Source: Armatimonadaceae bacterium
GTDB lineage: Bacteria > Armatimonadota > Armatimonadia > Armatimonadales > Armatimonadaceae
DNA length: 64,000 bases
Reading direction: 5' to 3'
Assembly: GCA_030447685.1 (NCBI GenBank)
Contig: JAUJOK010000011.1
Coordinates: forward strand, 1 to 64,000
Part shown: in pieces, positions 1 to 64,000 of the stretch
Layout of the letters: each line of letters opens with the position of its first letter
Position numbering within the stretch: the stretch's first letter is position 1
Made by a program: the position numbers and the translations under genes
Notes under the pieces: generated by a model
The model's database searches: none
What the model was told of the DNA's origin: nothing
The model's input: the letters and a program-made list of their open reading frames with translations, nothing else

Positions 1-413
1 GCCGACGTCAACGCCCTTCGCCAGAAGCGCGCGCAGTTCGTTGAGCAGGCGTTCGCCGGCTTCGGAGAAGTTCGGCGTGTCGGCCGACGCGCCCGCCGCG
101 GCTTGTTGACGGGCGTGTTCCGCGGCGTCGGCCAAGGCATGAGTCTTCAGCAGCCGCGGTTCAGGTGCTCCGGGAACCGCGTGACGCCGCGCACCAGCGC
201 CCGCGCGCCCGCGACGGTATCGTGTACGAGCCCGAAAACCCCGACCGAGATCCCCATCAAGAACGAGTTGATCCGCTGCGCCGCCTGTCGCCACGACTGC
301 GGGTCGGGGTCGCTCGGCGGCGATGGGCGGAGCGACGTGCGAAGCGCGTAGGCATCGACTTGGATGCCGGCCGGTTCCCGTTCCGGCTCGCCCGGAGGGG
401 CCTGCCCGCTCAC
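1..413 (-). CDS. Hypothetical protein, partial, probably frameshifted
   Basis: I do not recognise this protein. A GTG start overlaps the stop of the upstream dehydratase gene as GTGA, which suggests translational coupling. The first frame encodes 88 residues, including the stretch RINSFLMGISVGVFGLVHD, and stops at 147. A different frame then stays open to the window edge and encodes an alanine-rich, helix-forming stretch (LADAAEHARQQAAAGASAD, then LLNELRALLAKGVDVG). A one-base shift near position 175-185 would join the two frames into one longer protein running off the window. The alternative is an 88-residue protein at 147-413 and an unrelated gene beyond it. No domain or signal is recognisable. 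Confidence 0.35.
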
Positions 414-1564
414 GCTGCCGCCTCGCCGAGCGGGGTTGCGACCCCTGCCGACATGACCCTGACCACGCCCGCGGCGCCCTCCTGAACCTGCTCGGAAAAG
501 AAGACCATCTCCTGCACCCCGAAGTTCGGAATGGAAACATCCACATGGACGTTCGCGGAGTGGGTCATCGGGGCGATGTCGCCGGGGCCGTGCCACGCCG
601 TCTGTATCTGGTACGGCTCGGCAAGGGCCGCGATCTTCTTCGCCTCGGTGATGCCGCCGATATGCCCGAGGTCGCAGCGGATATAGTCGATAAGCTGCTC
701 GGTGAACAGCGGCAGGCACTCGTACTTCGTGTGAAAAAGCTCGCCCATCGCAATCGGCGTCGTGGAATGGCTGCGGACCAGCCGGAACGACTCCTTGTGC
801 TCAGGCCGCAGCGGGTCTTCCAGAAAAAACAGATGGTACGGCTCCAGCTCTTTGGCAAGACGCGCGGCCTGGATGGGGTTCAGACGCTCATGAACGTCAT
901 GAAGCAGTTCCACCTCCTCGCCCAGGGTCGAGCGCAGATGGTCGAATAGTTTCGGGACGACTTTGAGGTAGTTGGTCGGCTCCCAGTTCGTCTCCTCATG
1001 CGGCAGCGCCTCGCCGGGCGCGGTCGCCGTGCCGCCGCCGGACCCCCAGGTCGCCGAGGCCGCCTCCCTGGCCCCGCCGACCCCATACGTGCCGATAGCC
1101 TTTGGGACGCTGACCTGGGCGCGCACGACCTTGAACCCGCGCTCCAGCTTCTCCCGTACCGAGTCTTCCACGGCTTTGTTGTCTTTGCCGCCCGCGTGCG
1201 TGTAGCAGAGCGCGCCTTCGCGCGTCTTGCCGCCCAGCAGCGAGTACAGCGGCAGGTTCGCCCGCTTCCCCTTGATGTCCCACAGCGCCATATCGATACC
1301 GGCCAGCGCGGTCATCAGCACCGGCCCGCCGCGCCAGTAGGTGCCCCGGAAAAGATATTGCCAGGTATCCTCGACCCGGTCGGGGTCGCGCCCGATCAGC
1401 AGCGGCGCGATATGCTTTTCCAATGCCTCCGCCACCGCCAGTTCGCGACCGTTCAGTGTCGCGTCACCCACCCCGTACAGCCCCGGTTCGTCGGTCATGA
1501 CTTTGACCACCACATAATTTCGCCCTGGACAGGTCACTATTACTCTGACTTCGGTTATCTTCAT
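410..1564 (-). CDS. Mannonate dehydratase-like enolase-superfamily enzyme
   Basis: This enolase-superfamily protein of 384 residues resembles the ManD/RspA group, which dehydrates D-mannonate or related sugar acids in sugar-acid catabolism. The N-terminal capping domain begins MKITEVRVIVTCPGRNY. The barrel carries the expected metal ligands and acid-base residues: Asp223 and His225 (HDVHE), Glu249 (FLEDP), Glu275 (MGELF) and His325 (WHGPGD). I chose the ATG at 1564 because an in-frame upstream Met would add 36 residues of unrelated sequence and because a GGGGGA ribosome site lies about 8 bases before it. The usual ManD ending, with an HPGDxPGLGVD-type motif, is missing: the protein leaves the family pattern after NFGVQEMVFFSEQVQE, so about 40 residues are lost or replaced. 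ManD-group substrates vary, so the exact sugar acid is uncertain. Confidence 0.82.
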   Translation of the reverse strand: MKITEVRVIVTCPGRNYVVVKVMTDEPGLYGVGDATLNGRELAVAEALEKHIAPLLIGRDPDRVEDTWQYLFRGTYWRGGPVLMTALAGIDMALWDIKGKRANLPLYSLLGGKTREGALCYTHAGGKDNKAVEDSVREKLERGFKVVRAQVSVPKAIGTYGVGGAREAASATWGSGGGTATAPGEALPHEETNWEPTNYLKVVPKLFDHLRSTLGEEVELLHDVHERLNPIQAARLAKELEPYHLFFLEDPLRPEHKESFRLVRSHSTTPIAMGELFHTKYECLPLFTEQLIDYIRCDLGHIGGITEAKKIAALAEPYQIQTAWHGPGDIAPMTHSANVHVDVSIPNFGVQEMVFFSEQVQEGAAGVVRVMSAGVATPLGEAAA

Positions 1565-1714
1565 TGAACATTCCCCCTGCGCCCCAGTTTCGCCATGCAC
1601 TGGTTCGATGCCTGCGTAAGAGGAAGAAGCCAGGCCCGAAAACAGGGCATTGCTTACTTTATATTGAACCAAACGATAATTCTAAAAATACCGAACTGGC
1701 ATACGAGGAAACGA

Positions 1715-2152
1715 ATGGATAAAGACGAGCAGAGAGAATTCGACGCCTATATTCGGGGAGAAAACTGGGGTGCAGTGCCTGATTCTTTCACTGACGTGGA
1801 AGGCGCAGGATTGCAGATCAAATTAACGGAAGACGCTGATATTCCCGTCCTCAAGCTGCGGGGTAAAGTTGACCTGCACACAACCCACTTACTCAATAGG
1901 ACGTTTCGTACCTTGGCGCGGTCAGGTCGTTACCAGGTGATTGTGGACTGTCAAGACCTCGAACAACTGGATGTCGCAGGGCTGGGTGTTATGGTTGAAG
2001 CGGTTCGGCACTTACGGATACGCCATGGGGGAATTTACCTCGCGCAGCCAAATCAATTTGTACGCAATTCCTTGCGGATGACCAGGCTGAACAAAGTTCT
2101 CCCAATTGCGGATACCATAGAAGCTGCAAAGATTATGGCGAGAACAGCCTGA
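1715..2152 (+). CDS. STAS-domain protein (anti-anti-sigma-like)
   Basis: A 145-residue protein whose residues from about 35 to the end form a STAS domain, as in SpoIIAA and RsbV. It has the beta strand IPVLKLRGKVDLHTTHLL, then VIVDCQDLEQLDVAGLGVMV and a C-terminal helix. STAS antagonists bind anti-sigma kinases and are switched by phosphorylation of a Ser or Thr in a D-S-S/T-G motif. Here the motif reads D-V-A-G, so the phosphorylatable residue is absent. It may be locked in one state or belong to another STAS class, such as a stressosome-like part. The start ATG at 1715 follows GAGGAAACGA; an in-frame ATG 40 codons upstream has no support. The gene is divergent from the mannonate dehydratase gene. 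Confidence 0.75.
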   Translation: MDKDEQREFDAYIRGENWGAVPDSFTDVEGAGLQIKLTEDADIPVLKLRGKVDLHTTHLLNRTFRTLARSGRYQVIVDCQDLEQLDVAGLGVMVEAVRHLRIRHGGIYLAQPNQFVRNSLRMTRLNKVLPIADTIEAAKIMARTA

Positions 2153-2241
2153 CCACATAGTTCCTGCCGGGACAGGTAACGATGAGGAAATACCGCTGCC
2201 GCTGTCTGATGAAAGCGCAATATAAAGAGATGGAAACTACG

Positions 2242-2964
2242 ATGACACGAGTGATCGCGCACCGGGGCGCTTCCGCCTACGCGCCGGAAAACACCCTTGC
2301 CGCTTTTATACTTGCCGTAGAACAGGAAGCCAATATGGTGGAACTGGACGTTCAGCGCACGGCGGATGGCGCGCTGGTCGTCTTCCACGATGCCACCACA
2401 CAGCGATGGAACGGGCAGCCGCGTCCCGTCGCCGAGTGCTCGCTGACTGATTTGCGCACACTCGATATCGGCGGGGAGCGTATCGCGCTGCTGGCCGAGG
2501 TGTGCGCGCTGGCGCGGGAGCGCGGCATCGGCATGAACGTCGAAATCAAAGCGGCGGGAATCGGCGCAGAGGTCGCGCGCCTGCTCCATGAGGAGAAAGT
2601 GACGGATCGCACCCTCATCTCCTCGTTCCTGCCCGACGCGCTGGGCGAGATCGCGCGGGCGGATTCACGCCTGCCGCGCGGCGTTTTGATGGGCGCGCGT
2701 GCCTGCCCGGCGGACGCGCCGGAAGACTGGCCGATCCCGGCGCTGCGAGAAGCGGGCGCGGCGGCCTGGCATCCGCCGCACCAGATGCCACTGCTCGCGC
2801 AGCTTCTTCCCCGTGTCCGCGCGGCAGGCTTTCAGGTCAACGTCTGGACAGTCAACGACCCGGCTTTGATGCGGGAACTGGCGCTGCTGGGCGCGGACGG
2901 CATCATCACCGACAAACCCGATGTGCTGCGCGGCGTTCTGGACGAAATAACGCGAGAAGAGTAG
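2242..2964 (+). CDS. Glycerophosphodiester phosphodiesterase
   Basis: This is a soluble GDPD of the GlpQ/UgpQ type, 240 residues, hydrolysing glycerophosphodiesters to glycerol-3-phosphate and an alcohol. The signature is present in order: [13 protein letters not shown] near the N-terminus (catalytic His), [11 protein letters not shown] and VVFHDAT (metal ligands and second His), VEIKAA in the middle, and VNVWTVND followed by [11 protein letters not shown] at the end. Length and order match cytoplasmic family members and there is no signal peptide. I placed the start at the ATG immediately before [10 protein letters not shown]; an ATG four codons upstream is equally readable. The broken DUF1080 gene converges on its 3' end with no terminator between them. 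Confidence 0.9.
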
Positions 2965-3740
2965 CCGAAGGTATCGGGGCACGACCCAGATGTTGCGATA
3001 GCGCACCGGGTTGCCGTGGTCCTGCAAAAGAATCGGCCCTTCGCCGGTGGAAGGCGCTCCCATCCCGGCCCGCGTGTCGGCCTTGATCTCGAAGTTATCG
3101 TGGATTTTGACGCCGTTGTGAATCACGGTAATGCGCGGCCTCTCCGCTACTTTGCCCTTTGCATCGAAGCGGGGCGCGCGGAACCAGATGTCGTAGGTCT
3201 GCCAGGTGCCCGGCGGCAGGGTCGCATTCACACGCGGCGCGGCCTGGCTGTAAATCGCGCCGCACTCGTCCTGGCGCAATGGGCGTCCCGGCGGGTTTAT
3301 GGCCGGGCCGTGGTGGAATCCAGCACCTGCACTTCATAGCTGCCCATCAGATAAACACCGGAGTTGCCGCGCCCTGTCCCGTCTGGTCAGGCATGGACGG
3401 CACGTTGAACTCGACATGGAGGCGGCAGTCGCGGAACTTCTGCCGGGTCATAATATCGCCGCCGCCCACGACCGCCGCACCGTCCTCAATGCGCCACGAG
3501 GCCGGGCCGCCGCCGTCGCGCTTCTGCCACGCGGACAGATCCTTGCCGTCGAAAAGAACGATTGCGCCTGCCGGTCGCCGCGCGGAGAGAGACCTGCCGG
3601 GGAATATCGCGCACCGGAACTGCCGCGCCGCCGGTGCTTCCCGTTCCCTGCGCTAACGATGCCGCCGTGACTGCGCCGACGCTAAAGAAAGCCGCGACGG
3701 CAGCCGCTGCCCGGCTTGGGTTTTTCAAAAACTGCGTCAT
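2965..3740 (-). pseudogene. DUF1080 / 3-keto-disaccharide hydrolase, frameshifted
   Basis: Pieces of one secreted DUF1080 protein lie in successive frames. It starts MTQFLKNPSRAAAAVAAFFS, a signal peptide, at 3740. After a shift near 3590 comes LFDGKDLSAWQKRDGGG, SWRIEDGAAVVGGGDI, and FRDCRLHVEFNVP. After further shifts near 3370 and 3295 comes [20 protein letters not shown] and [17 protein letters not shown]. That order is the normal DUF1080 beta-sandwich (PF06439, 3-keto-disaccharide hydrolase). An in-frame stop (TAA after STTARP) near 3300 also fits a shifted reading. The last frame runs past the conserved end into the 3' part of the glycerophosphodiesterase gene. Given how common one-base shifts are in this window, the living gene may be intact. 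Confidence 0.75.
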
Positions 3741-3830
3741 TTGCCTGTCCTGCTCGATTGCCCCGCCAAAAAGGGGTTAGTTAATTTTCGTTTCGTCACC
3801 TTTGCCGGATTTCCCTGCGTTTTCGCCCCC

Positions 3831-3852
3831 CTGCCCCCATTATTGGGGGGCA
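3831..3852. repeat. Short palindrome, CCCCCATTATTGGGGG family
   Basis: A near-perfect inverted repeat (CTGCCCCC, an ATTATT centre, then GGGGGGCAG) lies at the very end of the SDR gene. The same core occurs at about 8031, 8970, 45556, 45690 and 52467, so it is a dispersed element and not a gene-specific hairpin. It could fold into a strong hairpin and act as a terminator for the SDR transcript, but no T-run follows. Confidence 0.7.
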
Positions 3853-4578
3853 GGCGGCAGCGACGCCATGGCACGATAGTGCCCCGGAGATTCCCTTCGG
3901 GGGATTTCGTCCACGGAGGCATCCGATGGGGCTTCCAGCGCGTAGCGTATCTGCCTCGGCGACACGAACGGCGCTGAGCATATCTTCGCGAGGCGGGCCA
4001 TTCTGGATAACATCCCAGAAAGGGGTATCGGTGGAGCCGGGCAGAACGGCGGTAACACGGATGCCCTCGCGCCGCACCTCTTCAGCCAGCGATTTGGTCA
4101 GGCCATATGCGCCCCACTTGGACGCGCAGTAGGCCGCCGAAAAGGGGAACGCCACTTTGGAGGCGACGGAAAGAATGTTCACCAGATGGCCGGAGCGCCG
4201 GGGCAGCATCACCTTCAGGGCTTCGCGGCAGGTAAGGTACGTGCCGGTCAGGTTCGCGCCGATCTGGGCGTTCCAGTCGGCCAGCGTGGACTCCGCCGTC
4301 GGGCCGAACGAGCCGACACCGGCAGCGCAGACGACCGCATCGAGACGATCAAACCGCTGCACTGTGGCCGTGACCACTCCGGTGACATCGGCCTCGGAGG
4401 TGACATCACAGGCGACCGCAAGATGCGTTTCCCCCGTCTCCTGCGCCAGTTCGTCCAGCGCTGCCTGACTGCGCGCGGCAAGCACCAGACGCCACCCGCC
4501 AGCGGACAACGCTAACGCCGTCGCGCGTCCGATGCCGCGACTGGCTCCGGTAATCAGGCAGACGCGATTTTCTTCCAT
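3840..4578 (-). CDS. Short-chain dehydrogenase/reductase (frameshifted 3' end)
   Basis: A classical NAD(P)-dependent SDR. The cofactor motif is TGASRGIG near residue 10, the structural motif is CAAGVG, and the catalytic Tyr and Lys are in YCASK within FSAAYCASKWGAYGL. The substrate is unknown; oxidation or reduction of a small alcohol or ketone is all the family implies. The frame is conserved to VRVAEA and then must shift near 3955 to continue IRYALEAPSDASVDEIP and stop at 3840; the unshifted frame instead runs into repeat-like sequence to 3796. It starts 9 bases after the folE stop on the same strand, so the two probably share a transcript. Some SDRs beside folE act on pterins, but the sequence does not show that here. 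Confidence 0.8.
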
Positions 4579-4587
4579 AACTTCTGC

Positions 4588-5151
4588 CTAAAACTGCATG
4601 TTGGGCGTGCGGCTGATAAGCTGCATGAACTCGTCGCGGGTGCGCCGGTCTTCGCGGAACACGCCCATCACATGGGATGCCGTCACCAGTGAATTCTGCT
4701 TTTCGACACCGCGCATCAGCATGCACATATGCTTGGCTTCCGTCACGACGGCGACGCCGCGTGGGGCGAGCGCCTCCTGCATGGCCTGCGCGACCTCGAT
4801 GGTCAGCCGCTCCTGCACCTGAAGACGGCGCGCGAACATATCTACGATACGCGCCACTTTCGATATGCCGACGATCTTGCCGTTTGGTATATAGCCGACA
4901 TGCGCCCGGCCATAGAAGGGAAGAAGATGGTGTTCGCAGAGGCTGTAGAACTCGATATCGCGAACAATCACCATATCGTCGTAGTCTTCCTCGAAGACGG
5001 CGTTGTTGAGCAGTTCCTTGAGGTCCTGTTGATAGCCTCTGGTCAGGAACTTCATCGCTTCCTGGGCGCGGTAGGGAGTACGCAGAAGCCCCTCGCGCTC
5101 CGGGTCCTCGCCGATCTCTTTCAGAATTTCCCGATAGTGTTCTTGCAGCAT
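4588..5151 (-). CDS. folE: GTP cyclohydrolase I
   Basis: FolE converts GTP to 7,8-dihydroneopterin triphosphate, the first step of tetrahydrofolate and of queuosine/7-deazaguanine synthesis. The protein is 187 residues, the usual length. Zinc ligands and catalytic residues are visible in [12 protein letters not shown] (Cys and His) and in [12 protein letters not shown] (second Cys). The substrate-binding regions [15 protein letters not shown] and QVQERLT are also present. It is followed on the same strand by an SDR, and the QueD gene lies upstream across a 160-base palindromic repeat. FolE supplies the substrate of QueD, and queE is about 40 kb away in this window, so the pathway is at least partly present. 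Confidence 0.96.
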
Positions 5152-5190
5152 CCGATGGTTACTCTTTCTACTGTTTTAGGGCCTTTCGGC

Positions 5191-5353
5191 CTCTCCCCCC
5201 TGTCCCCTCTCCTAAAGGAAAGCGGGAGCTATAGACACAAGCGCGATTTGCTTCGTGCCTGCCTTTCGAATCGGGCAGAGCCATCATGCGAAGCAGAAGC
5301 TGAAATCGCAACTGGCCCCCCTTCCCTTTAGGGGAGGGGGCAGGGGGGAGAGG
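5191..5353. repeat. Palindromic repeat, CTCTCCCCCCTGTCCCCTCTCC family
   Basis: The two ends are inverted copies: the left reads CTCTCCCCCCTGTCCCCTCT and CCTAAAGGAAAG, the right CTTCCCTTTAGGGG then CAGGGGGGAGAGG. The interior of about 100 bases is not conserved between copies. Related copies are at 30918-31119 and a short one at 44284-44326. The right end overlaps the last codons of the QueD gene and appears to supply its C-terminal tail. Confidence 0.8.
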
Positions 5354-6191
5354 TCGCCCCGTAATACTCGAAATAGTTGCGGTCCGTTTCCTTGACGACG
5401 ACGCGGTACAGGCGCGCGGGGGCCGGAATCTTGTTCTCCAGATGTTCCCAGATCACGCGCGTCAGGTTTTCGCTGGTCGGATTGATGGCGGCGAAATCCG
5501 GCATGTCCTCGTTGAGATGCTTGTGGTCGAAACGGCCCATGATCTCGCGCTCCAGAACCGCATCCAGCGCGGCAAGATCGATGAGCATCCCCGTCACCGG
5601 GTCCGGCTCGCCCGCCACCGTCACCTCCACACCGTAGTTGTGGCCGTGGCCGTGCGGGTTGTTGCACTTGCCGAACAGCGCGCAGTTCTCGTCATCGGAC
5701 AGACCGGGCGCATGGAGGCGGTGCGAGGCGGCGAAATCAAGCGAGCGGGTCAGTGCAAGCATAGCCTGAGGGTTCTCCAGATACAGCGTGGCCCACAGCG
5801 TCGGCGACTCCCAGACGGTGACGGGGGTGAGCCGGGCGGCGGGTTCGCGAAAATGGGCCGCGAACTGCTCGGCGGCGAAACGGGCGATGTTTTCCAGCGT
5901 CGGCGGCGTGTCGGCGAAGTGGGGGACTTCATAGGTCAGATGCTTGTCGGCAAGCGGCCCGGTGACGGACTGCTTGAGCGCGCGGTCCACATCGACGATA
6001 TTCACGACCATGCCCGTGCGTTCGTCCACCGCGCCCGCAACGGTCACTTCGACGATGTAGTTGTGCCCGTGCCCCCAGCGCGAGGCCCACGCCCCGAACA
6101 GCCGCCGGTTTTCTTCATCGGTTTTATGCGGGAACCAGTAGGCATGCGCCGCCGAAAAGGCCGCGCGCCGCCGCAGGTACATTGTCGCCAT
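5328..6191 (-). CDS. queD: Tandem-domain 6-carboxytetrahydropterin synthase (QueD-like)
   Basis: The 287-residue protein is two fused PTPS/QueD domains. Domain 2 (about 150-280) has everything needed: zinc His in FAASHRL, His182 and His184 in HGHGHNY, catalytic Cys176 in FGKCNNPH, DHKHLN, and the pterin-binding Glu in VVVKETD. Domain 1 (1-145) keeps the zinc ligands (FSAAHAY, GHGHNY), DKHLTY and VWES, but the position of the catalytic Cys is Trp35 (FGAWASRWGHGH). Domain 1 is therefore probably structural or altered in chemistry. QueD turns dihydroneopterin triphosphate from FolE into 6-carboxytetrahydropterin for QueE. The last seven residues (SPPCPLP) come from the adjoining repeat. I chose the ATG at 6191, preceded by GAAGGGAAC. 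Confidence 0.88.
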   Translation of the reverse strand: MATMYLRRRAAFSAAHAYWFPHKTDEENRRLFGAWASRWGHGHNYIVEVTVAGAVDERTGMVVNIVDVDRALKQSVTGPLADKHLTYEVPHFADTPPTLENIARFAAEQFAAHFREPAARLTPVTVWESPTLWATLYLENPQAMLALTRSLDFAASHRLHAPGLSDDENCALFGKCNNPHGHGHNYGVEVTVAGEPDPVTGMLIDLAALDAVLEREIMGRFDHKHLNEDMPDFAAINPTSENLTRVIWEHLENKIPAPARLYRVVVKETDRNYFEYYGATSPPCPLP

Positions 6192-6245
6192 AGGTAGTTC
6201 GTTCCCTTCGGTTTCAATGTCCAAACGGCGGCGCGAGTTCCCGTC

Positions 6246-7073
6246 TTAATGCAGCCGGGCCGAAATCGGTGCGCCGCAGGGGCCGCCCCCGACGGCGTCC
6301 GCCATCTCGACCTCCCGGCCCTCGAAAGTCAGCAGCGGGCGATAGCCCCGCGCCACCTCGACACTTTCCGCCGGAACATAGTGGCCGATAAAGGCGCGCC
6401 GGAAGCGGTCCGCGCTGGTGTTCGGGTAGGAGCCGTGGATGATACTGCCATTAAAAAATAACACATCACCCGCTGCCAGATCGACCGCCTCTTCCCGCAG
6501 GCCCTCCGGCACGGGAACGTGGTGGCTGGTGAAGAACTGCGTCTTATCCGTCTCGTCCGGGCAGACCAGGTCAATATCGCCGGAGCCGGGGACGACCACC
6601 ATACCGCCGTTGTCCCGATCCGCATCGTCCACGGCCAGCCAGGCGGCCAGACAGGTGCCGGGCTTCACCCGCAGGTAAAAATTGTCCTGGTGCAAATCCT
6701 GCCCCCGCGCCCCCGGCGGCTTGAAATAGAACATGCTTTGCGCGGCAATCGGCTCATCGTCCAGCAAATCGCGCAGAATCGCATGCAGCCGCGCATCTAA
6801 GAGAACGCGCTCGGAAAGCGGGCCGACCGGCAATTCCGGGTGGCGGTGCGGGTGCATCATGCGCGGGTAGCGCGCCAGCGGGTCGTTCGGAAGGAACTGG
6901 TATCCGGTATCGGACAGCCCCGGAATCGGCCCCTCGGCTGCCTGCTCCATAAAGGCTTCGCGTATCTCGGCGACCTCCTCCGGCGAAAACAGGCCCCGCG
7001 CGACGAAATACCCGTCCCGCGCGTACTGAGCCACCTGCTCCTCGGTCAGCGTCCTTTCCACAACATTCGGCAT
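6246..7073 (-). CDS. Phytanoyl-CoA dioxygenase (PhyH) family protein
   Basis: A 275-residue Fe(II)/2-oxoglutarate-dependent oxygenase of the PhyH family. The facial triad is visible as the His and Asp of DLHQDNFYL and the distal His of IIHGSYPN, followed by the 2-oxoglutarate-binding Arg in RFRRAFIGHY. The double-stranded beta-helix strand GDVLFFNGS is also clear. Bacterial members hydroxylate small molecules of many kinds and the substrate cannot be read from sequence. The start ATG at 7073 has an excellent site (CAGGAGAAAAGCCG); the upstream in-frame Met lacks one. The gene is divergent from an AraC-type regulator 76 bases away, a common pairing for locally controlled oxygenases. Confidence 0.9.
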   Translation of the reverse strand: MPNVVERTLTEEQVAQYARDGYFVARGLFSPEEVAEIREAFMEQAAEGPIPGLSDTGYQFLPNDPLARYPRMMHPHRHPELPVGPLSERVLLDARLHAILRDLLDDEPIAAQSMFYFKPPGARGQDLHQDNFYLRVKPGTCLAAWLAVDDADRDNGGMVVVPGSGDIDLVCPDETDKTQFFTSHHVPVPEGLREEAVDLAAGDVLFFNGSIIHGSYPNTSADRFRRAFIGHYVPAESVEVARGYRPLLTFEGREVEMADAVGGGPCGAPISARLH

Positions 7074-7148
7074 CGGCTTTTCTCCTGACGTTTTCAAAGC
7101 TATGGTATATAGGATACGGTACCTCTCTCAAAAAGAGAATCGTTTCCT
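7074..7148. promoter_or_regulatory. Divergent promoter region between PhyH and AraC genes
   Basis: This 75-base GC-poor stretch separates two divergent genes and must hold both promoters. It contains TATGGTATATAGGATAC, which offers -10-like sequences, and a small dyad TCTCT-CAAAA-AGAGA at 7124-7138 just before the regulator start. The dyad is a plausible operator for the AraC-type protein, but this is inference from position only. Confidence 0.35.
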
Positions 7149-8123
7149 TTGCTAAAAACCTCTGATATTCTGCTATACGCGCGAAACGAGACGCCTCATA
7201 CCGCCGTAGCCCAAATTGCGACCGGGCACTTCAGTGAAAAGACCGGTTACGCCGCCTGGCGCACGCACGGCACCGACGATTGGCTGCTGATCGCAACGCT
7301 CGGCGAGCAGGGACGCTTCGGCCACGAAAGCGGGCAGATCGTCACGGAAACCGGCGATATGGTGCTGCTGCGGCCCGGAACGCGGCACGATTACGGGGTA
7401 GCGCGCGAAGCGTCGGCCTGGGAACTGCTCTGGGCGCATTTTCAGCCGCGCGCCCACTGGCACGAGTGGCTGAACTGGCCCGAAGCCGCGCCCGGCCTGA
7501 TGTGTCTTTCTCTTCGGGACATGGCGCTGCGGGAAAAAGCCATCGCCCGCTTTTTCGATGCCCACCACCAGGCGGCGGGCGCATTGCGTCAGCGGGAGCC
7601 TTTTGCGCTGAATGCGCTGGAGGAGGTTCTGCTCTGGTGCGATCTGCAAAACCCGCTGTCCGAGCAGCAGTCGCCGCCGCTGGATGGGCGGGTGCGCGAG
7701 GCGATGGACTATCTGTGCCGCAACCTTCAGGAAAAGATCACGCTGGACACGCTGGCAGCGGTCAGCGGGCTGTCGGTGTCGCGGCTGGCGCACCTGTTCC
7801 GCGCGCAGGTCGGCACGACGCCGCAGCAGTTTCTGGAGATGCAGCGTCTGAGCCGGGCCAAACAGCTTCTGGAACTGACGCCGCGCACCATCCAGTCCAT
7901 CGCCTCCGAGGTCGGCTTTGACAACCCGTTCTACTTCTCCCTGCGCTTCAAGCAGCACACCGGCCTCAGCCCCCGCGACTATCGCCGCCGCGCCTCCGGT
8001 CCCCTGCGCCCTCGCAGACGCGACGTTCACCCAATAATGAGGAAGACAACGCCGATTCGCTTCTCCTGCTTTAAGACTACACCAGAGGAGACTGGATTCG
8101 CCTTCGATGTAAGCGTTAGTTAG
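7149..8123 (+). CDS. AraC-family transcriptional regulator
   Basis: An N-terminal cupin-like sensor domain (about 1-150, with GDMVLLRPGTRHDYGV) precedes a C-terminal AraC DNA-binding domain (about 180-276). The two helix-turn-helix units are LDTLAAVSGLSVSRLAHLFR and IQSIASEVGFDNPFYFSLRF, ending in the diagnostic HTGLSPRDYRR. It probably senses a small ligand and controls the divergent PhyH gene. The only start near the conserved N-terminus is TTG at 7149. The last 37 residues are not AraC-like; they come from a palindromic repeat copy (CACCCAATAATGAGG) that has displaced the native stop, so the true domain ends near residue 280. Confidence 0.88.
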   Translation: MLKTSDILLYARNETPHTAVAQIATGHFSEKTGYAAWRTHGTDDWLLIATLGEQGRFGHESGQIVTETGDMVLLRPGTRHDYGVAREASAWELLWAHFQPRAHWHEWLNWPEAAPGLMCLSLRDMALREKAIARFFDAHHQAAGALRQREPFALNALEEVLLWCDLQNPLSEQQSPPLDGRVREAMDYLCRNLQEKITLDTLAAVSGLSVSRLAHLFRAQVGTTPQQFLEMQRLSRAKQLLELTPRTIQSIASEVGFDNPFYFSLRFKQHTGLSPRDYRRRASGPLRPRRRDVHPIMRKTTPIRFSCFKTTPEETGFAFDVSVS

Positions 8124-8432
8124 GCTGTTGATGGTTACGACCAATAGCTTGGTCCGAGGGAAGTCGTTGGCCCTCCAGGTAGTATATCCATAGCCTTTCT
8201 CTTTCCTGCTTATCATTCGGCACCTCATTTACGGCGGCTGCGCGAGCAAATGTCGAAATAAACATGTGTATATGCTCGGACAACGAGGTCATGTCACCGT
8301 AAATTAACAAATTATCGATGGCGACTAAGCGTTCTTGATAGTGGTCGAGAATTCCTTGTTCAGCTTGATACCTTCTCTGAGCCTTGCGGCCTCGTTGATC
8401 TGGTCAGCCAGAAACCAAATCGTCTGTAACAT
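8116..8432 (-). CDS. Small hypothetical protein, second gene of GC-poor pair (frameshifted)
   Basis: I do not recognise this protein. From ATG 8432 it reads MLQTIWFLADQ and then, after a one-base shift near 8395, continues QAEQGILDHYQERLVAIDNL and on through MFISTFARAAAVNEVPNDKQ to the stop at 8116, about 105 residues. The composition is helical and charged, with no signal or membrane segment. It starts just after the stop of the coiled-coil membrane protein upstream, so the two are probably one transcript. Both are visibly less GC-rich than the flanking genes, which suggests acquisition by transfer. The 3' end overlaps the AraC gene tail by 8 bases in convergent orientation. Confidence 0.45.
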
Positions 8433-8452
8433 TTCATACCTACCCTTGGTAG

Positions 8453-8774
8453 TTAATTCTCCTGAGGATCAGTTCGTACCAGGTCCCAGAACCCTGTCCT
8501 CATCTTGACGAGGGGCTGTGTTATCGAGAAGCCTGAAGCAAGAATACTCATTTCTTCTTCAAGCCACGATTTGTTGCGCTCAACTATAGCCTTATTTGTC
8601 AACAGATCCTCCACAACCACATGCTCTATGGCTTTGCTTCGCTGCTGGGCCTCCCGACGCATTTTCATGATGTCCCACATAATCGTAAGGAAGAAGCCAA
8701 GTATCGTAGCAGCAACGCCATCTTAGAAAACCTAGAAACCACTCAGCCTGTATCAACTTATCTATCCACTGCAT
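8453..8774 (-). CDS. Small single-pass membrane coiled-coil protein (frameshifted)
   Basis: Unrecognised. The start ATG at 8774 follows AGGAGTAGCAGTCACCC. The first frame gives MQWIDKLIQAEWFLGFLR; a one-base shift near 8720 continues DGVAATILGFFLTIMWDIMK, a clear transmembrane helix. A charged helix likely to form a coiled coil follows (MRREAQQRSKAIEHVVVEDL, NKAIVERNKSWLEEEM), ending GFWDLVRTDPQEN. So it is a short membrane anchor with a cytoplasmic helical tail, about 107 residues. It heads a two-gene unit with the next small gene. Small paired membrane/helical proteins in GC-poor patches are typical of accessory functions, but no role can be assigned. Confidence 0.5.
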
Positions 8775-8967
8775 GGGTGACTGCTACTCCTGTTTATGTG
8801 AGACCCGGAGTAGCGCGATGGTGGCACTCGCAAAAAAATTCTCGGCAAGAACGGCCATTATCATGCATCAAATCTAATATTTCAAAATAATGCTATGGCG
8901 GAGCCATTACCGAATCTTGCTTTGCCTCTGGTAGTTTCCACATTCACGTAGTGTGTCGTGTGTATAT

Positions 8968-8990
8968 TGCCCATTATTAGGGGCAAGGGG
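8968..8990. repeat. Short palindrome, CCCATTATTAGGGG copy
   Basis: A degenerate copy of the CCCCCATTATTGGGGG family (TTGCCCATTATTAGGGGCAA) sits at the 3' end of the ABC permease gene, whose C-terminus (WANPTSRRKTPPCP) runs into it. The 190 bases between here and the small membrane gene hold no convincing gene. Confidence 0.55.
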
Positions 8991-9900
8991 GCGTTTTACG
9001 CCTGCTCGTAGGGTTCGCCCAGGGCGGCGGGGGACGAACCCGCGCTCCGCGCAGCGCCAGGGCCGCCAGCGTCAGCAGGTACGGAATCGCCAGGAAGACC
9101 GGGTAGGGAACGGCAAAGACACCCGCCGCCTGGAGACGCGCCTGAGCCACATCCGCCGCCGCAAATAAAAGAGACGCCCCCAGCGCGCCCAGCGGCGTCC
9201 AGCGTCCGAACACCACGACGGCGAGCGCGATAAAGCCGCGCCCGCCGGTCATCCCCTCCACGAAAGCGTTATTGATGCCGATTCCCAGCGCCGCGCCGCC
9301 CGCGCCGCACAGGACGCCCAGAACCAGCACGACCAGGACGCGCAGACGCACCACGGCGGTTCCGGCGGCAGCGGCGGCATCGGGTGTCTCGCCGGTGGCC
9401 CGCAGGACGACCCCCAGGCGCGTGCGAAACAGAAGCCAGTGCGCGGCGGGAACCAGCAGCAGGGCAAGGAGCGTCAGCCCGTTTATCGCCGTGCCGCCTT
9501 CGCCCAGCACGCGCGGCAGGGTGGGCGCGGTCGGTGCGCTTGCGCCGGAGCCGCTGGAAAGAAGCCAGGCACGGTACAGCGTGCCGGTCAGCCCCAGCGC
9601 CAGGAAATTGAGCGCGGTTCCGACAATCACCTGGTCACGGCGCAGGGCGATTCCGAACAAAGCGAACAGCGCCGCCCCGGCCAGCCCCGCCAGAACTGCC
9701 GCGCCCAGCCCCAGCCACGGCGAGCCGGTGACGACGGAGACCAAGACCGCCGCCAGCGCGCCCGCCAGCAGCAGCCCTTCCAGGCCGATATTGAGGACAC
9801 CGACCCGCTCCGCGAACACCTCGCCCAGTGCGGCCAGCAGCAGCGGCGTCGCGGCAGCCAGCGTTTGCAGCAGGAAGGAGAGCACGGCGTCGGGGGTCAT
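8977..9900 (-). CDS. ABC transporter permease, BMP/nucleoside type (second permease)
   Basis: An integral membrane permease of about 300 residues with around eight hydrophobic segments. The family signature is GEVFAERVGVLNIGLEGLLL near the N-terminus, shared with nucleoside importers (YufQ/NupQ) and branched-chain-type permeases. NNAFVEGMTGGRGFIALAVV in the last third is also typical. It partners the other permease, the double ATPase and the BMP lipoprotein just upstream on the same strand to form a purine-nucleoside-type importer. A GC-rich repeat lies between the two permease genes. The final 15 or so residues come from repeat DNA. Confidence 0.9.
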   Translation of the reverse strand: MTPDAVLSFLLQTLAAATPLLLAALGEVFAERVGVLNIGLEGLLLAGALAAVLVSVVTGSPWLGLGAAVLAGLAGAALFALFGIALRRDQVIVGTALNFLALGLTGTLYRAWLLSSGSGASAPTAPTLPRVLGEGGTAINGLTLLALLLVPAAHWLLFRTRLGVVLRATGETPDAAAAAGTAVVRLRVLVVLVLGVLCGAGGAALGIGINNAFVEGMTGGRGFIALAVVVFGRWTPLGALGASLLFAAADVAQARLQAAGVFAVPYPVFLAIPYLLTLAALALRGARVRPPPPWANPTSRRKTPPCP

Positions 9901-9906
9901 TGGCCC

Positions 9907-11045
9907 TTATCTCCGGTTTGCCCTCACCCCCAGCCCCTCTCCCACGCTGCGGGAGAGGGAGTCGGATTCGTAACGGCGATTCTTCCTCCCCTCTCCCCCA
10001 AGCTGGGAGAGGGGGCCGGGGGTGAGGGCTCTCCTGCCCCGCGCCCACACATAGCCCATTAAAGAAAACAGCGTCACCGCCTGAAGCACCAGAACCAGCA
10101 CGGACGAAACGCCCGCCAGACGCTGTATTGCCGATGATCCCGCCGTCAGTGCTCCAAAGAATAACGCCGACGGCACCACTCCGAGCGGCGACAGGTTGGC
10201 AAGCAGCGCGACGGCAATCGCCGTGTAGCCGTAGCCCGCTGAATAGTTGTCGCTCAGCAGGTAGGTTACGCCGCTGATCTGGATCGCCCCCGCCAGCCCC
10301 GAAAGCGCCCCGGAAAGCAGGAACGCAATCGCCTGCGTCCGGGCCGGGGAGATGCCCGCCGCCTCCGCCGCCTCCGGCCCCGCCCCGACCGCGCGCAGGG
10401 CGAATCCGCCTGCCGTCCATCTCAGGTAGAACCAGACGGCGGCGACCAGGAAAAGCGCCAGGAGGACACCCGCATGCAGGCGTGTGGCCGGGAGCAGCAG
10501 GACCAGACGCGCGCGGGAACGGCTATCGTATCCGACTGGGGAAAGTCGCGGGCAGCCTCCTGAAGCGGGCCGCGCACCATCCAGGCGACCATTTGCAGCG
10601 CGACGAAGTTGAGCAGAAGCGTCGAAAGCACTTCCTGAACGCCCCGGTATATCTTCAGCAGCGCGGCGATTCCCGCCCAGGCCGCGCCCGCCGCCGCGCC
10701 CGCCAGCAGCGCCAGGGGCAGATGCAGCACGGCAGCAGGAGCAAGGCGCGTTCCCGCCCACGCAGCCGCGACAGCGCCCATCAATAACTGTCCCTCCGCA
10801 CCGATGTTGAATAACCGGCAGCGGAACGCGAGCGTGACCGCCAGCCCGGTTAAGAGGAGCGGTGCGGTCTGCACCAGCGTCTCGGACAGGTTATAGGCGG
10901 ACCCGAATGCCCCCTCAGCCAGCGCCCGCGCCACCACCGGCGGCGATCCGCCCGCCACGCGCACCACCAGCGAAAGAGACGCCAGGCCCAGCGCCACGAA
11001 GAGCAGCAGCAGCGCCGCGTCACGCAGAAGGTTTCGCACGCTCAC
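9907..11045 (-). CDS. ABC transporter permease, BMP/nucleoside type (frameshifted)
   Basis: First permease of the importer. The N-terminal frame has AYNLSETLVQTAPLLLTGLA, FRCRLFNIGAEGQLLMG and GVQEVLSTLLLNFVALQMVA, all diagnostic for this permease family (YufP/NupP). Near 10525 the frame must shift by one base, after which the family pattern resumes with GAGPEAAEAAGISPARTQAI, ISGVTYLLSDNYSAGYGYTA and SALFFGALTAGSSAIQRLAG. The GTG at 11045 overlaps the ATPase 3' end and is the likely start; an ATG at 11072 is the alternative. The last 40 residues (from ALTPGPLSQ) are encoded by the palindromic repeat at 9921-10028. The single shift inside an otherwise intact gene looks like a sequence error. 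Confidence 0.85.
9921..10028. repeat. REP-like palindrome, CCCTCACCCC...GGGGTGAGGG
   Basis: Inverted ends CCCTCACCCCCAGCCCCTCT and GGGGGCCGGGGGTGAGGG bracket a paired inner set (GGGAGAGGGAG / CTCCCCTCTCCC). It belongs to the same family as 11806-11955 and 51039-51229, and a partial copy occurs near 45582-45640. Here it spans the gap between the two permease genes and forms the C-terminal codons of the upstream one. Confidence 0.85.
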
Positions 11046-12699
11046 CGCCGCCGCCGTTGCCACCGCCGCCACCCATCAGCAGGCCGATCTGTTCGCGGGG
11101 CGCAGTGGGGGCGATCACGCCGGAAAACGCGCCCTCATACATCACCGCGACCCGGTCGGATAAAGCAAGCACCTCGTCCAGTTCCGTAGACAGGAGGACG
11201 ATAGCCGCGCCCTGGTTTCGCGCTTCGCGCAGCGCCTCATGGACAAACCCCGTCGCCCCCACATCCAGCCCGCGTGTGGGATTGACCGCCACCACCACGC
11301 GCGGATTCCCGGACAGCGCGCGGGCAATAATCAGCTTCTGCTGATTACCGCCGGACAGCGCGCGGGCGGGCACCTGCGGCCCGCTTGCGCGAATATCATA
11401 GTGCCGGATAAGCTCCCCCGCACGGCGATGCAGGCGCGGCCAGAGCAGCAGCGGCCCCCGCCGGTAGTCCGGCGAATCGAACAGCCCGAGCGCCACATTT
11501 TCCGTGAGCGACAGCGGCAAAGCCAGACCCTGGCGGTGCCGGTCTGCGGGAATTACCGCAACGCCCGCCCGTCGGAACGTCGCCGCCTGGGCGCGCGGCG
11601 TTTCGCCGCCGATCCGTATCTCCCCCGCATCCGCCCGAACCAGCCCGCTCAAACAGGCGGCAAGCTCCGCCTGACCGTTGCCGTCCACGCCCGCGATACC
11701 GAAAATCTCCCCCGCCGCCACCGAAAACGTAATATCGCGCAGCCGGTCACGCCCGTTTCTGTCTTCACCCCCGGAGGGTCAGGTCCGTTACCTGGAGGAG
11801 GCTGGCCCTCACCCCCTGCCCCTCTCCCATGCTCCCGCTTCGCGGTGGGAGAAGGGTGCCTGTGGCAATGCCAACCTCTGCTCCGCGCGAAGCCGGGGTT
11901 GCTCTCGTGGCAGGCACCCCTCTCCCGCAGGGGGGAGAGGGGCAGGGGGTGAGGGTGGCGGAGACAGGAGCTTCCCGCCTACCATCGCCTCGGCCAGTCC
12001 CGCCGCGTCCGTTTCGCCGGTTGTGGTGCGGCGGACGACCTGACCCCGGCGCAGCACGGACACGCCCCCGGCCAGCGACAGCCCGTCCTGAAGCTTGAGC
12101 GAGATGAAAACGAGACCGCGTCCCTCGGCGGCGAGAGCGCGCAGCGTGGCGAAAAGCTCCGGGGTTTCGGTGGGGGACAGGACAGCCGTCGGCTCGTCGA
12201 AGATCAGGACACGCCCGGCTCCGCGCAGGGCTTTTAAAATCTCCACCCGCTGCTGTGTCCCGACCGGCAGATCACCGGCGGGCTGGCTCCAGGGGATACG
12301 CCACCCCAGCCGCTCCGCAATCGCCTGCGCCTCGGCAATCACAGCATCCACCGGGTAGGAAAGCGCACCGCCCTTGTCCGGCGATGCGCCCAGCAGCAGG
12401 TTTTCCCGCACGGAAAGGGGAGGCACGAGCAGAAAATGCTGATGCACCATGCCGATGCCCGCCGCGCTTGCATCCAAAGGCGAGCGAAACTGAACCGGCT
12501 GGCCCGCAAGCAGAATCTCACCGCTTGTCGGGCGCACCAGGCCGGACAGGATGTTCATGAGTGTGGACTTGCCCGCGCCGTTTTCGCCCAGAAGCGCGTG
12601 GATTTCGCCGGGCTGCACGTCAAAATCTACGCCGTGCAGCGCCGTAAACGCTCCGAAATGCTTGGTGATGTTCCGCGCGGCCAGCAGCGACGGCGTCAC
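11020..12699 (-). CDS. ABC transporter double ATPase, BMP/nucleoside type, interrupted by a repeat
   Basis: This is the twin-ATPase subunit of the importer. Domain 1 has Walker A GENGAGKST, a signature region LPVGTQQRVEILKAL and Walker B VLIFDEPTAVL. Domain 2 has the degenerate GVDGNGQAEL, ALSGGNQQKLIIARAL and NPTRGLDVGAT, the normal asymmetry for this family. Between the domains the linker AEAMVGGKLL is broken by a 150-base palindromic repeat whose translation ends in a stop at 11809. Past the repeat the linker resumes as LLQVTDLTLRG and, after a one-base shift near 11775, runs into DITFSVAAGEIFGIAGVDGN. Start is GTG just after the lipoprotein stop. Whether one protein or two half-proteins are made cannot be told from sequence. 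Confidence 0.85.
11806..11955. repeat. REP-like palindrome inside ABC ATPase linker
   Basis: Ends CCCTCACCCCCTGCCCCTCT and GAGGGGCAGGGGGTGAGGG are perfect inverted copies. The interior has a second inverted pair around GGGTGCCTG / CAGGCACCC and the phrase CGCGCGAAGCCGGGGTTG, which recurs in altered form in the copy at 51039-51229. The element is placed exactly between the two ATPase domains. Confidence 0.9.
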
Positions 12700-13758
12700 T
12701 TATCTCCCGCCTGCGGCGTCTGGTTTGGGGTCTATTTTTCCCGCGATAAGGTCGGCTTTCGCCTGCTCGATACGCGTCTTCAGTTCGGCGGGAACGGTGC
12801 CCTGGAACTTCGGGTTGAAGATGAAGTCTACCGCACCGTCTTTCAGGCCCGCCGCGTAGGGCTGACCCGCACCGCTGCCCTCTTTGACACGGGTGGCGAC
12901 GGTCATCATGGCATTGGGGACACCCAGCACGAAGGAGCCGATGTTTTTCGGTGTGGCAAGATCGCTCTGGTCGGCGTTGGCCCCGATCACCATCGCCCCT
13001 TCGCGCTCCTCCACGGCCTGAAATACGCCCAGGCCCGCCGCGTTCGCGTTGTGCATCAGAACATCCGCGCCGCCGTCCAGGAGCGCCTGCGCCGCCTGCT
13101 TCGCCTTGGCCGCGTCTTCGCCGTCGCCGGTGAAAACGGTACGAACCTGAATGGTCGGCTTTACGGCCCGCGCCCCTTTTTCAAATGACTGGAACGCCTG
13201 CCGGATGATCGGAATCTCCGGCCCGCCCACCAGTCCGATCTTGCCTGTTTTGGACATACCGGCGGCGACCATGCCCGCCAGATAAGTCGCCTGCCCCGCC
13301 TGAAACTGAATCGGCATCAGGTTCGGGGCGGCGCTGCGCCCCCCGACGATGGCGAACGTGGTTTTCGGGTAATCTTTTGCCACCTGCGCGGCGGCGGAAT
13401 CGTACTCGGAGGCGTGCCCGAATATCAGCGTGCTGCCCTGCTCGGCCAGGTTGCGGAAGGTGCCCGCATATTCGGCGGGCGCTTCCAATTCCACCTGACT
13501 TACCTCCGCTCCCATCTCGCTTTTTATCCGCTGAAGCCCCTGGTAGGCCGACGCGCTCCAGCCCTTATCGGAGATAGGGCCGGGCGTGGCCAGGGCGACT
13601 TTCAGGGTTCCCGATGCGGGCGCAGCCGTGTTGGTGTTACCCGCGCCCGGCGGCACCGTGTCCGTGCCCTCCTTCGCGGTCTGGGCGCACCCGGCGAGGG
13701 CAAGGGCTATAAATAGGCAGGGAAAGGCGGCGCGCAGCCGCCAGAGACCGAATCGCAA
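12700..13758 (-). CDS. BMP-family substrate-binding lipoprotein
   Basis: A 352-residue BMP/PnrA-like periplasmic binding lipoprotein, the ligand-capture part of a nucleoside-type ABC importer. The signal peptide ends in the lipobox LALAGC with the lipidated Cys at position 24. The mature part has the family pattern ISDKGWSASAYQGL, then IFGHASEY, FAIVGGRSAAPNLMPIQFQA and AGMSKTGKIGLVGGPEIP, with VIGANADQSDLA near the hinge. Purine nucleosides are the usual ligands of such systems, but PnrA relatives vary. It is first in the importer operon; the ATPase GTG start follows its stop by three bases. Confidence 0.94.
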   Translation of the reverse strand: MRFGLWRLRAAFPCLFIALALAGCAQTAKEGTDTVPPGAGNTNTAAPASGTLKVALATPGPISDKGWSASAYQGLQRIKSEMGAEVSQVELEAPAEYAGTFRNLAEQGSTLIFGHASEYDSAAAQVAKDYPKTTFAIVGGRSAAPNLMPIQFQAGQATYLAGMVAAGMSKTGKIGLVGGPEIPIIRQAFQSFEKGARAVKPTIQVRTVFTGDGEDAAKAKQAAQALLDGGADVLMHNANAAGLGVFQAVEEREGAMVIGANADQSDLATPKNIGSFVLGVPNAMMTVATRVKEGSGAGQPYAAGLKDGAVDFIFNPKFQGTVPAELKTRIEQAKADLIAGKIDPKPDAAGGR

Positions 13759-13792
13759 AACAAACTCTCCTTAATGAATGCTCGGCGCAGAT

Positions 13793-13909
13793 GGTGCCGT
13801 CGAATAAATTCGAGGCTGAGAAGGTACGAAGTCCGCCTTCGCGGACTGGGTCTCCAGCCTGCGAAGGCAGGCTTTGTACCCTTACAGCCTCGAATTTATT
13901 CGACGGTGC
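13793..13909. repeat. Large palindrome with 23-base arms
   Basis: Arms GTGCCGTCGAATAAATTCGA (left) and TCGAATTTATTCGACGGTGC (right) are inverted copies. Two internal hairpins lie between them (AGTCCGCCTTCGCGGACT and CCTGCGAAGGCAGG), flanked by GGTACGAAG and CTTTGTACC. The whole unit can fold into a cruciform-like structure. A relative of the right half is at 33325-33362. It fills the space between the lipoprotein gene and the oligopeptidase gene, so it may also insulate transcription. Confidence 0.8.
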
Positions 13910-13931
13910 AACGCAACATGTATATCGCGCC

Positions 13932-16025
<2,094 letters not shown>

Positions 16026-16084
16026 CTGCAACGGGAAGTGGAGTTAGGATACCGAAAAGCCCCCACTCCTGTCAACGCCGCCGA

Positions 16085-17836
16085 CTATCCCTGCCGTAAG
16101 GGAGGCGCGGCGGCCTGGGCGAACTCGGGGTCGTCCGCGACAGCGGCGAAGACCGGGCGCACGCGGCACCACTCCCACAGGTTCCAGCGGTCGGAACGCA
16201 CTGCGCCCTGCCGCAGCAGGCGCAGGGTCTCCGCCCGGTCCTTTGTCGTTGCGTAGGTCGAGGCGGCAAGGCGGACGTAGTTCCAGGGCGTGCCGGAGCC
16301 GGAATCGATCTCCGCTTTCAAGAGCGGGATCGCCCTCTCATGCAGGCCGTTATCGCTGAGGATCGAGGCGATGTTGTCGCGCAGAACGCGGAAACGCCCC
16401 CTATCCTCCGGGAGCGCGGCTACCCGTTCGTATTCCGCGAGCAGCGCCACCGCCTCGTCCGCCGTCGTTTGAAATCTCTCCCGATCTCCCCCCCGCTCGG
16501 CAATAATCAGGCGCAGGTCGGCGGCATAGCCGCGCCAATGCAGTCTGTTCGCTTCCTGCGTCTCCTCGTCGGCCAGGGCGGCGACACGGGCGGCTGTTTC
16601 GCGCGCTTCTTCCGTTCTGCCCAGCGCAAGCAGAGTGACCATGCCCATGCGTAAAAAGTAGAAACGATTCTGCCGATTGGCGTCCGTGGGCGGGGTTGTT
16701 TGCAGCACCTCATAGAAAAGACGTATCCGTTCTTCGCCGCGACCTGCCTTGACCCAGTGCTCCCAGGAATCGGGGATATACAGCGTCCATAAGAGTAGGG
16801 TATCCGTCGGGTAGGTCTCCGCTGCCGGGTCATCCGTCGGATCAAAGTCCCAGTCGCGGCGCAGGCGCGGCGGGTTCGCCGGGAATGTTTCCCGCGCCCA
16901 TTTATATAATTCTTCCTGCGCGGCGACGCACTCCGCCGAGCGGCCCGCGCCCGCCAGCGCATTGACCAGGAAGAAGCGCGCCCACGCTTCCTCGCTGACG
17001 GAAAGCGGCTGGGCGAGGAAGTGACGCAGCAGGGTGGCGCGCAGGTCGTCCTCTCCATCCTCGTCAGCAGTCCCTGACCAAGCTGTACGGTCTCCTGCGC
17101 GAGGGCTTTCCTTCCGTTAGGTGCGCCTCCAATCGCCGCTTTGCCTGCGCCAGCAGGGAGCGGTCGGCGGTTTCGGGTCCTCGCGCCGCTGCCGTCGGTA
17201 TTCCTCCGCGATTTCGGCAAGAACCCGGTCGGCAAACCGGCCACTGTTGCTGGGGCGCGGCGTCACGCCGTTCTCCACTGCCTTCTCCATCTCCATGATT
17301 TTCAGTTCCTTTCGCATCCGCTGCCGGGCGCGGTGCAGACGAGTCCGCACCGTCGCCTCGTGAATCTCCAAAAATCCTGCAATCTCCCGCACGGGGCAGC
17401 CGCCGAAATAGAAGAGGGCCGTCACTTCCCGCTCTCCGTTCGGCAGGGCGCGCACTGCTTCCCGCACGCGCTGCGCTTCCTGGCGGTGTTCCATCGCGGC
17501 TGCCGGGTCGCCGCCGCGCAGGTCCTCCGCCGGTATATCCCACGCGGTCTCCAGGGGAATGGTCATGCGGCGCGGCAGACCGCGCGTCGCCCGGTCGCAG
17601 TGCTTGAAGACGAGGCGGCGCAGCCAGCCGGGAAACGCCCCCGCCTCGCGCAGGGTGGGCAGGCAGCGATAAGCCTCCAGGAACGCCTCCTGCGCGGCGT
17701 CCTCGGCCAGCGTTCGGTCGGGGACGAGAGAGACGGCGTAACCGACGGCCATGTCCTGGAAGCGGCGCACGAGCCGGTCGAAAGCCAGCGCATCCCCGTC
17801 GCGCGCCAATCGGACAAGTTCCGGAAAGTCATTCAT
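16085..17836 (-). CDS. ECF sigma factor with long C-terminal extension (frameshifted)
   Basis: The first 175 residues are a group IV (ECF) sigma factor. Region 2 is VRRFQDMAVGYAVSLV and AEDAAQEAFLEAYRCLP, and region 4 is LPNGEREVTALFYFGGCPV and EIAGFLEIHEATVRTRLHRA. The start ATG (MNDFPELV) is supported by family alignment, not the longer upstream frame. About 400 further residues follow after two one-base shifts near 17140 and 17080. They include SEEAWARFFLVNALAGAGRS, ECVAAQEELYKWA, GMVTLLALGRTEEARETAAR and NGLHERAIPLLKAEIDSG, helical pairs like TPR repeats. No anti-sigma gene is adjacent, so control may lie in this extension, as in other ECFs with fused C-terminal domains. Its promoter region is shared with ispG. 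Confidence 0.8.
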
Positions 17837-17967
17837 CACCGGCCAAAAGCTCCTACTGGCGCGACAGCGCGACATTCTAACAAAGAAGAGTCCCAGCGGC
17901 GGCGCAAAATGTTCCCGGAAACAGGCGCGGTATACTTATATTTGAAGAGGAACGAGACGGGGGCACT

Positions 17968-19197
17968 ATGATTAGCGAGAACACGAAGAACGACCTTTAC
18001 GATAACCTTCCGCTGACCTTCCCGCGCCGCAAAACGCGCGCCGTGCGTGTCGGCAATGTTACTATCGGTGCGGGCGCGCCGGTGGTGGTGCAGAGCATGA
18101 TTACCGAGGAGACGCGTAACGTGCAGGCGTGTGTGAAACAGATCATGCAGATGCACCGCGCCGGGGCCGAGATCGTGCGCGTCACCACGCCGACGCTGAT
18201 GGAGGCGCACTGTCTGGGCGAGATCAAGCAGGCGCTGCGCGCCCGGCTGGTGGACGTGCCGCTGGTGGCCGACGTGCACCATCAAGGCTCGGATATCGCC
18301 GTGGCCGTGGCGCAGTTCGTGGACAAGGTGCGTATCAACCCCGGCCTGTTCGTGTTCCGCAAGCCGCGTGGACGCGCCGAGGAGTACAGCGCGGACGAGG
18401 TCGCCGACGAGTTAGGCGCGATTGAGGAAAACCTGCTGCCCGTCATCCGGGTATGCCGCGAGCGCGACATCGCTATACGTATCGGCGTCAACCACGGAAG
18501 CCTCGCGGAGCGCCTGACGGTTATGCACGGCGACACGCCGGAGGGCATGGTCGAATCCGCGCTGGAATACATCCGCATCTGCGAAAAGCACGCCTACCGC
18601 AATATTGTGCTTTCGCTCAAGGCGTCGCGCGTGCCGGTTATGATCGCGGCCAACCGGCTGATGGTCAAGCGCATGGAGCAGGAGGGGATGGATTATCCGC
18701 TGCATCTGGGCGTCACCGAGGCGGGCGACGGCCAGTATGCGCGGGTCAAATCCACAGCGGGCATCGCGACGCTGCTTGCCGAGGGTATCGGCGACACGAT
18801 TCGCGTTTCGCTTGCCGAGGACCCGGTCAATGAGCTTCCGGTCTGTTATGAGATCCTGCAGGCGCTGGGCCTGCGCAAGACCCAGGTGGAGTTTATCGCC
18901 TGCCCCTCCTGCGGGCGCACCAAGTTCGACTTGCCGACCGTGCTGGGCCAGGTGCGCGCCGCCACCAGCCATCTGGTGGGTCTGGACATCGCGGTGATGG
19001 GCTGTATTGTTAACGGCCCCGGCGAGATGGCCGATGCCGACTACGGCTATGTGGGCAAGGCGGGCGGGATGATTACGCTGTACCGCAAGCGCGAGCCGAT
19101 CAAGACCGTGCCGCAGGAGCGCGGCGTCGAGGAGCTGGTAAGCCTGATTAAAGGCGACGGCAAATGGGCCGACGCGCCGCTATCCCATACCAACTGA
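17968..19197 (+). CDS. ispG: (E)-4-hydroxy-3-methylbut-2-enyl-diphosphate synthase
   Basis: IspG (GcpE) reduces methylerythritol cyclodiphosphate in the penultimate step of the MEP isoprenoid pathway and needs a [4Fe-4S] cluster. At 409 residues it is full length. The cluster ligands are Cys312 and Cys315 (CPSCGR) and Cys346 ([11 protein letters not shown]), with Glu353 close by. The TIM barrel is seen in [16 protein letters not shown] and [12 protein letters not shown]. The start ATG has GGGGGC upstream. The final 202 bases are repeated with about 97 percent identity at 21075-21279, beyond a 1.9-kb accessory insert. Confidence 0.97.
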
Positions 19198-19235
19198 TGA
19201 GGAGGATTAAGCCGCTCCGAAAAAGGTGAAATCAG

Positions 19236-19745
19236 CTATTTACAGTGAAGGGGTTTGGGGAGCACTACGTAGTTGTCGCCAACCGCGTCTGCCAATTGGG
19301 ACTGTAATGCCTTGAAGACAATTCGGGGCGCACTTGGTGGACGGCGCAAGCCTGTAATGCCCGCATGGCCTTCGGCACCGGGGCGCAAATCCGGTGTTCC
19401 GTCATCGAGAACTGCCTCATCCCAGACAACATCCAGTCGATGTCCATCCTGTATTATGGCTCGCACGACGGAAACACGCAGGCGTGCGATTAAACGATGA
19501 GTGCTTCCATTACCTACCAATGCACAAGCCTGCTCCTGCGTCGTCAAACCCTCCGCAAATACCGACAGCTTTGGAATGGGCTGCTCCTTGTCCCGGTTCG
19601 ACAGCTCGAATTGAAATGCGGCGCGGGTAATTGGTCGCCCTGGCTCCCAGTCCGGTGGAAGGCGGTTGGCTCGCAATACAAGTACCGCATCCGGCAGCGG
19701 CTCTTCCGGTGTGCCCCTCTGCAATCCCGTGGTGTCAGCGGACAA
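19236..19745 (-). CDS. Hypothetical protein, third gene of the TIGR04255 module
   Basis: Unrecognised 169-residue protein. It begins at TTG (SADTTGLQRGTPEEPLPDAV) overlapping the end of the preceding small gene by 11 bases, so translation is probably coupled. It contains AAFQFELSNRDKEQPIPKLS and VRAIIQDGHRLDVVWDEAVL, which look like a soluble alpha/beta fold, with no signal or membrane segment. It belongs to a three-gene, minus-strand, lower-GC module placed between ispG and a second copy of the ispG tail. Codon use is less GC-rich than in ispG next door. Confidence 0.55.
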   Translation of the reverse strand: MSADTTGLQRGTPEEPLPDAVLVLRANRLPPDWEPGRPITRAAFQFELSNRDKEQPIPKLSVFAEGLTTQEQACALVGNGSTHRLIARLRVSVVRAIIQDGHRLDVVWDEAVLDDGTPDLRPGAEGHAGITGLRRPPSAPRIVFKALQSQLADAVGDNYVVLPKPLHCK

Positions 19746-20125
19746 TGCGGAAGGCGTTCAGCGCAGTCAGAACCTCTTCCGACAGAGGAGCGAATGGAGC
19801 ACACTCCGCTTCCCAAACATCGCTCGTAATACGATTGCGGTAGAAGAATTCCAAGGGCCTGCCGACCGCGATCTCTACGTCGAAATGATGTGCTTCCCGA
19901 TCCCAGGTGAGTAAAACGCCGCCGTCCTCAAGAATATCCAGATACGGTACGCTGAGCAAGCCAGGAACATTGCCTTTGGCGCGGTTCCAGAAGTGCAGAA
20001 CATATTCTGCAAGCGCGGAATCGACAGATGTCTGTAAAACTTCGAGCAAACGAGCCTCCCGCTCCCGTTCCTTGACTCCGCGTCAGTTCGCTTTCATAGC
20101 GACAATGTAGTTCATCATTCGTCAT
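19735..20125 (-). CDS. Hypothetical protein, second gene of the TIGR04255 module (frameshifted)
   Basis: Unrecognised. The conserved-looking part reads LLEVLQTSVDSALAEYVLHF, WNRAKGNVPGLLSVPYLDIL, DGGVLLTWDREAHHFDVEIA and GRPLEFFYRNRITSDVWEAE, an alpha/beta domain of about 105 residues. A start at ATG 20125 (MTNDELHCRYESELT) followed by a one-base shift near 20075 gives VKEREREARLLEVL and a protein of about 130 residues. Without the shift the protein would start internally at 20049. The gene lies between the TIGR04255 gene and the 169-residue gene on the same strand and is probably part of the same unit. A partner or chaperone role is speculation. Confidence 0.5.
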
Positions 20126-20259
20126 GCTGAACACAGGAGTGGCAGTCCCAGAAAAGGTTGATGGTTTGACGGCAACGCTCATAATTTATCTCCAGGATAC
20201 CCGGAATGCCTGCGTGTGGCAACCGGTAGCTTATTGGAAGAGTTCCAAGGCAAGCGGTG

Positions 20260-20989
20260 TCAAACTCTCGAAAAGAGTTGATTGCGATATTGCCGCAGGC
20301 TATCCAATACGCTCCCCACGACGGGATCGTCCGGTACCAGATCAATGAATCGAAATGCATCAATGTCGAACAAAAGAGACAGCGTTTCTGCTTCAGGCGT
20401 ACGCGCGGCTCGCTCGCTAATATAACCGTGGCGGCCTGTCGGGGGATATTCGGGTCGGGCAGCACGAAACGCAGAAACAGGTCCGCAATTCCCTGCGGCA
20501 CTTTCGGTCCTAAACGCAGGAATGTTTGGAAGTAATCGTCAAAGTCACTCATCGGCAAGGGGATATTAATCCGGTTGACGCATCGCAGGCCGATTCGCTG
20601 GACCCGTGCCGGTTTGGTCTCAGAGCGAAACTGTTCCCATATAGGCCAAAATCGCTGGCGAAAGATGTCACCATTTTGATAAGGCGCAAGCTGGCTGAAT
20701 ACAAAGCCACCAGGAGTGATTTGCAGAATCCGCCGTCTGTCTGCGGAGGAGAGCTTGTATCCACCGAATCCGCTCGCAGCATTGAAGGACGGCGGGATTC
20801 CTTCCGCTGCTGGGGTAAAGCCCATCTCAAACTCAACAACGTTCAGCGCTTCGCGATTCGGAAGTTGTCGGCAACGGCTTCCTGCACTTGTTGCAGGGTT
20901 TCTGGAGTTATTCCTTCCGCAAAAATGGTGCGAAAGTCTACCACAGCCTCAACGATTGGCGCTCGCGCAAGTGTTGGATACTCCGTCAT
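20260..20989 (-). pseudogene. TIGR04255-family protein, two frameshifts
   Basis: Three consecutive frames together give a TIGR04255 protein of about 240 residues. The N-terminus reads MTEYPTLARAPIVEAVVDFR, with PETLQQVQEAVADNFRIAKR. After a shift near 20840 it continues FEMGFTPAAEGIPPSFNAA, GFVFSQLAPYQNGDIFRQRF, RVQRIGLRCVNRINIPLP and LDIDAF-type sequence. After a second shift near 20385 it ends SLLFDIDAFRFIDLVPDD and DSLRQYRNQLFSRV. The family is scattered patchily across bacteria and its function is unknown; patchy distribution fits an accessory or defence role. Either the gene is decaying or the sequence has two indels. The start is well placed 70 bases inside the module. Confidence 0.75.
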
Positions 20990-21074
20990 GGTATAAATTC
21001 ATTATAGGTAGCAGGAATAGGAAAGTCAATCCCAATTTATCTGAGTGCTTCTGACGGCAGCGCGGGTGAGAAGC

Positions 21075-21279
21075 GATGGGCTGTATTGTTAACGGCCCCG
21101 GCGAGATGGCCGATGCCGACTACGGCTATGTGGGCAAGGCGGGCGGGATGATTACGCTGTACCGCAAGCGCGAGCCGATCAAGACCGTGCCGCAGGAGCG
21201 CGGCGTCGAGGAACTGGTAAGCCTGATTAAAGGCGACGGCAAATGGGCCGACGCGCCACTATTGTCTCATACCAACTGA
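21075..21279 (+). pseudogene. Duplicated 3' end of ispG
   Basis: Starting at GATGGGCTGTATTG this segment repeats the last 202 bases of ispG, encoding [11 protein letters not shown] through to the stop. Differences are a few synonymous bases and one extra codon near the end (DAPLLSHTN here, DAPLSHTN in the full gene). Sequence before the junction is unrelated to ispG. The fragment lacks two of the three cluster cysteines and cannot be functional alone. It marks the right edge of the 1.9-kb insert and is directly followed by the Gfo/Idh gene. Confidence 0.95.
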
Positions 21280-21309
21280 GCGCGCGGCGGAAAACAAACG
21301 GGGGAAGCT

Positions 21310-22365
21310 ATGCAGGGCCTTTTGAGGGTTGGCGTCATCGGAGCGGGGAATATGGGCGGCACGCACGCGCGCTGCTGGTCGCGCCTGCCGGGCGCGCAGG
21401 TCGTCGCCATTGCCGACATGCAGGCCGAAAAGGCGCAGGCGCTGGCCGCGCGCATTGCCGGAACTTCGGGCACGGACGGCATGCCGCAGGTGTTTTCCCG
21501 TGCCGAGGAGATGCTGAGCGTCCGTGAGATAGATATTGTCAGTGTCTGCGTTCCCACATCGGCGCATCGCGCGCTCACCGAAGCCGCCGCCACTGCGGGC
21601 AAGCATATCCTTTGCGAAAAGCCGATGGCGCTGACTCTGGAAGACTGCGACGCCATGATTTCTGCCGCCCAAAAAGCGGGCGTCGTTTTCACCATCGGTC
21701 AGGTCGTGCGCCACTTCCCGGAATATGCCCGTGCAAAGGCGCTCGTCGATTCGGGCGCGGTGGGCGCGCCCGCCGCCGTGCGCGTGCGCCGGGGCGGCGA
21801 CTTCCCCCGCACCGACACCGATTGGTACGCCGACCCGGCGCACAGCGGCGGCGTTATCTTCGACCTGATGGTCCACGACCTGGACTGGCTGCGCTGGTGC
21901 TTCGGCCCGGTGACACGCGTCTATGCCCGAGGTCTGACCGAACGGCTTGCCGCAGGGGAGTTGGATCATATCGACTATGCCCTGCTGACCCTGCGCCACG
22001 AGAGCGGCGTTATCAGCCATGCCGAGGGCACCTGGGCCGATCCGAGCGGATTTGCCACTGCCTTCGAGATTGTCGGGGACGGGGGAATGCTGGAGCACGA
22101 CTCACGCCGCACGGTGACGCTGACACAGGCGCTTCGGACGACGGAAAGCGGCGGGCGCAGCAGCGGCGGCGGCGTTACCGTGCCCCGCAGCCTGCTTGCT
22201 GACGATGATGACCCGTACTTCCGCCAGATCGAAAGCTTCGCCGGAACTGTCCGCAACGGAACACCGCTTATCGTCACTCCGGAAGAGGCGCGGGCCGCTG
22301 CTGCGATTGCCCTGGCCGCGCGCGAATCGCTGCGTACCGGCCAGGCCGTGACGGTGGAAGCCTGA
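21310..22365 (+). CDS. Gfo/Idh/MocA family oxidoreductase
   Basis: A 351-residue NAD(P)-dependent sugar or inositol oxidoreductase. The Rossmann motif is VGVIGAGNMGGTHARCW, the EKP motif carrying the catalytic Lys is HILCEKPMALT, and the C-terminal domain has GGVIFDLMVHDLDWLRWCFG with the conserved Asp and His. It starts at ATG 21310 after GGGGGAAGCT. The 3' end (PEEARAAAAIALAARESLRT, then GQAVTVEA) is partly repeated at 23057-23141, beyond a two-gene insert. The substrate is not predictable; family members act on myo-inositol, glucose-type sugars and their derivatives. Confidence 0.94.
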   Translation: MQGLLRVGVIGAGNMGGTHARCWSRLPGAQVVAIADMQAEKAQALAARIAGTSGTDGMPQVFSRAEEMLSVREIDIVSVCVPTSAHRALTEAAATAGKHILCEKPMALTLEDCDAMISAAQKAGVVFTIGQVVRHFPEYARAKALVDSGAVGAPAAVRVRRGGDFPRTDTDWYADPAHSGGVIFDLMVHDLDWLRWCFGPVTRVYARGLTERLAAGELDHIDYALLTLRHESGVISHAEGTWADPSGFATAFEIVGDGGMLEHDSRRTVTLTQALRTTESGGRSSGGGVTVPRSLLADDDDPYFRQIESFAGTVRNGTPLIVTPEEARAAAAIALAARESLRTGQAVTVEA

Positions 22366-22415
22366 TTCGCAGGGGCATACCTGAGGCGAATCTCTATGAA
22401 AACCGGAGGAAATCT

Positions 22416-22694
22416 ATGACGGTACGACAACCCCGCTACACTAAGGAAGAGTTTGCCCGGCGCGGCGAGGAAATATATGAGCGGCAAGTGCGCCCGCAGG
22501 TGGAAGAAGGCAACGCGGGCAGGATTGTCGCCATTGATATAGAAACGGGCACATTCGAGATTGCCGACGATACTCTAACGGCTTCCGACCGCCTTCTGGC
22601 GCGTAACCCGGATGCTCAGACATGGTTCGTCCGTGTCGGCCATCGCGGGGTTCATCGCTTCGGCCCTCGCTCTTTGCCGGAGAAGGAGGCGTGA
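22416..22694 (+). CDS. Small conserved hypothetical, antitoxin-like partner of aspartic protease
   Basis: A 92-residue protein, MTVRQPRYTKEEFARRGEEI, then ERQVRPQVEEGNAGRIVAID, IETGTFEIADDTLTASDRLL and FVRVGHRGVHRFGPRSLPEK. There is no named domain. An N-terminal helix followed by a small beta domain is reminiscent of antitoxin-like proteins. From memory, proteins of this type are found next to clan AA aspartic proteases in cyanobacteria and Chloroflexota. Its stop overlaps the GTG start of the protease as GTGA, so the two are translationally coupled. A good site (GGAGGAAATCT) precedes the start. Confidence 0.7.
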   Translation: MTVRQPRYTKEEFARRGEEIYERQVRPQVEEGNAGRIVAIDIETGTFEIADDTLTASDRLLARNPDAQTWFVRVGHRGVHRFGPRSLPEKEA

Positions 22695-23061
22695 TTACCG
22701 GCATCGTCAACGCCAACGCGAGGCCACCATACGCCTGATGCTGCGTGGCGCAAACGAACAGGAACACGAAGTTCAAGCGATTATCGACACGGGCTTTACC
22801 GGTTTTCTGACATTGCCTTCCACGCTTATCGATTCGCTCGGACTCGAATGGCATGGTCGTCAGCAGGCTATTCTTGGCGATGGCAGCCTGCGCCAGTTCG
22901 ATGTTTACGCAGCGACGGTACTCTGGGACGAGCAAGCCCGAACAGTGGAAACGGATGCCGCCGACACAGAACCACTTGTTGGCATGGGGCTTATCTATGG
23001 TTATGAACTGCGTATTCAGGCTGTGGACGGCGGGTTTGTCACTATTGAGGCGTTGCCCTGA
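22691..23061 (+). CDS. Clan AA retropepsin-like aspartic protease (frameshifted near start)
   Basis: The protein has the retroviral-type catalytic motif in VQAIIDTGFTGFLTLP (D-T-G), followed by LGLEWHGRQQAILGDGSLRQ and DTEPLVGMGLIYGYELRIQA. These are standard for small bacterial clan AA aspartic proteases of about 120 residues that dimerise. The GTG start overlaps the upstream gene and gives ITGIVNAN; a one-base shift near 22710 is needed to reach REATIRLMLRGANEQEHEV. Substrates of such proteins are unknown. The pair sits between a Gfo/Idh gene and a degraded second copy of that gene's 3' end. Confidence 0.78.
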
Positions 23062-23141
23062 GACCGGAAGAGGCGCGGGCTGTGTCCTGGCCGCGCGAAT
23101 CGCTGCGTACCGGCCAGGCCGTTGCCGTCGCCGAGTCGTAG
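23057..23141 (+). pseudogene. Degraded duplicate of the Gfo/Idh 3' end
   Basis: This stretch encodes PEEARAVSWPRESLRTGQAV followed by AVAES and a stop, clearly homologous to PEEARAAAAIALAARESLRT and GQAVTVEA at the end of the Gfo/Idh gene ending at 22365. CGGAAGAGGCGCGGGC and AATCGCTGCGTACCGGCCAG are identical in both; a short deletion and a different last few codons separate them. It begins right at the stop of the aspartic protease gene and marks the right edge of that insert. Confidence 0.88.
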
Positions 23142-23145
23142 AAAA

Positions 23146-23913
23146 TCAGCGCGCCGTCATTGTTCGCGCGCCCTGATAGGCTTTTATCCCGGCGGCAAGC
23201 GCTTCGGCCATCTTTTCCTGCCCCGTCGGTGAAGCGATAAAGCGGGCATCGCTCTTCTGGTTGATGAAGCACATCTCGATAAGCGCGGTGGGGACGCGCG
23301 AAAAGATCGAGCCGGTCAGAACGCCGCCCTGCTTGCCCCCCACAAACGTTGCGGCATCGGTTTTGATGGCGTTGCTTTGCAGGTGCCCCTGCAGGATCGG
23401 CTTCATCGCTGCGTTAAGAATATGGGCTGCCTGGCGGCTGGCTCGCTGCACGTTTCGCGGCGGGCCAGTGACGCCCCCTTTTCGGCCCGCGCGGTCGGGA
23501 TAGTACCAGGCGTAGCCGCGCCCGTTTCCCACGTCGCAGTGCAGGCGGATAAGCAAGGCGGCTCCCGCCTTATTTGCCGTTTCCGCCCGCTGCCGGTTGG
23601 TGACATACTGATTTACTGAGGTTTTGGTCAGTTTGTAAGCGATGCCCATCGCATCAAGGCGCTTCGCCAGTCGCTGCGCGACCTGCCAGTTCAGGCGGTT
23701 CTCCGACAGTCCGTGCGCCCTCGCCCCCGCCGACGTTTCGGAAGGGTGCCCCGGATCGATGCACACCAGGAACTTGCCGGGTGGCGGCGGCGGCGGCGCA
23801 GCAGCCAGAGAAGCGGCGGAAGTGCGGTTTTGCGCGGACGCGCGGGTGGAAGCCGGACAAACGGCTGCCGATACGGCGACGACAGCCGCGCCGATGACAA
23901 AACGTGCGTTCAT
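23146..23913 (-). CDS. N-acetylmuramoyl-L-alanine amidase
   Basis: A 255-residue secreted Amidase_3 (AmiC-type) enzyme that cleaves the lactyl-amide bond of peptidoglycan. A signal peptide (MNARFVIGAAVVAVSAAVCP) and a proline-rich linker (six or more Pro) precede the catalytic domain. Zinc and catalytic residues are visible in CIDPGHP (His), LSENRLNW (Glu), IRLHCDVG (His) and ALIEMCFIN (Glu). The ATG at 23913 was chosen because it opens the signal peptide; the open frame extends 62 codons further without sense. It is divergent from the second Gfo/Idh gene. It converges on the degraded Gfo/Idh tail. Confidence 0.92.
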   Translation of the reverse strand: MNARFVIGAAVVAVSAAVCPASTRASAQNRTSAASLAAAPPPPPPGKFLVCIDPGHPSETSAGARAHGLSENRLNWQVAQRLAKRLDAMGIAYKLTKTSVNQYVTNRQRAETANKAGAALLIRLHCDVGNGRGYAWYYPDRAGRKGGVTGPPRNVQRASRQAAHILNAAMKPILQGHLQSNAIKTDAATFVGGKQGGVLTGSIFSRVPTALIEMCFINQKSDARFIASPTGQEKMAEALAAGIKAYQGARTMTAR

Positions 23914-24060
23914 GTGGGCGATAATTCCTGATCGACGGACGGTTTTCCTGCCGATGCCCTCGCCGCCGCCGGTTTTTACGGAAGGACATCCTCCGTGCCG
24001 TAGACAATCAACAGAAAGAGACGACGCGCTTTCGTTGTTAAGAGATTTCAGGAGCGAACT

Positions 24061-25044
24061 ATGGTCAAGATCGGTATTTTGTCGGTGGCGCACATGCATG
24101 TGAACGCCTACGCCGCCCAGATTAAAAGGCTGCCGGACGCGGAGTTAGTCGGTATCTGGGACGACAATGCGGAACGGCGTGCGCGTCAGGCCGGGCACTA
24201 CGGTGTGCCTCCTTTCGAAGACCCGGACGTGCTGCTTGCGGCCTGCGATGCGGTAGTGATCTGCGCGGAGAACGCGCGCCATCGGGCGCTGTGTGAGCGG
24301 GCGGCGGCGGCGGGAAAGCACGTTCTCTGCGAAAAGCCGCTTGCCACCACGCCCGAAGATGCCCGCGCGATGATAGACGCCTGCGACGCGGCGGGTGTGC
24401 AGTTGATGACGGCGTTTCCCACGCGCTTTTCGCCTGCGTTCCAGAATCTGCTTGCCGCTGTGCGAAACGGCGACCTGGGCGAAATCCTGGCGGTGCGCGG
24501 TACGAATCGGGGACGCAATCCGGGCGGATGGTTTGTGGACAAATCTCTCTCCGGCGGCGGCGCGGTCATGGATCACACCGTTCATGTGGCTGATCTGCTG
24601 CGCGTGCTGCTTTCGTCCGAGCCTGCCGAAGTCTATTGTGAGGCCGATAACCGCATCCTGCACGGCGATTTCGAGGATACGGGCTTTCTCGCCATTACCT
24701 TTGAGAACGGTGTCTTTGCGACGCTGGATGCATCCTGGTCACGCCCGAAGACCTTCCCCACCTGGGGCGATGTGACACTGGGCGTGACGGGCACGCAGGG
24801 GGTAATGGAACTGGATATGTTCGCCCAGGAATCGGTGCTCTACAGCGACGCGAACAGCCGCATCAGCTATCAGGGCTGGGGTTCGGACATCGATAAAGGC
24901 ATGGTCGCCGCCTTTGTCGGCGCTATCGCCGCCGGGACTCCGGTTCCCGTTACCGGCGTCGATGGTCTGCGGGCCGTGGAGGTAGTGGAAGCCGCCTATA
25001 AGAGCATCGCCCGGGCGCAGCCGGCAGCCGTACGTCATCTGTAG
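24061..25044 (+). CDS. Gfo/Idh/MocA family oxidoreductase
   Basis: A 327-residue sugar-type NAD(P)-dependent oxidoreductase, only distantly similar to the one at 21310. The N-terminal Rossmann region starts MVKIGILSVAHMHVNAYAAQ, where the usual GxGxxG is replaced by LSVAHMH, a pattern seen in one branch of the family. HVLCEKPLATTPEDA holds the catalytic Lys and GGAVMDHTVHVADLLRVLL the C-terminal Asp/His pair. AGGAGCGAACT precedes the ATG. A strong intrinsic terminator follows 20 bases after the stop, so it is probably a single-gene transcript. Confidence 0.93.
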   Translation: MVKIGILSVAHMHVNAYAAQIKRLPDAELVGIWDDNAERRARQAGHYGVPPFEDPDVLLAACDAVVICAENARHRALCERAAAAGKHVLCEKPLATTPEDARAMIDACDAAGVQLMTAFPTRFSPAFQNLLAAVRNGDLGEILAVRGTNRGRNPGGWFVDKSLSGGGAVMDHTVHVADLLRVLLSSEPAEVYCEADNRILHGDFEDTGFLAITFENGVFATLDASWSRPKTFPTWGDVTLGVTGTQGVMELDMFAQESVLYSDANSRISYQGWGSDIDKGMVAAFVGAIAAGTPVPVTGVDGLRAVEVVEAAYKSIARAQPAAVRHL

Positions 25045-25056
25045 AAGGCGGGTCAA

Positions 25057-25090
25057 CAAAAAAAGCCTTCCGTGTGGAAGGCTTTTTTTG
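25057..25090. terminator. Intrinsic terminator (bidirectional)
   Basis: Stem AGCCTTCC / GGAAGGCT with a GTGT loop, an A-run on the left and seven Ts on the right. It can stop the Gfo/Idh transcript from the left and the minus-strand small gene from the right. Confidence 0.93.
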
Positions 25091-25158
25091 TTGCCATTGA
25101 ATGGCGGGACAAGAATAGTGATCTCCCCAACCTGATCGTCTGTACCTGCCTGCCCCGG

Positions 25159-25407
25159 TTATGATCTCCGGCCCGCTGGACATAGGGGGGTGTGCAGCGG
25201 CGGCGGCCCGCTGAGTACGCGTTCTTTCGGCGATGATCTCCTCGGCTCTGCCACCAGGACGTTCTGAGTTTCCGCGAGGCGGCAAAGCAGATGTTCAAGC
25301 AGGTCGTTAGAAACCCCCGCTGTGGGACCGGCAGTCAACAGTACGCTCATCAGGGCGTTTGCTTCCTCGTGCGTTACCCACAGACATGTGTGGCCTGTCT
25401 CATTCAT
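25159..25407 (-). CDS. Small hypothetical protein
   Basis: Unrecognised 82-residue protein: MNETGHTCLWVTHEEANALM, SVLLTAGPTAGVSNDLLEHL, LCRLAETQNVLVAEPRRSSP. It starts at ATG 25407 with an excellent ribosome site (AAGGAGATACTTC), which is the main reason to believe it. The N-terminal part looks like a short helical domain; the C-terminal part is proline- and arginine-rich and may be disordered. It lies downstream of the BTAD/NB-ARC regulator on the same strand, separated by about 120 lower-GC bases, and is followed by the bidirectional terminator. Confidence 0.6.
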   Translation of the reverse strand: MNETGHTCLWVTHEEANALMSVLLTAGPTAGVSNDLLEHLLCRLAETQNVLVAEPRRSSPKERVLSGPPPLHTPLCPAGRRS

Positions 25408-25528
25408 GAAGTATCTCCTTTTCACTCCGATAAAGCCGTGGATTGACCCAGTTATTCACCTGCGTCTTCATCATACAAAGCTATCGTAAAAAGATCGTAA
25501 AATTATTGGGCTTTGGAGGCTCTGTAGA

Positions 25529-28500
25529 TTATTTTTTTGGAATTCTTTTTCTGCCTTTTGAGTGCTGATGACGCTCCCGACTATCCAGGGCATATTCCGC
25601 CGCCGTTTCCCAGGTCATGGCGCTGCCCCATGCCCAGGCATCGGTGAACGCTTTCTCGCCGAGCATACGACGCGCGGTGGCGATGCGATGATTGTATTCA
25701 GCGTGCTCCACGGGCGGCAAAGGCAGGATCAACGCTTCACGCAAAGCCGCCGCTGCACCCCATAAGCGCGCCGCACGCTCCGGCGCATCGGTCGATGCCA
25801 GGGCCGCGAACCCTTCCAAAGAATAAGCAATTCCCCGCTTATCTCCCAGGTGTTGCCGCAGTGTCAGACTTTCCGTATGAAACAGACGCGCTTGTGCGGG
25901 ATCACCCTGGCGCAGAGCCGTGACTGCCAGGTTATTCAAGGTGTAGGCGAGAGTTCTTCTATCGCCGATCTTGCGAAATAATGCCAGGCTTTCTTCATGA
26001 AGGGCACGCGCCCGTTCGTGGTCCCCCAAGGCTCCCATGACGCTTCCCTGATTTGTCAGGTAAAACGCCGTGCTCCACTGGTCCGATATCTGCCGGACGA
26101 GCGTTATGCTCTCCTCAAAATATGATTGGGCGGATGCGTAGTCACCCTGATACCAGGCGACAAGACCGAGGTGGCCTAAACTGCCGGCAATACCTCCCGT
26201 GTCCTGTAACTCCTGAAACCATTCAAGACCTTCCGTAAGCAGCAGCCCCGCCTGGAAATAGTCCCCCTGATTACACAGTAAGATTCCCAGGCGATTCAGC
26301 ACAACGCCGATGCCTCGCTTGTCGTGTAGCTTGCGCCGCAGCGCGAGGCTTTCCTCCAAAAGAGACCGTGCCGGGGCGTAATCCGCCTGCAAAAACGCGA
26401 TAAAGCCCAGGCTGAACAGCGCCTCGGCAATTCCCTTCTCTTCTTCCGAATCCCGGCACAGGCAGAGACTTTCCTCGGTAAGCACACGCGCGAATGTATA
26501 GTCGCCCTGGTATAAAGCAAAGGAGGCCGCTAATTGGAGCGCCTTGATGCGCAGGGCGGCGGGAGCATCATCGCTGATTTGCTGCAGTGCCCGCGTCAGC
26601 CATTCACTGGCTTCCGCCAAATAGCCCCGCACCTCCCAAAAGGCGCTCATCGCAACCACGAACCGAAGCAGTATCTCACCCTGTGGCGACCACTCCAGGG
26701 CCGCACGCAGATTATCATAGTCCGCTTCCATGAGACTCTGCCATTCGGCGGTCTCATAGGAGGGATGCGTCGTTTCCGCCACGCGAAGAAAGTAGCCCAC
26801 ATGCCGCCGCCGCAGTTCGGCGCGCTGTTCCGGTGATAGCTGGTCTTCGGCATATTCGCGCAGGCTTTCCAGCATATAAAATCGTATCTTGCCATTTTGC
26901 TCTTTGGACAGCAATAGCGAGTATTCCCGAAGCTGTTCCAAATAATCGAGTGCTTGCGGCTCCTCGCATACCGCCTGCGCCGCTTCGAAAGTCCAGCCGC
27001 CACGAAAGACCGATAAGCAGGCGAAGAACCGCTGAAGCTCCGGTAGGACAAGCTGGTAGCTCCAGTCTATCGCCGAGCGCAGTGTCCGGTGCCGGGCCTC
27101 CACGTCCCGGCGGCGGCTGATAAGGAATTCAAAACGGTTCTGAAGCTGGAAAAGCATCTGTTGAGGAGTCAGCACCCCTGCCCGCGCCGCTGCCAGCTCA
27201 ATGGCGAGCGGGATGCCTTCGAGTTGGCCCACTAATTTCGCCACGGACTCTGCATTCTGCCACGTTAGTTGAAAATCGGGCCGCACCTGCTGCGCGCGAT
27301 CCACGAAAAGGTGAACGCTGGAAAACTCCAGAAGGCGCTCCGGTGTTTCCCGGTACGGCAAAACCGTATCCAATGGCATCGAAGGCGTTGGCAACGGCAA
27401 GATAGGGAATTCCTGCTCTCCCGAAAGTCCCAGCCGCTGCCGCGAAGTCACCAGGCAGGTCAGGGTCGGCGCGCGTTCCAGAAGCGCGCGTACCATGGCT
27501 GTACCCTCCTCCACGACCTGCTCGAAGTTATCCAGCACCAGGAGCGATGGCTGTTGGGACAGAGCATCCGCCGCCTGTTCCAGTGCCGCAGCGGCAGTGG
27601 CGGTGGGCGCAGGTTCAAGGCGCAGCGCGTCAACGACTGCATGAGGAATCAGGCGCGCGTCCGACAGCGCAGCTAACGGAACGAACCAGACCGCGCCCTT
27701 AAATGCGTCGGCTGTTTGGCGCGCGATCTCGATTGCAAGACGCGTTTTGCCTGCCCCCCCCGGTCCGGTGAGAGTAACGAGGGAGGTGTTTTCTGAGCGC
27801 AGCATTTCGCCCACCCGCGCCAACTCTTCTTCCCGGCCAAAAAGCGTGTGAATTGCAGCGGAAGCCGTGACGGGTAGGAGGAGGTAATTTGCGGCGACAG
27901 CGCAGAAGAGATCGGTATCGGTGTGTCGGTCTGCGGTGCCGGGGCAGTGGCAGTCATGTGCGCTATCCCGGTCGCGGGGAAGGATTCAGGCTGCTTTCTT
28001 CTATCTGCCGGGCAAGCGTGCGCGTGGCGGGGGAAGGTACATCATCCAGCTCCTCTCGGAATAGACGCTCCAGTTCCCGGTACTGGCGAAGAGCGGCGGA
28101 GGGCTGGTGGGCGGCGGCAAGCAGGCGCATCAAAACGCGGTGGGATTCCTCTCGCAGGGGGTCGGCGGCGACTGCGCGGTGGGCGCAATCAATGGCCCGT
28201 GGTATATCGTTTAACTGCTCCCACAAAGCCGCAAGCTCGCTCAGCGCGAGCAGATGCGCCTGTGCCAGCCGCTCCCGTTCGGGGAAAATCCAGTCCTCAT
28301 AGTAGCCGGAAAGCAGGTCGCCCCGATACAACTGCACAGCCTGGGTGAGAAAGCGGGCGCGCAGGGCCGTATCGGCTCCGTGTGCGCCCTGCGCAAGAGC
28401 CGATTCAAATTCCGTGACATCGGTGGTCACGGCCACCGGGTTCAGTTGTATGCTGGATCGGCCTTCGGCGATAAGGACGCTGCCCGCGAAGTGCCCGGCG

Positions 28501-28738
28501 GCTCCAACTGGCGGCGCAGGGAGGCGATGGCCTGTTTCAGCCGATTTCGGCCCGCTTCCCGGCTCGTCTCCGGCCACAATAGATCGGTTATCTGTTCTCG
28601 GGAATGCTCCCGGTCACGGTGAAAGGCAAGATAGGCCAGCAGTCCCCCCGTCTTCTGCGTCTGAAAGCGGGTGATGATCCGGTCTTGCTGTTGTACGCGC
28701 AGGCCACTAAAAAGCTCGATTCGGAATGGTGCATCCAC
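25529..28738 (-). CDS. BTAD / NB-ARC / TPR transcriptional regulator (frameshifted)
   Basis: This is a SARP/AfsR-like regulator of about 1,060 residues read in several frames. It has an OmpR-type winged helix (MDAPFRIELFSGLRVQQQDR, YLAFHRDREHSREQITDLLW), a bacterial transcriptional activator domain (LLSGYYEDWIFPERERLAQA, ADPLREESHRVLMRLLAAAH), an NB-ARC ATPase (TLTGPGGAGKTRLA, LLVLDNFEQVVEEGTAMV), then at least six TPR repeats such as GIAEALFSLGFIAFLQADYA. Shifts are needed near 28470 and around 27870-27960. A stop at 27963 and an ATG at 27957 could instead divide it into two adjacent genes. Such proteins bind DNA after nucleotide- and ligand-driven oligomerisation. The NB-ARC/TPR frame of 764 residues is intact. 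Confidence 0.85.
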
Positions 28739-28811
28739 GGGGAACTCCGTTTCTCGCGTGGAAGGGATAGGTACCGTGGTTTTTCTGATTGGGAGCGGGA
28801 ATTCCTGCCTG

Positions 28812-29408
28812 TTAAGGACTGTTTATGACCTGGGCAGTGATCCAATCGGCGGCGGCGGAAAGGTTTGCGGCAACGAAGTCGGGTGGGGTGGGGAACAGGG
28901 CGGGGTCGCGGACGACGGCTTCGTCGGGGTGCTTGCCGGTGAGCGCCAGCACGAAGCGGCCCACGCCCGCCGCGCGGGCTGCCTGCGCATCCGTTTCCGT
29001 GTCGCCGACAAAGAACGAGCGGGCTAAATCAAGACCGTTTTCCTCGGCGGCTTGCAGCAGCAAGCCCGCTTTGGGCTTGCGGCAGGCGCAGTTTTCGGCG
29101 CTGCCGTGCGGGCAGTAGTAGGACTTCTCGATGCGCCCCCCGGCGGCGTGCAAAGCCTCGTAAAGCGCGGCGTCCACGCGGTTCAGGTCGTCCCGCGACA
29201 TCCGCCCTTTGGCGACTCCCTGCTGGTTGGAGATGACGAAGATGGGCATATCGAGCGCGTTCAATGCGCGCACGCCCGCCGCCGCGTCCGGCAGCAGGCG
29301 AAGCTCGTCGGGCCGCTTCACATAGTCGCCGGGCAGGTAGACGTTCAAAACGCCGTCCCGGTCGAGAAAGACAGCCCGGCGCGCCGCAGCAGCCGCAGCG
29401 TCGCTCAC
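28812..29408 (-). CDS. gmhB: D-glycero-D-manno-heptose-1,7-bisphosphate 7-phosphatase
   Basis: A 198-residue HAD phosphatase that removes the 7-phosphate from heptose bisphosphate. The nucleophile motif is FLDRDGVLN (Asp16 and Asp18), motif II is ISNQQGVA, the structural zinc site is YYCPHGSAENCACRKP, and motif IV is FVGDTETDAQAA. Together with gmhA, hddA and hddC in this cluster it fits the route to GDP-D-glycero-alpha-D-manno-heptose. The GTG start overlaps the gmhA stop (GTGA) and uses AAGGAG in the end of gmhA. Confidence 0.92.
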   Translation of the reverse strand: MSDAAAAAARRAVFLDRDGVLNVYLPGDYVKRPDELRLLPDAAAGVRALNALDMPIFVISNQQGVAKGRMSRDDLNRVDAALYEALHAAGGRIEKSYYCPHGSAENCACRKPKAGLLLQAAEENGLDLARSFFVGDTETDAQAARAAGVGRFVLALTGKHPDEAVVRDPALFPTPPDFVAANLSAAADWITAQVINSP

Positions 29409-30037
29409 TCCTTAATCAGGCCCTTGATGCGGTCGCGCAGGGCGGAATAGACCATGTGGCCGAGCACCATATGGATGTCCTCGATCATCTGCATGTTCGG
29501 TGAAGAGACGATGACATTTACCCGCGCCCGCTCCGCCAGTTTTCCGCCGCCGAAGCCCGACCAGCCGATGCTTGTCGCGCCCACGGCGTTCGCCACATCT
29601 ACCGCCGCCAGGACGTTGGGCGAATTGCCGGACCCGGAGATAGCGATCAGCACGTCGCCTTCGCGCAGCCAGGTGCGGGCCTGCCCCGCGAAGACGTTGG
29701 CGTACTCGGTGTCGTTGCCCCAGGCGGTCAGCAGCGACGGCGAATCCGTCAGCGCCACCACTTCCCAGGCGCGCCCGCTTTCCAGATAGACGTTCTTCTG
29801 GAAGTCGCAGACCAGATGCGAGGCGGTGGCCGCCGAGCCGCCGTTGCCGCACAGCACCAGCCGGCAGCCGTTCTGGTAGCACTCCCACAGGATATCCACC
29901 ACGCGCTCGACCTCGGCAGGCTCTACATCGCTGAGCAGCGCCCGGAGCGAACGCAGGTAGTCTTTTATATAGCTCTGCACCCCGTTTGCAGTCATCGTAA
30001 TGTCTTTGTCGCTCTGTGCGGTAACTGTGGTGATCAT
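29405..30037 (-). CDS. gmhA: Sedoheptulose-7-phosphate isomerase (SIS domain)
   Basis: GmhA converts sedoheptulose 7-phosphate to D-glycero-D-manno-heptose 7-phosphate, the first committed step of heptose synthesis. The 210-residue protein has the SIS fold with phosphate-binding LCGNGGSAATASHLVCDFQK, the central ISGSGNSPNVLAAVDVA, and the C-terminal IEDIHMVLGHMVYSALRD with family-typical His and Glu. ATG 30037 fits family length; an upstream Met adds 11 residues overlapping the previous gene. It lies 13 bases after the dehydrogenase-family gene and overlaps gmhB. Confidence 0.93.
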   Translation of the reverse strand: MITTVTAQSDKDITMTANGVQSYIKDYLRSLRALLSDVEPAEVERVVDILWECYQNGCRLVLCGNGGSAATASHLVCDFQKNVYLESGRAWEVVALTDSPSLLTAWGNDTEYANVFAGQARTWLREGDVLIAISGSGNSPNVLAAVDVANAVGATSIGWSGFGGGKLAERARVNVIVSSPNMQMIEDIHMVLGHMVYSALRDRIKGLIKE

Positions 30038-30050
30038 CGTGTTCTCTTTC

Positions 30051-30911
30051 TTACTTGTCCATAAGTTCATGCCAGAAGGACGGTGCGGGGCGGTTGTCGT
30101 CCGTCACCATGCGCTCCCCGGCGTCGCAGAATCCGTATATTGTGTCGGTTATGGGCAGGGAAAAGCCCAAGTCGTGCGCGGCCTGTAGATAATAGGGCAG
30201 TTCCCGGAACTTGACCCCCATCTGCTCGGCTTTGCCGCTCGCCGCCGCTTCCGCCGTGCGGATGACGATGCTTCGCCATGGTTCCGGCCCGCCCAGCGCC
30301 CTGCCGATAGTTTCGGCGTCCGCACCGGCGCGCACCCCGAAGGCGACCGCTTCGAGATAGGCCGCCGCGCCCAGCCCCATCGCAAGCTGGTTCACTCCCT
30401 TGACCACCTGCCCCATGCCACTCGGCCCGCAGCAGGTAAGCCGCTCCGCCCCGCCGACCGTTTCCAGCACCGGACGGCAGCGCTCGACGGCTGCCGCGTC
30501 GCCGCCGACAAACATCAGCAGGCGCGCTTTTTCGGCCCCGCCCGGCCCGCCGCTGACTGGCGCATCGATAAGCGCGGCTCCGTGCTCGGCAAAAGCGCGG
30601 GCCAGCCGCTGCGTTTCCGTGGGAATCACGGTGCCGAAATCGATAAAAAGCTGACCGGGCCGCGCGCCCGGCAGCAGAACCCGCTCTGCCAGGGTGACGA
30701 ACGTCTCGGACGAAGGCAGGCTGGTGCAGACAATGTCGCTTTGCCGCACCACGTCGTCCACGAACTCCGCACGGCTCGCCCCGGCTTCCACACAGGCAGC
30801 GACGCGCTCCTCACTGGTATCGCAGACGCAGACCGGATAGCCCGCCTGGAGCAGATGACGCGCCATCGGCCCACCCATCGCGCCCACCCCAATAAAGCCG
30901 ATTCTGTCCAA
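30051..30911 (-). CDS. 3-hydroxyisobutyrate dehydrogenase-family beta-hydroxyacid dehydrogenase
   Basis: A 286-residue NAD(P)-dependent beta-hydroxyacid dehydrogenase. The N-terminal Rossmann motif is IGFIGVGAMGGPMARHLLQA, the substrate-binding motif is DAPVSGGPGGAEKA, and the catalytic Lys lies in GQVVKGVNQLAM. Its substrate could be hydroxyisobutyrate, tartronate semialdehyde or another small acid. Unexpectedly it lies inside the heptose cluster between hddA and gmhA with short gaps, which suggests co-transcription. I cannot tell whether it acts in heptose metabolism or has been captured. A GC-rich repeat separates it from hddA. Confidence 0.9.
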   Translation of the reverse strand: MDRIGFIGVGAMGGPMARHLLQAGYPVCVCDTSEERVAACVEAGASRAEFVDDVVRQSDIVCTSLPSSETFVTLAERVLLPGARPGQLFIDFGTVIPTETQRLARAFAEHGAALIDAPVSGGPGGAEKARLLMFVGGDAAAVERCRPVLETVGGAERLTCCGPSGMGQVVKGVNQLAMGLGAAAYLEAVAFGVRAGADAETIGRALGGPEPWRSIVIRTAEAAASGKAEQMGVKFRELPYYLQAAHDLGFSLPITDTIYGFCDAGERMVTDDNRPAPSFWHELMDK

Positions 30912-30917
30912 TTCGGA

Positions 30918-31119
30918 CCTCTCCCCCCTGCCCCCTCTCCTAAAGGAAAGGGGGAGCTATAGGCGATAGCATCAGTGGCTTCGATTCGGAACGTATCCGT
31001 TACTCTACGTTCCGAATGTCCGTGAAACGTCTGGGCAAAGCAGAAGAGCATAAGGTAACTGGCTCCCCCTTTCCTTTAGGAGAGGGGGGGCAAGGAGTCG
31101 GCGACGCAGTTGGGAGAGG
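30918..31119. repeat. Palindromic repeat, second copy of the 5191 family
   Basis: Left end GGACCTCTCCCCCCTGCC with CCTAAAGGAAAGGGGGAGCT, right end GGCTCCCCCTTTCCTTTAGG and finally GGGAGAGGTCC, are inverted. The interior includes a second dyad (TTCGGAACGTA / TACGTTCCGAA). It separates hddA from the dehydrogenase gene within an otherwise continuous minus-strand cluster. Confidence 0.8.
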
Positions 31120-31121
31120 TC

Positions 31122-32099
31122 CTATCTCCTTGCGTTCAAAATAACCTTGGTGCCGTCCCGCTCCAGGGCGAACGGCAGCTCCTTCATCTCCCCCAGCGCA
31201 CCCCGCACCGCCCCCTGCCGGTCGGGCGGGCAGTACAAAAGCAGGAAGCCGCCGCCGCCCGCGCCCGCGATCTTGCCGCCGATTGCGCCCGCATCCATCG
31301 CCGTCTCGTACAGCGTGTCAATCGTCTGGTTGGATATCTTATCCGTAAGCTGACGCTTCAGCTTCCAGCCGGTGTCCATTATCCGGCCCACGCGGTTCAT
31401 GTTGCAGTTGGTCAGCGCCTCGTACACCTCGCAGGCCTGGGTCTTCATCAGGTCCAGCGTCGGCAGGGAAGCGGTGATATTTTCTTTCTGCTTGCTTAAA
31501 ATGTTGTCCGCTTTGCGGGTGACGCCGGTGTAGAACAGCAGCAGGTTTTCGCTGAGACGGCGGCGTTTTTCCTCGCTCATCGGTACGGACGCCACGGTTA
31601 CGCTGTCGTCGGGGTTGAACTCGATGCGGCGCAGGCCGCCGAAGGCCGCGATGTACTGGTCCTGCTTACCGATGGGCTTGCCCAGGATGTCGATCTCGAT
31701 ACGGCAGGCTTCGCTCGCCAGCGTTTCCGGCGTGACCAGGCAGCCTTTGTAGGCGTACAGCGCGTGCAGAAGGCCCACCGTCACCGACGACGACGAACCC
31801 AGACCGGAGCCTTCCGAGGGGATGTCGGCCATCGTGCTGATCTCGATGCCGCCGTCGATACCGACCCGGCGCATCGCCTCGCGCACCAGTTCGTGCTCGA
31901 TCTCCGCAACCGTATCCACCATCTCGGTGCGGGAATAGCCGACACGTATCTTGCCGTCAAAGCGCTCTTTGACAATGACGTAGATATATTTGTCAATCGC
32001 GGTCGAAACGACGCAGCCGCCCGCGCGGCTGTAATATCCCTGGAAATCTGTTCCGCCTCCCGCGAAGCTGATGCGGAGCGGCGTCTGCGTAATAATCAT
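31122..32099 (-). CDS. hddA: D-glycero-alpha-D-manno-heptose-7-phosphate kinase
   Basis: A 325-residue GHMP-family kinase. Motif 1 is TPLRISFAGGGTDFQGYY, motif 2 (ATP loop) is EGSGLGSSSSVTVGLL and motif 3 is KIAGAGGGGFLLLYCP. GKQDQYIAAFGGL in the middle is typical of HddA and related sugar kinases that phosphorylate C1 of heptose 7-phosphate. The neighbours gmhA, gmhB and hddC support this over fucokinase or mevalonate-type kinases. The start ATG at 32099 follows the hddC stop by 27 bases. Confidence 0.9.
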   Translation of the reverse strand: MIITQTPLRISFAGGGTDFQGYYSRAGGCVVSTAIDKYIYVIVKERFDGKIRVGYSRTEMVDTVAEIEHELVREAMRRVGIDGGIEISTMADIPSEGSGLGSSSSVTVGLLHALYAYKGCLVTPETLASEACRIEIDILGKPIGKQDQYIAAFGGLRRIEFNPDDSVTVASVPMSEEKRRRLSENLLLFYTGVTRKADNILSKQKENITASLPTLDLMKTQACEVYEALTNCNMNRVGRIMDTGWKLKRQLTDKISNQTIDTLYETAMDAGAIGGKIAGAGGGGFLLLYCPPDRQGAVRGALGEMKELPFALERDGTKVILNARR

Positions 32100-32126
32100 G
32101 GCTTCTGCTTGCTTCCTGCTTCGATG

Positions 32127-33457
<1,331 letters not shown>

Positions 33458-33480
33458 GCCTGCTTCACTTATCTGTCTCT

Positions 33481-34610
33481 CTACGGGGTGGTAAGACCCT
33501 GATGCCGGGCCTCCTGCTTGAGCGTGCCCAGGCTCTCCTCGGTCACTGCCTGCACCTTCGCCGCCAGTTCCTGCGCGCCCTGCTGGGCCTTGTCGGCAAG
33601 GCGGTCACGCGTTTCGCCCATCACCCGATTCTCGGTTTCGGTATCCGGGGTGAGCAGGCCCACGGTCGCGCCGATCCCCAGGGCCAGCGCCGCCATAGGA
33701 GGATATCGATAGAACGTTCGCTGGAGACCGTCCCACGCCCTTCCGCTTTACGAGCCGCCCGGTGACTCAGTTCACCTGCCTGGTGGCTCAGTTCGCCCGC
33801 CCGGTGTTTGACCTCGCTGGCGGCGTCTTTAACCGTATCTTTGACCTCGCCCGCCGCATACTTAACCTTATCTTTGACGTCGCCGGCGGCGTCCTTAACC
33901 CGATCTTTTACTTCCCCGGCGGCGTCGCTGACCTCCCCGGCGACCGCGCCGAGCCTGCTCTCCGTCCGGGGGGCGTCTCGTAACGTGCATCGTAATCGTC
34001 GTAGCGGTACGGCTGCCTGCGCTCATACTGCGGCCTTGAACTCTGGTTCCGGTTACTCATGAAAAGCCAGCCCACGCCGAGGCCGATCAGGGCTGCCGGA
34101 AGGGATTGCGCTTGATTACGTCTACCATGCTCGATCCGGCCTCCTTCGCGGTATCGGCCACGTCAACCACCTTGTCTTTGGCGGTGTGAACGGCGCTGCC
34201 GACCGCCTCCTTCGCCTCGGCGACCGCGCCGCTGACCGCCTCGCGCCCGCGCCCCGAGCCGTCTCCTTCGCCTGCTCGGTCACATCTATCACCACGGCGT
34301 GCACGGTTTCCCTGGCCTGCTGGGCAGCATCGGCGGTTACCTCCGATACCGTATCTTTTGCCTGCTGGGTAACGTCCATCACGACCGTATGAATAGTTTC
34401 CTGGGCTTGCTGGGCGGCGTCGGCGGTTACTTCCGCTACCGTCTCTTTGGCTTGGTTTATCATGGTTTGCGGATTCAGCTTCTCCTTGATCGCTTCGAGC
34501 GTCTCGCCCATCTCCGCGCGCGTCTGTTCGATATGACTGCGCAGAACCTGCGTGTCGGTTATGGATGCGCCTTCGTCCGGCGCATCCGATTGCACTACCT
34601 TTCTCGTCAT
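33481..34610 (-). CDS. DUF3618-domain membrane-associated helical protein (frameshifted)
   Basis: Several frames add up to one protein of about 375 residues. The N-terminus has the DUF3618 pattern (LRSHIEQTRAEMGETLEAIK, EKLNPQT). Long 11-residue-type amphipathic repeats follow, such as AKETVAEVTADAAQQAQETI and KEAVGSAVHTAKDKVVDVAD. A membrane segment reads PAALIGLGVGWLF, then more repeats (DAAGEVKDRVKDAAGDVKDK), and a final small membrane segment MAALALGIGATVGLLTPDTE. Shifts are required near 34250, 34105, 33960 and 33705. Apolipoprotein- or LEA-like repeats suggest a membrane-surface protective protein. Its ATGA overlaps the holin-like gene stop, and an intrinsic terminator follows. Confidence 0.75.
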
Positions 34611-35003
34611 TTCATGGCCTCTTTTATTTCTTCCAGCGATTTAAATGTCTTATGCGGTGTCAGGTCCTGCCGCTTTAGCGCTTCAAGTCCCTTCATGACG
34701 AGGAAGCCGCCCGCCCCGATGACAAGGATGCCGACGAGCAGAGCTGCTCCCCAGAGGCATACCCGCACGGTCGAGCAGGATGATGAGCGCCGCGATAAGC
34801 GCCAGCACCCCGGCATAAACAAGCGCGCCTCCGGCAGCCAGAAGGCCCATCTGCTTGCCCGCGCGCACCACGTTCCGGGTCGTCTCGGCCTTGGCAAGCG
34901 CGAACTCATGGCGGATGAGCGTGATCGTCTCCTGGGTCAGTTCACCCAGAAGATCGCCGAGCGAGCGGTCTTCCTTAGAAGATGGTGCTGGCTGCGGTGT
35001 CAT
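34607..35003 (-). CDS. Phage-holin-like (DUF1469-type) membrane protein (frameshifted)
   Basis: A small membrane protein of about 130 residues. The conserved start is SLGDLLGELTQETITLIRHE and FALAKAETTRNVVRAGKQMG, then a first transmembrane helix (GLLAAGGALVYAGVLALIAA). After a one-base shift near 34760 a second helix follows (AALLVGILVIGAGGFLVMKG) and the end is KSLEEIKEAMK. This matches the 'phage holin family / holin superfamily III' proteins found in many non-phage operons with DUF3618, so the name does not imply a prophage. The start ATG (MTPQPAPSS) lies inside the 3' end of the upstream gene, in keeping with an operon. Confidence 0.8.
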
Positions 35004-35523
35004 CTCGAATTTCCCCTCTCCAGACCTCCTGGCGAGCCGGAGCATCTGTTACGGTGATGTTAGCAGCGTCTCCTGACCTGCTTTCATCCTGGCCCGAGCT
35101 TTTGAGGAAGCGAGCCGCCAGAAACCCGAGCGCGAAGACCCCGCCCAGAAACAGGGCCGGTCGTCTCCTGGCAAATATCTCGGCCTCAACGACGAATTCA
35201 TCTAAGTCGGTGCGGCGCAGATACCCGGAAAGGTTCTCGACTATCTCGGCGGCCCCGTCCGCGTGCCCGCCCAATGCGTCCTGCTCCTGCCTGCGCAGAT
35301 TCTGGCCCGTCTGCCGAACTGCCAGGGCGACCGTTTCCAGACCGCTCACCGCCACTTCCTTCTGGCCCTCCAGGCGCGACTTTATCTGGCTTCCCGCCTG
35401 ATTCAACGCTTCGCTTGCCTTTTGCTTGGTCTGTTTCACCACCTGATGCGTCTGCCGTTTAGCCTGCTCCGTGAGCGGTTCCCCCGCGCCTCCACTTGCG
35501 GATGTCCTGGTAGAATTTTCCAC
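34975..35523 (-). CDS. Coiled-coil protein with C-terminal membrane anchor
   Basis: A 182-residue protein with a long charged helical N-terminal half (TEQAKRQTHQVVKQTKQKAS, EALNQAGSQIKSRLEGQKEV) and a single hydrophobic segment near the end (PALFLGGVFALGFLAARFLK). It resembles proteins annotated as nutrient-deprivation-induced or YtxH-like that accompany holin-like and DUF3618 genes. It is first in the three-gene operon and overlaps the holin-like gene by 29 bases. A role in envelope or stress protection is inferred from composition and neighbours only. Confidence 0.7.
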   Translation of the reverse strand: MENSTRTSASGGAGEPLTEQAKRQTHQVVKQTKQKASEALNQAGSQIKSRLEGQKEVAVSGLETVALAVRQTGQNLRRQEQDALGGHADGAAEIVENLSGYLRRTDLDEFVVEAEIFARRRPALFLGGVFALGFLAARFLKSSGQDESRSGDAANITVTDAPARQEVWRGEIRDDTAASTIF

Positions 35524-35813
35524 GAATTTCCCTGCCTCCCGGTTGACCCGTATTTACGATTCAACCTCCGTCAATGGCTCATGTTTACCCCTATAAATTA
35601 CTGTGGAAACCGCACAGACATAGCTTTCCCAATCCGGCGAATGCTTGCGCAAACAGGAATCAGGGTGCGGCCCGTCGAACCCGTGTCTGTTCGGCAGTTA
35701 GCCGCGCGAGCCTGCAAAGGATACACCAACTATGAAACTTTCTCTGACCACCGCCGCCGCCGCCGTCGCCGACCGCACTCGCGCCGCGCTCAAGGCTGTC
35801 GGACGGTAGCGGC

Positions 35814-35966
35814 ATGCGTTCCGACTGGCCTTATGTGGCTCTGTGCCTGGTGATCCCGCTCCTCTGGGGTGTGGCGGCTGCCCGCCTTTTTGACTGGTGG
35901 CAGGTACGCCGCAGGCGCAATGCGCCCGCCCGCGAGGATTCCGACACCGATATGTACTACATTTAA
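35814..35966 (+). CDS. Small membrane protein, 50 residues
   Basis: MRSDWPYVALCLVIPLLWGV then AAARLFDWWQVRRRRNAPAR, ending DMYYI. It is one transmembrane helix followed by a basic, then acidic tail, so the C-terminus should be cytoplasmic. It ends 5 bases before the TauE/SafE start and is probably co-transcribed; a role as a permease partner is only a guess. The translation is clean, uses normal codons for this genome and is too short for routine gene finding. No strong ribosome site is visible. Confidence 0.6.
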   Translation: MRSDWPYVALCLVIPLLWGVAAARLFDWWQVRRRRNAPAREDSDTDMYYI

Positions 35967-35971
35967 CCCGC

Positions 35972-36874
35972 ATGGAGCAGGGAGTTATCTGGTGGGGCGG
36001 TCTGGCGGCCTTAGGACTTGGTGTCGGCGTGATCGCCGGAATGTTCGGGGTCGGCGGGGGATTCCTGCTGACGCCGCTGCTGGCGCTCCTATTCGGCGTT
36101 CCGACCGAAATCGCCGTGGGCACCGGATTATGCCAGATGATCGGGGTGGCGCTGGCGGCTCTGATACGCCATCTTCGCCTGGGGCAGGGCGAGATAAAGG
36201 TGGATTGGATTATGCTGGCGGGCAGCCTGCTCGGTGTCACTCTCGGAGCGCGAACGGTAACGGCGCTGTCGGAGCAGGGTACCGTCACCGTGAGTTCCCA
36301 TCCTATCAGCGCGGCGCGGCTGGCAATCTCTCTAAGTTATATAGCGCTTCTGGGAGGGGTAGCGGCATGGATGCTGCGCGACGCGCAACAGCAGCGCCGC
36401 CGCCCCTCCTCCGAAGGAGAAGAAGCATCTCTGCCAGGGCCTCTGACTCGCCTGCGCCTGCCGCCTGTCACCTATCTGCCGCGCTGCGGCTACCGGGTTT
36501 CGACGCTCCTGCTTTCCTATCTGGGGCTGGCAATGGGCTTTCTTTCCGGCCTGCTGGGTATCGGCGGCGGCGTCGCTTTGATGCCCCTTCTCATCTATGG
36601 TATCGGAATGCCGATCCGCATCGCGGCGGGTACGGGAATCCTGGTGCTGTTAGTCACCTCGCTGTTCGGAACGTTGATCCACGCGCGTCTGGGGCACGTC
36701 CACCTGGGTATGGCGATGATGCTTTTAATGGGTTCGACTCTGGGGGCGCAGATCGGCGCGACGCTTACCGCGCATTTGGCAGCCCGGCGTCTGCGCGGTT
36801 TATTCGCCTGCCTGGTTCTGCTGACCTCCGCCGCTGTCGCCTGGGATTTGGCACGAAAACTACTCTTCGGATGA
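35972..36874 (+). CDS. TauE/SafE family sulfite/anion exporter-type permease
   Basis: A 300-residue protein with two homologous halves, each beginning with the family glycine motif: GVGVIAGMFGVGGGFLLTPL in the first and AMGFLSGLLGIGGGVALMPL in the second. About eight membrane helices are visible. The halves are joined by a polar cytoplasmic loop (QQQRRRPSSEGEEASLPGP). TauE/SafE proteins move sulfite, sulfoacetate or other small anions; the substrate here is unknown. The ATG at 35972 (MEQGVIWW) fits family length; the open frame extends 25 codons upstream across the small membrane gene. Confidence 0.92.
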   Translation: MEQGVIWWGGLAALGLGVGVIAGMFGVGGGFLLTPLLALLFGVPTEIAVGTGLCQMIGVALAALIRHLRLGQGEIKVDWIMLAGSLLGVTLGARTVTALSEQGTVTVSSHPISAARLAISLSYIALLGGVAAWMLRDAQQQRRRPSSEGEEASLPGPLTRLRLPPVTYLPRCGYRVSTLLLSYLGLAMGFLSGLLGIGGGVALMPLLIYGIGMPIRIAAGTGILVLLVTSLFGTLIHARLGHVHLGMAMMLLMGSTLGAQIGATLTAHLAARRLRGLFACLVLLTSAAVAWDLARKLLFG

Positions 36875-37030
36875 GGCGCGTGTAAACGGCGTTGACAGTG
36901 TCGGCGGCGGCGTGTAGAATAAGAGGAAAATACGCCTACTCCGGCGAAACACAGACGACGAACAGCATCGGCGCGGCGCGGGGGCGCGAGTCCCTATCGG
37001 AAGCGACGAGGCAAAGAAAGGATACGTGCT

Positions 37031-37429
37031 ATGGCCCGCGTTCTGGTCGTGGACGACGAAATCAACATCGTCCGCCTTATCCAGGTGAACTTGGAGCGGC
37101 ACGGCTACCAGGTGGAGACCGCTAATAACGGTGTGCAGGCGCTTGCGAAGATTCGGGACAGCCGCCCGGATTTGCTGGTATCGGACGTGATGATGCCGGA
37201 GATGGACGGCTTCGAGCTGCTTGCCAACGTCCGGCGCGACCCGGCTCTGATGGACCTGCCGGTAATCATGCTTACCGCCAAAGCCCAGGATCGGGACGTT
37301 ATGGAAGGGTACAAGACGGGCGCAGACATGTACCTGACCAAGCCGTTCAACCCTGCCGAGCTTATCACCTTCGCCAAGCGCATTTTATCGTCGCATCGGG
37401 ACGGTGACGACGACCGCATCGAAATATAG
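37031..37429 (+). CDS. Single-domain response regulator (receiver 1)
   Basis: A 132-residue stand-alone CheY-like receiver. Acidic pocket VVDDEIN, phosphoacceptor Asp in LLVSDVMMPEMDG, Thr in IMLTAKAQ and Lys in LTKPFNPAEL are all present. No output domain follows, so it acts through protein contacts or as a phosphorelay step. AAAGGATACGTGCT precedes the start. It is strikingly similar in DNA to the receiver 120 bases downstream. No histidine kinase gene is adjacent. Confidence 0.95.
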   Translation: MARVLVVDDEINIVRLIQVNLERHGYQVETANNGVQALAKIRDSRPDLLVSDVMMPEMDGFELLANVRRDPALMDLPVIMLTAKAQDRDVMEGYKTGADMYLTKPFNPAELITFAKRILSSHRDGDDDRIEI

Positions 37430-37481
37430 CCTCACCGCCGCCGCCGCTGCCGCCGCCCCGATTCCGTTCACGACTAACAAG

Positions 37482-37522
37482 CCGTGGAGTCCACTGCCGC
37501 TGACGGACTCCACGGTCATTTT
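37482..37522. terminator. Hairpin between the two receiver genes
   Basis: Inverted arms CCGTGGAGTCC and GGACTCCACGG, 11 bases each, with a 12-base loop, followed by TCATTTTGTC. It is a likely terminator or attenuator for receiver 1; the T-run is weak. Confidence 0.75.
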
Positions 37523-37551
37523 GTCATTGGTGACAAAGAAAGGAGCACACG

Positions 37552-37944
37552 ATGTCTCGCGTTTTAGTGGTTGACGACGAGATTAGCATCGTTCGCCTTA
37601 TTCAGGTGAACTTGGAGCGGCACGGCTACCAGGTGGAGACCGCCAATAATGGTGTGGAGGCGCTCGAAAAGATTCGGCAGAAGCGGCCCGATCTTCTGGT
37701 ATCGGACGTAATGATGCCGGAGATGGACGGCTTCGAACTGCTGACGAGCATTCGGCGCGACCCGGCTCTGATGGACCTGCCGGTAATCATGCTTACCGCC
37801 AAAGCGCAGGACGCGGATGTGTTCAAAGGCTATCAGTTGCAGGCCGATATGTATCTGGCAAAGCCGTTCAATCCCGCTGAGCTTATCACCTTCGCCCGGC
37901 GCATTTTATCCTCCCACGATGACTACGGCGAAAAAGTGTACTGA
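37552..37944 (+). CDS. Single-domain response regulator (receiver 2)
   Basis: A 130-residue CheY-like receiver with VVDDEIS, phosphoacceptor Asp in LLVSDVMMPEMDG, Thr in IMLTAKAQ and Lys in LAKPFNPAEL. It has its own strong ribosome site (AAGAAAGGAGCACACG). It matches receiver 1 over nearly its whole length; differences cluster on helix 4 and at the C-terminus (DVFKGYQLQADMYLA versus DVMEGYKTGADMYLT), the surface that usually picks partners. The 3' end overlaps the MBL-domain gene convergently by about 20 bases. Confidence 0.95.
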   Translation: MSRVLVVDDEISIVRLIQVNLERHGYQVETANNGVEALEKIRQKRPDLLVSDVMMPEMDGFELLTSIRRDPALMDLPVIMLTAKAQDADVFKGYQLQADMYLAKPFNPAELITFARRILSSHDDYGEKVY

Positions 37945-38924
37945 TTTCTCCGTGCGGCGGGTGCGGCAGCGGCAACGGTCGGGGTGACGCGGATACGCGC
38001 GCCGTCCGTTTCCACTGTCAGAGCACCGTGCCGATCCGTCCGAAATACGCGCACTCCCCGCCGGGCGAGCCGCTGAACAACCTCCGGGTGCGGATGGTTG
38101 AACCCATTTCCCCTGCCGCACGAGATCACCGCAAGTCGCGGAGCGACACGCTCCAGAAACGGCTCCGTAGACGACCAGCGCGAGCCGTGATGCCCCACCT
38201 TGAGCAGGTCGGCGGACAGGCGTTGCTTTGAGGCCAGCAAGTCCGCTTCCGCCTCTGCCTCCGCATCCCCTGTCAGCAGAAAACGGGCGCGCCCGTAAAC
38301 GAGACGCAGCACGACCGAGTGGTTGTTTTCCGGTGAATGGCCGCCCAGAACGCCGCTGCTGCCGGGGCCAAGCACCTCCAGCCGCGCTCCCCCGCCCAGG
38401 TCGATCCGCTGCCCGCGCCGGGCCGTCATGACCGGGATGCGGCGGCTCCGAATCTGCTCGCGCAGCCGCCGGTAGATGGGCGAACCGCTTCCGGGATACC
38501 CCGCATCGAGCGCCTGCCGCACCCGCAGCCGCTTCGTCACCGCAATCAGTCCCTGCACATGGTCGTCGTGCGGGTGTGTCGCAACGATCAGATCGACCGT
38601 GTTTATGCCCCGGTGGCGCAGAAACGGGACCACCACGCGCGCGCCGGGGTCGCCGCCGCTGCGCTCGTCCGTATCCGGGTGCCCCCCGCCGTCCACCACC
38701 ACAATCCGCCGCGCTCCCCATCTCCCCGTCGGCGGTCCCTCGATCACGCAGGCGTCGCCCTGCCCCACATCTAAGAAAGTGACGCGCAGCAGCAGCGACG
38801 CTCGTGCCGGGCGCGGCGCGGGAATGTCAGGAGCCGGACGCGGCGGTTTCCACCCGACCGCCACCGCCGCCAGCAACGACAGCAGGATCAGCACGGGGAG
38901 CAAAAAACGTTTTGCGGAGAACAT
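37923..38924 (-). CDS. ComEC C-terminal part: MBL-fold metallo-hydrolase domain
   Basis: A 333-residue metallo-beta-lactamase-fold domain that starts with a hydrophobic segment (FLLPVLILLSLLAAVAVGW). It has LRVTFLDVGQGDACVIEGPP, the metal motif IVATHPHDDHVQGL, and later LLTGDAEAEAE and LLKVGHHGSRWSS. This is the domain found at the C-terminus of ComEC/Rec2 DNA-uptake channels. It overlaps the ComEC gene by 98 bases in another frame. Removing one base from the six-base A-run at 38902-38907 (Ts on the coding strand) would fuse both into one ordinary ComEC, so I believe it is the 3' part of a single gene split by an indel. As given, it could also be made from its own ATG. Confidence 0.82.
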   Translation of the reverse strand: MFSAKRFLLPVLILLSLLAAVAVGWKPPRPAPDIPAPRPARASLLLRVTFLDVGQGDACVIEGPPTGRWGARRIVVVDGGGHPDTDERSGGDPGARVVVPFLRHRGINTVDLIVATHPHDDHVQGLIAVTKRLRVRQALDAGYPGSGSPIYRRLREQIRSRRIPVMTARRGQRIDLGGGARLEVLGPGSSGVLGGHSPENNHSVVLRLVYGRARFLLTGDAEAEAEADLLASKQRLSADLLKVGHHGSRWSSTEPFLERVAPRLAVISCGRGNGFNHPHPEVVQRLARRGVRVFRTDRHGALTVETDGARIRVTPTVAAAAPAARRNQYTFSP

Positions 38925-40452
38925 AGCGATTTACCGGCGGCGCGACGCCCCAGAGCAGGACATAGTACAAGACGACGAAAGCAACGGGCGGCGAGGCAAC
39001 CGATAGTGCGGCCCACGGTACGGCGGCAAAACTGAGAACCAGGACGCGCAGCAAAGCAAGCCCCGGACTGAGGAAAACGGCAAAAGCCAGCCCTCCGACA
39101 AAGGGAAGGGGAGACAGCACAACAGCGGCCAGACCCCCCAGCAGCAAAAGCCCGGTCAGTGCCGCTATGGGCAGATTGGCGACCGGAGCGACAAACGAAA
39201 AAAGGTTGAAGTGCAGCGCCACCAGCGGCCAGGAACCCGCCTGCGCCACCACACCCACCAGAAGCGCCAGAAGCGCAGCGCGCAGCCACCTGTGCATCCA
39301 CCCCATTCCCGGTTCCCACGGATACAAAAGCCTCTCCAGCGGCGGCATCCACGCAAGCAAGGTGCCGACCGCAGCAAACGAAAGCTGCGTGCCCGCATCG
39401 TAAAGCGCAAGCGGCTGCGCGATCAGAATAAGCAGCGCGGCGACAATCAGCGAATTCACGGGGTCGGCGGCGCGGCGGGCCAGCGGCGCTGCCAGCACGA
39501 TAGAGAGCATTAAGGCGGAACGGGTAACGGCGGGTCCCGCCCCGGCGGCCAGAGCAAATAGCCAGATTAGCGATAAGATGGCTCCGGCTCGGATCGCCGC
39601 GCTGTGCGATACAGGCAGCGCCTGGAACAGCCCGATCAGAAACGCCGCTAATACCGCCAGATGCAGCCCCGATGTGGAAAGTACGTGGACGGTGCCCGTG
39701 CGTGAAAAGGCGTCTTCCAGATCGGCGGGTATCCCGCCCCGGATCGAAAGAAGCAGGCCGTCCAGCAGTGCGGCGTCGTCCCGGCTTAGATGATGCGCCG
39801 TAGCTGCCTGCACCGCGCCCCGCAGCCGCGCGGCCAGGCCCGCCAGCGACAGGCCGGAAGCGTGACTGACAACGCGAATGTCGGCGGCGCGGCGCGGGGT
39901 GAGCGTGGCGAAAATGCCGCGCCGCGCCAGATAGGCGGCATAATCGAATCCGCCGGGATTGGTAGCGGCACGTGGCGCTTTGAGACGCCCGCGCAGCCAG
40001 ACCTGATCGCCGTGGAAAAGCGTCGGCGGGCGGGCTGTCCCAAGCTGGCGCGGTTCGCGCAGCATCACTTGAAGACGACCCGAAGCGGTGCGGGTAGCCG
40101 TATAGTCGTGGACGGCGCGAACCTGAAGAACGAAGACGCGGCGGCCCGGACGCCTCTCCACATCGGAAGCAATCGTGCCCAGCACCCATACGGACGCGCC
40201 GCCTGCATAATTCGACACGTCGTTGGCGGGCGGCGCGGCGGCAAGCCGGGCGCGGGCCGCGCCGAACAGAACCAGGCAGGAAAGCAGGGCTCAGACCATC
40301 AGCGGCGGACGGCGGATAAGAAGCAGCGCAGCGGCAAGACCCGCTGCCATCGCTCCGATGAGAAAAGCGGGAGAAATCGGCGCAAGCAGAGGCGCGGCGA
40401 GTATACCCAGGGCCAGCGCCCCGAGCGCCGCCAGCGGCGGGCGGATGTTCAC
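38827..40452 (-). CDS. comEC: ComEC/Rec2 competence channel, N-terminal part (in-frame TGA)
   Basis: The DNA-uptake channel of natural transformation. The protein begins (GTG) with membrane helices (MNIRPPLAALGALALGILAA, FLIGAMAAGLAAALLI). An OB-like domain (DQVWLRGRLKAPRAATNPGG, FDYAAYLARRGIFATL) follows, then the competence domain (GTVHVLSTSGLHLAVLAAFL, AGAGPAVTRSALMLSIVLAA, YDAGTQLSFAAVGTLLAWMP). The start overlaps the DUF721 stop as GTGA. At 40293-40291 an in-frame TGA interrupts an otherwise perfect reading (RRPPLMV-stop-ALLSCLVLF), probably a TGG Trp codon originally; the next start would be near 40218. At the 3' end the frame breaks at a six-T run and the MBL domain continues in the next frame. 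Confidence 0.85.
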
Positions 40453-41081
40453 CGTGGCGGCAGGGCGCGGCAGCGCGGGCAGGCGGCCTCGGTAGAATTC
40501 GCAGCGGGCGGGGCCAGGTCGCCACAGCGGGAGCAGGGAATCCAGCCGTTGTCCAGCCGCCAGGTACGCATCCGTGCATCCGCCAGGCGGACACGGCGCA
40601 TGCGCGCGCGCAATTCCTCGTCCCCAATTATCGCGATGCTCGCCTCGACGGTCGCCATCTCGCCGGGGGAAAGCTCGACATCGTCCAGTTCTTCGCGTGT
40701 CGGGGTAAGCGGCGGCGGCGGCTCCGCCGCCTCCTGCTTTTTACGCAGGCCGCGATTCTGGAACAGAATATCCTTGACAGCCGCTTCGCGCGGGCCACCG
40801 AGCGGCGTGCCGATACGGGCGTTCAGGCGGCGCAGGATATCCGCCTTGTAAAATGTCAGCTCCTGGGACCAGACGGCGGATTTGGTGGCGACACGCAGGA
40901 TGCCGTTGGAGATGCCCAGCACTTCGGTCGCCCCAGCCACCTGCGGCCCGACTACCTCGGCCCAGACCAGCGGCGCGGTGTGCTCGCGTATCTTGGCCTC
41001 GATCTGAAGCCCCGACAGTCCCGCCTGTACCAGCGGGCCGACCGCGCTGACCCCCATCCGCCGCTTTCCGCCTCCGCGCAT
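40449..41081 (-). CDS. DUF721 (DciA-like) protein with C-terminal zinc ribbon
   Basis: The N-terminal 110 residues match DUF721/DciA, the loader of the replicative helicase in many bacteria (QIEAKIREHTAPLVWAEVVG, VLGISNGILRVATKSAVWSQ, ELTFYKADILRRLNARIG). A less conserved middle contains a proline-rich segment and ELSPGEMATVEASIAIIGDE. The C-terminus ends in two CxxC pairs, CSRCGDL and CPRCRAL, which should bind zinc and are not part of the core family. AAGGAGACACGACGA precedes ATG. It is translationally coupled to comEC downstream, so DNA replication and DNA uptake genes share a transcript. Confidence 0.85.
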   Translation of the reverse strand: MRGGGKRRMGVSAVGPLVQAGLSGLQIEAKIREHTAPLVWAEVVGPQVAGATEVLGISNGILRVATKSAVWSQELTFYKADILRRLNARIGTPLGGPREAAVKDILFQNRGLRKKQEAAEPPPPLTPTREELDDVELSPGEMATVEASIAIIGDEELRARMRRVRLADARMRTWRLDNGWIPCSRCGDLAPPAANSTEAACPRCRALPPR

Positions 41082-41162
41082 TCGTCGTGTCTCCTTGCTA
41101 TTTCGCTGTACCGGGAAATTGTACCACAGCTATTCGACGGGCTAAGAACCCCTATCATAACC

Positions 41163-41798
41163 TCAAGAAGGATAGCCAATTTCGGTAAGGTCGCCTGCTA
41201 AGTCCTCCAAGGCAATATCCTCGTTCAGACGAGCGACAATCTCGGCGGACAACGGGCGATGTGCGTAAACGTCTTCCACTGCCGCAATGCTGACTTCCCT
41301 CTCGTAATACTCTTCCGCCCATCGTTGATACGTCCGTGGGTTGCCGTCCAACAGGGAGAGCAACTCTGCTGAACCGTCTGGGTCGGGGCCGTGCGGGTAT
41401 TCCATAGTCCCCGTGTGCCATTGTTGGTCGCTCCAAGTACGCCAAATGCAGAAGGTCGTATACTTGGGCGAGAAGGCTGGCTCTGTGAGGAAATCGTTGA
41501 ACACAGCAGGGACATCAGATAGTACACCTGCCCATGTCGTCCCCTCAGCGGCCATCGGTGACTCGTGGGAAAAGCCTTTGAGAACTGCGCCCGCCTGGTT
41601 GAACAGAAGAAACCAGTCGTCGCCAGAGCCGTCGCGCATAGAAGCCATCATTTCGTCCTCTGCCCAACGTGAATTGAAGGAGTAGTAGCGAAGCGACCAG
41701 TCAGGCTCCAGGATTGCGTCCAGTATCGCCAATGATTGGGTGAGACGCCGCAAAGTCGGAATATCAGGAAGTGCAGTAAGGTTTCGTGTCGAGGTCAT
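41163..41798 (-). CDS. Hypothetical protein, lower GC, next to an IS remnant
   Basis: A 211-residue protein I cannot place in a named family. It starts MTSTRNLTALPDIPTLRRLT and continues QSLAILDAILEPDWSLRYYS, FNSRWAEDEMMASMRDGSGD, DWFLLFNQAGAVLKGFSHES and later GTMEYPHGPDPDGSAELLSL. It is soluble, acidic and aromatic-rich, without signal or membrane segments. From memory, proteins like this occur scattered in unrelated bacteria, often in variable loci beside toxin or immunity genes, so an immunity-type role is possible but unproven. The open frame extends 63 codons further upstream, but that part overlaps an IS5-type transposase remnant in another frame, so I reject the longer start. GC is below that of its neighbours. 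Confidence 0.65.
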   Translation of the reverse strand: MTSTRNLTALPDIPTLRRLTQSLAILDAILEPDWSLRYYSFNSRWAEDEMMASMRDGSGDDWFLLFNQAGAVLKGFSHESPMAAEGTTWAGVLSDVPAVFNDFLTEPAFSPKYTTFCIWRTWSDQQWHTGTMEYPHGPDPDGSAELLSLLDGNPRTYQRWAEEYYEREVSIAAVEDVYAHRPLSAEIVARLNEDIALEDLAGDLTEIGYPS

Positions 41799-41917
41799 GG
41801 CTGTACTTGAATCGCCCCGTAGGTTCCTGGAGTCTGCGTCGATAGCAACTCTATTCGATACCAGATCTGCGCTACACGCTTCTCTCCAACTGATTTGCAC
41901 GTGACAAAGCACGTCCT

Positions 41918-42036
41918 GACTGTCTCCAGCCGATAACCGCGCACGCAAGCAGACAGAACGCGAGGTGTATGCTGTCTCGTCGTTCATAGCGCACCCGCAG
42001 CTGTCGGAAGCGGTTCAGCCACGAGCAAAGACTACC
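41918..42036 (-). mobile_element. IS5-family transposase remnant (C-terminal end)
   Basis: On the minus strand this reads SLCSWLNRFRQLRVRYERRD then SIHLAFCLLACAVIGWRQ, the characteristic C-terminus of IS5-family DDE transposases (WLxxFRRLRxRYERRxxxHxAF). Only about 36 codons remain, with a stop upstream. I see no inverted terminal repeats, so it is a scar, not an active element. Confidence 0.8.
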
Positions 42037-42064
42037 ACATCAGAACCAGGTATTATTAGAGAGT

Positions 42065-43192
42065 CTAAATCGCCGCGACCGCTTTCTCGATGTCAGCCTC
42101 ATCGTTCTCGATATGCGGCGAGAAACGCAGATTACCGCAGCGGACGGCGGCGATGACGCTGCGTTCGGCCAGAACAGCCAGCGCGGCATCGTTAGGCAGG
42201 GTCGGGTGATGAAAGGCGACGATGCCGGAGCGTTTTGCCGGTTCCTCCGGAGAGATAATGCGGCAGCCGCGCTCGGCCAGGAGCATGCGCGCCTTATTGG
42301 CAAGCCGCAGAATATGCGCTTCCACAGCATCGAAGCCAGCCGCCTCCAGCAGTGAAACGGAGGCATAAAGTGCGGCGGTGCCCAGCAGGTTCGGCGTTCC
42401 CTCCTCGAAGCGCGCCGTCTCCGGGCGCAGGTCGAAGTGAATCCGCTCCCACTGAACCGAGTTTGTGACCGAGTTCCAGCCGATGTTGGTCGGGCGCAGG
42501 CGGCCCATGACCTCGGGGCGGACGTATAGCACACCGATACCGCCGGGAGAAAGCAGCCATTTGTGACAGCCCGCCGCCGCGATGTCTATGTGAAACCGAG
42601 GAAGATCGATACGCAGCGCCCCCAGCCCCTGCACGATGTCCACCACAAAGGTAATACCCCGCTCACGACAGAAGCTGCCCAGCACGGCTAAATCAAGACG
42701 CTGCCCTGTGCCCCACTGCACCCAGCTTACTGCCAGAACGCGCGTCCGGGCGTCACAGGCGGCCATCAGATCCTCCTCGGCCATTACATCGCCGCCTGCG
42801 CGCGGCGCAATGCGGCGCGTCTCCACGCCGCGATGCGCCTGCGCCATCCAGGGATAGACATTGGCCGGATACTCGATGCCGGGAATCACCACATTGTCGC
42901 CCGGCTCGAAGGGGAGGGAATCGGCGGCGATGCTCAGGCCGTGCGACGTGTTCCGAACAAAGGCGAGCGTGTCCGGAGAAACATTCATCATGCGCCCCAG
43001 CGCGCCGCGCAGCCCTTTTTGCCGCCGCTCGTGGTTCTTGTAGGCCAGGAACGGGTCATCGCTCATCAGCTCTTCGGTGACGGCGTGAACCGCCTCGGCG
43101 ACGGGACGCGCGATAGGGGAGGTGCCCGCGTGGTTCAGGTGGATGCAGCGCGCCGCGCTGGGAAACAGGGCGCGCAGTTCTGGAAAGGTCAT
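42065..43192 (-). CDS. Class V aminotransferase (PLP-dependent)
   Basis: A 375-residue fold-type I PLP enzyme of the class V group (cysteine desulfurase/isopenicillin epimerase-like). The PLP Lys lies in AAAGCHKWLLSPGGIGVLYV, the Asp pairing with the PLP nitrogen in FVVDIVQGLGAL, and the N-terminal part has HLNHAGTSPIARPV. The WLLSPGGIG pattern and length suggest an epimerase- or lyase-like enzyme and not an Isc-type desulfurase, because no Cys-bearing loop of the IscS kind is visible. It starts 9 bases after the MetE-like gene stop, so the two are an operon, which hints at sulfur amino-acid metabolism. Confidence 0.88.
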   Translation of the reverse strand: MTFPELRALFPSAARCIHLNHAGTSPIARPVAEAVHAVTEELMSDDPFLAYKNHERRQKGLRGALGRMMNVSPDTLAFVRNTSHGLSIAADSLPFEPGDNVVIPGIEYPANVYPWMAQAHRGVETRRIAPRAGGDVMAEEDLMAACDARTRVLAVSWVQWGTGQRLDLAVLGSFCRERGITFVVDIVQGLGALRIDLPRFHIDIAAAGCHKWLLSPGGIGVLYVRPEVMGRLRPTNIGWNSVTNSVQWERIHFDLRPETARFEEGTPNLLGTAALYASVSLLEAAGFDAVEAHILRLANKARMLLAERGCRIISPEEPAKRSGIVAFHHPTLPNDAALAVLAERSVIAAVRCGNLRFSPHIENDEADIEKAVAAI

Positions 43193-43201
43193 GTTTTTGC
43201 T

Positions 43202-44233
43202 TTACCGGCGGCCCAGAAACAGGTCGCGGCCACGCACCAGCGCGGCCATCTTGCCGTCCGCCACCGAGCGGGGAAGCATCCAGAAGCCGCAGTCCGGGTG
43301 GACATAGGCGATCCGCTCCGCGCCGCCGCAGGACTGGAGCGCCTTTGCCCCCGCCGCGATACGCTCCGCCACCGTTTCCGGCGTCTCCACCTGATTATCT
43401 TTGATGTCGATGACACCCAGGCCCATGCGTATCTCCGGGCGCAAATCCGCGAACGCCTCCACCTCCGCATAGCCGCGCCGCGCGAACTCCAGAACGAGGT
43501 GATCCGTCTTCAAAGCGTTCAGGAAAGGCAGCAGGCTTTGCCAGAAGCCCTTCTGGACGCTTTGCCCGCCGTAGTTACCGAAGCAGATATGGACGCCGCG
43601 CTCGCTGCCGGGTCGGATACCCTCCAGAACGTGATTGATAGCGGGCGCGGCCCAGGAGGCGTCTTCGGGGTGGCCGGAGATATTGGCCTCGTCTATCTGC
43701 ACCACGGCGGCGTCGATTGCCTCCACCTGGCGGCGCAGTACGTCGGCTATCGCAAAGCAGAGGGCGGCGCGGTCGTTATAGTAGGTGTCGGAAAGCAGCT
43801 TGGTCAGCATGTGCGGTCCGGTCAGCGTGAACTTCATGGGCCGTTCGCTCAGACCGCGCACAAAGCGCCAGTCGCTTGGCAGATTCAGCGTCCCTTCGCC
43901 GATCTCGCCACGGACGGTTCCCGCCGGAAGCGCGCGGTAGTCCAGACCCTGCGCCGCCGCCTCGTCGTAAAATCGCTGCTGCTCCGCCCGCGACAGCGTC
44001 GTCTCGATCCCGCTCATCGGACGGATAAAGTATTCGATCATCCCGTTGGTTTCGGGGTGGTTCACATCGAAGCGGGAAAACTCGCCGTCGGCCACGACAT
44101 CTATACCGGCCAGTTCCTGAGTCTTGATCACTGTCAGCACGGCATCGCGCAGCGCCTGCCGCGTGGGTGAGGCGGCAAGCCAGGCAGGAAGGGGATACGA
44201 ACCGACGACGGTGGTGCGGATAGCAGGGGGCAT
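43202..44233 (-). CDS. Cobalamin-independent methionine synthase-like (MetE C-terminal domain)
   Basis: A 343-residue protein equal to the catalytic C-terminal barrel of MetE. It has TTVVGSYPLPAWL at the N-terminus, VVADGEFSRFD, the zinc-binding VHICFGNYGG (His and Cys), a family Glu region (QIDEANISG), and YVHPDCGFWMLP with the distal zinc Cys. Stand-alone MetE-C proteins transfer methyl groups to thiols such as homocysteine or related acceptors from various donors; the partners here are unknown. The next gene is a class V PLP enzyme 9 bases away. A short GC-rich repeat lies upstream. Confidence 0.88.
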   Translation of the reverse strand: MPPAIRTTVVGSYPLPAWLAASPTRQALRDAVLTVIKTQELAGIDVVADGEFSRFDVNHPETNGMIEYFIRPMSGIETTLSRAEQQRFYDEAAAQGLDYRALPAGTVRGEIGEGTLNLPSDWRFVRGLSERPMKFTLTGPHMLTKLLSDTYYNDRAALCFAIADVLRRQVEAIDAAVVQIDEANISGHPEDASWAAPAINHVLEGIRPGSERGVHICFGNYGGQSVQKGFWQSLLPFLNALKTDHLVLEFARRGYAEVEAFADLRPEIRMGLGVIDIKDNQVETPETVAERIAAGAKALQSCGGAERIAYVHPDCGFWMLPRSVADGKMAALVRGRDLFLGRR

Positions 44234-44283
44234 GGCGTTTCCTTTCCGCCGTCAGGTTACGCAGAGGGCGGGAGAATTCCTGC

Positions 44284-44326
44284 GGGCCTCTCCCCCCTTT
44301 CCCTTTAGGAGAGGGGAGAGAGGCCC
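44284..44326. repeat. Short copy of the 5191-family palindrome
   Basis: CCTCTCCCCCCTTTCCCTTT followed by AGGAGAGGGGAGAGAGGCC is a compact inverted repeat made of the two ends of the longer copies at 5191 and 30918, with the interior missing. It lies between the GNAT gene and the MetE-like gene and could act as a transcript-end hairpin. Confidence 0.75.
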
Positions 44327-44327
44327 A

Positions 44328-44787
44328 TCAGTCTAACCGCTGTGTCATGCGCCGGTGGGGAATGCCCGCATCATCGAAGACCGGGCCTTCGGCGACAAAG
44401 CCCAGACGCTCGTAAAAAGGGATGACCGGAACCTGCGCGTCCAGTATTGCCTCAGTCATGCCCGCCGCCTGCGCCTCAGTCATTGCCTGCCGCATCAGCG
44501 CCTCCCCGACCCCGCGCCCGCGCCACGCTTTTCGCACCGCCACCCGTCCGATCTTGGCGACGCCGCTGCCCTTTTCCACGATACGCGCCGTGCCGACAAC
44601 TTCGCCTGTGCTCTCGTTCACGGCCAGCAGGTGCAGAGCGTCGGTGTCGTATTCGTCCGGCTCCAGCTCGGGCGGCACTTGCTGTTCGTCCACAAAAACC
44701 TCGAAGCGAATTCGCATCGCGGCCTCGCGGTCGGAAGGTGTTTTGCAGTCGCGGCAGACCAGCGTGAGCAGGGGTTCCATAAGCATC
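44328..44787 (-). CDS. GNAT family N-acetyltransferase
   Basis: A 152-residue acetyltransferase. The acetyl-CoA motif is VAVRKAWRGRGVGEALMRQA, with beta-4 VGTARIV before it and the C-terminal VIPFYERLGFVAEG. The N-terminal MRIRFEVFVDEQQVPPELEP with YDTDALHLLAV is typical of the ElaA/YjcF-like branch, whose substrates are mostly unknown. The ATG overlaps the queE stop as TGATG, so the two are co-translated, though a link to queuosine is not known. I chose the first ATG of MLMEPLL because of that overlap. Confidence 0.9.
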
Positions 44788-45487
44788 AGGGGATTTGGAG
44801 GTACTTGTGCGTTTGCAGCGACAGACGGAAGCGCGAAGGGCTTGCCTTGATAGCCTCGACACAGATACGCGGCGCGTCCGGGTTCAGCGCGTTGGGCTGA
44901 AGATACAGCAGAGGGCCGTTCGGCAGGCCCGCCGCCGGGTTTGCCGCCGCGCGGGCCACGTCCTCGTCCGAGTCTATGACATATTTGAACTCGGTAGCGT
45001 GTTCCAGATACCACGGATGCAGCCGCCCGCCTTCCGTCTCCTTGGGTGAGACGGTGATATGATCCAGCCGCCAGTCGGGGCGCGGGTGCTGCCCGTTGGT
45101 CTCCACCTGAATACGAAGGCCCGCCTTGTGAAGCCGGTCGCACAGGGGCTGGAGATCATACATTGTCGGCTCGCCGCCCGTCAAGCATACCCAGGGGCAG
45201 TTGTAACCGCGCGCCTCGTCCACAACCGCTTCGACCGTCATCTCCCGGCGCACGCGAAAGTCCGTGTCGCAGAACGAGCAGGCGAGCGTGCATCCGGCGA
45301 CACGCACGAACACGGTCGCCTGTCCCGCGCGCGCGCCTTCGCCCTGGAGTGAGTAGAAAATCTCCGCGATGGGCAGCAGCCCCCGGCGTGTCACGGCGAC
45401 GGCTTCACGGGTGGCAGCCTTCGGGTCCGGCGTTGCGCCGCGATAAACCGGTAGAGAGGGGGGTAGCAGTGATGAAGGGTTGCTCAC
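44786..45487 (-). CDS. queE: 7-carboxy-7-deazaguanine synthase (radical SAM)
   Basis: QueE rearranges 6-carboxytetrahydropterin to 7-carboxy-7-deazaguanine with S-adenosylmethionine. The substrate-loop motif IFYSLQGEGARAGQATVFVR is followed by the cluster motif CTLACSFCDTDF (CxxxCxxC), then VCLTGGEPTMYD and VETNGQHPRPDW. The end TEFKYVIDSDED and LQPNALNPDAP are typical. I chose GTG 45487 (SNPSSLLPP) because all earlier codons come from the repeat element at 45522-45722. With folE and queD elsewhere in the window this gives three steps of the preQ0 route; queC is not in the window. Confidence 0.92.
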   Translation of the reverse strand: MSNPSSLLPPSLPVYRGATPDPKAATREAVAVTRRGLLPIAEIFYSLQGEGARAGQATVFVRVAGCTLACSFCDTDFRVRREMTVEAVVDEARGYNCPWVCLTGGEPTMYDLQPLCDRLHKAGLRIQVETNGQHPRPDWRLDHITVSPKETEGGRLHPWYLEHATEFKYVIDSDEDVARAAANPAAGLPNGPLLYLQPNALNPDAPRICVEAIKASPSRFRLSLQTHKYLQIP

Positions 45488-45521
45488 GCTTTTATTGTAC
45501 CACTCGGATTTTGATCGAGGA

Positions 45522-45722
45522 AAGAAGCCCCCTCCGCCCCCCGCAGGCGACGCTCGCCCAATAATGGGGGAACCGGATTGGCCCTCACCCCCGTGGACAC
45601 CTTTGGTGTCCGTGCCCCCTCTCCCGAAGTTGGGGAGAGGGGGAGAAAGAGGTAGGGGCGCTGCTTGCTGCGCCCGATGCTCCGGTACCCCCATTATTGG
45701 GGGCGGAGGGGGCTTCTTTGCC
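45522..45722. repeat. Composite palindromic element with inverted termini (MITE-like)
   Basis: The ends are inverted copies: AAAGAAGCCCCCTCCGCCCC on the left and GGGGCGGAGGGGGCTTCTTT on the right. Next inside on both sides is the CCCAATAATGGGG / CCCCCATTATTGGGGG palindrome. The centre contains CCCTCACCCCCGTGGACACC and GGGGAGAGGGGGAG, related to the REP-like family at 11806. About 200 bases in all, no coding capacity. It occupies most of the gap between queE and flhA, which are divergent. Confidence 0.85.
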
Positions 45723-45792
45723 TAAAGAACCTTCTCTCCCATACCGAAATAAAGAATACACGCGTTTTTCCCAGGTATTACGAGGAGGATGG

Positions 45793-48069
45793 ATGGCAGC
45801 CGCCACGCAAACCACACGGCCCGCGCCCGCTGCGGACGGTTCCGTTCTGGGCAGGGTCAAGCAGTACGCCGACATTGCGGCGGCATCGGGCATCATCGCT
45901 ATTGTGGCGATGCTGATCTTCCCGATGCCGGAATGGCTTCTGGATACCGGCATCGTGCTGAACCTGTCCGCCGCCATTCTGATCCTGCTGGTCGCCTTTT
46001 ACACCACCCAGCCGCTTCAGTTCTCCGTCTTCCCACCGCTGCTTCTGGTGACGACGCTTTTTCGCCTCGCCCTGAACGTCTCCGCGATGAAGCTGATCCT
46101 CAAGGACGGCCACGCCGGGCACATGATCGACGCCTTCGGCAAGGTGGTCATCGGCGGTGATGTCGTCGTGGGGGTTATCGCGTTCCTGATTCTGGTCGTC
46201 ATCCAGTTCGTGGTCATCACCAAGGGCGCGGAGCGGGTCGCCGAGGTCGCTGCGCGCTTTACCCTCGATGCGATGCCGGGGCGGCAGATGGCGATTGATG
46301 CCGACCTGAACGCCGGGATGATTACCGAGGAGGTGGCCCGCGAGCGGCGGCGCAATATCCAGCGCGAGGCCGACTTTTACGGCTCGATGGATGGCGCGTC
46401 CAAATTCGTGCGCGGCGATGCTATCGCGGCGATTATCATCATCATCATCAATATCATCGGCGGCTTTATTCTCGGGATGATTCGCGGCGAGGGTGACTTC
46501 GCCACGATTATGCAGAAGTACACCCTGCTGACTATCGGTGAAGGGCTGGTATCGCAGATTCCCGCGCTGCTTATCTCCACGGCCACGGGCCTGATGGTCA
46601 CGCGCGCGTCGTCGGATGCCAACCTGGGCGTCGATATTGCCGGGCAGTTCCTGCACGGCCCGCGCCCGCTTCTGGTCGGCGGCGCGCTGGTCGGCCTGTT
46701 CTCGCTCGCGCCCGGCTTTCCCAAGTTCCAGCTTTTATTCGTTGCCGGAGCGATGTTCGGCGCGGCGTTCCTGCTCAATCGCGCCGATCAGGAAGCGGCC
46801 CGCGTCCCCGCGCCCGACCCGCAGGCCGAAGCCGACGCCACCGCCGCGCAGGCGGGCACGCCGGAAAATGTGATGCGCGAACTGGGCGTGGACACGGTGG
46901 AACTGGAGATCGGCTACGGCCTGATGGCTCTGGTGGATTCTGCGGGCGGCGGCGACCTGCTCGACCGTATCACCGGCCTGCGGCGGCAGCTTGCCCAGGA
47001 GTTGGGCATTGTCCTGCCCTCCGTCCGCATCCGCGACAACCTGGTGCTGACACCCAGCGAATACCGTCTGAAGATAAAAGGCGCACCCGTGGCCGGGGGC
47101 GAGCTGATGACAAACCACCTGATGCTGATGGACTCCGGCGGGGTGATGGACCCGCTGCCCGGTGTCGAAACCCGTGACCCGGCGTTCGGCCTGCCCGCCG
47201 TCTGGGTGCCCCGGAACCAGCGCGAGCGCGCCGAGCTTGCCGGGTACACCGTCATCGATCCGACCGCAGTCCTGATAACGCACATGACCGAGGTGCTGCG
47301 CGCCCACGCCGCCGAGATACTCACTCGCCAGGACGTGCAGGCTCTGATGGACCATCTCAAAACAAACAACGCCGCCGTGGTCGCCGAAGTCTCCAGCGAC
47401 CGGGTGAGTGTCGGCGAGATTCAGAAAGTGCTCCAGCATCTGCTGCGCGAGCGTGTCTCCATCCGCGACCTGGGCACGATTCTGGAGACGATTTCCGACA
47501 ACATCGGGCGCACGCGCGACACCGATGCCCTGGGCGAATTGGCCCGTTCCGCTCTGGCGCGCACCCTGTGCCGCCAGTGGGCGGGCGAGGACGGCGCTCT
47601 GGACGCACTGACCCTGGACCCGCATCTGGAGCAGCGCCTGCGCGATTCGGTGCAGGAGACGGTAGCCGGGGCGCAGTTGGTGATGGAGCCGGGCGAGGCA
47701 CGACGGATTCTCGGGGCGATTTCCGAGGCGGCGGAGCGCATGGCCGCGCTGGGGCAGATGCCGGTCATTCTCTGCGCGTCCGCCGTACGCCTGCCGCTGC
47801 GCCGCCTGACCGAGCGAACCCTGCCCAGCCTGGCCGTGCTCGCTTACAACGAGATCGCCCCCCGCGCCGAAGTGCGCGCCGTCGGCCAGGTGGGGGTGTC
47901 AGGCTTTGCGCCGAGGACAGACCCGCCGGTTGAAAACCGGCGTCTGGGTGGCGCTTGCGCCGAGCACCCTCCGGGTGCCATTCTTCGCGCGTCCGCGAGG
48001 ACGCTTGGCCGCAGGCCGTGCAGACGCCGGTTTTCAACCGGCGGGTCAGGGGCCAGTCCGGTAGTATAA
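45793..48069 (+). CDS. flhA: Flagellar biosynthesis protein FlhA
   Basis: FlhA is the export-gate protein of the flagellar type III secretion system. After a short polar start, eight hydrophobic helices fill about residues 25-310, and the conserved cytoplasmic FHIPEP loop region is seen in VVITKGAERVAEVAARFTLD, AMPGRQMAIDADLNAGMITE and READFYGSMDGASKFVRGDA. The C-terminal soluble domain includes LELGYG-like ELEIGYGLMALVD, DNLVLTPSEYRLKIKGAPVA, DPTAVLITHMTEVLRAHAAE and LSxLAVLAYNEI. GAGGAGGATGG precedes ATG 45793. Native coding ends near VGQVGV; the last 55 residues are encoded by the palindrome at 47920-48047. flhF follows directly. Confidence 0.96.
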   Translation: MAAATQTTRPAPAADGSVLGRVKQYADIAAASGIIAIVAMLIFPMPEWLLDTGIVLNLSAAILILLVAFYTTQPLQFSVFPPLLLVTTLFRLALNVSAMKLILKDGHAGHMIDAFGKVVIGGDVVVGVIAFLILVVIQFVVITKGAERVAEVAARFTLDAMPGRQMAIDADLNAGMITEEVARERRRNIQREADFYGSMDGASKFVRGDAIAAIIIIIINIIGGFILGMIRGEGDFATIMQKYTLLTIGEGLVSQIPALLISTATGLMVTRASSDANLGVDIAGQFLHGPRPLLVGGALVGLFSLAPGFPKFQLLFVAGAMFGAAFLLNRADQEAARVPAPDPQAEADATAAQAGTPENVMRELGVDTVELEIGYGLMALVDSAGGGDLLDRITGLRRQLAQELGIVLPSVRIRDNLVLTPSEYRLKIKGAPVAGGELMTNHLMLMDSGGVMDPLPGVETRDPAFGLPAVWVPRNQRERAELAGYTVIDPTAVLITHMTEVLRAHAAEILTRQDVQALMDHLKTNNAAVVAEVSSDRVSVGEIQKVLQHLLRERVSIRDLGTILETISDNIGRTRDTDALGELARSALARTLCRQWAGEDGALDALTLDPHLEQRLRDSVQETVAGAQLVMEPGEARRILGAISEAAERMAALGQMPVILCASAVRLPLRRLTERTLPSLAVLAYNEIAPRAEVRAVGQVGVSGFAPRTDPPVENRRLGGACAEHPPGAILRASARTLGRRPCRRRFSTGGSGASPVV
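47920..48047. repeat. Palindromic element forming the FlhA C-terminal codons
   Basis: Arms GACCCGCCGGTTGAAAACCG and CGGTTTTCAACCGGCGGGTC are perfect inverted copies extending to 27 bases each. Inside is a second pair around GGTGGCGCTTGCGCCGAG and GCGTCCGCGAGGACGC. In its frame it is open and extends FlhA by about 45 codons. Confidence 0.9.
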
Positions 48070-48070
48070 T
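48065..48070 (+). promoter_or_regulatory. Perfect -10 hexamer just before flhF
   Basis: TATAAT lies 6 bases before the flhF GTG, directly after the palindrome. If it is a sigma-70 -10 box, transcription would begin at or inside the first codon and the flhF mRNA would be leaderless. No good -35 match is present 17 bases upstream. Confidence 0.35.
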
Positions 48071-48076
48071 AACCCC

Positions 48077-49405
48077 GTGAAGGTACGACGTTATCAGGCT
48101 GTGCTGCCCAAACCCGCCGCGTTCCGCACCTGGCGCGAATGTCTGGAGGCGGCGCGCAAGGAGTGCATCGCGCGGGCGCACGCCGAACTGGGGGCGGGGG
48201 CGGTTTTCCTGAACGAAGAGACGCGCCAGGAAGAACGCTGGCTCGGCCTCGTTCGGCGCGAGATCGTCGAAATGCTCTTCGCCAGCGAGATTGAGGGTTC
48301 CGCGCTGGAGAAGCCGGAAACGCCTCCCGCGTCCGTAACGGAGGCCAGACCATCCTCGCCGCCGCCCTCCCCGGCTCCGGCAGCATCACCCACGTCGCTG
48401 GTACCCGCACCAATAGTGCCCGCGCCGGAAAACGTCACCCTGGAGCGGCTGGAAGGCGAAGTTCAGGATTTGGCAAGCTCCGTGCGCGCCCTGACCCGTG
48501 AGGTCGCTTCCGGCGGCTTCACCCCTCTGGAAGTCACCGCCCAGTCACAGGCGCGCGGTCTTACCCATCCGGCGGCGTCGGCCCCACCGCCGCCGTCGCT
48601 GCCCGCCCCGGAACCGGTTCGTAACGAGAAGCGACGTATGCCGACGCATCCTGTCCTGCGCGCTTTGCTCGCGCGCGCCGAAACCCCGGAACCGCTGGCC
48701 GAGGCATTGCTGGCCCATGTTCCGCTTTCCGCCGAGGGGGAAGAGGCGCGGAGCCTGCTGCGTGCCGCCGTGCGCGATATTTTCCGCACCCAGCCTTTCA
48801 TCGAGCCGGTTCGGGGGCAGAAACGGGTGATCGCTCTGGTCGGCCCGACCGGCGTCGGCAAAACTACCACCATCGCCAAGCTGGCCGCGCCGTTCGCGCT
48901 GGCGGGAACCTTTCGCGTCGGCATGGTTACGCTGGACACCTATCGTATCGCCGCCGTGGAGCAGTTACGCACTTACGGCGAGATTATGGGTGTCCCCGTG
49001 CGCGTCGCCCACAGCCGTCGCGGAATCGAAGAAGCGCTCGAATCACTTGCCGACCGTGACGTTATTTTCGTGGATACGGCGGGCCGTTCGCAAAAGAACC
49101 GGGGCCAGATCGGCGAACTGCGCGATGTGCTGACCGGCGAACCATGGGAAACGCATCTGGTTCTGTCGGCCACGGCCAAACTGCGCGATTTAAGCGAATG
49201 CGCGCGGGAGTTCGCGGTAGTGGAACCGAAATCGCTGATCTTCACGAAGCTGGACGAAACCAATACGCTGGGTTCGCTACTGGGAGTGGTCGCCGAGGCC
49301 GCTCTGCCCGTCTCCTACGTTACCACCGGTCAGCGCGTCCCCGAAGACATCGAACCCGCCGACCCCGTGCATCTGGCCGTGCGCTTTCTGGAACCGGCGG
49401 CGTAA
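48077..49405 (+). CDS. flhF: Flagellar GTPase FlhF
   Basis: A 442-residue SRP-type GTPase that controls flagellar number and placement. The N-terminal B domain (MKVRRYQAVL, CLEAARKECIARAHAELGAG) is followed by a long proline/alanine-rich linker (about 80-185), an N domain, and the G domain. P-loop GPTGVGKTTT is at 256-265, then VTLDTYRIAAVEQLRTYGEI, the G3 motif FVDTAGRSQKN and the G4 motif FTKLDETNTLGSLLGV, with VTTGQRVPEDIEPA at the end. The start is GTG with no clear ribosome site. It is downstream of flhA across the palindromic element; the usual follower flhG is absent. Confidence 0.94.
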   Translation: MKVRRYQAVLPKPAAFRTWRECLEAARKECIARAHAELGAGAVFLNEETRQEERWLGLVRREIVEMLFASEIEGSALEKPETPPASVTEARPSSPPPSPAPAASPTSLVPAPIVPAPENVTLERLEGEVQDLASSVRALTREVASGGFTPLEVTAQSQARGLTHPAASAPPPPSLPAPEPVRNEKRRMPTHPVLRALLARAETPEPLAEALLAHVPLSAEGEEARSLLRAAVRDIFRTQPFIEPVRGQKRVIALVGPTGVGKTTTIAKLAAPFALAGTFRVGMVTLDTYRIAAVEQLRTYGEIMGVPVRVAHSRRGIEEALESLADRDVIFVDTAGRSQKNRGQIGELRDVLTGEPWETHLVLSATAKLRDLSECAREFAVVEPKSLIFTKLDETNTLGSLLGVVAEAALPVSYVTTGQRVPEDIEPADPVHLAVRFLEPAA

Positions 49406-49474
49406 AGCAGCGAACGCGATGGGGCGGCGCAGGAATCGCCCCTGCCGGGCGCGAATTGTCAGGCAGCCATTCCC

Positions 49475-50242
49475 GTGAGTATGACGCTGCTCCACATCCT
49501 GCACACCAACGACTTCCACAACGCGTTGCGCGACCCCGGCACGGCGCGTCTGCAGGAAGCTGTCGCCGCCCTGAACGGCGCGCCATATCTCCTTCTGGAC
49601 GCCGGGGACGCCATCGGCGCGGGCAATGTCGGCGTCAACCCCTTCGGCGAACCGATTCTGGAGCGGATGAGCGACCTGGGCTATCATGCGCTGACGATGG
49701 GCAACCGCGAGTTCCATTTTTTGCAGGCCGCGCTGGAAACCAAGATAAACCGCGCCCGCTTTCCCGTCCTCTGCGCCAATGTCCACGCGCGCAGGGAGAA
49801 CGCCGCCGCCGCTCTGCCCGTGGAACCCTGGCGTCTTTTTGACATCGGCGGCAGGCGCATCATCGTCCTCGGCCTCACCGTCCCGATGATTACCCGGCGC
49901 ATGAAAGTCGCCGCCGTGTCGTCCTTCGTCTTCGATGATCCCGTGGAAACGGCGGCGCAACTGGTTCCCGAACTTCGCAAAGGCGCGGATTTGCTCATTG
50001 CCCTGACCCATATCGGATTGCGCGAGGATGAGCGCCTGGCCCGTACCGTTCCCGGCATCGACCTTATCATTGGCGGTCACTCGCACGACAAACTGGCTGA
50101 ACCGCACATCGTGGAAGGAACGCCCATCGTGCAGACCGGCTGGCACGCCCACCACTACGGCCATGTCACCGTCACCTTCGCCGACGGCCAATCTCCCCGA
50201 ATCGAAGCCGCCTTGCACCAACTCCAGGAGAAGCGCCGGTGA
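49475..50242 (+). CDS. Calcineurin-like metallophosphatase (5'-nucleotidase/UshA N-domain type)
   Basis: A 255-residue dimetal phosphoesterase domain without the C-terminal nucleotidase domain. Metal motifs are LHTNDFHNAL, LLDAGDAIGAGN, ALTHIGLREDE and IIGGHSHDKL, then GWHAHHYGHVTV. The usual GNHE motif reads GNREF, replacing the catalytic-site His by Arg. No signal peptide is visible, so it would be cytoplasmic. GTG 49475 and ATG 49481 are both possible starts, neither with a ribosome site. The stop overlaps the next gene's GTG start. Confidence 0.85.
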   Translation: MSMTLLHILHTNDFHNALRDPGTARLQEAVAALNGAPYLLLDAGDAIGAGNVGVNPFGEPILERMSDLGYHALTMGNREFHFLQAALETKINRARFPVLCANVHARRENAAAALPVEPWRLFDIGGRRIIVLGLTVPMITRRMKVAAVSSFVFDDPVETAAQLVPELRKGADLLIALTHIGLREDERLARTVPGIDLIIGGHSHDKLAEPHIVEGTPIVQTGWHAHHYGHVTVTFADGQSPRIEAALHQLQEKRR

Positions 50243-52371
50243 TTAAGACGGGGGTCAGCCTGATTCTGATACTGGTGTTTATTGGCTCGTCCATCGGTAT
50301 CGGGCGGCTGTTATTACGTTCCGTTGGCTCCTGGGCCAGTGCATTGGAGCGGGCTATCTTTTGCTGTGCGGTCGGCATGGGAGCTATCAGTTTCCTTGTT
50401 TTGCTTGTGGGCGTGCTGGGTCTTTTTCCTCCCCCTGGCTACTGGATTTTGGTACTGAGCCTGCTATCCGTTTTCGGCAGCTATACCTTTGTTACACTCT
50501 GGCGTGAGAAGCCTGCGAAGGGACGTCCGCGCTTTTCCACCTTGGAATTGTCATGTATCATTGCCTTCGCCGGGCTGGGGCTGTTTACGCTTATCGGGGC
50601 GCTGGCACCGCCGGGGGGGAACGAATGGGACGCGCTTTCGTACCACCTCGCCGTGCCTAAGATTTACCTGCGCGAAGGCCGCATCTTTTACATTCCGTGG
50701 GTCTCACACTCCAACTTCCCGTTCGTCCTCCAGATGCTCTACACGCTGATGCTTGGTCTGGGCAGCGTCGGCGCGGCCAAGCTGTGCCACTGGCTCTGTG
50801 GCGTCCTGCTGGTGCTTTCCGTCTACACCTTCGCCGCGCGCCATGTCACGCCCGCCCCGCGCGGAAAGCAGGTGGGCCTTATCGCCGCGCTGATCGTCGC
50901 CGCGACGCCTATCGTGCTGTGGGAAGCATCCGTCGCCTATGTCGATCTGGCGACCGCGCTGTTTACGTGGCTGTCTTTGTACGCCCTGTTCAATGCGGCG
51001 CAGGCGGTGGAAATAGCCCAACCTGCTCCCCCGGCCCGCCCTCACCCCCTGCCCCTCTCCCGGAGCGGGAGAGGGGTGCCTGCCACGGCAGCGGCCCCGG
51101 CTTCGCACGAGAGCAAGGAGAATTTGGCAGGGCGCGAAGCCGGGGGTGGTAACGCCACAGGCTCCCCTCTCCCACCGCGAAGCGGAAAATTGGGAGAGCA
51201 CCTCGGCAGACCGAGTGTGGGGGTGAGGGCGAAAATAGGGGCCGACTCCCTCCCCTGGCTCGTCGTTTCCGCCGTTCTCATGGGGCTGGCGCTGGGCACC
51301 AAGTACACCGTGCTTGGCTTCTGGGGAATGCTACTTGTCGGGGTGCTGGGCTGGTACTTTGTCACCACCGGGCGCTGGGCGAAGGCGACGCTGCCGCATA
51401 CCCTGCTCTGGGGCGGCGTGTCCCTTCTGGTGGCTGCGCCCTGGTATGTCAAGACCTGGGTGTATACCGGCAACCCGGTTTACCCCTTCTTTTACGGCCT
51501 GTTCGGCGGGCGCTACTGGAACGCCGCAAACGCCGCGCAGTATACTGCCGCTCAGGCGCAGTTCGGCTTCGGCAAGGGGGCGGTTAACTTTCTGCTCGCG
51601 CCCTGGCAGACCACAATGGAGGCGAGCCTTCTCACGCCGCAAAAGCCGATCCTCTTCACCGAATATGTTCTGTTCGGACTGTCGCCGGTGTATGTGGCCG
51701 TGCTGCTTGCCGCGCCGCTTTTTGTAAGACGTTTGTCACGCGTTTCCGTTCTGCTTTGCCTGTTCGCGGCGGGCGTCTTCGTGTTCTGGTTCTTCCTGAT
51801 GCAGCAGACGCGGTATCTGATACCGGCTCTGCCTGCGCTGGCGATTATTTGCGGGGAAGTGCTTGTCACGGCCTGGGAGGAACTGCGTATCGCCCGCTGG
51901 TTCGGTGCGGGCCTGGCGGCGGCATCGGTGGCATGGGGGCTGTATCTGGGCGCAGTCTACATCGCCGCGCCTGCGCTGCCGGTCGTGACGGGGCAGATGA
52001 CCACGCAGGCGCATGTCGCCCGGACGCTGCCCGGTCTCGCGTCCGCCGTCGAATTTATCAATCGGGAGACGCCGAAGGAGGCGAAGGTCGCCCTGTTCGA
52101 CGAAGTGCGCGGCTTCTATCTGGATCGCGACTATCTGTGGGCGACACCGAATCACTCCACGCTGCTGCCCTGGAACGATTATAAGAGCGTGGATGACTGG
52201 CTCAGTGACTTCCGGGGGCGCGGCTATACGACGCTGCTGGTGAACGCGCGGAACGTGTCGGCGGCGCAGGACGGCCAGACCTGGCGACGCCTATTGCCCG
52301 AGGCCATCGCTGAAAACAAGGTAACGATTGCCTTTCAAGCAGGCGACTTTGTGGTGTATCGTATACCATGA
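50239..52371 (+). CDS. Polytopic glycosyltransferase (GT39/ArnT-like) with in-frame repeat insertion
   Basis: A 710-residue membrane protein with about 11-12 transmembrane helices. The first large external loop has the acidic catalytic-type motif GGNEWDALSYHLAVPKIYLR and is followed by SNFPFVLQMLYTLMLGLG, as in GT-C enzymes that use polyprenyl-phosphate sugars. The C-terminal region is soluble (AVEFINRETPKEAKVALFDE, DYKSVDDWLSDFRGRGYTTL). Residues of about 268-330 are encoded by a palindromic repeat, in frame, between two helices. AGGAG precedes the GTG, which overlaps the upstream stop. Its partner gene follows with an ATGA overlap; together they may glycosylate an envelope polymer, possibly with the heptose made by the cluster at 29-33 kb (speculative). 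Confidence 0.85.
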   Translation: MIKTGVSLILILVFIGSSIGIGRLLLRSVGSWASALERAIFCCAVGMGAISFLVLLVGVLGLFPPPGYWILVLSLLSVFGSYTFVTLWREKPAKGRPRFSTLELSCIIAFAGLGLFTLIGALAPPGGNEWDALSYHLAVPKIYLREGRIFYIPWVSHSNFPFVLQMLYTLMLGLGSVGAAKLCHWLCGVLLVLSVYTFAARHVTPAPRGKQVGLIAALIVAATPIVLWEASVAYVDLATALFTWLSLYALFNAAQAVEIAQPAPPARPHPLPLSRSGRGVPATAAAPASHESKENLAGREAGGGNATGSPLPPRSGKLGEHLGRPSVGVRAKIGADSLPWLVVSAVLMGLALGTKYTVLGFWGMLLVGVLGWYFVTTGRWAKATLPHTLLWGGVSLLVAAPWYVKTWVYTGNPVYPFFYGLFGGRYWNAANAAQYTAAQAQFGFGKGAVNFLLAPWQTTMEASLLTPQKPILFTEYVLFGLSPVYVAVLLAAPLFVRRLSRVSVLLCLFAAGVFVFWFFLMQQTRYLIPALPALAIICGEVLVTAWEELRIARWFGAGLAAASVAWGLYLGAVYIAAPALPVVTGQMTTQAHVARTLPGLASAVEFINRETPKEAKVALFDEVRGFYLDRDYLWATPNHSTLLPWNDYKSVDDWLSDFRGRGYTTLLVNARNVSAAQDGQTWRRLLPEAIAENKVTIAFQAGDFVVYRIP
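51039..51229. repeat. REP-like palindrome inserted in frame in a glycosyltransferase gene
   Basis: Ends CCCTCACCCCCTGCCCCTCT and GTGTGGGGGTGAGGGC, with an inner inverted pair GGAGAGGGGTGCCTG / CAGGCTCCCCTCTCC. It is the longest copy of the family seen at 9921 and 11806. It translates without a stop (SRSGRGVPATAAAPASHESK and onward), adding roughly 63 residues. Confidence 0.92.
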
Positions 52372-53762
52372 GCAAAAGGCGACGACAACAGCCGGGCAAC
52401 GCCGCTCCCCAGCCGCTGCGTGTTTCCGCCAATGGGCACGGCGGCACGCCTAATAAATCGGGCATCCCCATTATTGGGGGCGGGGGGGGCGGCAGAGCGG
52501 GGGGCAGCCTTTCCCCGACTGCCGCGCGCCGCCTGCTGTTCGTCCTGCTGGCCGTGTCGCTCGTGCTGTCCCTTCTCTTTGCCGCGCGGCTTCCTCTGGA
52601 TGCCAATCCCGATGAAAAGGACCATCTGAACTATGTCCGGCTGTTGGTGGAAGAGCGCGGCTTCGTGCAGTTTCGCGTCGGCGACCCGGCGCGCTACCAG
52701 ACGCACCAGCCGCCCGCTTACTACCTGCTTGCCGCGCCCGTCTATGCCCTGACCGGCGGAAACCTGCTGGCGCTGCGGCTTATCAACATCGCGCTGCATC
52801 TGCTGACCATCACGGTCGCTTTTCGGGCGGGACGAGATCTGTTTCCCGACCGGGCCGAAATCGCCGTCGGCGCGGCGGCGTTCGTCGCCTTCCTGCCGGT
52901 GCAGGCGCAGCTTGCCGGGGCCGTGACCAATGACCCGCTGACGACGCTGATCTGCGCCGTGATCTTCTGGCGGCTCGGCCTGCTGGTCACGCAGGGGCAG
53001 GACCTGCGCGGCGCGCTGCTCTTAGGAGTTCTGTTCGGCGCGGGCCTGCTCACCAAGTTCTCCGTGCTTCAGCTTGTCCCGGCGATGCTCGCTGCCTACG
53101 CCATCGCGGCATGGGCGAAGACGCTGCCTTTTTCGCGTGCTGTCGCCCAGGCCGCCCTTGTTCTTGCGCTCGGCGTCGTTATCGCCTCGCCCTGGCTCGT
53201 CCGCAATACGCTGCTCTACGGCGACCCGCTGACGGTGCGTATCTACCGGCAGACCGGGCCGAACTTTACGCCGCAGCAGATGATGGCGCTCACCGGCTGG
53301 TCGTCCCTCGGTGAATACCTATCGAATGCGGCGACGCGCACGTATGCGACCTTCTGGTACTTTCTGCCGCCTAACGTCATCCTCCCGACCCGCTTTGCGC
53401 CATTCCCGCTGCTGCTGACCGCCGTAATGGGCTTCGGCGGACTGCTGGGCACGCTGCGCCGCATGGGACAAACGGCGGCAGACGAGACGCAGACGCGCCG
53501 GGTCCTGGCACTTTACGTGCTGGGAATCTTTCTGCTGGTGCCGTTCTTTACGATGTTCATTCTGACGACCTTTCAGGCGCAGGGGCGTTATTTTCTGCCC
53601 GCGCTCCTGCCTGCCGCCATCACCGCCTGCGCCGGGTGGGCCACACTCGTTTCGGGAACGGCTTCGACCGGGCACGCCCGCATCATCGGCGCGCTGGTAC
53701 CACCCCTGACGCTTCTGGTGATGACGCTCTACGCCCTCGGCGGCGGCGCGTTCCACCGCTGA
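52368..53762 (+). CDS. Polytopic glycosyltransferase-like membrane protein (GT-C / DUF2142-like)
   Basis: A 464-residue membrane protein. After a polar N-terminus a first helix (LLFVLLAVSLVLSLLFAARL) leads to the acidic loop LDANPDEKDHLNYVRLLVEE and YQTHQPPAYYLLAAPVYALT, typical of GT-C glycosyltransferases. Around ten helices follow. The N-terminal segment NKSGIPIIGGGGGGRAGG is the translation of the short palindrome CCCCATTATTGGGGG, inserted in frame. The ATG overlaps the previous gene's stop. The donor and acceptor are unknown; two adjacent GT-C proteins suggest protein or cell-wall glycosylation. Confidence 0.82.
   Translation: MSKRRRQQPGNAAPQPLRVSANGHGGTPNKSGIPIIGGGGGGRAGGSLSPTAARRLLFVLLAVSLVLSLLFAARLPLDANPDEKDHLNYVRLLVEERGFVQFRVGDPARYQTHQPPAYYLLAAPVYALTGGNLLALRLINIALHLLTITVAFRAGRDLFPDRAEIAVGAAAFVAFLPVQAQLAGAVTNDPLTTLICAVIFWRLGLLVTQGQDLRGALLLGVLFGAGLLTKFSVLQLVPAMLAAYAIAAWAKTLPFSRAVAQAALVLALGVVIASPWLVRNTLLYGDPLTVRIYRQTGPNFTPQQMMALTGWSSLGEYLSNAATRTYATFWYFLPPNVILPTRFAPFPLLLTAVMGFGGLLGTLRRMGQTAADETQTRRVLALYVLGIFLLVPFFTMFILTTFQAQGRYFLPALLPAAITACAGWATLVSGTASTGHARIIGALVPPLTLLVMTLYALGGGAFHR
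52465..52490. repeat. Short palindrome inserted in frame near a glycosyltransferase start
   Basis: ATCCCCATTATTGGGGGCGG, the same family as 3831 and 45690. It encodes IPIIGGGG inside the polar N-terminus, where an insertion is likely to be tolerated. Confidence 0.8.
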
Positions 53763-53812
53763 TTCTGTAACCTTATTGTCCTTACCGGGTCGAGAAGAGG
53801 GGAGACCGGATT

Positions 53813-54287
53813 ATGACCCCGCGTTTGAATCGTCTGACACAGGCTTTGCAGGAACAGGAAATCGCCGCCGTGGCTCTGGTTCCCGGCGCGAATCTGCGCT
53901 ATCTGACGGGGCTGGATTTTCACCTCAGCAAGCGGCTGACCCTGGCGTTCTTCCCGGCGCAGGGGACACCAGTCTTCGTGCTGCCCGCGATGGAAGCCAG
54001 CCGCGCGCAGGCAGCCAGCGCCGTTCCGCTGACCCTGTTTCCGTGGAACGACGGCGACGAAAACGGGCCACAGGCCGCCTTGCAGCAGTGCGTGGAATCG
54101 CTCGGTCTTTCCTCCGGCAGCCGTATCGCCGCCGAATACACGGCCATGCGCCTGCTGGAACTGCGCGCTATCGAAACCAGTCTGCCCGGTATCTACCTGG
54201 AGGATGCGACGCCGATTCTGGTCGCGCAGCGCAAGGCGAAAGACGCCGAGGAGCTCGCGGCGATGGACGAGGCGGCGCGGGCGACAG
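53813..54287 (+). pseudogene. Xaa-Pro peptidase, N-terminal creatinase domain only
   Basis: This reads as the N-terminal domain of a PepQ/PepP-type Xaa-Pro peptidase: MTPRLNRLTQALQEQEIAAV, LVPGANLRYLTGLDFHLSKR, AFFPAQGTPVFVLPAMEASR, and later ILVAQRKAKDAEELAAMDEA. That is exactly where the M24 catalytic domain with its five metal ligands should begin, but the frame leaves the family pattern after about 155 residues and the DNA becomes kinase sequence in another reading frame. The peptidase cannot be active. Either a deletion fused two genes or the assembly joined two loci. ATG 53813 has GAGAGGGGAGACC upstream. Confidence 0.8.
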
Positions 54288-55977
54288 CGACCTCAGTGCC
54301 GCCGAGGTCGTCTGTGACCGGCGCGGGCTGCCGGTCGCCTATTCGGGCCGCTCCGCCGTCGTCTTCCGGCTGCGGACACCGCAGGGCGACTGGGCCGTGC
54401 GCTGCTTCACCACGCCCGCCCGCGATGACGAGCGGCATGCCCGCTACCAGGCTATCGCCGCGCGTCTGGCGGGTCTGCCGGATGTTTTCGTTCCCTTCCG
54501 CTACCACGAGCAGGGTATCCGTGTGCTGGGCCGGTGGTATCCCATCGTCGCCATGCGCTGGGCGAGCGGCGAAACGCTGGGCCGGTTCGTGGAAACGCAC
54601 GCGCAGGATGCCAGCGCATTGCGCGCCCTCGCCCGCAGCCTCGGCGACCTGCTCACGCAATTAGAGGCGCAGGGCATTGCCCACGGCGATTGGCAGCACG
54701 ACAACCTGCTGGTTTCCGACAACGGCAGGCGCGTGACTCTGGTGGACTACGACGGCGTCTACGTGCCCGAACTGGAGGGCGGCGTATCCCCTGAAATCGG
54801 CCATGCCAACTACCAGCACCCGCAGCGAACATCCGCGCACTTCGGCGTCGGGCTGGATCGCTTCGCCCATCTGGTCATGCAGACCGCGCTGCTCGCCCTG
54901 TGCCGCGACCCGGCCCTGTGGAGCCGCTACAGCGATGGCGAATCGCTTCTTTTTAAGCGCGCCGACTTCGACCGTCCGCACTCCTCGCCCGTGTTCCGCG
55001 CCGTCGCCGCCCTGAGCGCGAATGATGTTGTCCTTGCCGAAAGCCTCGCGCGTCTCGAACTCGCCTGCGCCTCTGGCCCCACCGAAGTCCTGCCCGCTCC
55101 CGTGTCCATTCCCGTCACGCCGGAACCCGCCGTGTCGAATGGAGCGAAGAAGTGGTGGCAGACAGCGGAAACCGTTACCCGTCCTCAGCCCGCCCCCATC
55201 CAACAAGCCGAAAGCGGTGCAGGCTACATCAGCCGGTTATTCAACCCGGAAGCCCTGCGCGCCGAACAGAAAAGTCTCTGGTGGGGGCGGCTCAGCCTAT
55301 TATCATTTATTGTATGGATAGCAGTAATTGTCGTTCTACTTTACGATGGTGGGACATCTTTTGTTCTATTGGCAAATGCTTATTGGGTTCTTAGATTGTT
55401 AGGCAGCCCATACGGTTTATGGCCCCGAAAAAAGATACAGAAGGAACTGAAAGCCGAAATAGAAAAGCTGGAAAAGCTCGAAAAGGAGCGTCACGAAAAA
55501 GTTTACTGGCATAAAGAGCAGAACGGCCACTTGCTTGGGGGTAATGCGTCCGCATTCATCCATAACCAGTTGGAAAAGATTTCGATTGGTCGAATTCTGA
55601 GCATTCATGGCGTCAGTGAAGTTTCCCTGGACAGGTTGCGGATGGGACATATAAATACAGCGGCAGATCTGCGACAGTGTGTGATTAACCAGGGCGGCAT
55701 CCCTTCACATGAATGGACAGCAATGCAGAATTGGCTCCGTGAACTGGAAATGAGTGCCGCCGATGAATACCGTCGCCAAGGGATGCCCAAAGTTGCCGCG
55801 CCTGTGGTCGGAAACCCAGAGCAGGTGCGAGCCGAGATCGAACGGCTGGAGCGCGAGATAGCGGCGTTCGAGCAGGAATTGGCGAAACTGCGCGAGGAAG
55901 AGCAGAACTTCCCCGACGTTTCCGCCCGCGCCTATTTCCGTAAGCTGTTCTTCGTCAAGGAACCGGCGCAGCCGTGA
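54275..55977 (+). CDS. Membrane-bound atypical protein kinase with helix-hairpin-helix domain (kinase 1, 5'-truncated)
   Basis: A protein-kinase-like domain leads to two transmembrane helices, a coiled coil, a helix-hairpin-helix and a final coiled coil. Kinase motifs are GLPVAYSGRSAVVFRLRTPQ, WAVRCFTTP (Arg where the ATP Lys is expected), GIAHGDWQHDNLLV (catalytic loop), VTLVDYDGVYVPEL (DFG equivalent) and EIGHANYQHPQR. The membrane part has LLSFIVWIAVIVVLLY. The HhH is ISIGRILSIHGVSEVSLDRL, then GHINTAADLR. About 35 N-terminal residues present in kinase 2 are missing at a junction with a peptidase fragment, so the true start is unknown; a TTG at 53776 opens the same frame. It heads the kinase/vWA/PP2C operon. 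Confidence 0.85.
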
Positions 55978-56153
55978 GACTGCAAACCGTTTCGCCACAG
56001 CAAACCAGCAGCGCCGCTGCCACCACGGCAGCGAACACTACGCGCGCCTTCTGGCCGGATGCCGTCGCCTACCGCGAAGCGATTCAGAACCCCGCCGCCG
56101 CGCTGGCTGACCCGCAGCTAAGCAGGGCGCAGGTCGCGGTGGGGCGGCAATAA
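55974..56153 (+). pseudogene. Truncated first copy of the kinase 2 N-terminus
   Basis: The GTG start overlaps the kinase 1 stop (GTGA) and encodes MRLQTVSPQQTSSAAATTAA, then FWPDAVAYREAIQNPAAALA and DPQLSRAQVAVGRQ, identical to the start of kinase 2 apart from one residue. It stops after 59 codons where the sequence switches to GC-poor DNA (ATAACTATAAATTTTTATAT). It is the left copy of a tandem duplication of about 750 bases. Confidence 0.85.
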
Positions 56154-56194
56154 CTATAAATTTTTATATCCATAGCTGGATATTCACGGTATAC

Positions 56195-56759
56195 GGCTCA
56201 TGGCCCCGAAAAAGATACACAAGGACCTGAAAGCGCAGATAAATAAGCTTGAAAAACTGGCAAAGGAGCGTCAGAACAAGATACGCCATTCTGCAACAGA
56301 ACAAAGGCTTTGTGCTTGGGGCAACGATGCGTCCGCCTATAAGCATAACCATCTCGGAAAAGATACCGATTGGTCGAATTCTGACTATTTCCGGTGTCAG
56401 TGAAGTTTCCCTGGACAGGTTGCGGATGGCACATATTGATTCGGCGGCAGATCTGCGACAGTGTGTGATTCCAGGGCGGCATCCCTTCACATGAATGGAC
56501 AGCAATGCAGAATTGGCTCCGTGAACAGGAAGTGCTGGCCGCCGATGAATACCGTCGCCAAGGGATGCCCACAGTCACCGCGCCTGTGGTCGGAAATCCA
56601 GAGCAGGTGCGAGCCGAGATCGAACGGCTGGAGCGCGAGATAGCGGCGTTCGAGCAGGAACTGGCGAAACTGCGCGAGGAAGAGCAGAACTTCCCGGACG
56701 TTTCCGCCCGCGCCTATTTCCGTAAGCTGTTCTTCGTCAAGGAACCGGCGCAGCCGTGA
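56195..56759 (+). pseudogene. Second copy of the kinase 1 C-terminal region
   Basis: This repeats the coiled-coil, HhH and terminal part of kinase 1: MAPKKIHKDLKAQINKLEKL, then in another frame KIPIGRILTISGVSEVSLDR with MAHIDSAADLRQCVI, then MQNWLREQEVLAADEYRRQG through to FRKLFFVKEPAQP. At least two frameshifts break it. The last 200 bases are almost identical to copy 1, while the HhH part differs more, so divergence is uneven. It has no kinase domain. Confidence 0.85.
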
Positions 56760-58579
56760 GACTGCAAACCGTTTCGCCACAGCAAACCAGCAGCGCCGCT
56801 GCCACCACGGCAGCGAACACCGCGCGCGCCTTCTGGCCGGATGCCGTCGCCTACCGCGAAGCGATACAGAACCCCGCCGCCGCGCTGGCTGACCCGCAGC
56901 TAAGCAGGGCACAGGTCGCGGTGGGGCGGCAGGGACTGCCTATCGCCTACGCGGGCCGCTTCGCCGTGGTATTTCGCCTGCGTACCGGTAGCGGCGGCGG
57001 CGACTGGGCGCTGCGCTGCTTTACGTCGCGCGGCGCGGAGGACGAGCGCCGCGCCCACTACGCCCTGCTCGCGCCCCGCCTCGCCGCCCTGCCGGAGACC
57101 TTCGTCCCATTCCGCTATCTGGAGCAGGGCGTCCGTGTCGGCGGGAACTGGTACCCCGCGCTCGCCATGCGCTGGGCCGAGGGGGAGACCCTGGGCCGCT
57201 TTGTCGAAGACCACCGGCACGACCCGGACAGCCTGCGAAACCTCAGCCTGTCGCTCGCCGATTTGCTGGAACGGCTGGAGGCGGCGGGCATTGGGCATGG
57301 CGACTGGCAGCACGACAATATCCTGGTCGCGGACAACGGCAAACAGCTGACCCTGGTGGACTACGACGGCGTCTTCGTGCCGGAGCTTTCGGGCCAGCCC
57401 GCGCCAGAGATCGGTCACGCGAACTATCAGCACCGCCCGCACGCGCAGCGACTTCGGCCCCGGTCTTGACCGTTTTTCCCATCTCGTCATCCAGACCGCC
57501 CTGCACGCCCTGATCGCCGACCCGACCCTGTGCGACCGATTCCCGCTGGACGACGCGCTTCTCTTCCACCGCGCCGATTTCACTGCCCGCTCGGTTCGCC
57601 CATCTTCAACGCCATACAAACCCTTGCCGCCCGCGACGCCGCGCGCGCGCGGAGCGTCTAACCGCCTCAAAGTCGCCTGCGCCTCAGGCCGTGCGGGCAT
57701 GGTGCTTTCCGAACCCGTCCTGCCCGTCCCGGCTGCCGTTCCCGCGCCGGACCCAAAGAAGTGGTGGCTGACCGCCGAAGCCACGACGGTAAAAACGACG
57801 AAGACTGCCAAGCGGCGTGACGCCGCAGCCGCAGGCTGTCTCGACCGGCGCAACGAATTACCTGGAGCAGATACAGACGCCGAAGACGGAGGCGGCTGAG
57901 CAACGTAATCTGTGGTCGGCGCGGCTGCTATGGCTGATTGGACTGATCGGTACCCTGGGGTGGTACGCGGCGGATGGGCGGGATTGGGTTCTTTTTAGTG
58001 GAAGCGTCCTCTTTTTATTGAGCCAGACTGCCTGTTATATGGCCTGGCCCCGCAAGTCTTTACTGGATGAGTTGGAAACAAAAAAATCGTTATCTTTAGC
58101 AACATCAGCAGTGAGAATCAGCGCAGCATCAAAGCGGCTTCGGAAGCAGCTGGACAAAATAAACACGGTTCGGGTGAATATGACTGTGGAGGAATATATC
58201 GCAGACAGGCTGAGTCAGGTATCCGTCCGTCGCGCCGGAGTGCTTTCCGGTATCGGGCGCACCACGGTCAAGCGGCTGGAAAACGCCCAAATCCATACGG
58301 CGGCGGATGTGGAAGGCCGGCTGGACGCCGTGCTTATCTCCCCCGCGCCGCCGCGAATTAGTCCAGATTTGGTACGACGACCTGAAAGAAGAAGCGATAG
58401 AGACATACGTGCGGGCGACCCACCACCGGCGCAGCATCGAAGACCCACTGCGGCGGCTGGAAGACGAAGAAGCCGTCCGCAAGGCGCAACTTAAAGACCT
58501 CCGGGCGCAGCGGCGACGGTTCCCCGATACGTCCGTGGGGAGCTACGCACGCCGCGTTTTGGGCATAGTCAGGACGTAA
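56756..58579 (+). CDS. Membrane-bound atypical protein kinase with helix-hairpin-helix domain (kinase 2, frameshifted)
   Basis: Same architecture as kinase 1 with a complete N-terminus (FWPDAVAYREAIQNPAAALA). Kinase motifs: GLPIAYAGRFAVVFRLRTGS, WALRCFTSR, GIGHGDWQHDNILV, LTLVDYDGVFVPEL. The first 237 residues are in one frame. After a shift near 57440 come SDFGPGLDRFSHLVIQTALH and ADFTAR; after others near 57590, 57660 and 57830 come two membrane helices (LLWLIGLIGTLGWYAADGRD, VLFSGSVLFLLSQTACYMAW) and the HhH (VSVRRAGVLSGIGRTTVKRL). After another near 58350 the C-terminal coil follows (IEDPLRRLEDEEAVRKAQLK) and SVGSYARRVLGIVRT. It could be decayed or full of indels. GTG start overlaps the copy of the kinase 1 tail. 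Confidence 0.8.
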
Positions 58580-58586
58580 AACGGTT

Positions 58587-59510
58587 ATGCCGCGCTTGCC
58601 GAGGGACAGAACGTCCCTCGCTCTGGGGCCTTCGGCCAGGCGTCTGCCGGACGCAATCCAACGGGTTTCCCGTCCGTGAGGACGGTTGGCGCGGCAGCGT
58701 CCATGAGCGAGCGAGGGATTTTTTCTGATTGACCAATCCGGCTCCATGGACGACACCTGGGGCCAGGACGGCACCAAGCGTAAGTGCGACGCCGTGGCGG
58801 ACGCCATCAACCGTCTGCTGTCCACGCTCGTTCTGCGCTGCGCCAAGGGCGAGGACGTGCGCGACTATTTTCAGGTCGGTGTGGTCGGCTATGGCGGCTC
58901 CGTGCAGAGCGGCTTCAGCGGCGCGCTCGCCGGGCGGCAGTTCGTGCCCATCTCCGAGGTCGCCGATAGTCCCCTGCGGGTCGAGCAGCGCAATCGCAAA
59001 GAAGACGATGGGGCAGGGGGCCTGGTCGAGCGCACGATCCGCTTTCCCGTCTGGTTCGAGGCGCACGCCAACGGCAACACACCCATGAAGCAGGCGATTG
59101 AAACCGCGTGCAGCACCGTGCAGGCGTGGTGCGAGCTATACCCGCTCTCCTACCCGCCGGTGGTCATCAATATCTCCGACGGCGAGCCGACCGACGGCAA
59201 CCCTCTGTCCGCCGCCGAGCAGCTAAAAACCGTCGGCACGAACGACGGCAAGGCGCTGTTTTTTAACATCCATATCTCCACGTCCAGCAAGCGCGCCATT
59301 GAGTTTCCGGATACCGAGATGGGGCTGCCGGACGAGTTCGCGCAGCGCCTGTTCGAGATGAGCAGCATCCTTCCGCCCCGGCTTGTCCAGGAAGCGGCCC
59401 GCGAGGGATTCGCCGTAACCGAAGCCTCGCGCGGCTTCGCCTTCAATGCTGACCTGCGCGCACTGATTCAGTTTCTGGATATCGGGACGCGAACGGCGGA
59501 ACTGCGCTGA
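58587..59510 (+). CDS. vWA-domain protein (TerY-like), interrupted near its start by a palindrome
   Basis: A von Willebrand A domain with a MIDAS metal site: FFLIDQSGSMDDTW (DxSxS), the Thr in AHANGNTPMKQAIE and the Asp in NISDGEPTDGNP. The rest matches vWA proteins that accompany PP2C and kinase genes (GYGGSVQSGFSGALAGRQFV, RGFAFNADLRALIQFLDIGT). ATG 58587 encodes MPRLP, a typical TerY-like beginning, but a 118-base palindrome follows and the frame resumes as FFLIDQSGSM. As given, no normal start lies directly before the MIDAS; ATG 58746 would remove it. The stop overlaps the PP2C start. It probably bridges kinase and phosphatase in the complex. Confidence 0.85.
58600..58718. repeat. Palindromic element inserted five codons into the vWA gene
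   Basis: Inverted ends TCCCTCGCTC and GAGCGAGGGA; inside are hairpins GAGGGACAGAACGTCCCTC, GGGCCTTCGGCC and GGGTTTCCCGTCCGTGAGGA. It differs in sequence from the other families in the window. It contains stops in the vWA frame (TGA at 58704-58706). Confidence 0.8.
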
Positions 59511-60271
59511 TGCCTTCTGCCTTGTCTTTCACCACCCTGCAAGCGCCCAAGGACGGCAACACCGACGCCGAATACGAGGACGCCTCCGCCTGCGGCACGT
59601 TCGCCGGTAACGCCGAAGAAGGCACATCGCCCACCTTTGTCGCCGCCGTCGCCGATGGAGCGTCGTCCTCCGTCTTTGCGCGGCAATGGGCGCGGCTTCT
59701 GGTGGATGAATTCGTGTCGGCCCCGTTCGTGGACGGCGAAGCGGAGGAGCGTATCGCGCTGCTGGGGTTCCAGTGGCGCGAGCAGGTCGCCTCGGAATCG
59801 CTGCCCTGGTACGCGCAGGAAAAGCTGGCGCAGGGCGCGCACGCTGCGCTGCTGGTGGTCTGGTGGGATAGCGCCGCGCGTACCTGGTCGGCGCGGGCCA
59901 TCGGCGACGCCTGTTTATTCATCCTGCGCGGAAACGAACTCCGGCACGCCTTTCCCGTCACCCGCTCCGATGCCTTCGACAATCGCCCGGTTCTCGTTTC
60001 CACGGAAGCGGCCAGCGAGAATGCCTTTCCCCTGCCGCCGTTCCACGCCGCCGAAGGCGCGTTCGAGGACGGCGACCGCTTCCTGCTGATGACCGATGCC
60101 CTCGCCGCCTGGTTCCTCGCCGAAACCGAAGCCGGAAATACCCCCTGGGAAACCCTCCCCGGCGATCAATCCGCCTTTGGAGAATGGCTCCAGAGCCTCC
60201 GCGCCGACAACCGTATGCGAAATGACGATGTGACGCTTCTCGTGGCAGCCGTGTCAGACGACTTAGGGTAA
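59510..60271 (+). CDS. PP2C-family serine/threonine phosphatase
   Basis: A 253-residue PP2C-like phosphatase of the compact bacterial type. Metal-binding motifs appear in order: EYEDASACG, FVAAVADGASSS, RAIGDACLFIL, FLLMTDALAAWFL and MRNDDVTLLVAAV. There is no membrane segment, so it is cytoplasmic. The ATG overlaps the vWA stop (TGATG). In TerY-P-type triads the phosphatase is thought to reverse phosphorylation by the neighbouring kinase, with the vWA protein as scaffold. It is the last gene of the operon. Confidence 0.9.
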   Translation: MPSALSFTTLQAPKDGNTDAEYEDASACGTFAGNAEEGTSPTFVAAVADGASSSVFARQWARLLVDEFVSAPFVDGEAEERIALLGFQWREQVASESLPWYAQEKLAQGAHAALLVVWWDSAARTWSARAIGDACLFILRGNELRHAFPVTRSDAFDNRPVLVSTEAASENAFPLPPFHAAEGAFEDGDRFLLMTDALAAWFLAETEAGNTPWETLPGDQSAFGEWLQSLRADNRMRNDDVTLLVAAVSDDLG

Positions 60272-60402
60272 TAGTACAAAGGGTAGCGGCGGAATTCAGT
60301 AACGGCCTGATGTGCGAGGGTTATGCCAAAAATCTTCGGCATGCTAAACTTTGGGCGGCTTCTGTGGTGAACCCGATTCTGTTTTACCGGAATGTGAAGA
60401 AA

Positions 60403-60834
60403 ATGCTTTCCCTGTCCGACGCGCCAGAGCAAGACATCAAGGATTTCGTCAAGCATTGGCTCAAGTTGCTTGCCAACAACCGCCTCAATGATGCCTGTGC
60501 ATTGCTGGATGAATCGAACTGTTACGGCATTGTTTGGACGCCGGATATGCTTTTGGAAGCAGTGCATAACACCTTCAGCCCGGACACGCGGTTCTACCGA
60601 TTGCATCCGGAGGGGCCAATCTTCACGGACCTGGATGCATTGGAGGAGTACCCCGGTCAGGGGGAGGTCATCGCTTTTAGTGACAGGAGTGGTTATGCCT
60701 TCGACCAAGACATACCGCTTAACGGTGAGCGCAGTGATCTGACGGCAGACCAGGGGGAGGTCATCGCTGCTGATGACCGATGCCCTTCGCCGCCCGGTTC
60801 TGCCGTGATTCTGCACGACCTGCACGTAATGTGA
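60403..60834 (+). CDS. Hypothetical protein with an internal sequence duplication
   Basis: Unrecognised 143-residue soluble protein: MLSLSDAPEQDIKDFVKHWL, LLANNRLNDACALLDESNCY, GIVWTPDMLLEAVHNTFSPD, then EGPIFTDLDALEEYPGQGEV and DQDIPLNGERSDLTA, ending AVILHDLHVM. The end resembles proteins ending LHDxHV with an NTF2-like feel, but I cannot name the family. The phrase CAGGGGGAGGTCATCGCT occurs twice (about 60659 and 60751), and the second copy seems to replace expected sequence between DLTA and VILHDLHVM. The open frame extends 31 codons upstream without support. GC is lower than in the PP2C gene. Confidence 0.55.
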   Translation: MLSLSDAPEQDIKDFVKHWLKLLANNRLNDACALLDESNCYGIVWTPDMLLEAVHNTFSPDTRFYRLHPEGPIFTDLDALEEYPGQGEVIAFSDRSGYAFDQDIPLNGERSDLTADQGEVIAADDRCPSPPGSAVILHDLHVM

Positions 60835-60886
60835 ATAACGTGAGCGGGCCAGGCTTCTCGGAAATACAGAACCGAGAAAGCCGCTC

Positions 60887-61430
60887 ATGGACGCTCTGAA
60901 CGCCTCTGTTTTGCCATGTGGACGACTTTTCAGTCGCAATCCGCCCGCCCATGCGTTCGCTATGAATGACCATTTTGATTGCTTTTTCACCAGGGCCACT
61001 ACCGTGACTTCAAAACCTTTTACTGCGCCCAGCCTGCGGTGGCGAAGCGCGTTCCCGCGCCTTGTCATTACGTTGTCAGCTTGCTTGAAAAATGTAGCGG
61101 TATCACCTTTGCCGACTCCACGCCGCTTGCCGTTTGTGACAACTGCCGCATCCAGCAGTCTTTGCTTGTCCACCGGCTGGTTTTTTGGCTTCAAATTACA
61201 TCTGCTTGTCAATGATCAAGGCGAACTCAATCTAACGACAGGCAGGTAGATGACCGCAAGCCACTGCTTTCTCTTGTCACGGGTTTATTCGGCAAGGTCG
61301 CCGACAAAGGCACTAGCCGATGCGCTGCGCGCCAACGGCATCGAACTTATCACCGCCAGGAAGAACATGACGCCGCGCCCTTTGTCAGCAGTTGCGCAAG
61401 CGGGCCATCATCGAAAGCGTGATTGACCAA
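60887..61430 (+). mobile_element. IS982-family transposase remnant
   Basis: Across shifting frames the plus strand reads LFCHVDDFSVA, FHQGHYRDFKTFYCAQPA, CSGITFADSTPLAVCDNCRI, TGWFFGFKLHLLVNDQGELN, DDRKPLLSLVTGLFGKVADK, LRANGIELITARKNM and LRKRAIIESVIDQ. These are in the normal order of an IS982-type DDE transposase, with ADSTPLAVC holding a catalytic Asp. Many small deletions and shifts make it dead. Terminal inverted repeats were not found. Confidence 0.88.
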
Positions 61431-61461
61431 GCAGATCGAGGAACTGGTTTTTTGTTTTCAC

Positions 61462-61641
61462 ATGAACTGTGAACAGTATCAGCAGTATCTGACATTCAAG
61501 GAGGCGGGCCGGAGAATTGAAGCGAAAGCGGCTCTGGACAAGTTCATTGCCGCGTTCGCCGCTATGAATGAAAAGCAACAATGGGTCAAAGGCTTTCTTG
61601 TAAGCGGTCATTACGGTCAATGGGGGGTGCTGTCCGTTTGA
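61462..61641 (+). CDS. Small hypothetical protein beside the IS remnant
   Basis: A possible 59-residue protein, MNCEQYQQYLTFKEAGRRIE, AKAALDKFIAAFAAMNEKQQ, WVKGFLVSGHYGQWGVLSV. It is helical and charged, with no recognised domain. The frame opens 13 codons earlier in IS982 remnant sequence, so the ATG at 61462 is a better guess. No ribosome site is evident. It could be the 3' part of a gene cut by the insertion sequence. Confidence 0.4.
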   Translation: MNCEQYQQYLTFKEAGRRIEAKAALDKFIAAFAAMNEKQQWVKGFLVSGHYGQWGVLSV

Positions 61642-61681
61642 CAGCCCCGCCCGCATCGCGCTATACTTTGTTTCCACAGCC

Positions 61682-62170
61682 ATGAACAAAAAACGAGACA
61701 TTTTACGCATTCTGGAGCGCGACGCGCGCACCCCGCCGGAGCAGATTGCGGCGATGACGGGACATGATGAGGACGAAGTGCGACACGCTATTGCCGCCCT
61801 GGAATCCGAAGGGACGATTCGCCGCTATAAGACCGTCATCGACTGGGAAAAGGGCGGCGAGCCGAAGGTCTTCGCCTTTATCGACGTGGACGCTACCCCG
61901 GAGCGCGGCACCGGCTACGACCGCATCGCCGAGCGCATTTACCGCTACCCCGAAGTCCACAGCGTCTATCTGGTGTCCGGCTCGCAGGATTTGCGCGTCG
62001 TGGTCGAGGGCCGGACCATGCGCGAGGTGGCTGAGTTCGTCGCCGAAAAACTCGCTCCCATTGAAGGCGTGCGCGGAACGGCGACCCACTTCCTGCTCAA
62101 AAAATACAAGGATGACGGCGACCTGTTTGTTGACCCGGAGCCGGACCGGCGGCTGGCGGTGACGCCATGA
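61682..62170 (+). CDS. Lrp/AsnC-family transcriptional regulator
   Basis: A 162-residue regulator with an N-terminal winged helix (RDILRILERDARTPPEQIAA, EVRHAIAALESEGTIRRYKT) and a C-terminal RAM ligand-binding domain (VFAFIDVDATPERGTGYDRI, EVHSVYLVSGSQDLRVVVEG, IEGVRGTATHFLLKKYKDDG). Lrp proteins sense amino acids. Its stop overlaps the start of an aminotransferase gene (ATGA), so it most likely controls its own operon in response to that enzyme's substrate or product. GC returns to the genome norm here. Confidence 0.92.
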   Translation: MNKKRDILRILERDARTPPEQIAAMTGHDEDEVRHAIAALESEGTIRRYKTVIDWEKGGEPKVFAFIDVDATPERGTGYDRIAERIYRYPEVHSVYLVSGSQDLRVVVEGRTMREVAEFVAEKLAPIEGVRGTATHFLLKKYKDDGDLFVDPEPDRRLAVTP

Positions 62171-63321
62171 AGCCGCTGTCGGAGACCGTGCTGTCCGCCC
62201 CCGCGTCCGGCATTCGCCGCTATTTCGATCTGGTCAGTGAAATGGAGGATGCCATCTCGCTCGGCGTCGGCGAACCGGATTTCGTCACACCGTGGCGGGT
62301 GCGCGAGGCGGCCATCTATTCGCTGGAAAAGGGATACACCACCTACACGTCCAACTACGGCCTGATCGAGCTGCGCCGCGAGATAACCCGCATGCTCCAC
62401 GACCGTTACGGCGTGATTTACGACCCGGCCTGCGAGGTGCTGGTGACGGTGGGCGTCTCCGAGGGACTCGACACCGCCTTTCGCGCCCTGCTCAATCCCG
62501 GCGACGAGGTGCTGGTTCCCGAACCCTGTTATGTCTCCTATATCCCCTGTATTCGCTTTGCAGGCGGCTGTCCGGTGCCGGTTCCCACATGCGCGGAAAA
62601 TCAATTTCAGACATCCGTCGAAGACATCACCAGCCGGATCACGCCGCGCACCAAAGCCATTCTGCTTTCCTACCCGACCAACCCGACCGGCGCGACCATG
62701 ACCCGCGAGGGACTTCAGGCGGTTATCAATGTGGCGCGCGAGCACGACCTGTATGTGGTCTCGGATGAGATTTACGACCGGCTCTCCTACGACGCGCCGC
62801 ATACCTGTGTCGCGTCACTGGAAGGCGCGGCGGAGCGTACCATCCTCCTTAATGGTTTTTCCAAAGCCCACGCCATGACCGGCTGGCGCATCGGGTATGC
62901 CTGCGCGCCCGCGCCGATCATTGAGACGATGATGAAGGTACATCAATATACGATGATGTGCGCCAGCATCACCGCGCAGATGGCCGCTATCGAGGCGCTG
63001 CGTCATGGTGAGCGCGATGTGGAAGAGATGGTGACGGATTACGACCGCCGCCGCCGTCTATTCGTCAAGGGCCTCAACGACATCGGCCTGGACTGCGCGC
63101 TGCCCGGCGGCGCGTTTTATGCCTTTCCCTCCATCGCGCGCACCGGCCTTTCCGCCGATGCCTTCGCAGAGCGCCTGCTTCTGGAACAGCGTGTCCTGGT
63201 GATTCCCGGCGATGTATTCGGCCCCGGCGGTGTCGGCCATGTCCGCTGCTGCTATGCCACGGCGACGGATAAGCTGACCGAGGCGCTCCGGCGCATGGGC
63301 CGCTTCCTCGAAACTCTCTGA
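62167..63321 (+). CDS. Class I/II aminotransferase
   Basis: A 384-residue fold-type I PLP aminotransferase. The PLP Lys is in LLNGFSKAHAMTGWRIGYAC, with GVGEPDFVTPWRV near the N-terminus, YTSNYGLIELRREI, LSYPTNPTGATMTREGL and VVSDEIYDRLSYD (Asp and Tyr contacts), and HVRCCYATATDKLTEALRRM at the end with the substrate-carboxylate Arg. It resembles AspC/PatA-type aspartate or aromatic aminotransferases; specificity cannot be fixed from sequence. It is the second gene of the operon with the Lrp regulator, and a hairpin terminator follows. Confidence 0.94.
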   Translation: MKPLSETVLSAPASGIRRYFDLVSEMEDAISLGVGEPDFVTPWRVREAAIYSLEKGYTTYTSNYGLIELRREITRMLHDRYGVIYDPACEVLVTVGVSEGLDTAFRALLNPGDEVLVPEPCYVSYIPCIRFAGGCPVPVPTCAENQFQTSVEDITSRITPRTKAILLSYPTNPTGATMTREGLQAVINVAREHDLYVVSDEIYDRLSYDAPHTCVASLEGAAERTILLNGFSKAHAMTGWRIGYACAPAPIIETMMKVHQYTMMCASITAQMAAIEALRHGERDVEEMVTDYDRRRRLFVKGLNDIGLDCALPGGAFYAFPSIARTGLSADAFAERLLLEQRVLVIPGDVFGPGGVGHVRCCYATATDKLTEALRRMGRFLETL

Positions 63322-63333
63322 CGCAGCCTTTTT

Positions 63334-63373
63334 ACGGAGTTCCTGATAAATATCTCAGGAACCCCGTAATTTT
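63334..63373 (+). terminator. Intrinsic terminator after the aminotransferase
   Basis: Stem ACGGAGTTCCTGA / TCAGGAACCCCGT (one mismatch) with an 8-base loop, followed by AATTTT. It lies 12 bases past the stop codon. Confidence 0.85.
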
Positions 63374-63469
63374 GGTAGCTCAAAACCCCTGCCCGAACTT
63401 CCGATACTAATCTTGACGGCGGCTGCGTGCGGACGCAGACAGCCGATGAATATATCAAGGATAGTATCG

Positions 63470-64000
63470 ATGTCAAAGACACAGAATCTCTCGTGGAATA
63501 TCGCTCCTGCCGGCAAACGGTATATAAGCCTGAAGGGTATCAGCCTGACCCTGCTCGCGGCGGCGGCTTTGGCCGGCTGCGGCGGCGGCGGTGGCGGCTC
63601 CGCTGCGACCCTGCCCGGCACTCCGCCCCCGGTGAACGGCGGCGGCGGCGCTCCTTCCGGTGGAACGGGCCGCTTCGCTCCCAACTACATAGATGAACTG
63701 CAGGAAGTTCTGCACTGGGAAACCCAGGATATTTCCATCTATATCGCGCCGAACAACACGCCGGAAATCACGCAGATGGTGCAGCACGCAGCGAGCCTGT
63801 GGGCGACGGGAGCGGAGCAGCAGATACGCTTCCATCTGACGGATAACGCCGAGCTTGCCGATATTACGCTGCAGATGGTTCCGGCGGGTTCGCTGGGAGC
63901 CACTACCTCGGGCCGCACCAAAGTGGTTTACCACGAGAGCCTGAATCACGCGGGCTGGCAGATGCTGGAAGCGGAGGTGGCGATTGACGCCGGGCTGGAG
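63470..64000 (+). CDS. Secreted lipoprotein, partial; possible metzincin-type protease
   Basis: The gene starts at ATG 63470 with AAGGATAGTATCG and runs off the window. The N-terminus MSKTQNLSWNIAPAGKRYIS is followed by a hydrophobic signal ending in the lipobox ALAGC, with the lipidated Cys at position 37, then a Gly/Pro-rich tether. The domain that follows (VLHWETQDISIYIAPNNTPE, HAASLWATGAEQQIRFHLTD, NAELADITLQMVPAGSLGAT, VAIDAGLE) resembles the start of matrixin/M10-like metalloproteases, where a HExxHxxGxxH motif would be expected beyond the edge. That motif is not visible, so the protease call is tentative. Confidence 0.7.
   Translation, partial: MSKTQNLSWNIAPAGKRYISLKGISLTLLAAAALAGCGGGGGGSAATLPGTPPPVNGGGGAPSGGTGRFAPNYIDELQEVLHWETQDISIYIAPNNTPEITQMVQHAASLWATGAEQQIRFHLTDNAELADITLQMVPAGSLGATTSGRTKVVYHESLNHAGWQMLEAEVAIDAGLE

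Follow-up and report, generated by a model that had tools for sequence, protein, structure and literature searches.

We analysed a stretch of 64,000 nucleotides from an Armatimonadaceae bacterium (contig JAUJOK010000011.1, positions 1 to 64,000), referred to below as the window. The locus under study consists of an intact Gfo/Idh/MocA oxidoreductase gene (Gfo), two small co-oriented genes behind it, and a degraded copy of the oxidoreductase 3' end on the far side of these two genes (Table 1). A match to the oxidoreductase at E 1e-60 or better was present in 33 of the 61 genomes searched, the genome of the window itself being counted. Comparison of the 64 kb with itself recovered the tail repeat at a BLAST E of 1.4e-11, which bears out the original prediction that the small pair lies between the gene and a degraded copy of its end. 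The two tails are identical at 58 of 59 aligned bases, with one substitution and 12 gap letters; an exact stretch of 31 bases (22319-22349 and 23092-23122) is common to both, and identity ends sharply, right past ...GCCGT. The displaced copy has its first base 2 bases past the stop codon of the protease, has lost 10 + 2 bases, and is broken in frame. It reaches its stop at about 23141, after ...GQAVAVAES, and the intact gene ends in ...GQAVTVEA; the same prediction had noted this difference in ending, and it is real.

Table 1. Features of the window and of the related loci described in the text
Feature	Position	Strand	Remarks
ispG tail, inner copy (module 1)	18996..19197	+	
Module 1, three ORFs	19236..20825	-	one ORF of the TIGR04255 family
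ispG tail, displaced copy	21075..21279	+	
Gfo/Idh/MocA oxidoreductase gene, host of insertion	21310..22365	+	PF01408 8.7e-31, PF22725, PF02894
Inner tail repeat copy, within intact Gfo/Idh gene	22279..22349	+	gene then ends TVEA, stop
Small first gene of pair	22416..22694	+	92 aa; conserved RGxxIYxxxIRxxVE...GKxxxIDxETGxYEI...RIG
Clan AA aspartic (retropepsin-like) protease	22690..23061	+	DTGF motif; TIGR03698 E 3e-15
Displaced degraded Gfo/Idh tail copy	23064..23141	+	homology 23064-23122
Amidase-like gene	23146-23913	-	
Second Gfo/Idh gene (Gfo2)	24061..25044	+	
DUF488-family gene, ATCC 29413 plasmid A (L333)	1431-2696		annotated hypothetical there, DUF488 in relatives
Short parE, ATCC 29413 plasmid A (L333)	3403-3516		
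Metabolic segment locus, UHCC 0870 plasmid 2 (L345)	1863-5801		
metH array, G034:C675 (L306)	1-4293		

The expected start of the protease, a GTG at 22691, overlaps the stop codon of the small gene, and its frame meets a stop; compared with its relatives, the protease thus has a frame break near codon 9. The start frame and the body frame disagree, and the window copy is thus either broken or mis-sequenced. The protein shares the DTGF motif and the retropepsin fold with TIGR03698 (clan_AA_DTGF), and NCBI gives its relatives that name, but in addition to the broken frame it scores 56.4 bits, just under the curated cut-off of 57.35, and it has as its usual partner an unnamed protein of ~90 residues. 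The protease of a relative models as a retropepsin (pLDDT 94.8), and the model matches the XMRV and HTLV-1 proteases and the Rickettsia protease APRc at E 2e-4 to 6e-4. The small protein matched no family in Pfam, NCBIfam or PADLOC, its model, of fair quality (pLDDT 85.5), found no PDB match below E 1, and neither gene of the pair matched a toxin or antitoxin family.

The pair resembles type II toxin-antitoxin units in having two small, co-oriented genes, usually overlapping by four bases, and in being sporadic and multi-copy, with 54 places in 16 of the 61 genomes and seven copies in the genome of the window. Since the small protein has no family or known fold, the term toxin-antitoxin-like is used here for the pair only as an analogy. 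A scan of contigs yielded 201 relatives of the pair, 80 of which were kept, from Latescibacterota, Chloroflexi, Cyanobacteria, Planctomycetota, Proteobacteria and other groups. Relatives of the protease also occur on eight cyanobacterial plasmid records, and ParDE adjoins the pair on plasmids; of 31 pattern matches in viral contigs, none was a relative. On pNSMS101 of Nostoc sp. MS1 (L332) the pair lies between the BREX genes pglZ and pglX. No description of the protease pair as such was found in a literature search spanning listings and few subscription papers.

In relatives of the window, protein-level adjacency places Gfo2 as the next neighbour of Gfo, without the pair. The two genes are adjacent in four relatives, overlapping or separated by a few bases in two (L221, L222) and within ~160 bases in the others (L219, L220), and they stand wider apart in a further two (L217, L218). 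The pair is therefore an insertion relative to the Gfo-Gfo2 order, and not a stable neighbour of the gene; in the window, the amidase-like gene also sits between Gfo and Gfo2. The original prediction had expected an alignment of Gfo/Idh orthologues to reveal which tail is native. The two tails are homologous to each other, but the orthologues single out neither: the ends of Gfo and ispG orthologues differ between genera, and the attempt to name a native tail for either gene in this way failed. The Gfo tail of the window has no close relative, and the relatives' Gfo genes end unlike both tails in the window.

A sister module bounded by tails of ispG lies just upstream and is equally real by self-comparison: the ispG tail copies are 97% identical and flank a module of 1.9 kb. 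About 140 nt of these copies are identical, and the differences, confined to the last third, are three synonymous substitutions plus an in-frame triplet. A second piece of ispG in another genome (G005) was considered as a further tail copy and rejected in favour of an intein-like insertion. The IspG of this family member (L231, G005:C3, ~2600-3500) seems to carry an intein after MGC and before IVNG, at a site ~10 nt from where the displaced ispG copy of the window begins. Searches of the whole genome of the window matched neither its Gfo tail nor its ispG tail elsewhere, two further matches lying inside the pair. No displaced gene tails besides these two were seen in 463 kb of this genome (476 predicted genes), a third candidate (L129) being a hairpin-like repeat, and the idea that such tails are a general feature of the genome was rejected.

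A survey of the contexts of the pair, as the original prediction had proposed, did recover flanking tail repeats. In our tight test, the upstream copy had to end no more than 250 nt from the cassette start and the downstream copy to start no more than 150 nt past the protease stop, with a score of at least 45 bits. Bracketing direct repeats were present at 6 of 48, 6 of 72 and 2 of 17 pair loci in three sets, the thresholds having been fixed after the first wide scan, so that only the last 17 loci were new. The first set came from the 54 places (2 with short flanks, 48 entering the test) and the second from the 80 contig loci (3 duplicates dropped, 2 short, 75 scanned, 72 entering). For random segments drawn from the first two sets of loci, the counts were 0/648 and 11/915. 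Pooled, this amounts to 14 of 137 pair loci against 11 of 1563 random segments (Fisher p 5e-10, segments of one locus being non-independent); the remaining 123 loci carry no bracket.

Manual sorting of the 14 bracketed loci showed that in seven the repeat is the coding tail of a neighbouring gene (the window, G034 metH, G017:C2, G017:C132, L158, L169 and G087). The arrangement thus recurs at unrelated genes in several phyla, namely Armatimonadota, Chloroflexota and Gammaproteobacteria. The host names Gfo and metH rest on Pfam matches; the other hosts, apart from the gene at L158, are presumably, judging by their motifs, an RNase J gene, a PEP-CTERM gene, an SGNH-like gene and a USP-domain gene. 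The brackets at the other seven loci are a terminator after the stop codon (G000:C46), a leader that we take to be that of purH (G006:C43), a tandem pair (L178), attC-like repeats (L200) and dispersed repeats (L167, L211, G074:C297). At L200 (JACQZQ010000015.1, an Acidobacteria contig) the flanking repeats are 84 bp long and present in four copies, one of which was folded and gives a long hairpin; we take them to be attC sites from their motif, and the pair there is apparently an integron cassette.

Beyond these loci, the wider scans gave gene-tail cases at G088:C21 and L205, and another is that of Trichormus variabilis ATCC 29413. Either orientation of the cassette is possible, since at L169, G088:C21 and L205 the host gene is convergent yet the displaced tail again lies beyond the cassette. 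Of the eight cyanobacterial plasmid records, five were examined and two of these have bracketing repeats (a gene tail in L333, which is the ATCC 29413 plasmid, and a 32-bp match in L330). The metH array of G034 consists of several copies of the methionine synthase tail (PF02965), with a ParE-type pair (PF05016), the protease pair and also coiled-coil genes set between them. Bracketing repeats were found at 2 of 48 VapBC loci (50 given, 2 too short), a frequency not significantly different from that of the protease pair (p 0.25); one is the coding tail of an SDR gene with its terminator and the other was unclassified. These VapBC brackets, together with the ParE-type pair in the metH array, led us to reject the view that brackets are exclusive to the protease pair. 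At the classified VapBC locus (G017:C394, L316) the SDR gene is convergent, with its tail and terminator recurring on the far side, and both arms of the terminator stem carry differences that apparently preserve pairing.

The ancestry of the two tails could be traced on plasmid A of ATCC 29413, a complete isolate sequence, in which a DUF488-family gene has behind it, in this order, the pair, a short parE together with parD, and a displaced tail of 143 nt. The protease pair abuts parE, which measures 114 nt there versus 291 in Nostoc NIES-3756. The latter has the DUF488-family gene, ParDE and the tail fragment, without the pair, and plasmid 1 of UHCC 0870 has the gene without either module or fragment. 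The inner tail is 88.8% identical to NIES-3756 and the displaced tail 90.2 and 90.9% identical to the UHCC genes, versus 85.3% between inner and displaced. In a tree, the inner tail groups with NIES-3756 and the displaced tail with UHCC 0870 (support 98/97), and a sister relationship of the two is rejected (AU p 0.016), in a test of 143 nt with few informative sites, most within 13 nt, and with groups named after the identities had been seen. Furthermore, the intact gene resembles UHCC between about -376 and -198 and mostly NIES thereafter, over its last ~200 nt (permutation p 0.001). Because the tails are not sisters and the ancestry switches within the last 200 nt of the gene, one tail came with foreign DNA; it is the gene end that arrived from outside, the old end standing beyond the module. 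The plasmids of ATCC 29413 and NIES-3756 share a ParDE segment with ~97% identity; the tail fragment beside it is less alike, and the DNA beyond the fragment has no match. On plasmid 2 of UHCC 0870, a 3.7-kb metabolic segment (SDR / acetoacetate decarboxylase / NHL) lies between the DUF488-family gene and its tail fragments, so the cargo need not be a toxin-antitoxin unit.

We consider it probable that the pair in the window is a small accessory cassette placed by recombination that used the 3' end of the Gfo/Idh gene as its anchor, with the other side joined non-homologously and the old tail left behind. The incoming DNA would have contained the end of a homologous Gfo/Idh gene, followed by the pair. 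On the left side, one crossover would have taken place inside the shared tail; on the right, the incoming end, directly past the protease stop, would have been attached to an upstream point of the resident tail, with no long homology between the two. The host gene would stay whole, with only its last few codons new, and the resident tail, pushed to the far side, would decay. A crossover inside a shared anchor, as in homology-facilitated illegitimate recombination, is indicated in ATCC 29413 by the switch near -198 nt, and the window offers only the sharp end of identity. We infer for the window a history like that of ATCC 29413, in which case TVEA, the inner end, would have come in and AVAES would be native. 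The original prediction had likewise taken the displaced tail as possibly the original one, with the incoming DNA having brought its own; this is paralleled in ATCC 29413 and weakly favoured by the codon-position bias described below, but in the window itself the relatives, ending in other ways, do not identify it. One point against recombination of this kind is that the displaced copy starts ~0-50 nt from the cassette end in most cases, which is closer than expected of a random non-homologous joint.

The same anatomy would result if a transposition-like or template-switching process copied 70-200 nt of the target in situ, yielding copies identical at birth of which the outer one then decayed. 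Although we regard this as unlikely overall, the near-identity of the Gfo copies and the ~140 identical nucleotides of the ispG copies favour it, and because the Gfo tails have no synonymous differences in their shared part, duplication followed by decay fits the window locus as well. A precedent exists in restriction-modification (RM) systems, whose insertion is described as duplicating around 100 bp of the target (PMC3874152). Against it, the ten coding tail pairs have 47 of their 76 substitutions at third codon positions (L205 left out; 48/80 with it), an excess with p 0.011 over the 0.467 expected under a rough model in which the outer copy is neutral in situ and the inner one under selection. 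Two metH copies, both displaced fragments and neither of them in an intact gene on the contig, still differ mainly at third positions (11/18), and the ATCC 29413 tails are not sisters.

Insertion with long target duplication was named for RM systems (Nobusato et al. 2000; Furuta et al. 2010, via PMC1643837, PMC3031569, PMC3874152, PMC2654758 and PMC4978471). The likeness lies in a small addiction-type unit without a transposase and in long, variable direct target repeats of ~100 bp. Long direct target repeats flank the insert here as well, and the ATCC 29413 case has an insert-free allele with one target copy (UHCC 0870 plasmid 1). The differences are that the cassette cargo here is not an RM system, that its position at gene 3' ends recurs, and that the non-sister copies in ATCC 29413 did not arise from one another, so one was brought in and not duplicated. 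A second parallel is provided by the T6SS effector-immunity modules of Vibrio cholerae, for which sequential displacement via homology-facilitated illegitimate recombination has been proposed (PMC5361080). There, upstream homology anchors a new module, which drives the older pieces downstream and gives arrays with displaced 3' ends, as here, but the displaced piece is the toxin gene itself, whereas at our loci an unrelated resident gene has its end displaced. Our literature search, across listings and few subscription papers, found none tying homology-facilitated illegitimate recombination to toxin-antitoxin units. What is added to these known systems is a non-RM pair that recurs at gene tails in several phyla, together with evidence, from one case, that the copies are not duplicates of each other.

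It is improbable that the gene tail serves as the attachment site of a site-specific cassette, acted on by a recombinase in trans as with integrase islands or integron cassettes. The cassette borders are tight, the insert supplies alternative gene ends, and the L200 pair is flanked by its four attC-like repeats. Phages and islands that integrate in gene 3' ends, such as e14 in icd, similarly give the gene a new end and displace the old one; here, however, there is neither an integrase nor a common attachment sequence. The 0.65-kb insert holds only the pair, without a recombinase or integrase, inspection revealed no evident sequence common to the tails of different host genes, and no attC-like repeat is among the repeats at the window. 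An assembly chimera of two strains is scarcely credible, for although the window belongs to a metagenome-assembled genome of 116 contigs (2.4% contamination) and draft assemblies supply most of the cases, the same anatomy occurs in complete isolate plasmids, and the cassette-to-tail junction has, on inspection, no shared word able to mislead an assembler.

Returning to recombination anchored in a gene end, its cargo, if addiction-like, may persist between direct repeats because its loss is punished. More speculatively, and with rather low expectation on our part, the tail copies might act as portable homology arms: homologous recombination would drop the pair into empty alleles, and each arrival would add a tail, building arrays such as that at metH, so that small selfish pairs could spread without a transposase, using ordinary gene ends as addresses. 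For the question of how tiny toxin-antitoxin-like units without a transposase spread between chromosomes, displaced gene tails provide a legible scar, since they mark the entry point and their ancestry tells which side came in, and a genome-wide scan for them would make the question of unit movement testable.

Additionally, the window contains other repeats. Two further direct repeats lie at 37012-37395 / 37534-37916 (82%) and 55410-56149 / 56191-56931 (90%), and long imperfect palindromes, some of them mutually similar, at 9920-10029, 11806-11955, 47920-48047 and 51036-51198.

Follow-up and report, generated by a model that had tools for sequence, protein, structure and literature searches.

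The window, the whole 64,000-nucleotide stretch analysed here, is part of contig C65 of an Armatimonadaceae MAG (5.0 Mb, 116 contigs, 88% complete), the closest named relatives of which are MAGs of Armatimonadota. On its plus strand, an ORF at positions 50239–52371 encodes a GT-C fold (ArnT-like) membrane glycosyltransferase of 710 aa, which is open from end to end with no interruption and carries an insertion of a palindromic element, referred to as family 1. No match to the protein was found among the Pfam and NCBIfam families. An AlphaFold model built from 19 sequences reached a pTM of 0.87 and a mean pLDDT of 84, and Foldseek returned ArnT (5ezm, E 5.5e-8) as the top match to this model, with other GT-C enzymes matching too; the name of membrane glycosyltransferase given to the gene by a first-pass annotation was therefore borne out by the fold. 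A match to the glycosyltransferase was present in 60 of the 61 genomes searched, and the alignment of 19 glycosyltransferase proteins, the insert-bearing one included, contained 28 invariant columns.

The family-1 element occupies positions 51038–51230, corresponding to residues 267–331. It is bounded by a left terminal inverted repeat, GCCCTCACCCCC, at 51038–51049 on the plus strand and by a right terminal inverted repeat at 51219–51230 on the minus strand, which reads GGGGGTGAGGGC on the plus strand. Both the sequence and its predicted folding revealed three internal hairpins: hairpin 1 at 51052–51076 (CCCCTCTCCC-GGAGC-GGGAGAGGGG), a central hairpin at 51095–51145 with the arms CCCCGGCTTCGC (51095–51106) and GCGAAGCCGGGG (51134–51145), and hairpin 3 near the right end at 51164–51198 (CTCTCCC..GGGAGAG). 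When folded as a single strand, the element closed into an outer stem that enclosed several hairpins, at −131 kcal/mol (z = −6.4). The first-pass annotation was correct in describing a repeat with GCCCTCACCCCC...GGGGGTGAGGGC ends that recurs in the genome, while the length was found to be 193 bp rather than the 190 bp it had given.

The claim that the repeat is open in the frame of the gene, with its flanks in register, was upheld. Coding signal was strong both upstream and downstream of the repeat in one common frame, and the glycosyltransferase parts on either side of the insert aligned to orthologues, with the best segments being 47–69% identical. The insert lengthens the protein by about 64 residues, close to the 63 first suggested, and in the AlphaFold model it was placed between the helices 236–258 and 337–352 at a pLDDT of about 37–52; it is therefore predicted to be a disordered loop between two helices. 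The comparison with orthologues that had been proposed as a check showed mostly a short, variable loop at this site, in which the repeat was missing. Two of the other genomes presented their own sequence in the loop, namely a short in-frame tandem repeat, SEVTERD (L037), in G006 and a stretch with CCCTCACCCC-like sequence in G020. The in-frame palindromic repeat inside the glycosyltransferase gene is a confirmed observation.

The same loop was examined in the nearest relative, G003, in which the glycosyltransferase gene is split across two contig ends. Contig C464 terminates within a family-1 element in the loop, which is read in the frame ALTP rather than RPHPL and also differs in its distance to the helix. 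Contig C292 starts in the loop with a palindrome of a second family, family 2 (CATTATTGNGGGCGGGGGGG arms; G003:C292:7355-7472), which is open in frame. The two contigs fit both palindromes in tandem or as alternatives. These findings suggest that the glycosyltransferase loop is permissive and was hit by independent insertions in the window's own genome and in G003. It was also observed that G003 contigs end in these repeats.

A BLAST search with the glycosyltransferase copy gave 100 overlapping matches in its own genome, and the 22-base end pattern matched 76 times, as against 6 for the reversed control, which merged into about 60 places. Family-1 elements have inverted ends and range in size from about 50 to 270 bp. 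A total of 63 places were examined, in the stretches around the search matches and not in the whole-genome sequence, with gene overlaps of up to 100 bp allowed in gene calling; copies of at least 120 bp (n = 42) were classed as long. Only five of the 42 long copies lay inside genes, while 37 (88%) lay outside. Four of the five were open and in register, namely those in the glycosyltransferase, QueG (C53:66543-66708; TIGR00276, E 2e-105), Lnt (C75:92296-92472; TIGR00546, E 3e-84) and a double-ABC sugar-type ATPase (C83:345-510). In the fifth, at 11805–11957 of the window, where the host gene encodes an ABC ATPase and runs on the minus strand, the frame was interrupted, while the C83:345-510 region is 97% identical and open. 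These two ABC ATPase copies, on C65 and C83, represent a single site in two allelic forms and are not independent; two such versions, one open and one interrupted, may reflect strain variation or assembly error. The remaining copies of this genome were intergenic, as at 9920–10029 of the window, formed C-terminal extensions or adjoined a stop codon. The same-strand neighbours of extragenic copies looked like distinct genes; disrupted copies were sought only through such neighbours, and some may have been missed.

In G003, three of the 17 usable family-1 copies were internal and all three were open, in a sugar ABC ATPase (between the two ABC domains), an alpha-2-macroglobulin and DnaX (directly past the conserved part). 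The distant Armatimonadota genome G022 is rich in family-1 copies, and none of 34 was found inside a gene. Beyond the glycosyltransferase, the in-frame insertions sit at loops, linkers or between domains. The QueG of G003 (73% identical) is without the element, can be aligned on both sides of the site and has a short GC-rich palindrome there. Most Lnt orthologues are likewise without an insert, and the one in G009 carries, in the corresponding loop, an insert of another low-complexity sequence.

A frame-bias count was performed on the intragenic copies, as the first-pass annotation had advised. A random frame of a family-1 copy was open in 35% of cases (0.353; 28% for dinucleotide shuffles), which gives a chance of about 12% (0.353 × 1/3) for a copy to be both open and in register. 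Across its own genome and G003, seven of the eight internal copies were in this state (p = 2e-6), a proportion that is to be read as an upper view given that the custom-made gene caller is biased to open genes; stops were thus not as frequent as in random frames. At the same time, family 1 was depleted in genes (5/42 against a coding density of 0.75, p = 1e-17). The depletion, together with the excess of open, in-register copies, indicates that disruptive insertions were purged, survival being the simple reading. The left end of the element is read in all three frames, as RPHPL, PSPP and ALTP in different genes, and a fixed coding frame or conserved encoded peptide was therefore rejected for family 1; copies appear to survive by their frame rather than by an encoded peptide. 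Most of family 1 thus lies outside genes, and the few in-frame copies would be survivors that their host genes tolerate.

The flanks of 105 copies were compared for a target-site duplication, and none was apparent: direct flank matches numbered 2 at 3 bp (1.8 expected), 3 at 4 bp (0.3) and 0 at 5 bp (0.1). The flanks extended the palindrome by an inverted match in 13 of the 105 copies at 5 bp, as against 0.5 expected, and for several of these one palindrome apparently sits inside another. Perfect inverted flanks beyond the element ends, as if nested in larger palindromes, were seen at L085:10986-11173, L072:3053-3219 and L181:2833-3051. The genome contains four Y1_Tnp (Y1 transposase) genes, and the family-1 end motif was not found within 1.5 kb of any of the four; a REP element driven by a RAYT was rejected on this ground. 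The transposase search covered the Y1 type only, and no mobilising enzyme was found therein.

The exact family-1 end pattern had a patchy distribution, occurring in 67 of 291 Armatimonadota genomes with up to 119 matches in one genome. In the plasmid collection only the short end hairpin found matches, on cyanobacterial and Cupriavidus plasmids. Two further observations were made in the window, an intergenic composite at 45581–45711 in which a family-1 end lies close to a family-2 arm, and another dispersed repeat (CCTCTCCCCCCTGYCCCCTCTCCTAAAGGAAAG...) at 5190–5255 and 30918–30983, the two copies of which are 83% alike and belong to neither family 1 nor family 2.

Family 2 is more striking than family 1. 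Its pattern matched 53 times in the window's own genome and 24 times in G003, and the exact pattern was present in only 5 of the 291 genomes of the phylum, four from this family and one other of the order. The minimal unit is 36 bp, equal to 12 codons (APPAPNNGGGGG / APPAPIIGGGGG), and is stop-free in five of the six frames. Among 33 distinct copies sampled from its own genome (34 rows, one duplicated), 17 were inside predicted genes and in frame, compared with 5/42 for family 1 (p = 0.0003, the samples coming from different searches). The hosts include an SDR reductase, MutS2, MutL (between domains), an ABC-F protein and Pnkp, as well as two GH38 enzymes and a GH2-like protein with two copies. 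Some other copies fell at protein termini (N or C), for which the real start or end position is uncertain. A half copy (CATTATTGGGGGCGGGGGGG) lies in the window itself at 52469–52488 on the plus strand, in frame within the N-terminal portion of the gene that follows the glycosyltransferase (52368–53762, PMT_2). A short unit whose length is a multiple of three and which has few stops would be harmless on landing in a gene. It is conceivable, although we hold this tentatively, that at least two palindrome families in this Armatimonadota family continually supply proteins with in-frame insertions, and that the one with the 36-bp minimal unit may owe its form to selection for inserting into genes without harm.

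We consider it probable, at roughly 85%, that the glycosyltransferase insert comes from a REP/MITE-type repeat, dispersed and able to form hairpins, and that this copy survived in frame and is probably translated and tolerated. Copies of such a repeat would spread through the genome, mostly coming to rest in intergenic sequence and frequently in contact with a stop codon. Survival inside a gene would need a net length that keeps the frame, a stop-free frame and a flexible loop or linker as the site. The glycosyltransferase combines all three, so the repeat is probably translated into about 64 disordered residues and tolerated. The direction of change is presumed to be the insertion of a copy that was once mobile, and its effect on the enzyme may well be neutral. 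That the insert has acquired a functional role, such as that of a docking or regulatory loop in the enzyme, is unlikely. It would agree with the intact and open state of the insert and with the loop in G003, where palindromes of two families show that such sequence is drawn to this loop or retained in it; however, the insert was modelled as disordered, the loops of other relatives are short and unrelated or hold different low-complexity repeats, and the frame of the repeat differs from gene to gene.

It is very improbable that the hairpin escapes translation through ribosomal bypass or through excision from the RNA, as a bypassed insert could carry stops and yet seven of the eight internal copies are open; the great stability of the structure (−131 kcal/mol) would favour such a bypass, for which the bypassed palindromic elements reported in a yeast mitochondrion, as discussed in PMC6649704, offer a precedent. 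The alternative that the gene was inactivated and its frame is open by chance draws on the openness of about 35% of element frames in any case, but the coding signal continues on either side of the insert, the invariant columns of the alignment are kept in this protein, and an open frame in register would be expected by chance in only about 12% of cases, so that we regard inactivation as highly doubtful. A chimeric join driven by repeats during the assembly of the MAG is the least credible: contig ends in such repeats in G003 and the ABC ATPase in two near-identical versions on two contigs would speak for it, whereas the sequences on either side of the insert belong to a single gene, share its frame and each have orthologues, and comparable insertions are seen in several genes and in a second genome that was assembled separately. 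A translated and tolerated copy of a dispersed palindrome is, therefore, the reading we retain.

The best-known case of palindromes inserted in frame is Rickettsia, with its reduced genome and intracellular life. Such insertions recur here in two Armatimonadota MAGs from the environment, each about 5 Mb in size, where they affect genes of replication, repair and the cell envelope. The presence in one genome of two families, one variable in length and mostly excluded from genes and the other a multiple of three at its minimal size and often intragenic, would allow insertion preference to be told apart from purifying selection, and the contrast between them lends itself to testing the selfish-but-translatable hypothesis put forward for Rickettsia. 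The palindromes further account for recurrent low-complexity stretches (PHPLPLS, PSPAAGEG, GVRA, APPAPNNGG) in predicted proteins of this genome and of G003, which can mislead annotation. A search of the literature, by end sequence and for Armatimonadetes palindromes, gave no account of these repeats or of the phenomenon in this lineage, in agreement with the first-pass annotation, although such a search does not prove that none exists.

Rickettsia palindromic elements (RPEs) of about 150 bp number 44 in R. conorii, where nearly half are in ORFs and are able to form translational fusions (PMC10969869). The present elements resemble them as dispersed palindromes of the order of 150 bp (about 50–270 bp for family 1, 193 bp for the glycosyltransferase copy), by frame-keeping insertion into unrelated proteins (family 1 in four genes of its own genome and three of G003) and by the occurrence of several families in one genome. 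They differ in lineage, in family 1 being without a single conserved encoded peptide, and in the share inside ORFs, which family 2 attains (17/33) and family 1 does not (5/42). The likeness to RPEs drawn at first is accordingly supported by recurrent in-frame insertion in unrelated proteins of both genomes and weakened for family 1, which is chiefly extragenic (37/42; 0/34 inside genes in G022); family 2 is the closer analogue. The analogy appears right for how the element would work, and the element itself is probably no member of an RPE family, judging by its features.

REPs of the GTAG/CGTC type are mostly intergenic, near gene 3′ ends, and are found inside genes in, e.g., Opitutus terrae and R. 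conorii, many of these genes acting in DNA synthesis and repair; their ends often supply TAG stops (PMC3733652). Family 1 is likewise mostly intergenic and near stops, and genes of DNA synthesis or repair (DnaX, MutL, MutS2 and Pnkp) hold copies of one family or the other. Family 1 differs in its GCCCTC ends, in copies that reach about 270 bp and in having no Y1 (RAYT-type) gene near its copies; at one end, element and flank together made a GTAG in only 5/43, 8/43 and 0/19 copies of three genomes, and membership was rejected given that no consistent GTAG tag marks the ends. Enterobacterial ERIC-type elements are fused in frame to genes (PMC2759123), as are small repeats with inverted ends or MITEs (PMC10969869). 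With ERIC/RU and other MITEs, the element shares the terminal inverted repeats GCCCTCACCCCC / GGGGGTGAGGGC and in-frame gene fusions, while differing in that the 105 flank pairs gave no target-site duplication and no autonomous partner was identified. The element is best filed with the intragenic REP/MITE-like palindromes, as new repeat families that represent a type of event already known.
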